DNA from: Lactarius indigo
Lineage: Eukaryota; Basidiomycota; Agaricomycetes; Russulales; Russulaceae
Assembly: GCA_025766275.1 (NCBI GenBank)
Contig: JAFKAC010000025.1
Location: 558,001 to 622,000, forward strand
Direction: 5' to 3'
DNA: 64,000 nt
Of this stretch, positions 1-64,000 are shown piece by piece. Positions within the stretch are counted from its first letter, which is position 1; the number at the start of each line of letters is the position of its first letter. The notes beneath the pieces are model-generated. The model saw only the letters and a program-made list of their open reading frames with translations. It searched no databases and was not told where the DNA came from. The position numbers and the translations under genes were made by a program.

Positions 1-655
1 TCAGTCAATCGATCGGTAGTCCAAGCTCAGAGGCTCGACTTTAGACGTGATGATGCACAAGAGTCACAAGGACACACATCACTTGGACTATAGAGGAAGG
101 CTAAGACTCGAAGGCCTAGCGAAGGACGGGAGACAAGGGACTTCACGTAGACGAGTGTAGTATTACACAAGAAGTCTAGTCTACCGTACAAGCTAGGTAG
201 TACTGGACTTGAATACACGAAGGACCAGCGCTGTTCCTAATTGGAGGACAAAGGGTGAAACATAAGAAGAATAAAGGACGTCTTGAATAGGAACAAAGGG
301 AAATCACGCGGGTTCGTGCGTGAGCGAGAAGGGAACAGAAACTAGCACATGTTGAGCTTTATCGAAAGATAATGTTGATAAGCAAAGCGCGTGATAGGAA
401 CCGGGTAAACGTATTGTCCGCGTAGTCATACAGGGCTCATAAAGTGAGGGAAGGGATCAAATGGAGAATGGAAAGAATGAGTTCAAGAAAAGAAGAGAAA
501 TCGTAACATCTTGGATTGTTTCGTCTCTTGTCCATGGGTTACCGATCTGAATGTAAGTCAACTCTGCACAAACATTGGAGGGTGGTGTGGTACGAACATT
601 GATAAAACAAGTTATGCACTCCACCATATCTTGCATCGACTCATCGCCCTTCTTT
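1..655. other. unassigned left edge
   Basis: No reading frame here resembles a known protein. The stretch lies just beyond the point where the transposase homology on the minus strand stops, so it may be further transposon or flanking repeat DNA. Nothing more can be supported from the sequence. Confidence 0.3.
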
Positions 656-659
656 CACC

Positions 660-2690
660 CATGAGAACCTGACGGAGAGCCACCGGCAGATGATTCACCG
701 TCGCTAGTGCCGGGTAAATCGCTAGTGGCATGGTTCCCATCATGGGATGTTGTTGGATTCACTGGTACACGCGACCCACTGGGTGGGGCATCGAAGCCTT
801 TGACATCACACATGCGGCAAAAGAACTTGCCCATTTGTCCGATGTGGCAAGCGAATTCACTTTGCATAGGATTGTCGCCAAGGAGGGCAGAAACAAATGG
901 TATAATAAGAACACGGGCTTCGTGGATGCAATCCCATGCCCAGATCCCCTCATCCCATGCGGCCCTGAAACCCCATAACGTTAATATGTAAGCGGAAGAA
1001 CAATAAATACACGGACTTGAGTTGCTCCACAATATGATCCATCATCTCAAGCGGTGATGTGAGGTTGGACGTGCAAAGGAAATGGATGTTATATTCTTTC
1101 TGAAAGTGAGCATGTGGGAGGCCAGCCGGAGAAAACAAAAACAAATAATGCTTGTTCCATTTTTTGGATTGATTACTGGAGACATCATCGCAATACAGCC
1201 AAATGGGGAAACAATATACAAATGTGCCACTAGCACGGACACGCCAACGATTCCCAACTGACAGTTGGGTCCTTGACCATGGTACAACCTCACCATCTGG
1301 CCATAGAATAGAACCTATGTGACATTGTGTATTCCCAGGATGAAGCGACTCACGCAAATGTACCAACAATGGACCTTGCACTGGGTAGCCCACTTGCAAA
1401 TTGACTGGAATCCCAGGTGTTAAACAGGATCAGGAACTCATCTTGTGGTATGATGATTGTCATGTACTCTTCCACTACCCACCCAGACCTGTCACCCTGG
1501 CCAACAGTGCACAGTGGCCACGCCTTCGCCAAGATCGAGTCACCACATAAGAACCAATGGTACGGCATGATAGCACGACCGTTGGCAAGAAAACACGGCT
1601 CGTGCACAAAGAAATGCAGGCCATTGATTACTGCCATAGGTGTGACGACAGCTGGATCAGCATTGTCGTGCCAGTGCCATCTGTGCCAATATTCACTAAC
1701 CATTTTGCCAGCATCCTCAGGGTAAAAGTGGAGATGCGGGTGGACTAGGGGGTTTGCCATTTCCTATACATAGTTACTGAGTAAGGAAATGTGTGCAAAG
1801 ATAAAAGAAATTTTACCTGAGATATAATATCTGCAATAGAGTTGACGAAAAAGTGATGTCCGTGCACACCAATATATTGGAAGGTACAAACACCACACAT
1901 ATCATGCAGCGCAGTGTTCTGAGCGTGGATGGTTTTTGCTGACAGGACATTTGATAGACCATTTATCCTAAGGAAGGAAAGCATTGTGTCTACTTGTTGC
2001 CTCGAGAACACGGAGCGAGGGGTATTTGTAATGATGTCAAGTGTGGCTGCCTAGCATAATATATTTCAATGGCCATCGACTCGGACACGATTCGCAAGAA
2101 GACTTACTACTTTGCTATGCCATGGGTACCACTCATCCGAGGCAGCACTTGGTGTGTGCATCAAATCTCCAAGAGGACTGTTATCTGGCTCTGCGATGTA
2201 AATATTGTGAGTTATTTGTGTGTCAGCTTTGTGACTGACCAGGAAGTTTGTCCTCTGCATCAAAGTCAAATGCATCCACAAACGCATCATCGGAATCGCC
2301 ATCACTCTCAATGAGAGCAGTGGGAAGGGGCTCAAACCCTTGTTCAGGCTATGTATGTCAAGATCGTCACCCAATACTATTCGCACAAGCTTAAGTTATG
2401 ATTACATGCACCTCTGTGGAGATATCAAATATACTTAGAAGGTCATCAGCGGGATCAAGGAATGCATCGCTCGGAGTACTAGCAGGGCCCTGTGTGAGGG
2501 TGGGGTCAGATCCAGCATCATCGGTCAATTGTGGTAGGGACCACTGATAAGAGATGAATTCCACAGACGACTTGTGTCTAGAGCTGGTAATGTGACGGCT
2601 CAAATGGCGTTCACGGTGTATGACGTTATCCCTGCAAATCGTGCAAGTCCAATTGCCCGGTGATACCAACTGCCAACCTGGAGAATGAGG
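660..2690 (-). mobile_element. decayed Plavaka-type (KDZ-related) transposase
   Basis: Read on the minus strand, this is a broken copy of the large transposase found in many agaricomycete genomes. It begins near 2690 with a C2H2-like finger (CTIC at 2640-2630, then His pairs), passes an acidic linker and reaches PRSVFSRQQVDTML (about 2010). Next come PHLHFYPEDAGK (about 1740), the WLYCDD...KKWNKH segment (about 1200-1150) and GDNPMQSEFACHIG (about 880). These blocks occur in the family's usual order. Frames change several times (near 2390, 2065 and 1040), and the protein stops at 660 well before the usual C-terminus, so it cannot be autonomous. Terminal repeats were not found. Assignment to Plavaka rests on remembered family motifs; a closely related KDZ-superfamily element is the main alternative. 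Confidence 0.75.
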
Positions 2691-3263
2691 TTAGCATGCA
2701 GATTAGCTGAGTCCAATTGCTGGGGTCACACACAGTCTCCTGGTAATTGAGCCCAAGGAGGGTCTTGCCTTGGTGCAGCAGACATCAGCAACAGTCAAGT
2801 ATAATTGTGATGGCTTGACACCAAGGTTGGACTATGGAAGTACTCTGTTCATTCAGCTCACTATTTATCGGTGAAGAGGCAGCAAATCCTTGGCATCGTT
2901 TGACATGGCACAGAAGACAGTGGGATTGATAAACACCAGATGGCACCCAAACTGTCCTCAGGACGTTGGCCAACACAACCTGATAACGATACGAAGACCG
3001 AGCCGGTTGTCACATCACCACTAGCCGACGGCAGAAATCGGCAAAAAATCGGTACAATATACGGTTGGTCCGGAGGCACTACCCGATGTCGCACCGGATC
3101 TCTCACTGAATTAAACCCAATTATTTATGATCACTGTGCCATGTTTCAGGGCATATCACAATCCTAAGTCTCATTTTGTCACGGTTAACCTCAGGACAGT
3201 TTGCTTTCCCAGTGGTGTACTCTGAGATCCGCTGTCCTAATTATCCAACACTCCACCCCACGC
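2691..3263. other. spacer between transposon remnant and MFS copy 1
   Basis: No gene is recognised. The right part is the 5' flank of the first MFS copy, comparable to the flanks of the later copies, which contain a recurring block that includes CATCTGACCCCAAAGC. Confidence 0.3.
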
Positions 3264-4463
3264 ATGTCTCCTGCGAAATCGTCCCAGGTCGTCGTTGATG
3301 AAGAGACGCCTCTTATTCATGACAGCTATGCACAACGAAAGCCGACACCTTTACCAAACACCCAGCTCTTCCTCCACTTGGTGCGCCTTGAAGAGCTAAT
3401 CATGTCCCATTCCATCAACCCTACATCGACGAGGTCGGTTCCCGTTCATTCGCAACGCACCAGCACTGATATTCCACTTTTGTTCAGCGAGTCAGCGACC
3501 TTTCGATAGTTGGCGGCGACTAGCGGAAAGTGGGCTATTACTCAGGGCTGCTCGTACGTACCGACCACTCGCTTCAGCGCCACTTGCCGCTCACCGACCT
3601 CCAGTGGAGCCGCGTCTCCAACCACATAGGGCGCAAGTCTATCCTCTTATTAGGTCCCGAGGGTTCCGTGGTACCGACGATCCTGTTCGGCCTTTCCCGT
3701 TCCTCCTGTGCCTTGTTCTCAGGCGCGCCCGGCCTCTGCTCACCGCCAGCTCATACGCTAACTTGGCGTCATTCACAGTCGCTGTTTGACCGGCGTCTCG
3801 AATGGCAACCTTGGCGTTATAGTATGCCCGCGGAGCTTGCGGACGAGATCAACGTCGCGCGCGAGTTTTCGTTGTCGCTGACGGCTCGCATGGCTGGTTA
3901 TATAATATGGTTCGACCTGTCTCTATCTTCCCCTTCTACGCTGACGACATTCCGACCTTCGTAGGGGGCGTCTTGTCGCGACCGCAAGATCACTGGCCAG
4001 ATCGCCTCTCTCATCCTTTCTGGGCCAAGTTCCCCTATCTCCTGCCGTGCATCGTGACTGCTGGCTGTGCCCTCATATAATCGTGATAGCGATGTATTTG
4101 GAAGAGGTAGGGCTTTCGAAACTTTTGGGGGGCGAATCGCGGGCTAATACATCATAGAAGAAGAGTGTGACCCAAACTCCAAAACAGGACCCGGAGGGGC
4201 CGCTGCCACTGCGCGCGCTGCTCACGAGACCCGTCCTGGTATCTGTATCCAGCTACGGGATGCTCGATATGGCCGCCATGACGCTCATCCCGCTGGTCTG
4301 GGTGACGCCCGTCGAGCTCGGCGGAATCGACTCTGATCTCGACCCTACGTCCACCGGTATGTGGACGTCCGGATACGGACGTCTGAACGGCCCCGTCCAG
4401 TTCACATCGTTCCCGTGCGTCATCGCGCGTCTCGGACCCGGGCACGTTTTCCTCACCAGCGTC
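3264..4463 (+). pseudogene. MFS transporter copy 1, broken
   Basis: Homologous to the intact copy at 13200-15019. The start MSPAKSSQVVVDEETPL is kept. The WSR..NHIGRK loop (MFS motif A, about 3609-3650), the SRPQDHW block (about 3975) and RALLTRPVLVSVSS (about 4215) follow in order, but frames shift near 3400, 3830 and 4080 and stops intervene. Homology ends abruptly near 4463 after VFLTS, where the sequence switches to the tail of a minus-strand NLR, so the last third of the transporter is absent. The same junction is present in copy 2. Confidence 0.8.
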
Positions 4464-5381
4464 CTCGTTACCTTTTCTGTTGATATTCAAGTTCGCTCGC
4501 GCAACGACCGTGTGGCTGGATCCGAGTGAGATGTGGTGCTGCGCGACACATCCCATCGCAAGCCGGCTCGACATCAGAAACCTCCAGCGTCTACGCGGCA
4601 GTCGTTCGGGCCATGCATCAGTCGGTCTAATCTCCGCAAAATAGCCTCGACATCATTCTCCCAAAATGCTTCTTCCCGAAATTTTCTAGTCACCGCTTTG
4701 AGCGAAAAACGATGTGTCCACGATAGGATAGACTCAATCGTCCCAGCTTGATAGTTGAGTTGCAAGGATAAGGGTAGAAAGGAGCTCAACTTCACGACTA
4801 TCTCAGTCATCACAGTCGCAGGTAGGACTTAAATATAAATGTCGAGGCGTCTCAAAAAGTTTTCAGACGGTTCGAAGAGGTCTAAAATGACATCGTGACA
4901 AGCGCTACGGCCTTGATCGCCTGGGGGTCGTAGATACAAAAACCGCAGGCCGTTCTGGATGCGACTGGTGGATACGTACAACGAGGAGGTCAAAAACCAG
5001 CTAGAATTGCTTTTGCGGACGGAAATAGTTATCCATATCGTAGCGCAGCCACGCAGAACGAAGAGCCAACCAAGGAGCCAACATACCATACCAATACCTT
5101 CTCCAAGCACAGTACTGGTAGAACAGGGTATACAAGATTTGCGCTGTACGCTTGAGCCATTTCGTCACTCTGCTGTCGTAACCTCGATCCTTCCGAAACG
5201 CTTGTGCTTGATATTGAAGCACAGCAATGACGGAACCAGTAGACTCACAATTTTGGAGCTTGAAGACGAGCTCATTTCTGACCAAATTTGTCCCAGTTCG
5301 CTTTACTCGCTCAAGGCAGCCTCGAAGTGATTGAAGGTCAGAAGAAACGTTGAGACCACCGCACCACTGTAAAGCCCGCAA
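4464..5381 (-). pseudogene. Goodbye-domain NLR remnant 1, NACHT deleted
   Basis: On the minus strand, 5330-4830 encodes an N-terminal Goodbye-type domain (fungal STAND N-terminal domain): TGTNLVRNELVFKL, VIAVLQYQAQAFRK, then NFLRRLDIY, and EAILRRLDRL near 4620. Directly after this (4574 onward) comes a stretch matching the post-NACHT region of NLR 2 (HTVVARANLNINR). The whole nucleotide-binding domain is therefore missing. Several frameshifts are present. The 3' end runs into the truncated MFS copy 1. It lies head to head with the 4HB gene at 5778. Established knowledge: Goodbye-NACHT proteins are intracellular receptors of the fungal NLR class. Inference: this copy is non-functional. Confidence 0.75.
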
Positions 5382-5777
5382 AAGTCATCATGGTTTGGAT
5401 TGTTCCCTCAAGCGATTACGTCAGAATCTATCCACATAAGTTACGTACCCAAACTGGGTCAAACGAAAATTACCGTGACACTAGTAGTGCCAGTGCGTGT
5501 GCGCAAACGCATCCAAGTTTATACCATCTCTCTCCTCCAGCCTGAGCCTCTTGGCCAACATCAGCACACTTGATGGAGCCGTTGATTGTCCCAGAACCAT
5601 TGTGTGAGCAGGCTGCCACACGACGCATTTCATAGGCAGTGTCCTAGGATCCGCCGGCGAACAGCCATCGCCTGCCCTTGTACACGTTTTTTTTGCCGCC
5701 GGCGTGGTCCCTCCTAGTTGGAAACGAGGGTGCTCACACCTCTACACCTCCCCATTACCACCGATTCGTCGCCCGTA
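5382..5777. promoter_or_regulatory. shared divergent promoter, unit 1
   Basis: About 400 bases separate the NLR remnant (leftward) and 4HB-1 (rightward). The block is strongly similar to 10681-11061 and, inverted, to 16752-17180. It holds an ATF/CREB-like octamer TTACGTCA at 5416-5423, conserved in unit 3 and changed to TTACATCA in unit 2. A bidirectional promoter role is inferred from position and conservation. Confidence 0.5.
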
Positions 5778-6890
5778 ATGTCGCTCAAACAGTTTTTTCG
5801 CAACTTGAAGCAAAGGACCCGTAAGTCTCGTTCTGCAATGTCTGGTGATCAGGCCCCGCTAGCAGCTCGTAAGTGTTACCTCAGTCACTCCAATACGATC
5901 TTTCTGATTGTTTTTTGCCAGAGGGTACCATCGTCGTTCCCGATCCAGCTTGGCAAATCGACACGCATGACGATATTGCAATGGGCGCGATTCAAACATC
6001 ACTCGCACTTATCAAGGAGGGGAGTTCCCTCGCAACCAAGTTCCCATTCATCGCTCCCATCGCCGGTCTCTTGCTTCAAGCACTCACCATACGCGATGCA
6101 CGTCTTACCCACATTTCCTTTGACCATGTTCTGATAAATGTGTCTCCAGGAAGTGAAGCAATATAAAGGGGAGTGTGAAATCGTGATAGGCAGACTCGCG
6201 AGAATCGCAGGGATCATTGTCGACGTCTGCGAGAAGTATAGCATGAGCGAGGAAGAACTACCGACTACTCTGAGAAATATTCTGAGTTCTCTTCAAAGGT
6301 TCGTCTCTTCGGCAACTATCACGCTTGCTGAGCCTCACGATCTGACGAAGGACCAGAGAGTTGGACAGGATCGGGTGGGTGTTGAAGAAGTGCTCCCGGA
6401 GAAAGGGCATCAAAGGGATGCTTCTACGCAAGGATTTGTTGACGAATATCAGGCAATGCGATGTGGAGTTATCTAATGTGCTTCAAGCGTTCCAGGTACG
6501 CCTTTTTTGCTCACTTACGTCAGTTGGGTGATATATCTCCCTGTAGGCAGAACTGGGATTAGACATTCGGTTTGCGTTGATCGTGCAGAGAAGAGAGGTA
6601 GGCACAGCAATATGAATCAAAACTTGCACAGTTGACACTCTCGCTGCGGCAATAGATCACCACTGACTCTGGTCCAATTGAAGCAACACCGTAAGCTTGT
6701 CTCAGCAGTGTTGATGCTATCGTGTGCAAGGTGCTGATGTGCCCCTCCCTCTAGGTCTATTCCCCAGGAGCCGAATCAGCCGATTGTCCATCCTGGCCAT
6801 CTTTGGACTTTTGGGACTTTAGACCAATCTGATGTAATTAAGTTAGTCAGGCCAAGAGGGGATCAGTGCCGTACACTTTTTTTTTTTTGA
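5778..6890 (+). CDS. MLKL-like 4HB protein, copy 1 (4HB-1)
   Basis: Seven-exon gene: 5778-5868, 5922-6097, 6150-6298, 6357-6495, 6547-6597, 6656-6690 and 6755-6890. The phases join without a break to give 258 residues. The N-terminus is short, basic and polar (MSLKQFFRNLKQRTRKS). Then comes an amphipathic stretch around ASLAL/FPFIAPIAGLLLQAL, EVKQYKGECEIV, a DVCEKY/ELPTTL helix and the LQRELDRIE coiled helix. This is the arrangement of the MLKL N-terminal four-helix bundle (HeLo-like), the membrane-acting part of necroptosis executioners and fungal relatives. No kinase or NACHT domain follows. The second intron uses a GC donor (6098-6099). The last exon ends at a TGA immediately after a run of 12 T. 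The gene is divergent from NLR remnant 1 and may act as effector or adaptor for such a receptor. Function is inferred from fold-type resemblance only. Confidence 0.7.
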
Positions 6891-7278
6891 CCCCCTATCG
6901 TCCCGCCAAACTGTCGTAACGAACGGCATGAACACAGCTTTAAATTAGACACGAACACATTACGTACTTTACCGTAACGCGTTCCTCCCACACCACTGTA
7001 CCCGTTGCACTCCAGTTCTCGAAGTATTGAGGGATGCAACCATTAACAACTTGAACAACAACGACCACCTGTCAACACGCCACGCCACGATGAGGTATCT
7101 TTCAACAGCGCCGCATCCAAGTTCTGACGGTCAAGACCGACTACTGTACATGGGTGGGTCCTACAATGGGCCGCCTGCTACCTGAAGCTAGTGCAGGCCC
7201 TCACTAGAGCTTTTAAGGCCGAGTTACGCTGAGACCCACGGTCCTCATTAAAAACTCTACCCTGCCCGTACATCTCAC
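6891..7278. other. spacer, unit 1 to unit 2
   Basis: No gene is seen. The spacer is 3' flank of 4HB-1 running into the 5' flank of MFS copy 2; the block ending in CTAGAGCTTTTAA just upstream of the MFS start recurs before copy 3. Confidence 0.35.
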
Positions 7279-7950
7279 ATGTCTCCTGCGAATTCGTCCC
7301 TGGTCGGCATCGATGAAGAGACGCCTCTTACCCATGGCGGGGTGTATGGCGAAAGCCGACACCTCTACAAAAGACCCAGCTCTTCCTCCTTCTCTTGGTG
7401 TGCCTCGCAGAGCCAATTGCGCCCTATTCCATGAGCACCTACATCAACGAGGTGGGTTCACGTTCATCCGCGACAAACTGACACTTATACTCTACTTTTC
7501 TGCGTTCGGCTTGCGAGCTGCCTTTCGATCGCCGGTGGCGATAAGCGGGAAGTGGGTATCACATATGGATGCACTTACACACCTCTACTTACTTCGGCAC
7601 CAGTGGCTACCGTCCACTGAACACAGAGGGCGCAAGCCCATCCTCGTATTGGGTCTCGCGATCGCAAAATCACTGGCCAAGTCGACCCTCGCACCCTTTC
7701 CGAGCCGAATGCCTATATTTCCTCCCGTGCACCGCGGCCGCTGCCACTGCACCCACTACTCACGAGACAGGTCCTGGCGTCGGTATCCAGCTCCAGCTAC
7801 GCGATGCTCGGCGGGCCCGACCCCAACTCGGCGTCGATCGACCTGTGGATGTCTGGATACGGGTGTATGAACGGCCTCGTCTATTTCACATCGTTCCTGT
7901 GCATCGTCGCTCATCTGTGACCCGAGCGCGTCGTCTGCCTCACAAGCGCC
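7279..7950 (+). pseudogene. MFS transporter copy 2, internally deleted
   Basis: The start (MSPANSSL...DEETPL) and the first helix region are recognisable. The reading then jumps from the GRKPIL loop (about 7629) almost directly to the SRDRK/ITGQ block, and on to LLTRQVLASVSS and DLWMSGYGCMNGLV (about 7840). Large internal segments are therefore missing and frames shift. Like copy 1, homology stops at the LTS block (about 7945) and fuses tail to tail with a minus-strand NLR. Confidence 0.75.
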
Positions 7951-10680
7951 CTTGATTTTATTTTTGTTGATATTTTCGTCAAGCTGCAGCAGAACGGAAA
8001 GGCACGCTCGCGCAACGATCGTATGGGCGCGACGCTGGGCAGGTTCGAGTGAGACGTGATATCGCGAGACACATCCCCTCGCAAGCCAGCTCGACATTAG
8101 AAATTCCTTTGCCGAAAAGTGGGAAAAGTGGACAATTTGTGAACCATCCACGGTAACGACAGCTATCGAGCTAGAACATGTAGAAAACACAACACCACCA
8201 GAATATTTCGGCCGTGGAGACGAGACCAATGTGGGTGTTTCCCCGGCGTCGAAATCGAGCGCATTCTCTCTGTGGCTCGACCCGAAGCGGTCTGGAAGCC
8301 ACGGCGATGCGCTGGAAGAGGCGGTGGGAATACGTCCAGTGTTTCATTTCTTCGTCAATATCCTGCCATGAGTCTTGGTATGTCTCGTCCAACGTTCCAG
8401 GTAATTCGTCTAACGTGCGCCAGATGCGTCCCGGAAGGATTGACATAGCTTGTCCAGTCGACAGTACACTGTAAGTACGTATTTACGACGATCACCCCAG
8501 ACAGAGAACGTCCGACCCTTCCTTAAATCTGTGGTCTTATTTTAGAATGTGCACAACGCCATGCGTATATCCAAGTCCCAGACGGACGCATATATAAGAC
8601 GACCCTCATCACTTTGGGTCGTTAGTCTCTCTTTCCCTCTTCCCATCACCTTTCGTGTATCCTCAGAACCGCTCTGGGAATTCCCGATCATTTGGAATAT
8701 ACCAATTTCTACGTTTCCGCGCGATCGACCTGGTAATCCGGCCGACCTCCACACACCCACCGAAATGTCGTAGGATCCTGTTAGAAAGGGCAGACACGGA
8801 GATACAGAGCGCCTCGCATTCCGTCAGCATTTTAGCAGAGCTGATCTATCACGAAGTTTCTTTCTTCTTCTTTCCGTCGGCTCGGGTGGGAGGCAAAGGT
8901 AAGAGAACGGCCCGGATGTCCTAGGGCGACTGGTAACGCACAGATGCAGACGTGAATGGTTGAGGTTGACGAGGTCCTTCACGAGAACCAGAACCCTTTC
9001 GCGAGCAGACAGTATACCAGAAGTTCTCGAGCATTCGTCGAGCGCATCAACTATAATAATATACGTCGAATCGAGGGTAGCAACAGTCTAAGATTGCTCC
9101 ATCGCCAGGCTGTAGAGAGCTATATCATATATCGAATACAGGTGGGAAAGGACGTCGTAGCACTGGTCGAGCCGAGCACAGATCTGAACAAGAAGAGAAG
9201 CCACAAAGCCACGGCGATTCTGTTTCTCTTCGTCCCTAAAGTCAAAATAGAAGAAGGCCATCGAGGCCAGTCCAGCCTCTTGCGTAAATCCGACGTAGCT
9301 GATGACTGTTGAGCTAGCGGGTGACAAAAGTACGATATCATCCAAAGATCTGCATACCAGAGAACGCTCTTCCCAGAGCCCGCTATAGAACTGAGACACT
9401 ATCAGCGGTCATCTGGTACAAACTGGGGTAAAGGGTACCCACATTTTCCATGAATCCATAATACGAATCCCCTCCTTTGTCACTCTAGAAATGCGACACC
9501 CTAGATAAACCAGGTCGTAGTGCCATCATGGTGAACGTCGCATGCAATGTTGTAGTTTTTCGGTGGATCTGGAGGAGAAAGTCAATTTCGGGATTTCTCT
9601 AGTGACTGGTCACTTCTTCATCTCATGCTGTGAGGAGCTACGACCGCGGAGAGACAACGAACATTTTGCTTTGCTCATATTGCTCGCGATGTCCTGTAGG
9701 ATCACTGGGAGTACATCCATACTCGAATTCCATCAGTGAAACAAACACACGGAGGGCTGTGCGGATGTCTTTCACTGGGGATGCCTTTTCGTCTAGGAAA
9801 TATATATAAGCGCTCATAAAGTCGAGTCAGAGAAGCAAACGAACACGGCCCACCATACATGAATAACCTCACATTCTCCACAGCCTCATGCGTCAGTCTG
9901 TCCAATCTCCGCAGAATACCCTTATCATCGTTCTCCCCAAAAAGCTTCTTCCCAGCCTTTTTATTTACCGCCTTGAGCGAAAAACGACGTGCCACTAAGA
10001 GATAGGCTTATTCAATCGTCCCTGCTTGATCTGTTGAGTCGCGAGGGCAAGGGTAGCAAGGAGTTCAACGAGAATCTTGACGACTATCTCAGTCATCGCA
10101 GTCGTAGGTGGGATCTTGGCATAAATATCGAGGCATCTCACGTTTTCAGACAATTCGACAAGGTCCAAAATGGCATCGTAGATGGCGCTAACATCCTTGA
10201 TCGCCCGAGGCTTGCAGATATAAAAACCATTCTGGAAGGAACTGGTGGGTACATACGGCAAGGAGAATTCCGAAACAAGCAAGAATCGCTTTCGTGGGCG
10301 GTAGTGGCGACATGTATTGTAGCGTAGCCGTGAGGAAAGAAGAACCAACAAACTACCCGGGCCAGACCAATACCCTCTCCAAGCACGGTAATGGTAGACA
10401 GTGTATACAAGATTTGCACTGTCCACTTGAACCATTTCATCACTCTGCCGTCGTTGCCTCGATACTTTTGAAATCCTTGCGCTTGATATTGAAGCACAGC
10501 AATGACGGAACTAGCAGACTCACAACTTTGGAGCTTGAAGACAAGCTCATTTCCGATCAAATTTGTCCCAGCCCGCTTCTCGTACTCGCTCAAGACAGCC
10601 TCGAAGTGATTAAAAGTCAGAAGAAACATTGAGGATATCGCACTACTGTAACTTAGAGCCCGCAGAATCATCATGATCAT
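7951..10680 (-). pseudogene. Goodbye-NACHT NLR remnant 2 (most complete receptor copy)
   Basis: Minus-strand order: Goodbye domain at 10640-9990 (FEAVLSEYEKRAGTNLIGNE, VIAVLQYQAQ, VLGEGIGL, then ILRRLDRLTHE near 9930). A NACHT domain follows with Walker A AGSGKSVLW at about 9385-9355, FFYFDFRDEEKQ (about 9250), Walker B IIIVDALDEC (about 9060-9030) and CVTSRP (about 8945-8930). Next is the winged-helix-like tail LDELPGTLDETY..HRLFQRIAVASRPLRVE (8410-8290), FSHFSAKEFL (about 8120) and a last helix LLQLDEN near 7990. Walker A and FFYFDF lie in different frames, stops occur near 9088 and elsewhere, and no repeat (ankyrin/WD) domain follows. Known role of the family: self/non-self sensing ATPases. 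This copy is a pseudogene unless the sequence contains errors. Confidence 0.8.
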
Positions 10681-11061
10681 GGTTTGGATTGTTCCCTCAA
10701 GCGATTACATCAGAAACTATCTATATTAAGTTACGTACCTGATCCGGGCCAAACGAGAATTATTGTGACACCAGTAATGCGTGTGCGCAAACGCATTCAA
10801 GTTTATATCATCCCTCTCCTCGAGCCTGAGCCTCTTGGCCCACGTCAGCACAATTAGGTGGAGCCGTTAGGTGTCCCAGAGCCAACATTTTGCGAGTGGG
10901 CTACCACACGATGCATCTCATAGGCAGTGTCCTAGGAAATCTGTGAACAGCTATCAGCTGCCTGTGTACCTTTTTTTTGGCGCTGCGGCTGTTCCTTCTA
11001 GTTGGAAACGGAATTCCTCATACCTCTGCACTTCCCCATCACCACCGATTCTTTGTCCATA
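10681..11061. promoter_or_regulatory. shared divergent promoter, unit 2
   Basis: Intergenic block between NLR 2 and 4HB-2, collinear with 5382-5777. The octamer site reads TTACATCA (10705-10712), one change from the TTACGTCA in units 1 and 3. Confidence 0.5.
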
Positions 11062-12205
11062 ATGTCGTCTAAACAGTTTTTTCACAAGTTGAAGCAAAGG
11101 ACCCGTAAGTCTCGTCCTGCGATGTCTGATGATCAGGTCCCACTGGCAGCTCGTGAGTATTAACTCGGTTAGGAGCTACCACGATACGATTTTCTGATCG
11201 TTTTTGGCCAGAGGGCACCACCGTCGTCCCTGATCCAGCTTGGCAGATCGACGCGCATGTGATTGGTGCGATTCAAACATCACTCGCACTTCTCAAGGAA
11301 GGGAGCTCGCTGGCAACCAACCTCCCATTCATCGCCCCCATCGCTGGTCTCCTACTTCAAGCACTAACCATGCGTGATGTACGTCTTACACACATTTCCC
11401 TTGACAATGTTCTGACGAATACGTCTCCAGGAAGTGAAGCAATATAGAGGGGAGTGCGAAATCGTGATGGGAAAACTGGCCAGAATCGCAGGGATCATAG
11501 TTGATGTCTGCGAAAAGTACGACCTGAGCGAGGAAGAACTACCGAGTACTCTGCTGAATATTCTGAGTTCTCTTCAAAGGTTCGTCTCTTCTGTGCCCAT
11601 CGCACTCGCTGAGCCTCACAATCTGACGAAGGACCAGAGAGTTGGACAGGATAGAGCAAGTGTTGAAGAAGTGCTCCCGGAGAAAGGGCATCAAAGGGAT
11701 GCTTCTACGCAAGGATCTATTGACGAATATCAGGCAATGTGATGTGGAGTTATCTAACGTGCTTCAAGCGTTCCAGGTACGATCCCTTTTGCTTATTCGT
11801 GTCAGTTGGGTGATATATCTTCCCGTAGGCTGAACTTGGATTGGACATTCGGTTTGCATTGATTGTGCAGACTCGGAGAAGAGAGGTAGGCACAGCAATA
11901 TGAATTAAAACTTGCACGGTTGACATTCTCGCTGCGGCAATAGATCACTACAGACTCTGACCAAATTGAAGCAACACCGTGAGCTCTTCTCAGAAGTGTT
12001 GGTAGTATCGTGTGCTGATGTGGCCTCTTCTAGGTCTATTCTCAAGGAGCCGAATCAGGCGATTGTCCGTCCTGGCCATTTTGGGACTTCTTTAGACCAC
12101 GTAATTATTCAGTCGAAAGATCGCCCAATCAGTGCTGTGCCCTTTTTTTTTTTCACCCCTATTTCTTTTTTTGACTGTACCACTCCGGCAACACGGCTCG
12201 TGTAA
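11062..12205 (+). CDS. MLKL-like 4HB protein, copy 2 (4HB-2)
   Basis: Exons 11062-11152, 11212-11378, 11431-11579, 11638-11776, 11829-11885, 11944-11978 and 12034-12205 join in phase to 269 residues. The layout equals copy 1: basic start MSSKQFFHKLKQRTRKS, hydrophobic helix FIAPIAGLLLQAL, EVKQYRGECEIV, EKYDLSEEEL, ELDRIEQVLKK, then DIRFALIVQ. A few codons after QIDAH are deleted relative to copies 1 and 4, and two extra codons (Thr-Arg) lie in exon 5. The second intron has a normal GT donor. The reading frame passes through a run of 11 T (Phe-rich) before its stop. The gene is divergent from NLR 2. 4HB assignment is by pattern; a cell-death effector role is inference. Confidence 0.7.
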
Positions 12206-13199
12206 GTAATGGACCGGTAGACGCAGCAAAGCACTGTACTGCACAAGGTACTGTAATGTTGCAAGAACGTGCATGACGTTATTGTAACACGCTCCTGTTA
12301 TCATCACTCCTCTAGAATCAGGCTTGGTTTGACGAGTTGTGGTCCTGGATCTAACTGGATGGCGTCGCACTCCAACTCTTGAAGTGTTGAGGGCCACAAC
12401 GATCAACAACGACAGCGGCCACTGGCCAATACGCCAAGACGGAGGTGTTTTCCAACAACCCCGCCCAAGTTCAAGACTGGTTGCATGCTGCCGGGGTCGG
12501 CGTTGGGGATGGCAAAGGGCGGGGATGGGACTGAGCCATCGTCTGTTGTAAGGGCCCTTTCTCATTCGTCGCGCATAATGGGGCATTCGAACGGGGTGCG
12601 CAAAGGGGGGGTATATTACAAACGGCGTTCGCCTACTATAGCGCTCACTAGTGGATTCGAGGGATGAAGGCGCGAGGGTCACGGAATTGCATTCCGACGT
12701 GACCAACTCGAAGAACAAGAAGATACAACCGATACAGTAATTTGTATATTCTGCCGTACTGTATCCACCTCTTCGGCACTAAGTCCATTATCAAGTTACG
12801 TATGTGCTTCCCCTTCAATGTACCCTCCGACCATGGCTCCATGGCCTGCTATCCTGTATTGCATTAATCAGCCCATCATCAATCAATCCATCGAATTGTA
12901 ACTGATGGCGAAAGCAATAAAGGAACCGTGGTGGAGCCGGTTCATAGGGGCTCCACGAGAAGAGGATGACTAGAGGACGCTATTCTTAGCCCGGGCCGGC
13001 TGAGCCAATTGATTATGTTGGCATGCGCACATTTCTTTAGACCAATAGCAAGCGGACATCTGACCCCAAAGCACAAATGGCTCCCGGAGCATCTACAATG
13101 GGCCGCCTACTACCTGAAGCTATAGCCGGTCCTCACTAGAGCTTTTAATGCCGAGTCATGACCAGTCGTCCTGATTAACGACACTAACCCCATCCCCAC
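12206..13199. other. spacer, unit 2 to unit 3
   Basis: About 1 kb without a convincing gene. It is collinear with 22952-23435 plus 24403-24840, where the LINE element is inserted, so it serves as the empty-site version of that insertion. A minus-strand frame of 208 codons across 12092-12718 has no family resemblance and overlaps the 4HB-2 end. Confidence 0.5.
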
Positions 13200-15019
13200 A
13201 TGTCTCCTGCGAAATCGCCCCAGGTCGTCAATGATGAGGAGACGCCTCTTCTCCACGATAGTGGTGCACAGCGAAAGCCGACACCGTTGCCCAAGACCCA
13301 GCTCTTCCTCCTTCTCTTGGTGCGCCTCGCAGAGCCCATTGCGTCCCATTCCATCAGCCCCTACATCAGCGAGGTAGATTTTCCGCTGATTTGCGATGCA
13401 CTGGCACTGATTCTATTGTTGCGTTCAGCTTGTCAGCGACCTTTCAATTGTCGGCGGCGACAGGCGGAAAGTGGGGTATTACACGGGGCTGCTCGTACGT
13501 ACCGTCCTACTACGTCTCGGCACCAACAATGGCCGCTCACCGAATTTCTATGCCCAGATGTCCCTACATTATGCCGCTGAAGCTGCCACTGTCCTCCAGT
13601 GGAGCCGTTACTCCGATCACATAGGGCGCAAACCAATCCTCTTATTGGGTCTCGCGGGCTCGGTGGTATCAACAATCCTGTTCGGCCTTTCCCGTTCCTT
13701 CTGGGCGCTTGTCCTCAGGTGCGCGTGACTGCTGCCCTATGGCAGGCCCTCATACAGTACGCTCACCCTCGCGTCATTCACAGTCGCTGTTTGAACGGCG
13801 TCTTGAATGGCAACCTCGGCGTCATAAAGAGTATGATCGCGGAGCTCACGGACGAGACCAACGTCGCGCGCGGGTTTTCGTTGTTGCCGATGGCTCGCGC
13901 GGCTGGTTATATGATAGGGTTCGGCGTTTCGCCTTATCTCTCTCTTCCCTTCCGCCGCTGACGACATCCTGGAACCATTAGGCCTTTCATTGGTGGCGTG
14001 TTATCGCGACCGCAAGATCACTGGCCAGATCGCTTCTCACATCCTTTCTGGGCCGAATACCCATATTTCTTACCGTGCCTCGTGGCCGCTGCCTATGCAC
14101 TCTTATCATTTGTCGTGACAGCAATATATCTAGAAGAGGTAAGCTTCCTAAAACTTTTGGGAGAGAATCGCGGGCTAATACGTCATCGTCGGAAGACGTT
14201 AGAACCCAACCCTACGCCAAAGGTCCAATCTGCGAAGACCAATCTAGACATAGTATCCCAGAAGAAGAGTACGACGAGCCAGGCCCCGAAGCAAGACCCG
14301 GAGGGGCCGTTACCCCTGCGCGCACTGCTCACGAGACCCGTCCTGGTATCAGTATCCAGCTACGCGATGCTCGCGCTGCTCGACATGGCCGCGATGGCGC
14401 TCATCCCGCTCGTCTGGGCGACGCCGGTCGAGTTCGGCGGGCTCAACCTCAACCCGGCCTCCATCGGCCTATGGATGTCCGGATACGGGTGTCTGAACGG
14501 CCTCGTCCAATTCACCCTATTCCCGCGCGTCGTCGCGCGTCTCGGACCCGGCCGCGTGTTCCTCACCAGCGTCGCGGCGTACGTGATCATCTACACCATG
14601 TTCCCATTCGAGAACCTCGCGGCGCGCGCGAAGAGCACGACTGTCTGGTTACTCGTCGCGCTGCAGCTCGCGTCGATATGCATCACCGATATGGGTTTCA
14701 GTGAGTCGTTTTTTTTTTTGTCTCTCCGTGATTTCGCTCCGTCGCTGACGAGCGCCCAGACTCGGTGTTCATGTTTATTGCCGCTGCCGCGCCGAATAAG
14801 CGCTCGCTTGGCGCCACGAATGGACTTGCTCAGACGGTGGTCGCCGTGCAGCGCATGGTCGCTCCTGCCGCGGCGGCCTCTCTGTTCGCGTTCTCCCTCG
14901 CCAACGACATATTGGGAGGTAACTTCACATACGTCGTGTTGTTGACCGTGGTATGCTTTGGGCTCGGCGTCGCGGCGCAGCTGCCGCGTCACACATGGAG
15001 GCATGGAGAGGGCAAGTAG
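13200..15019 (+). CDS. MFS transporter, intact copy (MFS3)
   Basis: Six exons, 13200-13373, 13429-13494, 13558-13718, 13784-13918, 13982-14700 and 14760-15019, join in phase to 504 residues, the usual size of a 12-helix major facilitator. The protein has a dileucine-like acidic N-terminus (EETPLLHD), motif A WSRYSDHIGRKP at about residues 95-106, the helix-4/5 block CLNGVLNGNLGVIKS, and IGGVLSRPQDHWPDRF. A hydrophilic central loop of about 60 residues (KTLEPNPTP...) precedes LLTRPVLVSVSSYAML and the C-terminal helix set ending GLGVAAQLP. This arrangement is that of the fungal ZRT/TPO-like MFS general transporters near ascomycete and plant ZIF1-type proteins. The substrate cannot be told. It is the only one of six copies without a visible lesion. 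Confidence 0.85.
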
Positions 15020-15553
15020 ACGACTAATGGATGGATTTTGTACGCACATGAGACGTTCCCTCGGATGTATAACAATACTAGTATCATATACCTTTTGTAA
15101 GATATAATGATGATGACGTCTTCTCGTCAGTGGTGGTAGGGATGCGGCGCTGCGTGGTGCACTGACCCCAGGTTTCCTCCTCAATCTAGATTTTGGAGCA
15201 GTGTGGTAATGTTCGGTGATCTGGTTAGCGTATGATCGTCGATGTGTGTATAGTACAGCTTAACCCATACCCTCTCCGTGGACTGTCTGTGCTATGGGTT
15301 ATAGGTTTTGAGAGGTTTGCTATGGCCCACAAACGGATTTTGGTGGATGGATCGGCCATGAGTTATCAGGGGACATGGGTTATCAGAGCTATGGGTTCAG
15401 CCGGGTTCAAGTTGTTTACAATGCCGGTCCCAGTTTAATTTATTTCATAAGCGAAATTAAGTCCAGAATCGGCAATCGCTACAGTTGTAAGCTAAGTTAA
15501 GGTTAAGTCGACCCGGTGCGAGATGCCTGTCGACCATTATCGTTAGACCCTGC
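15020..15553. other. spacer, tail-to-tail between MFS3 and 4HB-3
   Basis: 3' flanks of two convergent genes. The AT-rich stretch GTATCATATACC at about 15080 recurs after MFS copy 4 (about 20165), marking a shared 3' flank of MFS copies. No gene is seen. Confidence 0.4.
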
Positions 15554-16751
15554 TTAGTAAGGGGTAAAAAAAAAAAAAGGTGCAGAACTGATTTTCGGCT
15601 GGCTAGAGCGCTTAATTACGTCAGACTGATCTGAAGAAATCCCAAAACGGCCAGGATGGACAACTGGTTCCTTGGCAGTCGACCTGCCACCGTGACTCCA
15701 AAGGGTTTCCAAGGCACCTTTAATACCCCAAAATATCTGTGCAGTATTTAACTTCTGAAGGATAGGCCTATATGATGCTACATCAGCACACAATACTATC
15801 TCGCAACACCGCTGAGAAGAGCTTACGGTGTTGCTTTAATGGGCCCGGAATCAGCGGTAATCTATTGCAATAGTGACAGTGTCAGCCATGCAAATTTTAA
15901 TTCACATTTCCATGCCCACCTCTCTTCTCTCCACAATCATTGCAAACCGAATGTCCAATCCGAGTTCGGCCTACAGGGAGATATGTCACCTGAGTGACAC
16001 GAATAAGTATAAGGCGCACCTGGAACGCTTGGAGCACGTTAGATAATTCTACATCGCATCTCTTGATCCTCGTCAACAGATCCTTGCGTAGAAGGAATCC
16101 TTTGATGCCCCTTCTCTTCGAGCACTTCTGCAGCACCAGCTCGATCCTATCCAGCTCTCTGGTCCTTCGTCAGATCGTGAGGCTCAGGGAGTGTGATAGT
16201 CACCGGAAAGACGAACCTCTGAAGAGAACTCAGAATATTCCGCAAAGGACTTGGCAGTTCTTCCTCGCTCAGATTATACTTTTCGCAGACATCGACAACG
16301 ATCCCTGCGATTCTCGCGAGTTTTCCTAACACAATTTCGCACTCCCCTTTATATTGCTTCACTTCCTGGAGGCGCATTCATTAGAACATCGTCAAAGGAA
16401 ATATGTGTGTAAGACGTGCATCGCGCATGGTGAGCGCTTGAAGTAGGAGACCGGCGATGGGGGCGATGAATGGGAGGTTGGTTGCCAGCGAGCTCCCCTC
16501 CTTGAGAACTGTGAGCGATGTTTGAATCGCATTCATAGTAATGTCGTCATGCGGGTCGATGTGACAAGTTGGATCGGGCCCAGGGATGACGGTGGTACCC
16601 TCTGGCAAGAAACGATCAGCAAATAGCATCGTAGTGGTTCCTAATTGAGGTAATACTTACGAGCTGCCAGTGGGACCTGATTGCCAGACATTGCAGGACG
16701 AGACTTACGGGTCCTTTGCTTCAAGTCGTGAAAAAACTGTTTGGGAGACAT
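15554..16751 (-). CDS. MLKL-like 4HB protein, copy 3 (4HB-3, inverted)
   Basis: Minus-strand exons 16751-16661, 16601-16420, 16365-16217, 16158-16020, 15970-15920, 15861-15827 and 15767-15554 join in phase to 286 residues. It shares the basic start MSPKQFFHDLKQRTRKS and the same helix blocks as the other copies. Two extra codons (GP within VIPGPDP) lie early in exon 2, and the C-terminal exon is longer (AQIFWGIKGALETLW), like copy 4. The second intron has a GC donor, as in copy 1. The frame reads through 12 T (minus sense) to its stop. It is divergent from NLR remnant 3, so the receptor/4HB pair is preserved but flipped relative to units 1 and 2. Confidence 0.7.
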
Positions 16752-17180
16752 TATGGACAATGAATCAGTGGTGAGTGGGAGGTGCAAAGGTATTGGTATC
16801 TTCGTTTCCGCATGGAAGGAACGGTCCTGGCGGCAAAAAAAACGCATACACAGGCAGGCGATAGCTGTCAAGATGCTGTCCGCAGGCGGATTTCCAAGGA
16901 CACAGCCTACGAGATGCACCATGTGGTAGCCTGCTTGCACAATGTTGGTTTTGGGACACCTGACAGCTCTACCTAATGTATTAACGTAGGCCAAGAGGCT
17001 CAGATTCGAAGAGAGTGATAAAAACTTGAACGTCATTTGCGCATACACCCGGGCCGGTGGTTTGGGTACAGGTGCAGTACAAGATAATGGTTCTGACGTA
17101 ATCACTTGGGAGGAACTGAACATGATGTCTGCTGGCCTTAGCGCGGTGTCTTCGACTGTTTCTTCCAACTTTCAATCACC
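16752..17180. promoter_or_regulatory. shared divergent promoter, unit 3 (inverted)
   Basis: Inverted counterpart of 5382-5777. It carries TGACGTAA at 17094-17101, the reverse complement of the unit 1 octamer TTACGTCA. The flanking text (CAGCCTACGAGATGCACCATGTGG) aligns with unit 1 and unit 2 when reversed. Confidence 0.5.
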
Positions 17181-18050
17181 GTGATTTTGTTGACTGTCAT
17201 TTCTGTGCTTCGTGACCAAGCACAATCATTCCGAAAGTATCGAGGTGACGACAGGCAAAGGCTCGGGGGGACAGTGCATATCTTGTATACCTTGTCTACC
17301 AGTACTGTGCTTAGAGAGGGTATTGGTCTGGTATGTTGGTTCTTCTTTCTGCACGCCAGCTACGCTGCCACATGTGTAGCATTGCTGCCCGTAAAAGAAA
17401 TTCTCGCTGGTTTCGGAATTCTCCTCGTTGTATGTATCCACCGGTCACGTCCAGGATGTTCTTCTGTTTTCATATCTGCGACCCTCAGGCGGTCAAGGGC
17501 GTTACCGCTGAGTACGATACAATCTTGGACTTCTTTTTTGAATTGGAAAAATTCCTGACGCACCTCTATATTTATACCAAGGTCCCACCTATGATGGCGA
17601 TAGCCGAAATAATCGCGGAGATTCTTGTCGAACTCCTTGCCACCCTTGCCCATGCCACTCAAAAGATCAAGCAGGGACGATAGAGTGAGTATAACTCTTC
17701 GTGGGCGCGTCGTTTTTTTCTCTAGGCGATTACCAGAAGGGTTTGGGAAGAACCTTTTTGGGGAGGTGATGTCAAGGCTAATTCTGCGGAGATTCGATCC
17801 ACTGACGCCGCATGAGGAGGCCCAAACGACTGCCGCGCAAACATTGGAGGTCGTCTACGCCTTGTGAAGAATATGAGGGTAGGGTCATGGATGACGGGCC
17901 GCGTTCGTTCGCTTCTTCAACTCGTACTCGACTTGATGAGCACTTATCTTTGTTTCCTAGACGAAAAACCATCCTCGGTGAACGACGTTCGACTAGCCCT
18001 GGGTGTGTTTGTTTCACCTGTGGAAATTTGCGCAATTTGGGTGTGGTTCC
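17181..18050 (+). pseudogene. Goodbye-domain NLR remnant 3
   Basis: The plus strand carries the Goodbye domain: ISVLRDQAQSFRKYRGDD (about 17200), VHILYTLSTSTVLREGIGL (about 17275-17330) and ILAGFGILLV (about 17400). The PTYDGDSRNN/AEIIAEILVELLATLAHATQ part follows (about 17600), then ILRRFDPLTPHEEAQTTAAQTLEVVY (about 17785-17860). Frames switch repeatedly. Homology ends near 18050, where the sequence joins the 5' flank of MFS copy 4, so NACHT and everything after it are gone. Confidence 0.75.
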
Positions 18051-18406
18051 ATGGCCTCCATTACTCCGTATCATGTTTGTCACTCCATCAATCGAATCGC
18101 CGAATTGTAAAGACAAGGCAATACGGAAGTCATGGTGGACCGCTCTCGAGAAAGGGTGTTGTTATTCTTGGCCCGGGCTGGCTAATCCAATTCCACATCG
18201 ACATGCACAAATTTATTGAGACAGTCGTAAACGAACATCTGACCCCAAAGCAAAGTGGCATTACGGTTATCGCCGGAGTCGGAGCACCTACAATGGCCGC
18301 CTGCTACCTGAATCCATATCCGTGAGTCAGCCGTGAGTCACTAGAGCTCAGAAGCCGAGCTACGCTGAGACCCATTAACAACTCTTCCCCACCCCCAACT
18401 TTCCAC
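18051..18406. other. 5' flank of MFS copy 4
   Basis: Non-coding; collinear with the flank at 12840-13199 (blocks GGCTCCACGAGAAGAG-like and CATCTGACCCCAAAGC). No gene is seen. Confidence 0.4.
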
Positions 18407-20092
18407 AAGTCTCCTGTTAAATCGTCCCAGGTCGGAGCTGATGAGGAGACGCCCCTTCTTCGCCATGGCGGAGCACAGCGAAAGCCGACGCTGCTGCAGA
18501 AGGCCATCTCCTCTTCCTTCTTTTGGTCCACCTCGCAGAGCCAATTGTGTCCCATTCCAACGGCCCCTACCTCAGCGAGGTCGATTTCCCATCGATTTGC
18601 GACGTACTGGTACTGATATTCTACTTCACTGCATTCAGCTTGTCAGCGACCTTTCGATCGTCGACGGTGACAAGCGGAATGTGGGTATTGCATAGGGATG
18701 ATGTTCGTGCGAATTGTCTACTCGCCAGTCTCGCCTCGGCACCAGCACTTGCTCATCGAATGTCCCAGATATCCCTACATTATGCTGCCGAAGATGTCAC
18801 CATCCACCAGTGGAGTCGTTGCTCTGACCACGTAGCGCGCAAGCCCATCCTCTTATTGGGTCTCACGGGCTCGGTTGTATCGACGATCCTGTTCGACCTT
18901 CCATGTTCGTTGAACTTCGTTCTGGGCACTTTCCCTCAGGTGCATGTGACTGCCGCTCACTGCAGGCCTATTCGCTAACTTGGCGTCATAAAGGGTATGA
19001 TTGCGGAGCTGACAGACGAGACACCGTCGCGCGGGGGTTTTCGTTGTTGCCGATGGCTCGCGCGGCCGGTTATATGATAGGGTTCGGCCTATCTCTTTCT
19101 TCCCCTCCTTAATAACGACATTCTAGAACCTTCAGGCCTTTCATCGGTGGCGTCTTATCACGACCGCAAGATCACTGGCCAGATCGCTTCTCGCACCCAT
19201 TCTGGGCCGAATACCGATATTTCTTACCTTGCCCCGGCGGCTACCTATGCCCTCATCATTCTTCGTGACAGAGACATATCTTCCCGAGGCTTTTGGGGGC
19301 GATCTTGGGCTAATACGTCATCGTCGGAAGATGTTTGAACACAACCCTACAACAAAAGTCCAGTCTGCGAAGACTGATCAGGACATTATATCGCAGAAGA
19401 AGAGTGCTAGCCAGGCGGCGCCGCCCCGAAGAAGGACCCGGAGGAGCCGCTACCGCTACGCGCCCTGCTCACGAGACCGGTCTTGGTGTCGGTATCCAGG
19501 CTGCGCGATGCTCGGCATGGTCGCCATGACGCTGATCCCGCTCGTATGGGTGATGCCCGCCTAGTTCGGCGGGCTCAACCTCAACCCGGCCTCCATCGAC
19601 CTGTGGATGTCTGAATGGCATTGTCCAGTTCGCCCAGTTCCCGCGAGTCGTGCGCGTCTCGGACCTGGCCGCGTGTTCCTCACCAGCGTCGCGGCGTACG
19701 TGATTATCTACATCATGTTCCCGTTCAAGAACCTCGCAGCGTGCGCGGAGATCACGACTGTTTGGTTACTCGTCGTGCTGCAACTTGCGTCCATATGCAT
19801 CAAAGACATGGGATCCAGTGAGTCGTTTTGTTTCTCTTCGTGGACATCTAGACACGGTGTTCAAGTTCATAGCTGCCGTGCCGAATAAGCGCTCGCTCGG
19901 CGCCACGGACTCCTCAGACGGTGGTCAGCGCATGGTCGCACCTGCCGCTGCGGCCTCTCTGTTCGCATTCTCCCTGGCCAATGACATATTAGGAGGTTAC
20001 TTCCATTACGTCGTGTTGCTAACTGTGGTGTGCTTTGGGCTGGGCGTCGCGGCAGCTGCCGAGTCACATGGAAGCATGGGGAGGGCAAGTAG
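18407..20092 (+). pseudogene. MFS transporter copy 4, start codon lost
   Basis: Nearly full-length relative of MFS3 with the same exon blocks. The codon at the MFS3 start position is AAG (18407-18409) instead of ATG, and an in-frame TAG occurs at 19562-19564 where the intact copy reads VEFGG. Small deletions lie near 18990 and 19610-19640. The final exon (IAAVPNKRSLGAT ... GLGVAAAAESHG) is still readable. Too many lesions to encode a transporter. Confidence 0.85.
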
Positions 20093-20509
20093 ACGACGAA
20101 CCAATGGCTTTGTGCGTACATGATACATTCCCTCGATGACGATATTCAGGTGTATAATAGTACAAGTATCATATACCCTTTGTAAAATATAATGATATCT
20201 CGTCAATGGCCAGCGGCGGGAGGTAACGATGTGGTGCTAGGTGGTGCGCTATCCCAGGGCGTACAGGGTTTACTTCTCGACCCGGATCTCGGGGTAGTGT
20301 GGTATAGTTCAGGTAAACCAGGTGTGACCAGGCGTTTCGAGACCGGTTGGAGACAGGTTGATACGCTTTCCTCCTGCCTACAGATGTATGGCACATTAGA
20401 GGTGCAACACTGTTGCAATTCGTACCATGGGGTCGCGTTCTTTCTAATCACGTAGAACAAGCTTGTCTTCGTCCCAAATTTCCAATCTCTTGCCAGTTTA
20501 CAGTATAAC

Positions 20510-21300
20510 AGTGTCAGAATGCGACTCCTAAGAATTACTCTCCCAATGCGTGCTCCCAGGTATCCCTCGGAAGTTGTATTTCTACGCACAGTGAGACGCC
20601 TATGAGGAAATGTAAAAATATCGATCGAGACGACAGTCTGCGCGAAGCCATTCGTAGCGCCGAACAACCGCTTATCGGCGCCGCGGAAGAGAACACGCCG
20701 AACCCCATGTCAGAAATGGAGCGTGATAAGGGCTGCAACACGACGAGCGGCCACACGAGCCAGCACGTTCTCAAACGGAAATAGGACGTAGATCGCGGCG
20801 AACGCAGTCGCGCCAGTTACGACTACGCGCCCTGGGCCAAAACGCGCGACGAAGCGCGGGAAGAACGCAAACTAGAAGACGGAGAGCGCACTCACGCATG
20901 GGGATAGCCATAGACTGATAGAGGTTGAAGTTAGGTCGAGTCTGCCGAGCGCAATGAGCGCAGAACATACTCGTGGCATGAGCCCCCCAACAATGACGTC
21001 CAGCAGGGCGAGCAAGGCGTAGTTTGCGACGGACTTTAGTAGCGCGCATAGTGGCTGTGATTGCTCGGCATCCTCCTCAAATCGTGAGATCGCCCTCTCG
21101 GGGAAACTGTCTCCGTTGTCGTCCGCAGAGCGACTTATTGGTGAGGACCTGCGATTCACGGTCTTAATGACGGATCAATGCGTTATCGTATTGCTCAAGG
21201 ATTAAAGAGCCTGGACCTACCTCTTTGAAGAATATGGCGGTGAGGGTGAGCTGTGTAAGGAGAAGACAGATACCATCAGATGTGACCCATATGGTGTGGC
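20510..21300 (-). pseudogene. MFS transporter copy 5, minus-strand fragment
   Basis: Reading leftward: central-loop remnant, LLKSVANYALLALLDVIVGGLMPRV (about 21040-20960) matching LLTRPVLVSVSSYAMLALLDM, then LVVLQPLSRSISDMGF (about 20735-20690), NGFAQTVV (about 20640) and a C-terminal QLPRDTWEHALGE (about 20570). Only the second half of the transporter is represented, frames are inconsistent, and divergence from MFS3 is greater than that of copies 1-4. Confidence 0.65.
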
Positions 21301-21796
21301 GAGAAGTATGGGTCAGAGGAGCCTCCTGCGGTCGTGGAAGACACTAGGGGTTTTCAAAATTGCCGCAGCGGGCCGATCCAAGACCGATTCGATGTTTCCG
21401 GGCACTTGTCGCTGGTTTGCCAAGAGTTCGAACCGATCGGGTTAAATCTTCACTCCAACAACCCACACTGACGATGCAAATACAGCTTGAAGCGGTGCGC
21501 TAACCCGATTTTATCCCTCTTTTCGAGCCTCAAGCTCATGGCTTGCATCAGTACATTAAGTAGAGCTGTTGAGTGTCTCAGAACTGGCATTACCGAGTCT
21601 TCAAGAGCGCTATGTAGGCTACCGATATATCAGAGGCACTGTCCTAGGAGAACCGCAGGCGAAAAGCTACTATCGCCTGCCTGTGTACACCTGCCTGTGT
21701 ACACCTTCCTTTTGACGCCGGGGCTGTCCCTACTGGTCGACAATGAGGGTGCATACACCTTTCCATCTCCCCATTACCACCAATCTTCTCTCGAGC
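21301..21796. promoter_or_regulatory. 5' flank of 4HB-4
   Basis: The right part (from about 21500) resembles the promoters of the other 4HB genes (a CCTCTTTTCGAGCCT-like block, then CTGCCTGTGTACACC). The left part joins the MFS fragment directly, so the divergent NLR partner of this unit is missing. The octamer TTACGTCA is not seen. Confidence 0.4.
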
Positions 21797-22951
21797 ATGC
21801 CATTCAAACTGTTTTCTCGCAAGAAAAGGACCAGCCTTGCAACGTCTCAGGCTGACGATCGGCCTCCGGCTCGTTAGTATTTCCTAGGAGCCACAATGAT
21901 ATAATTTTCTGATTGTTTTTGGCCAGAGGGCACCACCATCGTCCCTGATCCAGCTCGGCAAATCGACACGCATGACGATATCACTATGAACGCGATTCAA
22001 ACATCGCTCGCACTTCTCAAGGAGGGGAGTTCCCTTGCAACCAAGTTCCCATTCATCGCCCCCATCGCCGGTCTTTTACTTCAAGCACTCACCATGCGTG
22101 ATGTACATCTTACCCGCATTTCCTTTGACAACGATCTGATGAATCCGCCTTCAGGAAGTGAAGCAATACAAAAGGGAGTGCGAAATCGTGATGGGAAAAC
22201 TCGCGAGGATCGCGGGGATCATCGTCAATGTCTGTGAAAAGTATAACCTGAGTGAGGAAGAACTGCCGAATACTCTGCGGGATATTCTGAGTTCTCTTCA
22301 AAGGTTCGTCTCTTTCGTGACTATCGCGCGAGCTGAGCCTCACGATCTGACGAAGGACCAGAGAGTTGGACAGGATCGAGAGGGTGCTAAAGAAGTGCTC
22401 GAAGAGAAAGGGTATCAAAGGGGTGCTTCTACGCAAGGATCTGTTGACGAATATCAGGCAATGTGATGTGGAGATATCTAACGTGCTTCAAGCGTTCCAG
22501 GTCCGCATTTTGCTCGTTCGTGCGGTTGCATGATATATCTCCCTGTAGGCTGAACTTGGATTGGACATTCGGTTTGCATTGATCGTGGAGAGAAGAGAGG
22601 TGGGCGCACCAACATGAGTTAAAACTCGTGGCACGGCTGACACCCTTACTGCTGTAATAATAGGTCACCATCGACTCTGGCCCAATTGGCGCAATGCCGT
22701 AAGCTCTTCTCGTTTGCAAGATACTATCGTGTGCTGATATCGGATCTTCTAGGTGCCTTCCTCCGAAGTCGAGTTCTGCAGAGATGTTTTGGAGCGCCTT
22801 GAATGCTCTTTGGGGTGTCAGGTTGAATAGGAAGGAAGCGATTGTCGGTCCTGGGCAATTTGGGACTTGTTTAGATCAGTCCAACGTAAATAGTCAGCCG
22901 AAGATCGCGCAATCAGTGCTGTACACTTTTTTTTTTTTTACCCCTGAGTGA
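21797..22951 (+). CDS. MLKL-like 4HB protein, copy 4 (4HB-4)
   Basis: Exons 21797-21872, 21927-22102, 22155-22303, 22362-22500, 22549-22599, 22664-22698 and 22753-22951 join in phase to 274 residues. The helix blocks match the other copies (FPFIAPIAGLLLQAL, EVKQYKRECEIV, NVCEKYNLSEEEL, ELDRIERVLKKC). The N-terminus is shorter and different (MPFKLFSRKKRTSL) but still strongly basic. The C-terminal exon contains SSAEMFWSALNALWGVRL, related to 4HB-3 rather than to 4HB-1/2, and reads through 13 T. The gene stands alone, with no NLR beside it. 4HB assignment by pattern; effector role inferred. Confidence 0.7.
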
Positions 22952-23435
22952 AGTTATAGGCCCTCTGACGAAGTCTACTACAGTAACATAGCGATTTCCA
23001 ATTCTGGGCTCACTGTACAGCAATACCTTATTACCTTATACCAAACTGGGACACTTTGTATCCAACGTGATTCCGAGTCATGTTAACTGTATACGCCTTA
23101 TCCTTCCTCTAAACTCGGGCTTGACGGCATGCTTTGCTGGTGTGTCTGTGGCTCTGGATCTCAGTAATATTACAAACTCGATGAAATTGCACACCAATTC
23201 TCTAAATGTTGAGGTCCAACCATCAACAACGACAACAGCCACTGGCACGCCGCATCTAAGATCGAGACTACATGCCGCCAGTGTCGGGTGTGGCAGTGGC
23301 AGCCTCTCTGCACGTGTTCTGCGCCAGGACGGGAATCTATATCTACGTCCCTCAGCCATCGCCTGCTGCGAGGGCCCCTCCCCGTTCGCGTTCCCCTCCC
23401 CTTTCCTAACTCAATGCGCATAACGAGGCATCGAA
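22952..23435. other. 3' flank of 4HB-4
   Basis: Non-coding, collinear with the 4HB-2 flank (about 12206-12590). It ends at the LINE target site. Confidence 0.4.
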
Positions 23436-24418
23436 ACGAGGGGTGCAGATGAGGGCACGGGACTTGGCGACCGAGGCCTGCACACGCGACCCCCCTGATG
23501 GGCTGAACCGCGTCAACTCTGCAGCATTCCAGAAGGCTAGAGCCCGCGAGCTCGCCTTCCATGGCTGGAACGCCTCCTGGCAAGAAGCGCGGCTTATCCC
23601 TGAATTCCGCCGCAACGTGGTTGGGGAACCACTCTCTTTCGCTCACACTCATTCCGACATTCACCGTCCCCATCCCACCAATCACCACCCACTATGGCTG
23701 CAGGCCACAGCAGCTGAAAAAGAACCCTCGGGGCGTCGCCGCGCTAAGCACACCAGGCGCAGCACATCCACCCTCATGCAGGTTGCGACGGACCACGCCT
23801 TCACGGGCACGTACGTCCGGCGCTTCCGGCCCAACGACCCCCCTGAAAACGAGGCTTGCCCTTGCGGGGAACCTCTTCGAACCGCGGAGCACATCATCCA
23901 TCACTGCCCGCGCTACCTCCAGGATCGCATCGACACCGGCATCTTGCGGTTCGCGATCCCCCCTACGCCCCCTCTCTACCCATTCACCGCACTCTTATCC
24001 GAGAAGCGGGGCGTAGGGAAACTCCTAGCCTTCTTTGACCAGACTCGCGCGCTCTCCAAGCCGGAATCCGGTCCCCCTATACCCGTGCCCCCTGAACCCG
24101 ACTAGGTAGGTGCACACTGAGGTTTGGTTTCCTCTCTTGTCTCCTGACTATCTAACTGGCGGTCCTCGCGCCGCATATATATCCATTCTCGGCCTCAGCT
24201 TGTGACTGTATGCCCGGTGACCCTCGTGGTTGCCCCTTCTCGTATTATTTCTCTGATGTTTCGGTCCCGTACCTACGATACTCGGGGGCGCCTCTCTGGC
24301 TTGAATGTGTTTCATAAATACGGCTCTGTTCTGCTGTGACTGGTCTGTAACTCGTTTTACGCATCCCAGAATAAATATTGATCCAAAAAAAAAAAAAAAA
24401 AAACGAGGGGTGCAAATG
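23436..24418 (+). mobile_element. 5'-truncated non-LTR retrotransposon (LINE-a) with target-site duplication
   Basis: The element body is 23452-24402. Its open frame (23443-24105 on +) is the C-terminal end of a LINE-type polyprotein, with a zinc-knuckle CPCGEPLRTAEHIIHHCPR (about 23863-23920) typical of the region after the reverse transcriptase/RNase H. It ends in a proline-rich tail. AATAAA-like text at 24371 and a run of A (24385-24403) form the 3' end. A 16-base direct repeat flanks it: ACGAGGGGTGCAGATG at 23436-23451 and ACGAGGGGTGCAAATG at 24403-24418, one mismatch. The homologous stretch in unit 2 (about 12570-12610) lacks the insert. Confidence 0.85.
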
Positions 24419-24840
24419 GGACTCGGAGGTGCACTAACGACGTTTGAATTTGCCCCAACTCACTAGCGCTCACCAGTGGATACAAGTGACGAAGGCACGT
24501 AGGCATCCCGACGCGACCGACTCAAAGAACAAGATGATACGACCATCCTACAGCTGATACAGTATACTATACGATCTAATACGTCCTGCCGTACCCACCC
24601 ACTTTTGACATCACACTGGTAGCCAAGTTACGTGTGTGCCTCCCTTCAACACCTTCCGACCATGGTTCCTTTGACCTGCGTTACCCCGTATCTTATTGAT
24701 CAGTCTATCTTCAATCAAAATCATCGAGCTGTAAGGACACTGATAACAAACGTAACAGAAGAATCGTGGCGGAGCTCGTTCATAAGGGCTCCACGAGAAG
24801 AGAGGACGCTATTCTTGGCCTGGGCAAGCTGAGCCGATGG
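24419..24840. other. spacer after LINE-a
   Basis: Continues the collinear spacer of unit 2 (12610-13010), including the GGGCTCCACGAGAAGAG block at about 24786. No gene. Confidence 0.4.
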
Positions 24841-25460
24841 ATTGTGATCGCAGAGCTCACGGATGGATGAGACCAACGCCGCGCGCGAATTTTCATTGTT
24901 GCTGATGACGATGGCTGGCGCGGCTGGTTATATGATAGGGTTCGGCATCATGCCCTATCTCTCCTCCCCTCCTTCGCTGATGTTATTTCCGGTGCCGCGT
25001 TGCGTAGTGCGCTGACCACGAGTTTGCTTCTCGACCCTAATGTTCTCATTGAGCGCGCCACTCAAGAAGCGACTGCGTTTGCGTTAGCGAGTGAATATTT
25101 CAGGGTCTCACCGAAGACGTACCAAAGAGCCAGCCTCCAGAAAGAGCGCGAGAACCCGAACATCGTGATGGAGACGGCTGTCCCAAGAAGGCCCGGCAGA
25201 AGGATAGGTTTTGCGCACGATGCAGTCGGAAAGGCGGCTCCACTGGAGCACAGTGGCCGCTTCAGCGGCATAGAATGCAGAGAGCTATGAGGTGACTATA
25301 TGCGTCGTAAATGGAGAGACGGACTGTGATCCCTGTATAATACCCCACTTTCCGTCCATCACTCCATCACCGCCGGCAATTGTGGGTTCGCCGATTATCT
25401 AGGATAAGAGATCACTCGACTATCGTACAGAAAAGCCTGAGAGAACTGGGCATACCTAGT
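24841..25460. pseudogene. MFS transporter copy 6, scrambled fragments on both strands
   Basis: 24848-24985 (+) matches the fourth exon of MFS3 (IAELTD..TNAAREFSLL..MAGAAGYMIGFG). 25290-25060 (-) matches its third exon (YAAEAATVLQWS-like, then ILLPGLLGTAVSITMFGFSRSFW), and the material to about 25460 (-) resembles the second-exon region. Two adjacent pieces in opposite orientation show an inversion or independent insertions; neither can be expressed as a transporter. Confidence 0.65.
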
Positions 25461-25928
25461 TGATGTAGGGTGTGATGGAATTGGAGGCGATGTTATCTGT
25501 GAGTCGGACTGAGATGAGGACGAGGATCTAGAAGATAGGTAGTGATGTCGGTTTTTGTGATACATGACCGCCTCAAGAAAGAAGAGGCGTCTTGTCGTCT
25601 AGAATTGACTGGTAGATGTTATTTGCAGTTGACATCGACCCTAGGGTTGGTCACATGCCCTTCCTCTGCTGGTGCTGGTCAAAGCTTAGGACCGCTGATA
25701 CACAACGTCGTCGTCGTCGTCAGTGGTTGACATGCTCCTTATCGCGGACAGTGATAACAATCTCAAATACAGTCTCTGTCTCAGTTACGACAAACAGAAA
25801 TGTCCATCATAGATACCAGTAGATAGTGTATCCGGGCTATGGCAAGAAGAGCGGGGTGTATTCATAAAATAAAAACTAACAATTTCAGCACATGAGTTGA
25901 GTAACAAATTGATAGAGATGTCGCGTAA
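25461..25928. other. spacer between MFS fragments and Yra1-like gene
   Basis: No gene seen. Contains a short CGT triplet repeat near 25708 (CGTCGTCGTCGTCGTC). Confidence 0.3.
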
Positions 25929-27038
25929 TCAAGCCATTTCGACGTCCCCATTGTCCACTGACTTGGCGGCAGGGGTGCCCGACGTACTATCGACAGCCAT
26001 GAACGCATCAATCTCGCTGTCGAGCTCCGCGGCGCTTTTCGGGGCTGCGTTGGCCGCACCACGACCACGACCAGCGCCACCACTCCCTCGCCCTCGCCCT
26101 CTACCGCGAATCGGACCCACTTTCCTGCTTTGCCTGCAAAGTGATGTGACACTCCTAAAAAAAAACGAAGTGAGGTATGACGTAATCAACGCACATTAGA
26201 GACGCCTTCGCGTCGTTGTGCGCTCTATCGAGTCGATTTAGGAGTGGCGGCTTCTGGATTCGGCTGAGCAGCGAAGACGGAGGCGCGCTTGCACGTCTTG
26301 GGGGACTTTGGTCGAATTGAATAGAGATGGGTTGACCTGCGATCTCGACTTTTGAGAACCGGAAAAAAAAACAAAATAGAGAGGGATTGGATTGGTCATT
26401 CGTACCTTTTGCTAAAACGCCGTCTAACTGTTTTTTCGCTAGTTTTGCCTCTGCCGGCGTCTCGAAAGTAATGATGGCAACGCCCGACGAGCGACCGCTG
26501 CGATCATACTAACAATTCAAATGGCGACGAGACAGAACGGGTGACCGTCGACAGAGGGGGGGGGGGGGGCGTCAATATGACAAAAAATCCCGGAACGGAG
26601 CGAGAAGAGAGGTTGAGGGGAGGGGGGGGGGGTTGTTTCTCTTCTCTACGACAGAAACGAGGAAATGGTAGTCGGACATATTCGTACCCTGATGAATGGC
26701 TCGCGCACGAGCGTGCCAATCTTCCCAAAAATCGCCTTTGCAAAAGTTTTTGTCGTCATCGCGTGTACAGGAGGGCAGGTGAGAGAAGCGTACTGTTAGG
26801 TCCTTCGGCGTGATTTCGTAATGAAGATTCGAGACCACGAGCTTGTTGCTGGGCGCTGCGTTCGGATCTGCAGTACTCCTCGGACCCCCTGGAGCTCTGT
26901 CGTGGACCCATACGCTGTCATCGGACGCACGAGGCTGACGGGATGGGCAGTTGGCAAAAAAAAAAAAAAAGGTTGGTAGAACTAATTGCAGAGATTTACT
27001 TTGGAAGCGAACTTGGCTGCAGACTTGAACGGTGCCAT
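25929..27038 (-). CDS. RNA export factor of the Yra1/ALYREF (THO complex subunit 4) family
   Basis: Six minus-strand exons, 27038-27000, 26934-26794, 26735-26688, 26508-26406, 26336-26195 and 26154-25929, join in phase to 232 residues. The RRM is split over exons 2-4: KLVVSNLHYEITPKDLTAIFGKIG, then YDRSGRSSGVAIITFETPAEAKLAKKQLDGV, the RNP2 and RNP1-like strands in the right order. An RGG/GRGRGRG region follows near the C-terminus, and the conserved terminal box SAAELDSEIDAFM. In other fungi this adaptor bridges UAP56/Sub2 and the Mex67 export receptor. The first exon (MAPFKSAAK) is the least certain part; a canonical UAP56-binding N-terminal motif is not obvious. The introns carry a poly-G and a poly-A tract. 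It is the first conserved housekeeping gene right of the NLR/4HB array. Confidence 0.88.
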
Positions 27039-28059
27039 GGATGGATGAGACGTGGACGTGGAAAGAGGGTGTATGACTGTTGTAAGCCAAAAGTGGCGCC
27101 CAAACCACGGTTACCCTCATCGGACTTGAAATATTACGTCGTTCTCTGAATTCTCAGTGCAGCGTACTTCCGGGCCGGTGAAGCTTTCCAACCACGTCTG
27201 GGGCTAATCTGAACGTCTCCTGGCGCGCTATCATAGTCTCTTGGATCTAGCATTTTTTTGTCAAGTTTTTTGTGCATCCTCATGCAACTTCCGAGGGGCG
27301 CAGGATGACATGGTTCGCTCGATGTATCATCTCACACACCGCCTGTTGAATGACAAACCAAGTTGAAAACGTTGGGATTTATAAAGGTGTTCTGGAAGAG
27401 CTCGGGCGAAAGTTGACGTTCGTACTGGCCTCACGAAGCACTTCCATGGCCGACACCCAGTCTAGGATCCGCACTCGGATACAGATCCTTAGCGATACCA
27501 CACGATCGAGAGGAAGAAAGCGACAACGACCAACGACAACACATCGCAATAAAAGGAACAAACAGACTAATACAAATCCTCACCTCGGAATCAGCATACC
27601 TAATATGGGTCACGGGATGTGAAAGAACTATCCAATCGAAAGGGCACTCATCCGAGGAAATAGAACGACGGTGGTGTTGGACGAGTCAACCGCCGGTAGC
27701 GCGGACCGTGGTTACGATTACTATAATTCCTGTTTGATCACTCGATTGCCCGATGTGCCCCCGGAGGGGCTTAATTAACTGTATAGTTCTTTCGTACTCT
27801 TAAGCCCGTAGCCCAGGGTGTATGCGCCTCAGTCATCCTTGCTTCTGACTGAGCATACGACGCGCCGTCGTATTTGTTAGCTTCCATGGCCATAAACGCC
27901 GTCTAACGCCACAGATCGTCATGTCTCAACAGGTGGCTCAACCAGATAAACTGGAGACTGATAAATGACAAAATAATAGTCACGAAAATCAAACACGACC
28001 CCAAAACAAAGAACCTCGTCAAAGCCACCTGGAATAACATATTCCCCCCCAACTGGCTC
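27039..28059. other. intergenic region without recognised gene
   Basis: Includes the 5' side of the Yra1-like gene. The frame 27350-27622 (+) is rich in Arg/Thr/Asn and shows no family features. Nothing further can be supported. Confidence 0.3.
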
Positions 28060-28140
28060 GAAATCCGTGAGGTTTCAGTGGGTAGGAGACAACACGGCAC
28101 CTAACCACGGCTGCTCTGTGTTTGAGTCCCACACTATCCC
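28060..28140 (+). repeat. tRNA-like sequence, degenerate (possible SINE head)
   Basis: TTTCAGTGGGTAGGAG near 28071 resembles a pol III A box, and GTTTGAGTCC near 28120, one change from the B-box core GTTCGAGTCC, lies at a tRNA-like distance. The acceptor and T stems do not pair properly, so it is not a functional tRNA by eye. Confidence 0.3.
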
Positions 28141-28769
28141 CCCCACCAGGGGATGTGGGTAAGCGCATTTTCCCTCACAAACCAGTTCCCTCTAGGCCCG
28201 GCAACAAGCGCGCTAAGTAGAACTAATGGCAAATCTCCTACTGCTTAGCACTTTATGTACTGGTATTTAGACGTCTACGCATAGACATAATGCTAGATAC
28301 CGGTATAAAAGCGCTCTTCCAAAAAAAAAAAGAAAATTGATATTCGGAAGATATCTCAAGCAACAGACTAGTCATCGCTTTCATATCACTTCTCAAATTG
28401 ATTGACTCACCAAAGGCCCAGTAACACTTGTGGTGAATGACATCACAACGCTCACGGAATTGGGATGGAAAACCTGAGATATACAAAGATGGGTCCAGAA
28501 CTGTAGCCGTCTTGATGAGGTTGCGTCGAGGTCACGCAATCGATTTGACAATCGATTGAAAACTTGGACAGCTGAGAAATGTGCGGTTGAGTTTGTACGT
28601 CACGATATCCCTCTGTTCAATTCAGTAGGCCAATAACAGCCTTTCTTGGACTCCGAGAGGATGACTGCAAGGCTCGCCACCCTGCGTGTCACTCGAACGC
28701 AACTTGTGAAGAAGGGGGCTGACAACCACCAGGTTATTGGATAGATGGTCCATATATAACTTTGCCCTG
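28141..28769. other. intergenic, nothing recognised
   Basis: Short frames on both strands with no family resemblance. A poly-A tract lies at about 28320. The tandem duplication starts at its right edge. Confidence 0.3.
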
Positions 28770-28981
28770 TTGGACAAATCAATGACGCCATTACAGTACC
28801 AATGCCCAGCTATCTTACTGTAGGCCGGCCGAAACCTCGTGTTCTCCCCGTGTTATCCTTCTTTGCCTTGCAGCCAAAGAATTTTCCAATCGAACCGATC
28901 ATGATTCATGAGCGTCTGAGGACCCTTTAAATCTCATGGCTCTGCTGGCGCGTCCCTGCCTTCGTTCGTTTACCCCCTCCC
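28770..28981 (+). promoter_or_regulatory. promoter block of giant gene A
   Basis: Conserved with 41535-41846. It shares GAAACCTCGTGTTCTCCCCGT-like text, a GATCG...CGATCATGA dyad, and GAGGACCCTTTAAAT (about 28918), whose TTTAAAT could serve as a TATA-like element about 60 bases before the ATG. Confidence 0.45.
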
Positions 28982-31900
28982 ATGGCGTTACACACACCGC
29001 CTAACGTCTTCTCGGACAATTGTCTGCCTACGGATTCGGTTCCTACGGGTATCACTGGTAAGTACTTGTCATTTCTGGCTTGACAGTGATCACGTTAACT
29101 GGTGAACCCCCCTATAGTCGATACTCAAGCCGCGGATTCGTGGCAAACTCATAACAATAGTACGCCACCTGCGTCATTTGAACTGAGGCAGTGGTGCGTT
29201 GTTCTGATCTATTTATTCTGGACATTACAGACTCGCGTTCTGCGCCTCCCGGTGGAGACATTAAGCAAGATTCCGGGATAAAGGGTACATCTCACATCCG
29301 AGGTATTTGGATGAGCGCTCTAACTTCGACCGTAATCATGGATAAAAAACTACGCAGACGGCGATCAGAATCGTGTGAAGAACAATGGTAACCCTACGAC
29401 GACTCTTATCGACTTGGCCAACGAAGTCAAGGACATGTACCGTCTCCTTGACCTTGTCAGCGAATCTGGGAGCAATGGATATGGTAAGCTTCACCTCCAA
29501 GGGACGGCTTCACGATGCTTATCCAGCACATAGTCGATAAAGTGATCATCGCTCAAGACTCTCTCCAGCGCTTTATCAACGTGATTTCCCCCGGGACTTA
29601 TGCATCCATCACCAGAGTCGATTTCAAGACACTCGATCAGCTCGCAATCAAGCCTCTGGGTATATACGGATGCAAAGATGAGATCGTGCGCCTGTTGCAG
29701 TCTCTTGGCGCGGTTGATAAGAAACTGTGTGTAATTTGTTTTTGCGTATCTTCTGTCCTTCTCATCGCTCTCAGAGCTCGTTTATTACTCGCCCCAAGTG
29801 ACATTGGAAGCTCCCAGCGGTCTCTCTCCCCGGGTCTATACATCCTCAGGGCTAGCACGATCCGACCAACAGACGAGCGTCACTACGTCATCTACTGGCC
29901 TGAAGACTCAACCTGGAGTGACTCAGAAACATCATCTGTGTGTCGCAACAGAGTAACATTCATGAGGTGAACGTCATTTGATAATTTACCTCTCTCACCC
30001 ATAACAATCTGTTGGGCAGGTACCTCACGAAAATGTGCGATCAAGTCATTGCACTGCTGTCCCCAGATTACTCCGCGTCAATAGTCTGGAGTGATGAGGG
30101 GAGCGACGCCGGCGAGTCTGTGGATATAGTTTCGCGTCCTGGATTTCAGGTGACGCTGACACCTGACATTCTTTGATCGATCGCTGAAATTTCACAGATG
30201 AATTTGCGTATCATTGTGTCGGACAAGGTCCCTCCTGGCTGTCAGGCTGACCCCTCTATCTTCGTTCCTCGGTTCCTTCCTGGTGAAACTGTGCAGGGCC
30301 TTCTGACGGCTGTTTATATCCCTGATTCTATCAGAACGGAGACGATCAACCAACGCTCATATAGTCGGGTGGCACTATCACAATTGCTGTAAGTACCTGG
30401 GAGAAAACCTGTCACGATACCGCTTTCACACTCTCAATAGGAGAAGCAATGCACTCGTTCTGTCAGATGACATTGATGAGGACACAGTGCGAACCCTAGT
30501 CAACGTAGCTTTATCAGATCTCTTTCCCAAGCAATGCAAACTGTGGCGTGTCAAGCAACAGGACATTCGTGACGTCTTCATGCAAGAGCAGACGAGGAAA
30601 AAAGGCGCTGTCGCTCAAGACATTGCCAATACCGGGGGCTCGTTGCGATGTGCCCTTCGCGAAGAAGTTGTCGACCACGTGACCACCCTCTTTCCGTAGG
30701 TCGTTTCAATTGCCTCGATCAATGAAGACAGTACCTATCTGATAATATAGGTCGTTGGATCGCAATGGCCTCTCTTCCCACGTGCTCGTCCATGGCAATG
30801 ACAACCTAGGTGTTAAAAGTAGGGACGCTCCGACGCGCTGCTTTAACATTATGGCTCATACCTTTATTAGACTCCGTGCATCTTTCCGATATTCGCGCGC
30901 ATTACCCGAAGTTTGAAAGCATCTTTCAAGGGCATGTAAAGGATGCCAAGTTCGACTGCGTATTGGAGAAGAACCTAGACTTCAAAGCTTTAAAGCTCGA
31001 CGTCATCTCGTTCTGGCACCTTCAAGAGAAGTACGGACATCTCCACCCAGAAACACGTTCCGCTTTAGTCCAGGCCTTCCTCGTCGAACATGACTATCAA
31101 CGCGCATTGGAGGTCCTTGAGGAAACCGATAGAAGAGCCATTCGGTCCAGCATCGCTGCCCACTTTGTCTCATACTTATCCAGTTCCAGAGGGGAGGAGT
31201 TCTTCGAGGACCAAATCAAGACAGCTGCCGCCAATCTCCCCGATTCGCGGTTTCTGGAACGACTCGAGAGTACCCGCGATGAAGATTTGCGATCCGTGGT
31301 GCGGAGGGCTAAGACTCTTGCGCAAAGAGAGCTGTCGTACTCGATAGACGCAGTAGTACACGAGATGACGCACGCAGTTCTGACGATGCAGCAGGAACAT
31401 TGTAGAATGTCCATTCAAGTCGAAGTCAAGAACGAAGAAAGGAAGGCTTTGGACGACGCGCTCGTAAAGTTCGTTCGTGAAATCAACAAACAATCGGAAA
31501 TGGGGGGAAAGTCGTGAGTTGACCTATCCTTTCGAGAGCTGAGGCTAATTGTAATAGTATTGTTTACATTGATCGCATCGATGTGGAGAAAGAGAAGTAT
31601 CGCATCACGGGTGCGTCTGTCATCTCTCGGTGGTTCATGGAAATCACGAACTAAGGTGCTTTGGGCCAAGACTACAAAGTTACTGGTCGTCGGAAGGCAT
31701 CCCAACTGCCCCAAATTAGGCTCCGGGTTCGCCTGGTGGACTTGACGAGCGATGACAGGCACAACATGCAGCTAGATACTAAATATATCCCGACTCCTAC
31801 GATCGACAATCGCTTCCCGTTGTGGTTCCATATATCACCCTGGGCTAAACTTGCGTGCGAATACACCCCATTGATCGCCGTTTCTTGATCTCACGACACT

Positions 31901-34900
31901 TTCTCAGCTTTTACCGGCTCCTAGAGAACAAAAAACTCCTCCTCGTTCTAGCTAGCCAGAATAAATTCTTCATCTTTCTCGAGCGTCTACCAGTATTGGA
32001 TATGGCTATTCAGCGGGGCAAGTCGATCAAAGGTCTCAACCGCGATAGGTTAGGACAAAACGTCCTGTTTTCCTTCGATGAAGCGAAGCGAGTATTGGCT
32101 GTCTGCTCGTCGACGAGGGTACTGTGGCGTTGTTAGTTGATCCGTAGCAATTTCTGACGTGGGGCCCATCCAGTTGCAGCTCCATGTGTTTGTGTTCGAC
32201 GAGACTTTCAAGACGCTGGAGGGGCAGGGAGGCGCCATCAATCTAGCCTCCTGTTATAGCCAACCGGAGATATCGGTTCTTCAAATGACGTTCGTTTGCG
32301 GACGCGAGGAGGTTGCGTTGGTCGACTCTAATGCCCAGGTTCGGATCTTTTCCTTCGTTACATTGCAATTTAGGTTTGTTTGTTTCCTCAACGCTTTATA
32401 AACGCGATCATGTGTTGCTCAACCACAAGTGGTAGACCGGCGTCCGTTCAACTCCAAACGCTCCCCAACGCCATATATTCCTCACCAGATGGTTCCTGCC
32501 TCTTTGTTGTTCATACTCATGACTCCGGACCGTCACTCACTGCATATCATTGCGAGACATTTGGCTCTTCTAGGGGGATCGCCTTAGACCTTCCCGAGTT
32601 TCCTTTTGAAGGCGCAGTCCTGACATCGATGTTCAGCCGAGGACGCGCCTTTTTCCTTGGTCTTGATACCAATTCCCGGGTCGTGAAATCCGTCGCCATC
32701 GACATCACAAAGAAGGTTACAGAGTTCGTGTGGAAAGAGAAGGGGAGCAAATATACCTCGAACAGCGGCACGCGCCACATTCAGCACAACAGTATACTCG
32801 ACTGTCACGCCGAGGTTTGGACACACTTCCCCGTTCTCGCAGCCGTGAGGCGCAGTAATATTACGTCGCGCAGCGAACGGCAGCAGAAGACGCTAACATT
32901 TATCGCTGATCATCACACACGACCTTTTGCTTCATACTTCTCTGATCTAATCCACACGTTTGAAAAGACGACACAAAAACCCACGGGAGATGAGTTGCGC
33001 AGTATTCAGGTCTCTGCAGCGCAATTCGGACCATTCTTGGATACGGTGCTCTTGGAGTCGGACTGGAAGGTATCTCGCTACCGCGTCGGGGAGTGGCTCG
33101 TCGACCTCCTTTGCCTCATTCCTATCCATATTGCCGTTTGTCGCGACGACCGGTTTGTTCCCCTAGCGAATGGAGTCCTTTCTGCGGAGCTTGAAAGGTC
33201 ACTACTCTGTGCCAAGGCCAACCAAATAGTGGACAGACTGTCGTTCGGCTGGTACGAGTCCATCTTCCGGTCGTACTCGCCCTTACAGGTATGTCATCGG
33301 GTGATCGTCTGGCCCATACGCTCAAGAACGCTGACCCCGCCCAGCCTGTAAAGGTCGTATCATCGATGGGCCAACAGTCCGTAGGGAAGAGCTATTCGCT
33401 AAACCATCTTGCGGATACTTCATTCGCCATGCGGACAACAGGTACAGCTATGCAGCATATGGCGTATAAATGGTTGAGTTCTGTTCACAGAGGGCGTCTG
33501 GATGTCAGTGACACCCACCGACGAGGCGCTCATCGTGGCGCTCGACTTCGAAGGTTGTCTCGATGGTCCCAAGTCCATATTGCGTCGCGACTGACCTCCT
33601 TACAGGAGTAGATAGCATTGAAAGGTCTCCTAAGGAGGACGCCCTTCTGGTCTTATTCAGTACAGCGATATCGAATCTCGTAAGTGGATCACAGCTTGGC
33701 TGAGATCTCATTTTATGAAGGCCCGCAGGTCATCTTCCGCAACAATTTCGCGCTTAGCCGAGATATCAGTGGACTTTTCCAGTCATTCCAGTACAGCTCG
33801 TCTGTCTTGAACACGGCGGCCAACCCGACCCTCTTCCAGTCAACGCTTGTCATAATCATCAAGGTGAGCGCCTGGAGACGACTGCCACCATGCCTTTTGA
33901 CCTCGCTCGCAGGATCTTATGGAAGCTGATAAAATCGGAATCACTCGCGAGTAAGAGTTTCGTACGATCCATGTGTGAATTCCCGGTTAAGTCGCCGTTT
34001 GTAGGTTTAGTCGCAAGTTCCAGCAGATCGTGGAGCAAGAGAAAGATGCCTATTTTATCTCTCGCCTTCACGGCGGGAAATTACACATCATACCATGGCC
34101 TGGGATCGAGTCTAGAGAATTCTACAAGTTGTTCGCGACACTCAAAAGGAGGCTCGACCTACAGAGGGTCTCGCATCCAGCTGCGGGGGACTTCCTTTAC
34201 ACGATCAAGACTCTCATGGGGAAGCTGAAAGTACGCGCCATGTTGTTTTCATCGGTGCCGCCAAGGGTTTATGACATCCACCTCCAGGCTAATGACTGGG
34301 GAGCGCTTTCCCGTCCGTCTCTTCGCGTCTATCTGCGAATAATATTCACACCTGCAACAGATACCATGGCCGAGCATCGTGCCAAATCACTCTCTGACCT
34401 CCTTCCTTTTGCGTTAGCCACGGGGTATTCCGGAATTATACCAGATCTCGAACCCCTAAAAGTCCGTATTGATGAACCGAATCGCGAACAAAATATCTGA
34501 CCCACCACGTAGAATTTTGACACCGACATCGCAGTAGCATGCGATGACACTGCGGCACGCTTTGCTATTTCTAATCGCAAGCAACTGCTACGAAACGAGA
34601 TTGAAATGTATCTTTCTGCTCTATTGGAGCTGCAGAGTTCTGGACCACCACGACAATTTATGCCCGATTCTGAGTGGATGCGAGAAATCGTTTCGCACCT
34701 AAACGGGCTGGTCGACTTGCGAGTCAACCATGTCCGGCGTTGGTTGGACTCAAATTTGGAGAGGTTCCAAGGTGGACATGCTGCCATTGAGGACCTACGC
34801 AGACGATTCGACACTATTGTCATTGAGATGAAGACTAATGTCCAACTCTGCAAGGCTCAATGCGCGTCATGTCATCTCCTATGCATTCGTAGTCGGCTGC

Positions 34901-37111
34901 ATGAGGGAGAACACAGCTGCCGGACGACTCACAAGTGTGTGCACAACTGCGAATTTTGCGGGGATTCTACGAAACTCTGCGGCTTAGCGTACGTTCTCTG
35001 TGCTCTTTCATTTACTGTCGGCTAACGATGCTATAGCGCCGGACATCCCGGGAAGCACCTGTACGTGGGGTGGATTTCCTGATATTTCGACGTCTCATCG
35101 GAGTATAGCTGTGATGTTGACGCACATCTCTGTGGCAACCCTTGTAAGTTGTTGGGAAGGCGAGGCTGCCTAAAAGATTGCACAAAGGTGGGAAGGGGCG
35201 ACTTTGTTCAACTTGAACTTAGATTATCTCTCAGGTTATGGGGCATGCTGAAGACGAGCATATGTGCTCCGCGCCTATACACATGTGTGGCGAGGTACAG
35301 TTTCATCTGCTATGGAGAATATATTCTTACTTATGGCCACGTTATTTCGCCAGCCCTGTGCTCTCAAGGGCATAGTATTACCAGGTGGGAAGACGTTCTC
35401 TTGTCACGAAAGCTGCGGTATTCCCAGGCGCGTTCCATCTTTGATATTGGCCAGCTTCCGACCAATTACCTTTCTAAAGCGACCAAGAACACGAGTCACA
35501 TTCCTGCGATCTGAGGCTCTGCCCGGTGACGTGCGAGCTCTGCAAACGACTTTGTGATCAATCCCACCTTCACGGGCTCATTCCGGGCACGCACCACTTG
35601 TGTGGGTCAGTGTAGTTATCCCCTATTCCTGACTGGTATGTTTAAAACTGTTTCGTGTGACCAGAGAAGCGCACTCGTGTTCAAGGCTATGTGCGGCCCC
35701 GGGAATCTGCCAGATTGAAGCGTTGCCCCAGTCCAACGAGGCTACTTTTACGGGAAAACATGACACGTTCCAGTACACCAGAGTGAGTACGGATAGAATT
35801 TTTGCGACCCGGCTCTAACTTGAAACGATTTGTAGTATATACAAGGTTTGCTTTGATTTCGCTGGACGCATGATGCCCGTGTTGACCTCCAACCATCCCT
35901 AGTCGCAAGACGGCTGCCGTGTGTGAAGACTATTCCACCAGGGTTGATGGCACATGAGGGTGGACATTTCCATAGCGGAGAGGCGCGACTGTTCCACTTC
36001 TGCGAAACGCGGTGCGTTATTTTCATAGTGTATTTTGTGTTGACGCGGTAAATCATAATCATGAAGCTGCGAGAGTTGCGGATATTTCTGTACTCTACCG
36101 CTTGGTAAGCATTCATCTCATAGGTCATTGACAACCAACGGATCCTCATTTATGACGTTTTAAGGCCATCTCCAGCGAGAACATCAAACAAGTCACGGCT
36201 CCATGACGCAGACTCGCTGGGCTGTCGACGACCCAGACGGCGTGAGTCTCGAATTGGGAGGTCGCAAGTTTCCCTCTAATGACGAGGGAGCACCCATGAT
36301 GTGCAACCTCGTCTGCTCGTCAATGGGCAGACACGTCCATATTGACTACTGCCGCGCCGGCGCGAGCGGACCCTGCGACGGTGCTGAAGTACAGCACATC
36401 AATACCAGGATGACTCCCAATCCGGACAGACCCAAGGATGCGATCACTCACAGCCTTTACTGGCGCCGGATGGGTTCGTTACCGTATTTCCCGAGATTCA
36501 TTCTAAGCTAAAATGACGTCTTCTCTCGCAGGCTTCAAAGGTAGTTCACCTTTCCTCCAAATGTGCCAACGCTGATAGTTGAACGCAGACCCATATACCC
36601 GCGATGAGCGAGCTATCTTTGGAAAATGGTTTGTAATTGATACATCCTGCATCCGGACAAGTTACTGATGGCACTCCGCAGCGATGCAATGTGCCCAGGT
36701 GTGCCAGAAAATCCACTTATTCCCACACGCTCGTTACTCACGTCTCATTTGACAGGCTCCGAACATACTGCACGTGGACAGCCTTCATACTGCTTGTTAC
36801 CCATGTTTCATCCTCCCAAGAGCACTGACGATCCTGCCGATGGACTGGGTTACATATCCAATGACGGGCATATGTTTTCGTGCAGGAATCCTGCTCTACT
36901 GTAGCAAGCCCCCCACGTGTAAGCCTACCAATCTGGTTTCCCAACGGGAAGGTGTTTTAATGTGCAGTGGTATACGTCGGGAAGCGGAAAGACTCGGATG
37001 ACAACGAAGGGAGTAAATGTAATGTTAAAGTGCCACATAGGGCCATGCGCTAAAAAGGCCACGAGGATCATTGATCTATCACACGCCCCTTTGATCGTAG
37101 TACTACTGTAG
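28982..37111 (+). pseudogene. very large GTPase / Cys-rich protein, copy A, VWA domain deleted
   Basis: Many short exons from ATG at 28982. Recognisable in order: N-terminal region (RFINVISPGTYASI, then MCDQVIALLSPDYSASIVW at about 30030); a helical region (LERLESTRDEDLRSVVRRAK, about 31250); and a beta-rich region with LFVVHTHDSGPSLTAYHCE (about 32500). The GTPase follows, with P-loop GQQSVGKSYSLNHL (about 33365-33410), the G3-like DFEG followed by VDSIERS (about 33545-33630) and IPWPGIESREFY. A Cys/His-rich region is at 34850-35810 (CASCHLLC, HKCVHNCEFC, CELCKRLC). Then comes SMGRHVHIDY ... HINTRM (about 36320-36410). The P-loop plus IERS..D pattern recalls GBP/VLIG large GTPases. After FSCRNPALL (about 36900) the VWA part of copy B is missing and only a C-terminal scrap near 37045-37111 remains. 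A one-base length difference from copy B near 30840 implies a frameshift in one of them. Exact exon borders are not fixed. Confidence 0.65.
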
Positions 37112-37124
37112 TATCTGGTATAAG

Positions 37125-37590
37125 GCCCGCATGTGCGCTACGTGCGCAACGACGCCAAACCAAACAGCTATTGCTCACATTATGTCTCGTTTGTGTCTAC
37201 CTCATGCTAATGTGCTTCACAGTAACCTTCACTTGCGTCCGCGTCCATTGTATCACACCTGTAACAATATACCTGCAACACTCTCTCTGCCGTTATCTTG
37301 TCAGTGTCCGTGGACCATCCCTCATGTATATTAACCCTCGGGTTTTTGTGTTTTGCGAATCATCTATCTATCTATCTCCTTGCTATTCTTGAAAACGTTC
37401 GTCCGACTCTCGTGTGAACGACCCGTACATCGCACGTTCTCGCATACACACATCGAACCGTCTTCGTACTACAGCACTACCCCAAGTTCCTATCCCATCC
37501 CACTTCCCTGCCTGTCTACATCTTCCCCTTGGGACGACTTGTATCTTGACTCGGAGCTTCTCATACTTACACCCAAGCTCGCACCTCAAA
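37125..37590. other. extra segment absent from right duplication unit
   Basis: Comparison with 50980-51010 shows the alignment broken here and resuming at GGTCGTGGCTATCATG (about 37610; GTCGTGGTTATCATG at 50996). The segment is pyrimidine-rich with a short ATCT repeat (about 37364) and no gene. Confidence 0.5.
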
Positions 37591-37733
37591 CCCTTCACTG
37601 ATGACCAGGGTCGTGGCTATCATGCCCGTTTCTCATTTGTGTTCTCACACCCAAAGCAGGGGGGTGTAGAATGCTTTGGTATCACCTCGGTTGCCAACCC
37701 GTGTTCAAGTTGTTGCGGACTCGGAGGCCATTA

Positions 37734-39944
37734 CATCAGCAAATAAAAATTAAATTTTTATGTGCTTACCAAAATCGAAAGAGCTTACGGAGATTATAAT
37801 CGGATTCGGACTTATCTTGAAATAACAATTGCTTGTGCTGGGCCGTGATTCCGAATGGACTATTATACATAGCATGTAAGCGCTTACAATTCCCGTGGTC
37901 ACACACAACCCAGCCGTAAGTACTTGTGATTTCTGTGCCAAGTTGTAAGTACATACAATTTTTGGACGGCTCTCATGCGCGTCACACCTTATCTCGTCCA
38001 TCACCACCAACTCATCAACTTGTTTTCGCTCACTTTGCCTCGCCTCGCTTTTCCTTCTCTTTCTCCTCCACCATCTTGTCCTCGAATCTGTCATTTCTCG
38101 CCTCGTACTCCTGTCCCTTCCGCCATCGCCGGACGCCCCTCGATCGCCCGCACCATACCGGCGTCGAGGCTAACGTCGCTTTGAAGACCTCCAACTGCGA
38201 CGCCAACGGCCTCAAGACTGTCATGCTTTCAACTCTCACCACTCTTTCATTCTCCGTCTCGACCACATCTTGCCCATCATATCTTCACCCTTGGCCGATC
38301 GACTGCGATGCGAATCGTCGCCCATTAAGCCTCGTTTCCTGGTCGGATAGCCTTAGGATCGCGCTCTCTGTCTCGGGCACAGGCGCGCCCCTAATATTTC
38401 TTGATTTTATATACATTTTTCTGACCTTCTCTTGTACTCGTAGTGCGCATCGTCAAGATCTCCGGCGCTGTCATTCGGCCATGCGCCCATCCTCACCGAC
38501 TCCCCTACTTTACCCTTGACTCGTGCTTTGCTTGCCTCGTTGTGGCCGCGTATTTCGCTCGTCAACTCTGTCTACACCACGGACTTTCGTTTACCTTTCC
38601 CCACTTTACACTTCCCTCCTCTCACTTTTCGACTTAGTCACAATTTCGTTTTGTTGACCTTAGGTACAGACCGCGTGTATAAAGGCTTCCAGTTCGCGTT
38701 CAGAATGTACGAGTCGATTTCCCCCCATTCTCATCTCTGTCTGCCCTTATCCTGTGTGATTTAACGACTTTTTGAGGTCAGGTCCAAAGTCTAGGACACC
38801 CGACGTCGTTTCCTCGCGCTGCCTTCCCTCCTCTGCTTCAAAATCGACTCTCGTCTCATTTCCGACTCTGTCCTGCTAATTTCTATCTCCCTCTAGGTTT
38901 CTTTTCTTCGCGATTGACTATACGGTCCTCGCGAAGAACTCTCCTACCTGAATTTTTCCCCACTTCCTCCTGACTCGTTCGATTCCGCGCGTCCTTCAAC
39001 TTCTTCCTTATCGTCAATTCCACACGTTTCCACTACCCTTATTCTCGGGCTGCTTCTTTTAACCTCCCTCTTTCCCACTCTCTGCCCACGTTTCTCACGC
39101 ACGCGCTTTCGAGCACGTTCACCGTTCCCTTCACACTCACAGTTCCGACCACGTCTACCCCCACTCTTTCAACTATACCTTTACTAAGAGTATGTCTTCG
39201 CCTCCTCCCCCGAAGGCACAGGCCTTGGTTATTGTGATACTCAAGTTGATCTTGGCACATTCCTACCTTGAGGGTGAACATTCCATTTTCGACTGTCCTC
39301 GTACGGCTGAAGACAGGTGGCCCGTATTTGACGGGTGTCTGACGTGGATATATTGTAAGCGATGGTATGGTACGGGGCCCGTACAATTACAGTACAGCTG
39401 TCATACGATGATGACATACGGCCGCGGCTCTCGTATGTACGTTGGTTGCTCTTGCCCTACTATTTAAATACAGTATTATTGGAACTTTTTTTGATGGTGT
39501 GGTGGCGTAGTGGTAATAGTACTTGTCATAATATGAGGCCGCATGTTCGAATTATTGTGACGGAGAATGTAGATTATTATCTTAGTTAGTCCGATAATTA
39601 GTCAAATAATAAATTGATTGGTCAAAGTCAATACGATAGATCCAAAGAGAGAAAAAAGTTAAAGGCAAATAACTATGTAATACTTTTTCTAACCAGCTAT
39701 CGTCTGGAGTCACGATTATAATCGATTATAAGCACACAAAAGAGTTTGAGTTCATGAAAGGCAATGTGATCCACAAAAGCGAATGTAAGCGATTACCATT
39801 CATGGGCATGATTGCCAAACGATTTCAAAACCATCGAACGATCACAATCGCTTTCGGCGATTTGTAATCCCGGACCTGCCCACACCGCTTACAGCGATTA
39901 TAAGCGGTTATAACCACTTGTCAACCTTTTTTTATTTGCTGATG
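37734..39944. mobile_element. 2.2-kb non-autonomous DNA transposon with terminal inverted repeats
   Basis: The sequence TACATCAGCAAATAAAAA at 37732-37749 is matched exactly, in reverse complement, by 39929-39946. If the outer TA is the target duplication, the element spans 37734-39944 with 16-base TIRs. The subterminal regions hold many copies of GTAAGC / GCTTAC / AAGCGnTTA-type motifs (37760-37960 and 39720-39910), as expected for transposase binding sites. The interior (about 37970-39180) is strongly C+T-rich on the + strand, and no transposase is seen. The right duplication unit lacks the element. TA target sites fit Tc1/mariner/pogo-like elements; the superfamily is inferred. Confidence 0.75.
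39494..39562 (+). repeat. tRNA-like sequence inside the TIR element
   Basis: TGGCGTAGTGG at 39503-39513 fits a pol III A box, and TGTTCGAAT at 39544-39552 fits the core of a B box at about tRNA spacing. The anticodon arm can pair (CTTGT/ATGAG) but with a six-base loop, so this is likely a tRNA-derived or SINE-like piece rather than a working tRNA. Confidence 0.35.
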
Positions 39945-40055
39945 TACCAAGACCACCCTCCGCAGCAGCGATGCGGCTCCGAGGTGAATCAACGGATTCC
40001 GGCCCGTCCTTCCGGTGTTGTTCATGATTTCCTTGTTCAACGTTCCTTGTTCGAC

Positions 40056-40828
40056 ATGTCGGACTCGGGCACTGGTTCTGAACTATCGGATGCTCGGTCT
40101 GAGCCTCCACAAAAGGACGACAGAAATTATGTTTCTCCATGGATCCCGGTCCCAATGGTAAGTATGCTTAGCTGCTCAAGCGAAAATACAAGCGAAACGT
40201 CTCTTTAGCTCGCTGTCACGACGGTAGCCCTCGCCGTAGCCCTCGCTCTGCTCCGCCGATAGCGTACACGCGCATCTGCGCTCAGCAATGACGTATATTC
40301 CTCGATGATAACTTCTGCACCACCTGTGAGGCGAGTGCCGACACGCGGTGTGCTTTCAACCGCACCACCGTCTCGTGCAGCACCGGCCCTGATGCCTGCC
40401 TCGACGAAAGCGACTCCTTCGGTAGAACCAAGTAGCCCTCTTCAGGGGTCCTCTGCAGCTCCTTCCAGCGTAATGCAAGAGGATGGCTTCAACGGCGCTC
40501 TATACTCGCTCAAAACATTTAGCGCCACCGCGCTCGTCGTCGCGGGCGGCGCCGCCAGTGTCTGGGGCGTGAAGACATACCTCGGTATCCGAGATATGCG
40601 TAAAAAAGTCTTTCTTCGCACACCGCCACTGCTGACGCTCGCAGCCGTACAGACCCAGGAGTTCGCGTCCGCGATGCGCCTCTCGCTGCTCACCAAGTGG
40701 CCGCTCCTCGCATCGCGCATCCATCGGGCGTCCGACTCGCCTCCGCTGCATCCGCCCATTCCGCTGCCGGTGACGATATCCTCCGCTTCCAAGCCGGATG
40801 CAGACCCGCACCCGCCGCAGACTTCGGT
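40056..40828 (+). pseudogene. TMEM242-like membrane protein, left copy, broken
   Basis: Aligned with the intact gene at 51273-52220. Start MSDSGTGSELSDARSEPPQ, intron, then LAVTTVALAVALALLRR followed by TAG at 40260-40262, where the right copy has CAG. Downstream the FNGALYSLK ... GGAASVWGVKTYLGIRD helix and TQEFASAMRLSLLTKWPLLA are preserved. Homology ends near 40826 after PPQTSV, so the C-terminal 60 residues are missing. Confidence 0.8.
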
Positions 40829-41529
40829 ATGCACATGCCACACGGCCTGTGGAACTTTCCAACCACGTCTGGGATTTTTTGTTTATCTCCGACTCCATTA
40901 TGCTACGGATACGTTTCGAGTCTGATAGGGACATGCTTACCCCTCCTTGTCTTTTCAGTCTCGGCTTTTCAACCATTCTGGCGACTTTCAAAGTGTTTAT
41001 TTCGTAAAAACGTAGTTAAACTGTATAAAAATGCGCTCGTACTTGCGCTCGTATGTACTCGAACTACTATCCAGTTTTTCCTTTCCTTTCCCTCGTGTGC
41101 CTCCAATTCGCTCAGTTCTTTCCTTTCCAAAGCGATCTTTGTTTCGTCTTTGTTCATCGTCGTGTTTATCTTCTACTATCCCCGACTTCGCGCTCTCGCT
41201 TGCCGTCTGAACCGGTGACCGACTGAACCGCCTTCGGAAAAACTCGTCACCTGACAGGCCTAACCACTGGCAGCCACAATTTAGCCGACTTGACCCCTGC
41301 CTGACCCACTCAGGCGATACTATGTTTTTATTTCTGCTCCTGGCGATGGCATTCGGGAGATTTCCTGGCACTCTCAGGCAACATTCCTTCCATTGTTTCT
41401 GTATCGTTTCTCGAAACGATTCGCTGAAAGCCCAAGTACCATGACACGTGAATCCTGCACAACTATAAGCCATGCGGATCGCCTAGCTATTGGTCGCAGG
41501 TGCCACACTAGTAGTTGATCATCAACTGT
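40829..41529. other. unassigned segment between duplication units
   Basis: Begins exactly where the left TMEM242-like copy is cut off. It has frames rich in Phe/Leu/Ser on the + strand with no family match, and could be an inserted repeat that truncated the gene. Nothing is recognised. Confidence 0.35.
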
Positions 41530-41846
41530 GCCCTTTTAGGAAAATCAATGACGCCATTTTAGAATCCTTGTACAACTGACTTGCTGTAGGCTAGTGGTCT
41601 CCCTGAGTCTCTTGGTTATAGACTTACCCGACTTGAGTCCAAACATGAAACCAGGTGTCTCTGAGTCCTGTTCGCGATATCGCACTCACTCATTAACGTA
41701 TGGGCGAAACCTCGTGTCCGCCCCGTGTTGTTCCTCTTTGCCTTGCGGCCAGAGAATCTTCTGATCGAAACGATCATGAGCGCCTGAGGACCCTTTAAAT
41801 TTCGTGGCTCTGTTGGCATGTCCCTGCCTTCGCTCGTTCTCCCCGC

Positions 41847-44800
41847 ATGGATCTTTCTTTGGGTATTGCTGGCAAGTAGCCTGGTGTCTGGCTTGGCCGT
41901 GATCACGTCACTTGTTGACCCCCTTTAGTCGGCGATCACGCCACGGACTCATGGAAACCCCATGACAGTAGTACGTCACCTGCGTTATTCGAGGTGCATC
42001 GTTATGGCTAATCATTCTGGACCTCACAGATCCGCGTTCTGCGTCCCCCGGTGGAGACGTCAAGCAAGATTTCGAAATCATACAGGATACATTTCACATT
42101 CGAGGTATTTGGACCACCGTTCCAACGTCGACCGTAATCATGGATGAAAAACTACGCAGACGGAGACCGGAATCGCGCAAAGAACAATGATAATCCTGCA
42201 CCGACTCCTGTTGACTTGGCAGACCAAGTCAAGGGCATGTACCGTCTCCTTGACCTCATCAGTGAATCCGGGAGCAATGGATGTGGTATGGGTCCTTCAC
42301 CTTCTCGAAGGGATGGCCTCACGGCACTCATCTGGCACATAGTCGATAAAGTAATCGTCGCTCAAGACTCTCTCCAGCGCTTCATCAATGCGATTTCCCC
42401 CGGTGCTTATGCATCCGTCACCAAAATCGATTTCAAGACACTCGACCGGCTCGCAATCAAGCCTCTAGGTATATACGGATGCAAAGATGAGATCGTGCGC
42501 CTGTTGCAGTCCCTTGGCGTGGTGGATAGGGAATTGTGTGTAATTTGTTTTTGCGTATCTTCAGTGCTTCTCATCACTCTCAGAGCTCATTCATTACTCG
42601 CGCCAAGTGACGTCGGTGGTCCCCAACGGTCTCTCTCCTCGGGTCTATACATCCTCAAGGCTAGCGCGACCCAGCCAACAGACGAGCTTCACTACGTCAT
42701 CTATTGGCCCGAAGACTCAACTTGGGACGACTCAGCAGCAGCGTCTGTGCGCCGCAACAGAGTCACATTCATGCGGTGAACGTCATTTGGTAACTTGCTT
42801 CTCTCATCTATAACAGTTTGTTGGGTAGATACCTCACAAAAATGTGCGATCAAGTCGTCGCACTGTTGTCCCCCGATTACTCCGCATCAATAGTCTGGGG
42901 TGATGAGGGCAGCGACACAGAGTCTGTGGATATAGGTATTGGTGGCTCTGGTAGGGTATTTAAGTTTGGGATCTCCAAGACAAACGAACAAGAGGAGAAC
43001 GTAGTTTGGCGTCCTGGATTTCAGGTGACGCAGACACTGACGTCCTTCGGTCGATCTCTGAAACTTCGCAGATAAATTCGCGTATCATGGTGCCGTACGA
43101 GGTCCCTCCTGAATGTCAGGCTGACCCCTCTATCTTCGTTCCTCGGCTCCTTCCTGGGGAAACTGTGCAGGGCCTTTTGACAGCTGTTTATATCCCTCAG
43201 GAGGTCAGAACGGAGACGATCAGCCAACGCTCATATACCGAGGTGGCTCTGTCACAGTTGCTGTAAGTACCTAGTAGAAAAACCTCTTGAGACACCGCTT
43301 ACATGCTCCCAATAGGAAAAGCAATGCGCTCGTTTTGTCAGATGATCTTGACGAGGATGCAGTGCAAACACTGGTCAACGTAGCTTTATCAGATCTCTTT
43401 CCAGAGGAATGCAAACAGTGGAGTGTCATGCGACAGGAAATCCGTGACGTCTTTATGCAAGACCAGACGAGGAAGAAAAGTGTCGTCGCTCAAGTCATTG
43501 CCGACACCGGGGGCTCGTTGCGGCGGGCGCTTCGCGAGGAAGTTGTCGACCACGTGACCACACTCTTTCCGTACTTCTTTTCAATGCCTCGGTCAATGAA
43601 GATGGTACTTATCTGATACCACAGGTCATTGGGTCGTGATGGCCTCTCTTCCAGCGTGCAAGTCCACGGCAATTCCAAGCTGGAGGTTGAAAGTAGGGAC
43701 GCCTTGGGTGCACTGCTTTAACATTGTGGCTCATGCTTTTGCTAGACTCCGTGCGTCTTTCCGACCTTCGCACGATTTACCCGGCGTTCGAGAGCATTTT
43801 TCAAAAGCATGTAAAGGATGCCAAGTTCGACGGTGTACTAAAGAAGAGCCGGGACTTCAAGGCTTTGAAGCAAGACGTCGTCTCGTTGTGGTACCCTCAA
43901 GAGAAGCACGGACACCTGCGTCCAGAAGCACGTTCCGCTTCGGTTCAGGCTCTCCTCATCGAAAGTGACTATCAGCGTGCATTAGGGCCCGTTGAGGTAG
44001 CCTACGAAAGCGCCAATGGGTCCAGCATGCCAGTGGCCACCTGCTTTGTCTCGCCCTCGTCCGGTTCCAGAGGGGCGGAGCCATTTGAAAACCAAATGAT
44101 GACCACTGCCGCCAATCTCCCCGATTCACAGTTTCTGGAACGACTAGAGAGCACCAAAGATGAAGATTTGCGATCCGTGGTGCGGAGGGCTAAGACCATT
44201 GCGCAAAGAGAGCTATCGTACTCGATAGACATAGTGGTACACGAGATGACGCACGCAGTTCTGACGATGCAGCAGGAACTTCGCAGAATGACCATTCAAG
44301 TCGAAGTCGAGAGAGATGAAAGGAAGGCTTTGCACGACGCGCTCGTAAAGTTCGTTCGTGAAATCAACAAAAAGTCGACAGGGCGGCGAAATTCGTGAGT
44401 TTACCTATCCTTTTGAGAGCTGAGGGTGATTGTAAGTGACCAGTACTGTGTACATTGATCGGATTGATGCGGAGGAGATGGATCACATCGCGAGTGCGTC
44501 TGCCATCTGTTGGTGGTTCATGGAAATCACGAACTAAGGTGCTCTGGGTCTAGACTATAAACTTACTGGTCGTTGCGAAGAACTCCAACTGCCCCAAATT
44601 AGGCTCTGGGTTCACCCAATGGAATTGACGAGCGATGACAGGCACAACATGCAGCTAGATCCTACATATATACCAACCCCTAAAATCGACGATCGCTTCT
44701 CGTCGTCGTTCCACTTACCACCCTGGGCGGAACTTGCGTACGAACTCATACCGTTGATCACCGTTGCTTGATCTCATGGTATTTTCTCAGCTTTTATCAA

Positions 44801-47800
44801 CTCCTAGAGAATACAAACATCCTCCTCGTCCTGTCTAGCCGGGATAGATTCCTTATCTTTCTCGAGCGTCTACCAGTGTTAGATATAGCTATTCAGCGAG
44901 GCAAGCCGATCAAAAGTCTCAACCGTGATAAGCTAGGACAAAACGTCCTGTTTTCCTTCGACGAAGCGAAGCGAGTATTGGCCGTCTGCGCGTCGACGAA
45001 GGTACCGCGGCGTTGTTAGTTGTTTCATGGCAATTTCTGACGTGCAGCCCATCCAGTTACAGCTCCACCTATTCGTGTTCGATGAGACTTTCAAGACGCT
45101 ACAGGATCAGGGGAACGTCATCGATCTAGCCTTTTGGTATAGCCAACCGGAGATTTCGATTCTGCTGATGACATTCGTTTGCGGAGGTGTGGAGATCGCA
45201 TTGGTAGACTCCAGTGCCCAAGCCCGGATCTTTTCCTTCGTCACATTGCAATTTAGGTTCGTTTGTTCGTTCATTACTCGATAAGCGCGGTCGTGTGTTG
45301 CTCAACAACAACTTGCAGACCGGCGTCCATTCAACTCCAATCGCTCCCCAACGCCATATACTCTTCACCAGATGGTTCCTGCCTCTTTGTTCTTCATACC
45401 CATGACTCTGGACCGTCACTCACTGCATATCATTGCGAGACATTTGGCTCTACTGGGGGGATCGCCTTAGACGTTCCCGAGTTTCCTCTTGAGGGCGCAA
45501 TCTTGACATCCATGGTCAGCAGAGGACGCGTCTTTTTCCTCGGTCTTGATACCAGTTCCCAAGCCGTGAAATCCGTCGTCATCGACATCACAAAGGAGGT
45601 CACAGAGTTCACATTGAAAGAGAAGGAAGGCAAATATGCCTGGGACAGCGGCACGCTCCACACCCAGCACAATAGTATACTCGACTGTCACACCGAGGTT
45701 TGGACACACTTCCCCGTTCTCGCAGCCGTGAGCCGCAGTACTATTACGTCGCGCAGCGAACGGCAGCGGAAGACACTAACATTTATCACTGATCATCACA
45801 CGCGGCCTTTTGCTTCGTACTTCTCTTATCTAGTGCATACGTTTGAAGTGACGACACTAAAGCCCACGGGAGATGAGTTGCGTAGCATTCGGGTCACTAC
45901 AGCACAATTCGGGTCATTCTTGGAAACCGTGCTCTCGACGTCGGACTGGAAGGTGTCTCGCTACCGCATCGGGGAGTGGCTCGTCGACCTCCTTTGCCTC
46001 ATTCCTATACATATTGCCGTTTGTCACGAGAACCGGTTTGTTCCTTTAGTGAATGGGGTCCTTTCTGCGGAACTTGAAAGGTCACTACTCGGTGCCGAGG
46101 TCAACCAAATAGTGGACAGATTGTCGTTCGGTTGGTACGAGTCCATCTTCCAGTCGTACTTGGCCTTGAAGGTATGTTCTCGGGTGATCGTCTGTCCCTC
46201 GCGCTCAAAAACACTGATTCCATGCAGCCCGTAAAGGTCGTATCATCGATGGGCCAACGATCCGTAGGGAAGAGCTATTCGCTAAACCACCTTGTGGATA
46301 CTTCATTTGATGAGAGTCCCATGCGGACAACAGGTACAGCTGCGCAATATATGATGCGTAAATTGCTGAATTGTGTTCACAGAAGGCGTATGGATGTCAG
46401 CGACACCCACCGACGACGAACTCATCGTGGCGCTCGAGTTCATAGGTTGTCCCGATGATGCCAAGTACAACTCGCGTCGTGACTGATTTCCTTACAGGAG
46501 TGGATAGCATTGAAAGGTCTCAAGAGGATACTCTTCTGGTGTTACTTAACGCGGCAATATCAAATCTCGTGAGCAAGTCACAGCTTAGCCGAGATCTCCT
46601 TTTCTGAAGGCCCACAGGTCCTCTTCCGCAACAATTTCCCATCTGGCCGAGATATCAGTGGGCTGTTCCAGCCATTCCAGTCCAGTTCGTCACTCTTGGA
46701 CCCTGCGGCCAACCCGACCCTCTTCCAGTCAAAGCTTGTCGTAGTCATCGAGGTGAGTGCCTGGAGACGATTGCCACCATGCCATTTGACCCTCCTCGCA
46801 GGATGTCGTGGAAGCTGATAAAATTGAAATCGCTCGCAAGTCAGTAATTCGCACGATCCATTGTGACTTCCCGCTCAAGTCGCCGTTCGTAGGTTTTCTC
46901 TCGCGCTCCAGCAGATCGTGCGGCAAGAGAAAGGCGCCAATTTTATCTCTCGCCTCCACGGAGGGAAATTAGACATCATACCGTGGCCTGTGATGGAGTC
47001 TACTAGAGACTTCTACGAGTTGTTCGCGACACTCAAAATGCAGCTCGACCTACAGAAGGTTTCGCATTCGGCTGCGGGAGAATTCCTTCACACGATCAAG
47101 ACCCTTATGGCAAAGTTGAAAGTACGCTCCCTCTTTTTTTTACTATTATCATTGCCAATCTTCGTGGCATCTACCTCCAGGCTAGTGACTGGGGAGCGCT
47201 TTCCCGTCCGTCTCTTCGCGTCTATCTGTAAATTCTATTCATACCCATAACAGATACCATGGCCGAGCATTGTGCAAAATCACTGTCTGCCCTCCTTCCG
47301 TCTGCGGTAGCTACGGGGTATCCCGGGATTGGTCCGGACTTCGAATCCCTGAGGGTCCGTACTGACAAACCGAATTGCGGACGAAATATCTGACCCCCTA
47401 CGTAGAACCTTGACACCAACCTCGCAGTGGACTACACCGCGGCACGCTTTCCTGTTTCTGATCGAGAGCAACTCCCACTAAACGAGATTGAAATGTATCA
47501 TTCTGCTCTATTGGACTCGTGGAATTCTGGAACGCCACGACAATTCATGCCCGACTCTGAGTGGATAGAAGGACTCGCTTCTTACCTAAATGGCCTGATC
47601 AACTCGCGAGTCAACCATGTCCGACGTTGGTTAGACTCAAATCTGGAGAGGTTCCAAGGTGGACATGCTGCCATTGAGGACCTACGCAGACGATTCGACA
47701 ACTTAATCATTGAGATGAAGACTAATGTCCAACTTTGCAGGGCTCAATGCGCGTCATGTCATCTCCTCTGCGTTCGTAGTCGGCTGCACGAGGGCGAACA

Positions 47801-50800
47801 CAGCTGCCGGACGACTCACAAGTGTGTGTACAACTGCGAATTTTGCGGGGATTTTACGAAACTCTGCGGCTTAGCGTACGTTCTCTGTGCTCCTTCATTT
47901 ACTGTCAGCTAACGGTACTGTAGCGCCGGACATCCCGGGAAGCATGCGTATGTAGGATGGATGTCCTGATACTTCGACTTCTCATTGGCGTATAGCTGTG
48001 CTGTCAGGGCTCATCTCTGTGGCGACCCTTGCAAGTTGTCGGGAAGGCGAGGCTGCCTAAAATATTGCACGAAGGTGGGCAGGGGCAGCTTTGTTTCAAC
48101 TCAAACTTAGAAGATGTCAGGTTAAGGGGCATGCTAAAGACAAGCATATGTGTTCCGCACTCGTACATATGTGTGGCGAGGTACGGTTCCATCTGTTATG
48201 GAGGGAATACTCGCTTACGGCTACGTCATTTCGTCAGCCCTGTGCTCTCAAGGATATAGTATTAGTGGGTGGGAAAGCGTTCTCTTGTCACGAAAACTGC
48301 AGTAGTCCAAGGCACGTTCCGTCTTTGGTATTTCTCAGCTCGCGACCAATTTCCTTTCTTAAGCGATCAAGAACACAAATCACATTCCTGCGATGCGAGG
48401 CTCTGCCCGGTGACGTGCGAGCTCTGCAAACGACCTTGTAATCAACCTCACCTTCACGGGCTCGTTCCGGGAACGCACCACTTGTGTGGGTCAGTATATT
48501 TATCCCCTATTCTAGACGGGTACAGTGTAAAACTCTGTTTCGTGCGACCAGAGAAGCGCACTCGTGTTCAAAGCCTTGTGGTGCCCCGGGAATCTGCCAG
48601 ATTGACACGTCGCCCCAGTCCATCGAAGCTACTTTTACGGGCAAACACGAAACGTTCCAGTACACCAGAGTAAGTACGGATAGAACTTTTGCAACGCGGC
48701 TGTGACTCGAAACAATTTGTAGTATACACAAGGTTTGCTTTGATTTCACGGGATGCATGATGCCCGTGTTGACGCCCAACCTCCCCCAGTTGCAAACCGG
48801 ATGCAGTGTGTGCAGATTATCCCACCGGGGCTGATGGCACATGAGGGAGGACACACCCATAGCAGGGATAAGAAAGAGTCTCATTTCTGCGAAGCACGGT
48901 GCGTTGTTTTCGTGGTATTTTGTGTTGACGTGGTGAATCGAAATTATCAAGCTGCGGGAATTGTGGTTATTTCTGTACTCTTCCTCTTGGTAAGGAGTCA
49001 CCCCATAGGTCATTTACAACCGGTGGACCCACACTTATCATGTTTAAAGGACATTTCCAGAAGGAACATAGAACAAGTCATGGCTCCATGACACAGAGTC
49101 GCTGGGCTGTCGATGGTGCAGACGGCGTGAGTCTCGAATTGGGAGGTCGCAAGTTTTCCTCTGATGACGAGGGAGCACCCATGATGTGCAACCTCGTCTG
49201 CTCGTCAATGGGCAGACACGTCCATATTGACTACCGCCGCGCCGAGGCAAATAGTTTTTGCGACGGTGCTGAAGTGCAGCACATCAATAGCAGGATGGCT
49301 CCCGATCCGGACAGACCCAAGGATGCGATCACTCACAGCCTTCACTGGCGCCGGATGGGTTAGTTACGCGTCGTATTTCCCGGATCCGTTCTAGGCTAAA
49401 ATATCGTCTCCTCTCACAGGCTTCAAAGGTTACCCGAGTCCACGATTCTTCCAAATGTGCGAATGCTGAGACTCGAACGCAGACCCATATACCCGCGAAG
49501 AGCAAGACGACTTTAGAAAATGGTTTGTGATCGACACGTCCTGCGTTCGGACTAAGTTATTGATGGCATTCCGCAGCGATGCAATGTGCCCAGGTGCGCC
49601 AGAAAACATATTTAATTCCACACGTTCCGAGTCGCTACCTACGTCTCATTTAATAGGCTCCGAACACTCGGCGACGGATGCTGCACCTGCACAGCCTTCA
49701 TACTGCTTGCTGCCCATGTTTCATCCTCCTAAGAGTACTAACGACCCTGCCGATGGACTCGGTTACATATCCAATGATGGGCATATGTTTTCGTGCGAAA
49801 ATCCCGCTGAGCTCCAAGCCTTCCATGTGTATGCCTACTAATCTGGCTTCGTTGGCGAGATGCTAAATGAATCGAACGTACTATAGGATATTCGTCATTG
49901 ACAGGTTAAGCGATGCTGTCTTCCTAGCGCTATGCGAATATCTTATGTCTTCATTCTAGATCCGGTTCTATGTCAAGTCATGACCGTCAACCCCTACCAG
50001 ATGCGCCGGCAACGTATCGAATCCGGGAGAAAGCTAACAACAGGCTTGGCGCAGTTTATTCGGCGCTATACAGCTTCTGGTCTGCCCGCCACGCCGCTGT
50101 CACGGGCACCTCGAGGCAACAAGCAACCGGCGCACGACGTGATGCATACAGCATTATCTTGTTCGATAACACCGCGGAAAATGCAGTTGTCAATGACTTC
50201 ACGAGCACCCCGGACCAACTCTTAGATAGCATCCTAGATGAGAGGGCCGGAGGCGGCACAAACTTCGCCGCGGCGATCCAAGCCAGCCAAGCCATCATGA
50301 TAGACAACTGGAGCACCGAAAGGCTCGTATTCTTATTTCCGCTTTTGTCTGTCTGGTTGCACACACCTTTACAATTGTAGAACACCTGTCATGGTTTTCC
50401 TCTCAGATGGGGAATCTTCGATACCGGACAAGGCCGTCGTAGATCTCTGTCGCTCCGCAATTCAGCATGGGTAGGTTGTTCTCCGCTTTTGTCAACGGAT
50501 CGCTGATGGGTTGGTCAGAAAACCGCTTTCTTTTCATGCTGTTTTCTTTGGCCCAGACGGCGAATCGACGTCTTCTAGTTCTAATAGGTGAGTCTCGCTC
50601 TCTGTTGAGGTTAACGGCTCGCTGACAGCTTGATTAGGCAAGTTTTTTTGCCTATACTTTCTTTGGGCGAAATGCTTACAGTTGTCGAAATTCTTCCAGT
50701 GACCAAAATTCCTCGGTCTCTACTCTCTTTAATATGGTGGACATAGCTCTCGAAATACAGAACAGAGCACCCCCAGATCCCTTGTTACCCGCAGCGGCAA

Positions 50801-50965
50801 AAATTCCTTCGTCTCTCCATACAGCCCTCGATACTGTGAGTACGAGTACTAACGCATCCTACGCAGATAAATAATGCTGACTTCCGGAAGGTGCATCTCG
50901 CGGAGACATTCTTGGGAATTGCGGAATCGCTGAGAAAGCCACGAGGCTCATTGATGGCCCTTTAA
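41847..50965 (+). CDS. very large GTPase / Cys-rich / VWA-domain protein, copy B
   Basis: The more complete copy. Order: N-terminal region (RFINAISPGAYASV, MCDQVVALLSPDYSASIVW at about 42845); helical region (43760-44400); beta-rich region (45320-46170); GTPase P-loop GQRSVGKSYSLNHL (about 46250-46295), then EFIG VDSIERS (about 46435-46515) and LFRNNFPSGRDISGLF. The Cys/His-rich region is at 47740-48690, followed by SMGRHVHIDYRRA (about 49210). A VWA domain has its MIDAS split by an intron: IFVID ends at 49904, R/SGSMSSHD starts at 49960. GGGTNFAAAI (about 50250) and VFLSDGE (50395-50415) follow. The C-terminus TFLGIAESLRKPRGSLM ends with TAA at 50965. The first intron appears to use a GC donor. 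Agaricomycete proteins of this architecture are usually annotated only as VWFA-domain proteins. The G3 motif DxxG is degenerate here, and a one-base difference from copy A near 43705 questions the frame, so function is uncertain. Confidence 0.65.
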
Positions 50966-51272
50966 TCGCACTACGATACTATCTAGCAACCATTGTCGTG
51001 GTTATCATGCGGTTATCACGCCTACTTTCGTTTGGGTTCGCCGCCGAAGTAAGAGAGTGTAGAACTTTGTGATGTAATTGATTGGAATATACTGTAGTTT
51101 GTCGCCTCAAGACTTCGTGGCGGACGACTCGTGAGGATATACAGCCCGGAAAGTACAATCCCTTGAGACAATTGTTACTACTAGTAAAGATGCGGCGATG
51201 ATACAGCCAAAGGTGCGGCGATTGACGGAATCCGGCCCGTCTCTTCCGGTGTTGTTCTTTCTTGTTCTCGAC

Positions 51273-52220
51273 ATGTCGGACTCGAGGTCTGGTTCTGAAC
51301 CATCAGATGCTCGGCCTGAGCCCCCACAAAAAGACAACAGAAAATACGTTTCTCCATGGATTCCGGTTTCAATGGTAAGTACGTTTGGCTGTTCAAGCGA
51401 AAATAAGGGCGAAATGTCTCTTTAGCTCGCTGTCACGACGGTAGCCCTCGCCGTACCCCTCGTTCTGCTCCGCCGACAGCGCGCACGTACATCTGCGCTC
51501 AGCAATAGCGTATCTTCCTCGATGGTGACCTCTGCACCCCCTGTGAGGCGAGCGCCAACACGCGGTGTGCCTCCAACCGCACCGCCGCCTCGTGCAGCAC
51601 AGGCCCTGACGCCTGCATCAACAAAGGCGACTCCTTCGGTGGAAGCAAGCAGCTCTTCTGCGGCTTTCTCCCGCATAGCGCAAGAGGATGGCTTCAACGG
51701 CGCTCTATACTCGCTCAAAGCGTTTAGCATCGCCACAGCGCTCGTCGTCGCGGGTGGCGCTGCCAGCGTCTGGGGCGTGAAGACATACCTCGGTGTCCGA
51801 GATGTGCGTAAAAAGTCTTTTTTTCGCATACTGCCGCTGCTGGCGCTTACACCCGCGCAGACCCAGGAGTTCGCGTCCACGATGCGCCTCTCGCTGCTCA
51901 CCAAGTGGCCGCTCCTCGCATCGCGCATCCATCGCGCATCCGACTCGGCTCCGCTGCCCCCACCCATTCCACTGCCGGTGACGATATCCTCCGCTTCCAA
52001 GCCGGATGCGGACCTGCCCCCGCCCCCGCCGCCGACTTCGGTACCCGAGGTGGACGGATGGACTTGGCCCGCCGCGCAAGCGCGACTCGCGGAGGCGTAT
52101 GAGCACGGAGGGGTCGCGCGGTTCGCCGAGACGGCCGCTGGGGAGTTGGAGGCTGAGGCTGAGCTTGAGCGGCGTAAGCGGGGGCTCGCTGTATCGTCGC
52201 AGGCACGGACTCGGAGTTAA
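51273..52220 (+). CDS. TMEM242-like two-helix membrane protein, intact copy
   Basis: Exons 51273-51374, 51426-51803 and 51861-52220 join in phase to 279 residues. After a polar N-terminus lies a hydrophobic helix LAVTTVALAVPLVLLRR (about residues 35-51). A long Ala/Pro/Ser-rich loop follows, then FNGALYSLKAFSIATALVVAGGAASVWGVKTYLGVRDTQEF (second helix) and MRLSLLTKWPLLASRI. The glycine-rich second helix, VWGVK..LGV and the D.QEF..MR box recall TMEM242 (a mitochondrial inner-membrane ATP-synthase assembly factor in animals). The C-terminal tail is charged and helical (AAGELEAEAELERRKR). It lies 308 bases downstream of giant gene B, same strand. The family assignment is moderate; the membrane topology is clearer than the function. 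Confidence 0.6.
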
Positions 52221-52798
52221 AATGACTCACTCCCCTTGATGTCGATCAGCTGGATCTTGGTCGTCCCGCAGCTTGTCGCGAGGGGTGTAAGTTAGATCAC
52301 CATGTACTGCACACATATTTGGCACAAAGTAGGTACTAATCGACCCCCGAAAGGTATAAAACAATAGATAGTAATGACTTCGCGACGCTTGTACTGCCCG
52401 CTGTCAGTCGGTATCCGTGGTGTTTTGTTTCGGTGACGTGACACCTACTACTGGGGTAATCCGATCAATCTACCTGAGGCTTTGGACGTCCTTGCTATTT
52501 TTCTAGTATATGCCTTGGCCAGAACATAGCGATCAACCAGTTCTCACGCCAGAGGCCTAACACAACAAAGTTGCTATGTTGTCGTACATACAAGGCTACA
52601 CCGACAACAAGGAATATACCGTGACAGTACCCGGACCTACAAGCGTCAATATCGACCAACTTTGCCATTGTATATGCGTACAGTACTTACGGCAGTCTAC
52701 CGCGCCATATATCAAGACCATCCATTCCCTAGGATGGCTACATTGTACAACATACCCCCCAACATTGTTATCGTTCATTGTAGACCTACTGTAATATC
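52221..52798 (+). promoter_or_regulatory. 5' region of DUF6535 gene 1
   Basis: From about 52560 it aligns with the 5' region of gene 2 (from about 56800): ACAAAGTTGCTATG / ATAAAGTTGCCATG, TACAAGG, ATATATCAAGAC / TTATATCAAGAC, and TTATCGTTCA(T/C)TGTAGACC just before each ATG. The left part is unassigned. Confidence 0.5.
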
Positions 52799-55139
52799 AT
52801 GTCCACTCCGACTCCAACAAGCGCGCCGACAGACCAAGCCATGGACATATCTTCACCTACGTCCCTTCGACAATCGGGGACTCCATGTGAGTCGAACCAT
52901 TCCCACTTACGGATAATACGTCCGCGGCTACGGTTGTTATCTGACGCTTCTCCTCTCAGCTTCAGGAGCCGGTCCTCCGTGGAGAAACCAAGAAACCCAC
53001 GTATCCTTGAGCAATATATGGGGGGGCGATGCCCAATTCACCGACGAATCCAGCCATTTATTCTCACTGTATTTGTCGTATGCAGAGAAACAGGACAAGG
53101 AACAGACCGACAACTGGAAAGCAGGAGCAGATGGCATACTCGTTTTCGTGCGTACCACATTCTGTCGGCGCCACGTACCACCGACCTGACCCGGTGACTT
53201 GGACGTGTTACTGTAGACTGGTCTCTTCGCCGCGGCGCTGGCCACGTTCGTCATCGACAGTTACAAATACTTATTGCCAGATCGTGACACAGGCAAAAAT
53301 ACTGTCGCCCTCCTCGCACAGATATCTCAGCAACTTTCCGATGGATCCCAAATCTCTGCTCGAGATCCTATAGCCCCTCTGCCCCCCTTCCAACCAGCTA
53401 CCTCGGCTATCTGGGTAAACGCGCTGTGGTTTCTGAGCCTCGTCATCAGTCTCTTCTGTGCCCTACTGGCAACCTTGCAACAGCACTGGGCTCGTCGATA
53501 CCTCCACCGCACGCAAACCCAATGCGCAGTCCACAAGCGCGCCCGCCTTCGCGCCTTCTTTTCCGAAGGCGTAGACCGCTTTCATTTAGCATTTGCCGTA
53601 GAAGCCATCCCAGCTCTTCTTCACATCTCAGTGTTCCTGTTCTTGACGGGTCTTGTCATCTCCTTGTTCACCATCCACCACACCATTGCTTACATCATCC
53701 TCGCGGCTACCGTCGCCGGCGGCCTTGTGTACACGATGATCACGGTCATGCCAGTGTTTTATCACAACAGCCCGTACCACTCTCCATTATCTGCCCCCGC
53801 TTGGGATGTCCCGCGGAAAGTCGCTAGGATTTTACTCTCCCTCCTCCATTTTATCGTGCAACATATGTGCTGCCTCCCTGCAGGCACTATCTCCTCGCTC
53901 TCAACCAGGATCTTGGAATGCAAAAGGCGTCTATCCGTGAGCATGGACAAAGCCGCCGAAGAGACAGCCGATAACCAACATTGGACCATCGACGCCCGAG
54001 CACTCAGCTGGACACTCGACAAATCAGACGAGGAGAGCGAGCTGGAAAAGTTCATCGCCGGCATTCCCAAGTTCACCCGCTCCAATGCGGTCAAAGATCC
54101 CATGGCAGTTCTCAAGTCCGCCACCATTGGAAATAGAATCCGTCCCAGTCTCTACCGCAATGTCACCACCCTCCTCATCAATGCTCTGGACCCAGGCTTG
54201 CTACCCACCTACAAGGACTTACCCGAGTCTGTGCAGCAGCGGAGGGTAGATATTTGTTTGGAGGCTCTCTACGTCCTCCCAGGGGCCATCGAGAAGATTC
54301 TGCGACGTGTCTCGGATACTCTCGACAACGAGAAAGTTTGCAAGAAAGTCAGGATAGGCCTCGCGTCGTTTCTCGGATCCGTGGAGTCATGGCACATGGC
54401 TCAACGGTTTTTGAAGACTAGCAAACACAACAAAAACCCCGAATGGGTCATCGTTGCGGCGCGATGCATGGCCGCCGTGATAACGACTCGGTGTCAGCTG
54501 CATTTGTGGGACTTGAAGACCCGCTCGGCCCTCATTGGACAGTTGGGCATACAAGACTTCAGCCGGTCTAATCGCCACGGTTTCCTTTTGAAAACGCTGA
54601 ATTATTTTCTCGCCAACACGGTGCTGGAGTTCGTCCACGTGGTAGACACCGATATTCTCCTCTCGACGGTGCGCATCGTCAAACACAAACAAAACCAGTT
54701 CAGGGACGCCGCGGACGTGTTTCGCGACGAGTTCAACGCGCTCTTCCGTGTCATCAAATCCAAAGTGGACGACCTAAACGCGACCGCAAATGCGGACGAC
54801 CCCATTCAGGAGAATGCGAACAAGTTGCTTTCCGAGTTGGCTAGCCTGCTCAATCCCGCGCCGGGAAACGGAAGCACCCCCGCTCCATCGGCTCAGACTG
54901 CAACGCCCCCGGACAATGACGGTTCGATCACCCCGGTCGGTCCGATACAGTTCCCCATCCCTCAGATGCCTTTGCCGACCCTCGGCGATGCCTATCTTAT
55001 GATACCCGATACGCCGTCTGGAGAGAACTACCCCCTCGTACCCATGGCCTCTCCCGGAGCGCGCCTTGACCCGCCGGATTCAGCTACTCTGCCCGCGATG
55101 CCCATGCCTTTCCACGACGCTTCCTCGGAATCAGTTTAG
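52799..55139 (+). CDS. DUF6535 membrane protein 1
   Basis: Exons 52799-52886, 52960-53147 and 53217-55139 join in phase to 732 residues. The N-terminus has the family pattern FTDESSHLFSLYLSYAEKQDKEQTDNWKAGADGILVF, then four predicted membrane helices: TGLFAAALATFVIDS (about 93-107), ALWFLSLVISLFCALLATL (about 161-179), LLHISVFLFLTGLVISLF (about 226-243) and AYIILAATVAGGLVYTMITVM (about 250-270). QQHWARRYL and VHKRARLRAFF lie between helices 2 and 3. A soluble alpha-helical C-terminal half of about 400 residues and a Pro/Thr-rich tail follow. This is a family expanded in Agaricomycetes with no assigned function. The architecture suggests a receptor- or channel-like membrane protein with a cytoplasmic domain, which is inference. 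Confidence 0.85.
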
Positions 55140-55345
55140 CCCTTAACGCTCATTTATTGGACAAGGAAGGACGTGCTTGGAAACGCTGCTGCGCGGCGAC
55201 TACCCAGAACACTGCGGATATTTAATGAGTGCATAGTGTATTGTAACGTGTGCTGTACTAGTTTGTTATTTATAGCATTGATGTAACACAGCAATATCGG
55301 TGTAACGTGAACCCAATGATGACAGACCTCTTTTCTCGAATTTTC

Positions 55346-56368
55346 GGGGCGGCCTACTTTTTTTTTTTTGAATCAGTTTTATTCCGGGGCAGTAATAATA
55401 CAACACCGGTCCCCTTCCTCTATGAAGAGAGAAGGGATTTGAGAGCGTAATATGACTAACGTGCACCGTGAGAAATAATAGGGTAAAGAAGGATCGCCAC
55501 CTCCCAGAGGGAGCGAGAGTGTGCCGTGGGGAAGATAGTAGCATACCGCACAATGAAAAAATAACGGCAGAGGAAGAAAGCGTCAAAAGATTAAGTGAAG
55601 AGCGAGAGGGCGGCTTTTTAGGCCGGGTCCGGGTCAAGGTCAGAGAGCGCGTCCAGTTCGGGCGGGCAGCGGGTGTAGGTAGGCCTGAAGTTCGGCAAGC
55701 GCGAGTTCCCGAGGAGTCGGTAATTCCGCGGGCACTTCGAACTCCGGTTTTGAGGCCAGTTTGGTGGATTGAAGGAGGCGTAGGAAGGTGTACACGAGGC
55801 CCCGATCCCCGGCGAAGAGGGAAGAAGGTTCGTGGTTGTGAATAAAACGCAGCGGGCTGGCACCGTTGTCAGAAACGACTGAAGTACCAGGTGCGCGTAA
55901 GGCGACTTAAATACATCGTAAAGAACGTAGCTACTACACGTGAAATCACCAGTACCGATGATATCTCAACTAAGTAGAGGGGAACGGATTGTCCCTGATC
56001 ATACTCGTAAAGTAAAGTCCGAATTGTATCTAAGGATCGTGATGCGAGACTACACCTCGCGTTTCACTCATGCCCGACGCCGAGGTAACTCGCGCGTGGA
56101 CGCACACTCTCATTTCAACAGGGGTGTGGCTGAATATGAGGTCACGATGGCGTGTGCAGCGTGGGCAATCGTAGACCAGATGGTAGAAGGACCGGAAGCC
56201 GCAGTTGCAGTGGTTGGCTTCCGGGGGAAGGTCTGGGCGGTGTCGGCGGGTGTAGTCGGAGGTGAATGAGTGGAGAGTGGCGAGTTGCAAGGCAGTGGCG
56301 TGGGTGCGCCGGGTAATCAGAGTGTACCCTGCCTCGGGCTTTTGGGGGGGTATAGGGGCGGCCTACTT
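55346..56368 (-). mobile_element. 5'-truncated non-LTR retrotransposon (LINE-b) with target-site duplication
   Basis: The body is 55360-56354, minus sense. The coding end has TSDYTRRHRPDLPPEANHCNCGF...HLVYDCPRCTRHR (about 56255-56130), a zinc knuckle of the same type as LINE-a. After a frame change comes a tail FLRLLQSTKLASKPEFEVP ... SDLDPDPA ending in a stop at 55621. AATAAA occurs in the 3' UTR (minus, about 55380), followed by an A tail (T run at 55358-55369). The 14-base repeat GGGGCGGCCTACTT flanks it at 55346-55359 and 56355-56368. The paralogous 3' flank of gene 2 (about 59574-59600) reads straight through the site without the insert. Confidence 0.88.
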
Positions 56369-57047
56369 GCGCTGGCAGGAAAAGGCTTACACAGTGAGTG
56401 GGTCATGGACCGATGGACTGTACTCGAAACCATACGAGAGCAACCAACATGCCTTGGTCAAACTCTTCCGGGCTTCCGCCGGCAAGCACAAAAGGGGCCC
56501 AAAAAACTGACTGATATCGGTGGCGCCGAGAGATTCACCACTCCCTCTAGTACAGGACTGATCTCGGGACTGATAGTATCTAAGCTATCAGCTCTGCAGA
56601 CATCGTACCCGCTCCCGTCCTACGCGAAAGAGTTGCAAAAGCACTTAACTTTTTACTACACCGACGCCAGAGCCCGGAGTGCCAGTGTATCGCTTGCAAG
56701 CGTTGCTCCATGAGGTGAACCGAGAGAGACAACAAGACATTTACGGTAAGCGAGCTGCGAGAGGAGTTATTTGTGTTCACATATAGCACACGAACCCGAG
56801 TACAATAAAGTTGCCATGCAGCCAAGTATGCCGCAGTCGTGCATACAAGGATACATCAACAACAAGGGATATATCCGGACCCACAAGCGTCTATATCGAT
56901 CAACTTTACTATTGTGTGGCGTACGCTTGGGCGTACGGTAACAGTCTACCACGTCTTATATCAAGACTGTCAATTTCCTAGCATGGCCGCGTTGCACAAT
57001 ATACCCCCAGCACTCTTCAAGTTATCGTTCACTGTAGACCCATTAAC
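56369..57047 (+). promoter_or_regulatory. spacer and 5' region of DUF6535 gene 2
   Basis: The left part is 3' flank of gene 1 (GCTGGCAGGAAAAGGC). From about 56760 the sequence is shared with the gene 1 promoter and with a remnant at 60297-60365 (ATTTGTGT.CACAT, GAGTACAATAAAGTTGCCAT). Confidence 0.5.
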
Positions 57048-59405
57048 ATGTCCACACCTAGTACTCCAACAAGCGCACCCATAGGTCAACCCATAGACAT
57101 CCCCACACCTAATCTTTTTCGACAGTCGGGGACACCATGTGAGTCCAACCGTTCCCATTTCCGGACTATACGTCTGCCACTACGGCAGTTATCTGACGCT
57201 TCTCGAATCCCTTCAGCCTCACGAGCCAGTTCTTCGCAGAGTTCTTCGTGGGGAAACCAAGATCCCCAAGTATCCTTGAGCAACATATGGGGTCACGATT
57301 CCCAATTTACCGACGAGTCTAGTCATCTATTCTCATTGTACCTGTCGTATGCGGAGAAACACGACAAGGAACAGACCGACAACTGGAAAGCAGGAGCAGA
57401 TGGCATACTCGTTTTCGTACGTGCTATACATTTGTGTCACGTGCTACCGACCTAAACTGTGGCCCGGGGTCAGACTGGTCTCTTCGCGGCAGCACTGGCC
57501 ACGTTCGTCATCGACAGCTACAAGTCATTATTGCCAGACACGGGCAACAGCACTGTCGCCATCCTCACACAAATATCCCACCAACTTTCCAATGGATCCC
57601 AAACTTCCATCCAGGCCTATGTACCCCCTTCGTCCTCCTTCAAGCCGCCTACCTCTGCTGTCTGGGTGAACGCCCTCTGGTTCTTGAGCCTCGTCATCAG
57701 TCTCTTTTGCGCTCTACTAGCAACCTTGCAACAGCACTGGGCTCGTCGATACCTCCGCCTCACGCAGCCCCAATGTGCAGTCCACAAGCGCGCCCGCCTT
57801 CGCGCCTTCTTCGCTGAAGGCGTCGAACGGTTTCATTTGGCCTTTGCTGTAGAAGCGATCCCGGCGCTTCTTCACGTTTCAGTATTCCTGTTCTTGACGG
57901 GCCTTGTGATCTCCTTATTCACCATCCATCACACCATCGCATACATCATACTCGCGGCGACCGTCAGCGGCGGTATCGTGTACACGATGATCACGGTGAT
58001 GCCGGTATTTTACCACAACAGCCCATACCACTCTCCGTTCTCTGATTTCGTTTGGAACGTCCCGCGGATGACGGCCAAAGCTTTACTTTCCACCGCCCAT
58101 CATATCGGGCATTCACTCCAAAAATACACGGGCATCATCAGGGTGGATGCTATCTCGTCACTCTCAACCAAGATTTCGGAGTACAAAAAGCGTCTATCCG
58201 TGAGCATGGACAAAGCCGCCGAAGAGACAGCCGATAACCAACATTGGACCATCGACGCCCGAGCACTCAGCTGGACACTCGACAAATCAGACGAGGAGAG
58301 CGAGCTCGAAAAGTTCATAGCCGGCATTCCCAAGTTCACCCGCTCCAAAGCGGTCAAAGATCCCATGGCAGTTCTCAAGTCCGCCACCATCGGAAATAGA
58401 ATCCGTCTGAGTCTCTACCGCAACGTCACCACCCTCCTCATCAATGCCCTGGACCCAGGCTTGCTACCCACCTACAAGGAGTTACCTGAATCTGTGCAGC
58501 AGCGGAGGGTAAGTATTTGCTTGGAGGCTCTCTACGTCCTCCCAGGGGCCATCGAGAAGATCCTGCGACGTGTCTCGGATACTCTCGACAACGAGAAAGT
58601 TTGCAAGAAAGTCAGGATAGGCCTCGCGTCGTTTCTCGGATCCGTGGAGTCATGGAATATGTCCCAACGATTTTCGAAGGCTAGCAAGTATAACAAAAAC
58701 CGCGATTGGGTCTTCGTCGCGGCGCGATGCATGGCCGCGGTCATAACGACTCAGGGTCAGCTGCATTTGTGGGACTTGAAGTCTCGCTCGGCCCTCATTG
58801 GACAGTTGGGCGTACAAGACGTCAGCCAGTTGAAAAATCGCCACAGTTTCGTTTTGAAAAGCCTGAATTATTTTCTCGCCAACACGGTGCTGGAGTTCGT
58901 CCACGTGGTAGACACCGACATTCTCTTCTCTACAGTGCGCATTATCAAACATAATCAAAACCAATTCGGGGACGCCGCGGGGGAGTTTCGCGACGAGTTC
59001 AAGGGGCTCTTCCGTGCCATCAAACGCAAAGTGAACGGCCTGAGCGCGAACGCGGACGACCCAAAATCGTTAATGGTTCGGGAGAATGCGAACGAGCTGG
59101 TTTCCGAGCTGACCAGCGTGCTCAATCCCGTGCCGGGAAATGGAAGCACCCCCGCTCCACCGGCTCGGACAGACGCCCCTCAGACTGCGACGCCCCCGGT
59201 CAGCCCGATACAGTTCCCCATCCCTCAGGTGTCTTCGCCGACCCTCGGCGATGCCTATATCTCAATATCCGAGACGCCGTCCGGAGAGACCTACCCCCTC
59301 GTCCCCATGCCCTCTCCCGGAGCCTACTCCGACCCGCCGCATTCTGCTACTCTACTCATGCCGCCAATGCCCCCCCACGACACCTCCTCGGAATCAGTTG
59401 AGTAG
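57048..59405 (+). CDS. DUF6535 membrane protein 2
   Basis: Exons 57048-57138, 57217-57416 and 57474-59405 join in phase to 740 residues. The same four-helix N-terminal membrane domain and long helical C-terminal half as gene 1, in tandem and same orientation. The segment after helix 4 differs clearly (VWNVPRMTAKALLSTAHHIGHSL against AWDVPRKVARILLSLLHFI in gene 1), while the next 200 residues are almost identical. The terminal tail has several small indels. A shared ancestral copy followed by local gene conversion is the simplest reading. Confidence 0.85.
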
Positions 59406-61606
59406 CCATTGGCGCTCAATGCCCTATTTATTGGACAGGGAAAGGCGTGTATAGTGTAATGTATTGTGTATTGTGTACCAGTTTATTGTTTGGTTAGTGT
59501 AACGTGAGCCCAATCCTCAGCGTGAGGTATGCTGATAGTACTAGACCTCGCGTTACTCCTTGTCGCGAGTTTTTGCGGCCTATTTACGCCGGCAGGGAAA
59601 AGGCGTACGCAATGTGCAAGCCATGGACCGCACCCGATAGTCATACTAGGATGACAGTAGCTAACCTAAGACTGACGGAGGCTCTTCGATTCTGATGGCT
59701 CTGCGACTCGCTCAGGCCACGGGAAAGGGTAGCAAGAAAAGGCTGCATGTACGACTCAATGCCTCAACCCGAATACTACCCCGTGCAGTGCTCCTTCCTG
59801 TAGAAAAGGAACACGGGAGAAATGACTGTGTTTGAACAGCGCTACGGAGGTTGAGACGCACTACGGGATAGTGCTACATCATGTGGTACCCCAAGACGCA
59901 CTCAGATGTATTCAAAACAAAATTGCATTCTAACTTGAGCAAGAAGGCGCAGCATGGAAAAGCCCAATGACTCGGAGCCCAGCTCTTTCCGTAGCCAGGC
60001 GGGCGACGTCGTTCCAGTGTTTTGCGCCAGTGATACATGCCACCGCCGCCGGTAAATCCGATCGACAGTCAACATGAGCCAACAAGCGCCCCTGCTACTT
60101 TTCCGGTAACTTACTGTACACAACTGCAGAGGTAACGTATTTCTAGCAGCCTGGGGACACTGGCGATTGACCATGTTCTCACAACGAAAGAGATGGCATT
60201 GGCGGCAGGGACATCATCGCAGTATCACTGGCAACAGGCGGCATGTCGCCCCATGAGGTACCCGCGCCCGAGTGAGATAACTAGACGTTCACAGTAAGCG
60301 AAGAGATATTTGTGTACACATGCAGCACACGAGCCTGAGTACAATAAAGTTGCCATCCAGTCAAGGGCTCGACTGAGCCAGGATCGAGGGTGACATAAGA
60401 AACCTCCTCTATGATTTCGCCATGCTCGTTACGTTCGTAGAGACTGACAGAACCAAAAATGCATCTACATGACGGAATTTCAGGTGCCACTCGCTCGTCA
60501 GAACTCATCTTGGTTTACTACGAGTGACTCGGAGCGATAAAAGGGTGCTGAGTGCCGAGCCGCTACGGGCCGGCTGTGGAGTGGAGTGGCCAGTGCGCTC
60601 ACCTCATTCATGTACCGACACGACCACGAGGCACTCAGGCGGCCCACTCTCTCTCACTTCCCTCGTAACAGTGACTTGCGCGCCATTTTTGATGTTCGCC
60701 AGCGTCTCTCAATACCGTTCGTGCTCTCGGCCCTCCAGTTTACTCGAGATTGACGGATCATCACCCGCCGATTGGCCCGCACTGTGGTAGATCTTGGAGT
60801 CAGGTTGCTGCAGGGTTCATGGTGTGAGAGCGAGAGACATGGGCCCAGCCGAGAGCGAAGCAAAAATATTGAATCAACAGTGATGGACGCTGGGGGCCTT
60901 AGCTTTGATGCCCCAATTGGACACTGAGGCGAAGGCGTCAAGGACGCGAGCGTAACTTAAGTGCTGAGGGGTGATTACCGTGGACGGACTGAGGATAGCG
61001 CTGATTTCAGGTGTGCATGCGCTTTCAAGCAGATTTTCTTGCACCTGAGACTGCGCCGATGGGGGAGGCGCCAAAGCAAATACCTGATGCGAAAAGCAGA
61101 CGTAATAGGGCAGCGAATGCAACCTGGCAATCGTACACACGACACACAGGATTCGCTTGACATCTGTCACGCAGTATGGGACTTTACGCAGAAGCGCCTG
61201 AGGACTACGGAGAGTATTGGACGCAAAAGTGGGGGTTTTGCTGAAAGTGTGTTAATTGTTCTATCTGAGTAAATCGTCGATGTAAGCTCAAACATTTTGA
61301 ACACCCTGAGCTACAGTAATTCCACAAATTACACCTCAACCCAAACTTCCACAATGTGCTTTATATTAAACCTGACCCTAGTAGGCCTGCTATGCTTTGG
61401 TTTCAGAAGAGTAACATAGTACATGGTGCGCGGGAGAAACTACATTTAGAGGAATGGTCATGGTAGAATAACTTAATCCAAGCAGAAAACATCATATACA
61501 TAGCTTCGCTCTTTCGGATATTACAGAAGGATTAAACACGACCACTCACAGCAGACTATACGCCGCAACGCACCATATTCCATTTGAGGTAAGCAGACAC
61601 GATGTT
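59406..61606. other. 2.2 kb without a recognised gene
   Basis: 59406-59700 is DUF6535 3' flank. 60297-60365 is an orphan copy of the DUF6535 promoter block, joined to unrelated sequence. Minus-strand frames at 60508-60281 and 61170-60654 have no recognisable domain and no clear splice partners; a small real gene cannot be excluded in 60500-61250 on the minus strand. The rest is the 3' flank of the H4 gene. Confidence 0.4.
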
Positions 61607-62126
<520 letters not shown>

Positions 62127-62438
62127 GATGTTAGCTAATCCTAGTGAGCATGTTTGGTCATGTTAAAAGGCTCTCTGTCTCGGTGATGGCCGGATTGTGA
62201 CTCGAGTCAAGCCATGCAAAGTCTGAGGGTCTGGACACAAGCAAGGTGATGGCAAGGCAAGCAAAATGAAGAGCCACATAAGACCAAATACGCCTTCCTA
62301 AATATATGCGGTGGGGCATTATGTAAGGAGGTAACGTCATTGGGAGATATCAGGGGTTGGACAGCGCCGGGCCGGAAGGGCAGTTCACCATCCAACGCGA
62401 CCACGACCTGAGGGGCCTCGTTCCCGCGCGCTACATTC
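62127..62438. promoter_or_regulatory. divergent promoter, H4 and EH-like gene
   Basis: 312 bases between two outward-facing starts. No clear histone-type element or TATA box was identified by eye. Confidence 0.4.
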
Positions 62439-64000
62439 ATGCGTTCTCTTTATCTCCACGTTTCTGCCCTCAACGAGGATGAATACGCCCTCTTCACATC
62501 CTCCTTTACTGACCTACTCGCTTTTGACACCCCGCTAACAACCGACGCCGATTTCGAGAAGCAGAAAGTTTCCATTCGTGAAGCCCGTGCCTGGCTTCGC
62601 GGCCGCTACGCCGACCTTCCCGTGTCCGACCTCGACCAAGTGCGCATTTTTTTGTTTCCGTGTCGACCTGCTCACAGAGTCCTCAACAATCACCCCCTAG
62701 ATTTTACGGTTTTTCGCTCCAAACCCTGGGCAAGATCCGGTGCTCACACGAGGGCAGTTTTTTGCCATCCTACGCCTTGTGTTGCATGTTCGCGGCGGTG
62801 CTGAGCTCGACAGAAATCTTGTATTTAAGCAAGGTTCGTGTTTCCTCTTGAACCCCTGTCTTTCATTGCGTGTGAGAACGCTACACATCGTTGGATGAAA
62901 AGTCCGGAGGCACCTTGCGCGCCATTGAAGTAGCAACTAGCGCCCATTGAATATTCAGGGCTCTCATGCTACCGCCGGCCTGCTCAGTGTGAACAGGTTG
63001 GCTGAGAGCCATCGACTGTGTCGTGCGGAACGATGTCGGTGCCTCCTCGGTATTCTTGTGTGGTCCAAGTGCGGCGCTCTTGGCAAAGCACATGTTTGGT
63101 GACCGCAGCATCTTGGCCCTCCATCCTATACTCTCATTTTTTGATAGCACCGCTTACTATTTTTCCGCAGTCTACTTGAATTCATCGCCTCATGAGCCTA
63201 CGTCTCCGTCACGCCCCGTCAATGACCGTCCTTCACGACCTTTTCCTGCTCCACCGCGACGACGCCAAATTTCAACAGGCAGTGTGTTCGACGCGCCAAC
63301 ATCAGACACAAATCCATTCTCCCCTGTGAATCAGGTTCACGACCACCCTCAGCCCCCCGTACACCCTGATCTTCGTGCAGGAACTGTCTCTTCACCCACT
63401 ATCGTTCCCGTAAAACCGCCACAGATATTGCCGGCGCCAACGACTCCACCCGCCCATCCCCATCATGCATCTAACCCTTTTGTCGCTCGCGCAGCCGCAG
63501 CTGCGGCGAGATCAAATCCCTCACCGGAGCGTAAACTACCTCCTCTCCCTCCGCGCAAGACTCCACCACTCCTTCCGCCACGCTCGACGACCCTCCTCAT
63601 TTCTACACCCATTTCCGTCCCTCCTTCCAAGCCACCCCCACCCCCGCCTCCTGCAAAGGTTCCCCATCGAACAACTCCTCTCATGCAGCAATCTCTCCAG
63701 GCCAGCAAGGCAGCTCAAGAAGCTAAGCGCCTTGAGGCTCAGCGCGAACAGGAGCGTGTTTTACAGGTTCTGAAAAGCTCTGCACGAAGCCTCAGTCCAC
63801 CTAAGCGCTCCGGCGTAGGTAGTATGAGTTCTCGCTCCTCAGTGGATGGTACGGGACCCTCGAAACCTTTGTTACCCCCCCGCCCACGCGTCAGCCCGCC
63901 TGCATCGGTCGCATCTGCACGCTCATTCGAGCAAGTGGCAGGGGCAACGCTCATCACTCGTGCAGCACTACGCCGGTCGCCCTCTCCTCTGCGGTCTCGT
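62439..64000 (+). CDS. proline-rich protein with EH-like N-terminus (3' end outside window)
   Basis: Exons 62439-62639, 62701-62833 and 63171 onward stay in one frame to the window edge. The first 110 residues form a compact domain: EDEYALFTSSFTDLLAFD, then DLDQILRFFAPNPGQDPVLTRGQFFAILRLVLHV. This recalls an Eps15-homology (EH) module in its L..I...F.....L....F..ALRLV pattern. The rest is disordered and rich in Pro/Ser/Arg. It holds three NPF tripeptides (about 63311, 63470 and in TNPF/SNPF context) that in endocytic proteins bind EH domains, several PPxPP runs, and a charged helix AAQEAKRLEAQREQERVLQVL (about 63713-63775). An endocytic or actin-adaptor role is inference. The second intron is unusually long (337 bases). 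Confidence 0.55.

What the first reader, a model, noticed from the sequence alone, without database searches (positions are those of the whole stretch)
4464..22951. Repeated head-to-head pairs of a Goodbye-NLR and an MLKL-like 4HB gene; the 4HB gene survives while the receptor decays
Seen: three units have NLR and 4HB starts facing each other across a conserved block of about 400 bases, and a fourth 4HB gene stands alone. All four 4HB genes keep the same seven exons and open frames (258, 269, 286 and 274 residues), although the NLRs have lost NACHT or frame and five of six MFS copies are broken. Known: ascomycete NLRs are often encoded beside HeLo-domain cell-death effectors (NWD2/HET-S), and MLKL-type 4HB domains permeabilise membranes. 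Inference: this may be a basidiomycete receptor/effector pair system in which the effector is retained under selection, perhaps serving an NLR elsewhere in the genome.
Basis: partly seen in the sequence, partly recalled or inferred. Interest (0 to 1): 0.85.

Follow-up and report, generated by a model that had tools for sequence, protein, structure and literature searches.

The report
Amplified death-domain genes beside broken receptors
A milk-cap mushroom has multiplied a small gene that probably makes a membrane-damaging helical protein, inside a DNA segment that carries only parts of the neighbouring immune-receptor and transporter genes, so the small gene is kept while its neighbours decay.

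Summary
In detail: four seven-exon 4HB genes (258, 269, 286, 274 residues), three facing Goodbye-NLR remnants. The genome matches Lactarius indigo. The window holds 4 of 7 array copies of contig C168; C226, probably the other haplotype, has 6.

Six array copies share one MFS|NLR junction, so the amplified unit held part of an NLR gene, a whole 4HB gene and part of an MFS gene. The 4HB domain is under purifying selection (dN/dS 0.13-0.23 in the window, median 0.17 over 78 array pairs; NLR pieces 0.54, MFS 0.40); its tail is nearly free (0.45-1.09). The low-confidence fold resembles plant CC/RPW8 and MLKL bundles.

A lasting receptor/effector pair is not supported. A second pair (C270:773) has an NLR of another lineage without stops and a 4HB with a stop. 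The best array NLR carries one premature stop on both contigs. Best-hit lists of other species show no linkage (120 rows each). Best reading: a Lactarius family of standalone BaMLKL-like effectors, controlled in trans, organised like plant RPW8/HR clusters; the mechanism is inferred.

The parts
5778..6890 (+). 4HB gene u1, seven exons (5778-5868, 5922-6097, 6150-6298, 6357-6495, 6547-6597, 6656-6690, 6755-6890), 258 aa; intron 2 has a GC donor
   Evidence: NCBI model P0029 (233 aa) on the 779417-base contig differs in its first exons
11062..12205 (+). 4HB gene u2, seven exons, 269 aa
   Evidence: no published model of it was recognised among the hits read
15554..16751 (-). 4HB gene u3 (inverted unit), seven exons, 286 aa; intron 2 has a GC donor
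   Evidence: NCBI model P0078 (322 aa) retains intron 4
21797..22951 (+). 4HB gene u4, seven exons, 274 aa; no NLR remnant found upstream
   Evidence: NCBI model P0072 (205 aa) retains intron 3
4482..5384 (-). NLR remnant of u1: Goodbye pieces with stops and frame changes, internal deletion; ends approximate
7950..10700 (-). NLR remnant of u2: searched Goodbye pieces open, NACHT region damaged, cut off before the ankyrin repeats at the shared junction; the 5' end is approximate
17160..18045 (+). NLR remnant of u3: partial Goodbye and linker
4463..4482 (.). shared MFS|NLR junction (u1 unit), position approximate; a further NLR deletion follows
   Evidence: alignment of six copies
7948..7950 (.). 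shared MFS|NLR junction (u2 unit)
3234..4463 (+). MFS copy 1, truncated at the junction, stops and frame changes
7169..7948 (+). MFS copy 2, truncated at the junction, internal deletions and stops
13101..15110 (+). MFS copy 3, longest copy, searched coding pieces open
18403..20195 (+). MFS copy 4, nearly full length in DNA, frame broken
20767..21042 (-). MFS fragment 5, with a stop
24845..25611 (.). MFS fragments 6, pieces on both strands

Best explanation
This is an array of standalone four-helix-bundle proteins of the MLKL/CC (BaMLKL-like) kind in Lactarius indigo, amplified together with truncated neighbours. Shown: in six copies the MFS sequence is fused at one shared junction to a truncated Goodbye-NACHT-ankyrin NLR gene, so the unit [5' NLR part | 4HB gene | 5' MFS part] contains one complete gene, the 4HB gene. 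Its domain (exons 2-5) is kept by purifying selection, its C-terminal tail is almost free, and the NLR and MFS pieces decay. Inferred: that the units multiplied by tandem duplication after the fusion; that the 4HB proteins are membrane-acting cell-death or defence effectors, held inactive as soluble bundles and triggered in trans by receptors or kinases encoded elsewhere, so that linkage to one NLR is not needed; and that C168 (7 copies) and C226 (6 copies) are the two haplotypes.
For: Shared junction in six copies, five on C168 and one on C226. NLR DNA lies divergently upstream of 6 of 7 copies on C168 and 4 of 6 on C226. dN/dS in exons 2-5: 0.127-0.231 for the 6 window pairs, Fisher p 1.0e-8 to 4.2e-14; median 0.17, maximum 0.33 for 78 array pairs. 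The same measure on Goodbye pieces of 8 places gives a median of 0.54 (25 of 28 pairs; 3 dropped by the script's filter of under 30 shared codons or zero dS) and on MFS pieces of 10 places 0.40 (45 pairs). 17 of 18 copies examined have no stop in the aligned parts of exons 2-5. Tail dN/dS 0.45-1.09 in 10 pairs of five copies. The 4HB family is found across Lactarius: 181 and 215 proteins, all species names among the 120 listed of each being Lactarius. Pfam MLKL_N is the most frequent weak match, 15 of 40 members at E<=1, best E 0.0013. Natural structure neighbours are Rx-CC, NRG1 CC-R, NRC2, Cbl and the MLKL N-domain.
Confidence: 0.6

Rival explanations
1. A true receptor/effector module: the Goodbye-NLR and the 4HB gene share a divergent promoter, and the NLR switches on its neighbour, as proposed for NWD2 and HET-S. 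The array is a graveyard of copies around one working pair (C226:298), and C270:773 is a second such module.
For: C226:298 has a 4HB gene with exons 2-5 open facing a nearly full Goodbye-NACHT-ankyrin gene. Two NLR lineages stand head to head with the same 4HB family. By uniform density only 0.015 to 0.065 such cases would be expected among 9 other 4HB loci (the 9 loci, alleles merged, and 300-1300 Goodbye loci are my estimates, and NLR clustering would raise the figure).
Against: Both alleles of the array NLR carry the same in-frame stop in the ankyrin region and differ at dN/dS 0.90, though on few changes. On C168 the 4HB next to this NLR appears deleted. At C270:773 the 4HB has a stop. The tail of the 4HB matches only 4HB genes, no NLR N-terminus (10 of 10 matches). 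The nearest NLR relatives lie on contigs without any 4HB match. No shared contig outside L. indigo in the listed hits.
Confidence: 0.2
2. The 4HB proteins are not killers but regulators or decoys, for example inhibitors that bind the helical Goodbye domain of NLRs, or plain scaffold proteins; the copies are kept for dosage.
For: Both partners are helical domains; Cbl bundles, among the structure neighbours, serve in adaptor proteins (role recalled).
Against: No sequence relation between the 4HB and the Goodbye N-terminus (hhalign probability 1.6, reversed control 2.8); no test of function available, so this is weakly excluded at best.
Confidence: 0.15
3. Nothing selected in the present: a recently expanded, mostly dying cluster whose low dN/dS reflects selection before the duplications or gene conversion from one active copy.
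For: Tail nearly neutral; GC donors in 7 of 18 copies; several published models retain introns.
Against: Window pairs have dS about 0.4 with dN below 0.1, so the copies have diverged long under constraint; 17 of 18 keep the aligned parts of exons 2-5 free of stops while many NLR and MFS pieces of the same units do not.
Confidence: 0.1

Closest known systems
BaMLKL singletons (standalone MLKL_NTD-like domains of basidiomycetes; Wojciechowski et al. 2022, PMC9815663; section 28 and passages read)
   Same: Small basidiomycete proteins with one MLKL/HeLo-type helical bundle and no nucleotide-binding domain; the paper reports hundreds of them and expects control by other proteins.
   Different: Here they form amplified arrays with part of an NLR and part of an MFS gene. 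The paper's CDD and HHblits assignment could not be repeated here.
HET-S/NWD2 and other HeLo-STAND gene pairs of ascomycetes (PMC3321046, passages read)
   Same: Effector with a helical bundle beside a NACHT receptor gene, divergently transcribed in some species.
   Different: There the receptor N-terminus repeats the motif of the effector tail; here the receptor starts with Goodbye and no shared motif was found. Here the receptors are truncated or replaced.
RPW8/HR cluster of Arabidopsis and the unlinked NLR RPP7 (PMC6684095, passages read)
   Same: MLKL-like bundle proteins in a copy-number-variable cluster with a variable C-terminus, interacting genetically with NLRs on another chromosome.
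   Different: No genetic partner is known here, 21- or 14-residue C-terminal repeats were not seen in the tails read, and the organisms are unrelated.
Goodbye domain (PF17109)
   Same: N-terminus of the neighbouring NLRs; reported to be structurally similar to HeLo/MLKL domains (PMC9815663, passages).
   Different: No detectable sequence relation to the 4HB family in a profile comparison.

Membership tests
MLKL/HeLo/CC four-helix-bundle superfamily | four-helix bundle fold like the MLKL N-domain, RPW8/CC or HeLo | tested here: inconclusive
MLKL/HeLo/CC four-helix-bundle superfamily | profile match to PF22215 MLKL_N over its cut-off | tested here: not met
   15 of 40 members match weakly, best E 0.0013, listed without its score; of 10 members scanned singly 6 match, with 13.2 to 16.4 bits against a cut-off of 27. 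Whole-genome scan with the family: no match, but the controls were silent too. u1 and u4 do not match it.
MLKL/HeLo/CC four-helix-bundle superfamily | membrane insertion or cell-death activity | not testable with these tools
   none
BaMLKL (PMC9815663) | CDD MLKL_NTD or overlapping HeLo-like/Goodbye-like annotation | not tested
   CDD and HHblits databases are not on hand
HET-S/NWD2-type receptor/effector pair | adjacent genes for a bundle effector and a NACHT/STAND receptor | tested here: met
   near-full pair at C226:298; NLR remnants at 9 other array copies; C270:773. The bundle fold itself is inconclusive (above).
HET-S/NWD2-type receptor/effector pair | amyloid motif shared between effector C-terminus and receptor N-terminus | tested here: not met
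   u3 tail of 61 residues against the own genome: 10 matches, all in 4HB genes; very short motifs could be missed
HET-S/NWD2-type receptor/effector pair | pairing conserved between species | tested here: inconclusive
   59 contig lengths with 4HB and 89 with related NLRs (best 120 listed each, typed by hand; unnamed metagenome rows of the 4HB list left out; the NLR list also holds Russula, Multifurca and Lactifluus) share one, from L. indigo; DNA of other species was not available
Goodbye-NACHT-ankyrin NLR (neighbour gene) | Goodbye, NACHT and ankyrin domains in one gene | tested here: met
   C226:298 pieces read (no full splice model); relatives P0122 (Goodbye 8e-18, NACHT 5e-8) and P0227 (Goodbye 5e-19, NACHT 8e-9, Ank). 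The u2 Goodbye pieces alone score 17.4 bits, under the 24.8 cut-off.

The most novel reading that the evidence does not exclude
A fungal counterpart of the plant RPW8/HR system: a copy-number-variable cluster of standalone bundle effectors with a fixed killing domain and freely varying tails, which has escaped from its ancestral head-to-head receptor by an amplification that left the receptor behind, and now serves as a shared executioner pool for unlinked Goodbye-NLRs in a genome that has very many of them.
Probability: 0.25. Interest if true: 0.8.

Novelty: new variant of a known kind. Interest (0 to 1): 0.5.

Why it matters
Standalone MLKL-like proteins of basidiomycetes are known from sequence, and I saw no functional test of one in the papers found here. 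This locus offers a natural contrast, effector kept and receptor lost in the array beside receptor kept and effector broken at C270:773, that would show whether such effectors need a linked receptor. It also warns against reading repeated head-to-head pairs as repeated selection: here at least six come from one shared junction, and the neighbours were already truncated in the unit that was copied.

Tried and rejected
Considered and rejected: (1) head-to-head pairs in the array as independent recurrences: rejected because six copies share one junction. (2) The 400-base block as a specially conserved bidirectional promoter: not above intron identity. (3) An amyloid-type link through the 4HB tail: no NLR N-terminus matched and the tail is hardly constrained. 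(4) Homology of the 4HB to the Goodbye domain of its neighbour: none seen by profile comparison (87 of 120 NLR N-termini used, 33 dropped by my P-loop and length filter). (5) Co-divergence of the C270:773 pair with the array pair: rejected, since the NLRs differ at dS 1.36 or more (60-79 codons) against 0.57-0.67 for the 4HB genes, and the array NLR ranks 54th of 121 entries as a relative of the C270 NLR. (6) Unusual allelic divergence of the 4HB genes: whole stretches around the same pairs differ by 5-9% too.

Led nowhere: Foldseek with the first 291-residue model; PDB sequence searches; NCBIfam; whole-genome MLKL_N search. HET-S HeLo structures were not among the 50 VIA rows shown. Literature: searches for Goodbye/NLR/basidiomycete/MLKL, Lactarius with NLR/NACHT, NLR/gene cluster/HeLo, Russulaceae NLR, Lactarius indigo genome, RPW8/HeLo/MLKL, MLKL tandem arrays and BaMLKL listed no paper on this locus; listings were capped and the library holds open-licence papers only. 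PMC12258605 and PMC12881547 were read as passages only.

Not done: dN/dS used 18 copies; further 4HB places (C117:33, C270:720, C243:303/305/310, C2, C110, C215, C223, C268) were left out because their DNA was not all fetched or they are more distant. The Goodbye profile was built from sequences of this genome starting from the window's own and may miss distant Goodbye domains.
Full report
What is there. Intron 2 of u1 and u3 has a GC donor. GC occurs there in 7 of the 18 copies examined, and published models of u1 and u3 splice at it (P0029, P0078). u1, u2 and u3 face NLR remnants; none was found for u4. Published Lactarius indigo proteins lie on contigs of the same lengths as C168, C226, C270 and C243. 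C168 holds the window; C226 carries a homologous array and is probably the second haplotype (inferred: compared array stretches match at 91-98%, and C226:254-264 kb matches the window at 89%).

Genome-wide picture. A search of the own genome gave 99 exon matches on 10 contigs. The array has 7 copies on C168 (4 in the window) and 6 on C226. Blast with the NLR gene of C226:298 finds NLR DNA, divergently placed, upstream of 6 of 7 copies on C168 and 4 of 6 on C226 (at C226:288 only 71 bases). So the head-to-head arrangement is probably ancestral to the array.

How the array arose. In u1, u2, C168:532, C168:537, C168:542 and C226:292 the MFS sequence breaks at the same place and continues into the same place of the inverted NLR gene. 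The repeated unit is therefore about the first 2.7 kb of the NLR gene, the whole 4HB gene and about the first 1.5 kb of the MFS sequence. The ankyrin repeats and the MFS 3' end were missing from these copies when they were made. This alone would make the 4HB gene the survivor. Tandem duplication as the process is inferred. u3 is inverted, and u4, C226:270 and C226:276 carry no NLR hit.

Selection. For exons 2-5 (up to 172 codons) the six window pairs give dN/dS 0.127-0.231, with Fisher p from 1.0e-8 to 4.2e-14. The 78 array pairs have median 0.171 and maximum 0.325; all 153 pairs of 18 copies have median 0.198 and maximum 0.339. These pairs are not independent and include alleles. Goodbye pieces of 8 NLR places give a median of 0.54 (25 of 28 pairs; 3 dropped by the script's filter) and MFS pieces of 10 places 0.40 (45 pairs). 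The 4HB tail (exon 7, five copies, 10 pairs) gives 0.45-1.09. Against a simple reading: introns differ less (0.215) than synonymous sites (0.398), and frames would stay open by chance in 9% of neutral copies at distance 0.2.

Is it a receptor/effector pair? The best array NLR (C226:298) reads as Goodbye-NACHT-ankyrin but has an in-frame stop in the ankyrin region. Its C168 allele (97.7% over 4,520 columns) has the same stop, and the 4HB beside that allele appears to be gone: the matching intergenic stretch runs into an MFS fragment and the MFS|NLR junction. At C270:773 the opposite is seen: an NLR with no stop in any of seven searched pieces and a 4HB with a stop in exon 3. That NLR is of another lineage: its best of 121 entries scores 813, the array NLR 538 at rank 54. 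Other 4HB loci with upstream DNA in hand (C270:750/C117:16, C270:767/C117:33, C243:303, C243:305, C243:315, C223:349/C268:141) showed no Goodbye. The nearest NLR relatives lie on C24, C284, C13, C130, C113, C248 and C244, none of which holds a 4HB match. In the listed hits, 59 contigs with 4HB and 89 with related NLRs share one, from L. indigo. The 4HB-MFS linkage, by contrast, is seen in L. pseudohatsudake as a fused gene model: P0242 carries a 4HB and a stretch 89% identical over 144 residues to the MFS copy at 13962-14945. The name MFS itself rests on a weak MFS_1 match (E 0.0014) in the like model P0244 and on recall.

Mechanism. Shown: a unit with one complete gene, constraint on its bundle, free tail, decay of neighbours. 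Inferred: the bundle is a membrane-acting effector triggered in trans. [quoted passage not shown] The nearest family is the BaMLKL singletons (PMC9815663, section 28 and passages); there, amyloid-like fragments were seen in only a few of about 500 sequences and in no neighbouring NLR. I put 0.6 on this reading and 0.2 on a true linked pair.

Noticed in passing
window 53217-55139 and 57456-59405, +: Two long reading frames of 640 and 649 codons with DUF6535 (E 6e-41 and 6e-44), apparently a tandem pair.
   Followed up: no
window about 30100-36900 and 42000-51100: Both stretches match C226:254-264 kb at 85-89%, so the right half of the window seems to contain a large direct duplication of several kb, with 325-codon frames at 32374 and 45257.
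   Followed up: no
P0241 (L. psammicola), P0242 (L. pseudohatsudake), P0244 (L. indigo contig of 779417 bases): Published models fuse two 4HB genes or a 4HB gene with MFS sequence downstream; probably annotation fusions, but they suggest that tandem 4HB genes and the 4HB-MFS order exist in other species.
   Followed up: partly
last exon of 4HB genes, e.g. window 6863-6890, 22920-22951: A poly-T tract at or near the stop codon gives a C-terminal run of F in most members of alignment A1; unclear whether protein or DNA is conserved.
   Followed up: partly
intron 3 of the 4HB genes, e.g. window 6299-6356: The 3' half of this 58-base intron is nearly the same in 17 of 18 copies (c243_315 departs), and the published model of u4 retains it.
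   Followed up: no
own genome: Goodbye domains are very numerous: 967 candidates in the first look with PF17109, of which only 150 were scored; 138 matches passed.
   Followed up: no
window 23410-24105, +: Open frame that looks like the end of a non-LTR retrotransposon (recalled; no Pfam match at E 0.01), just right of u4.
   Followed up: no
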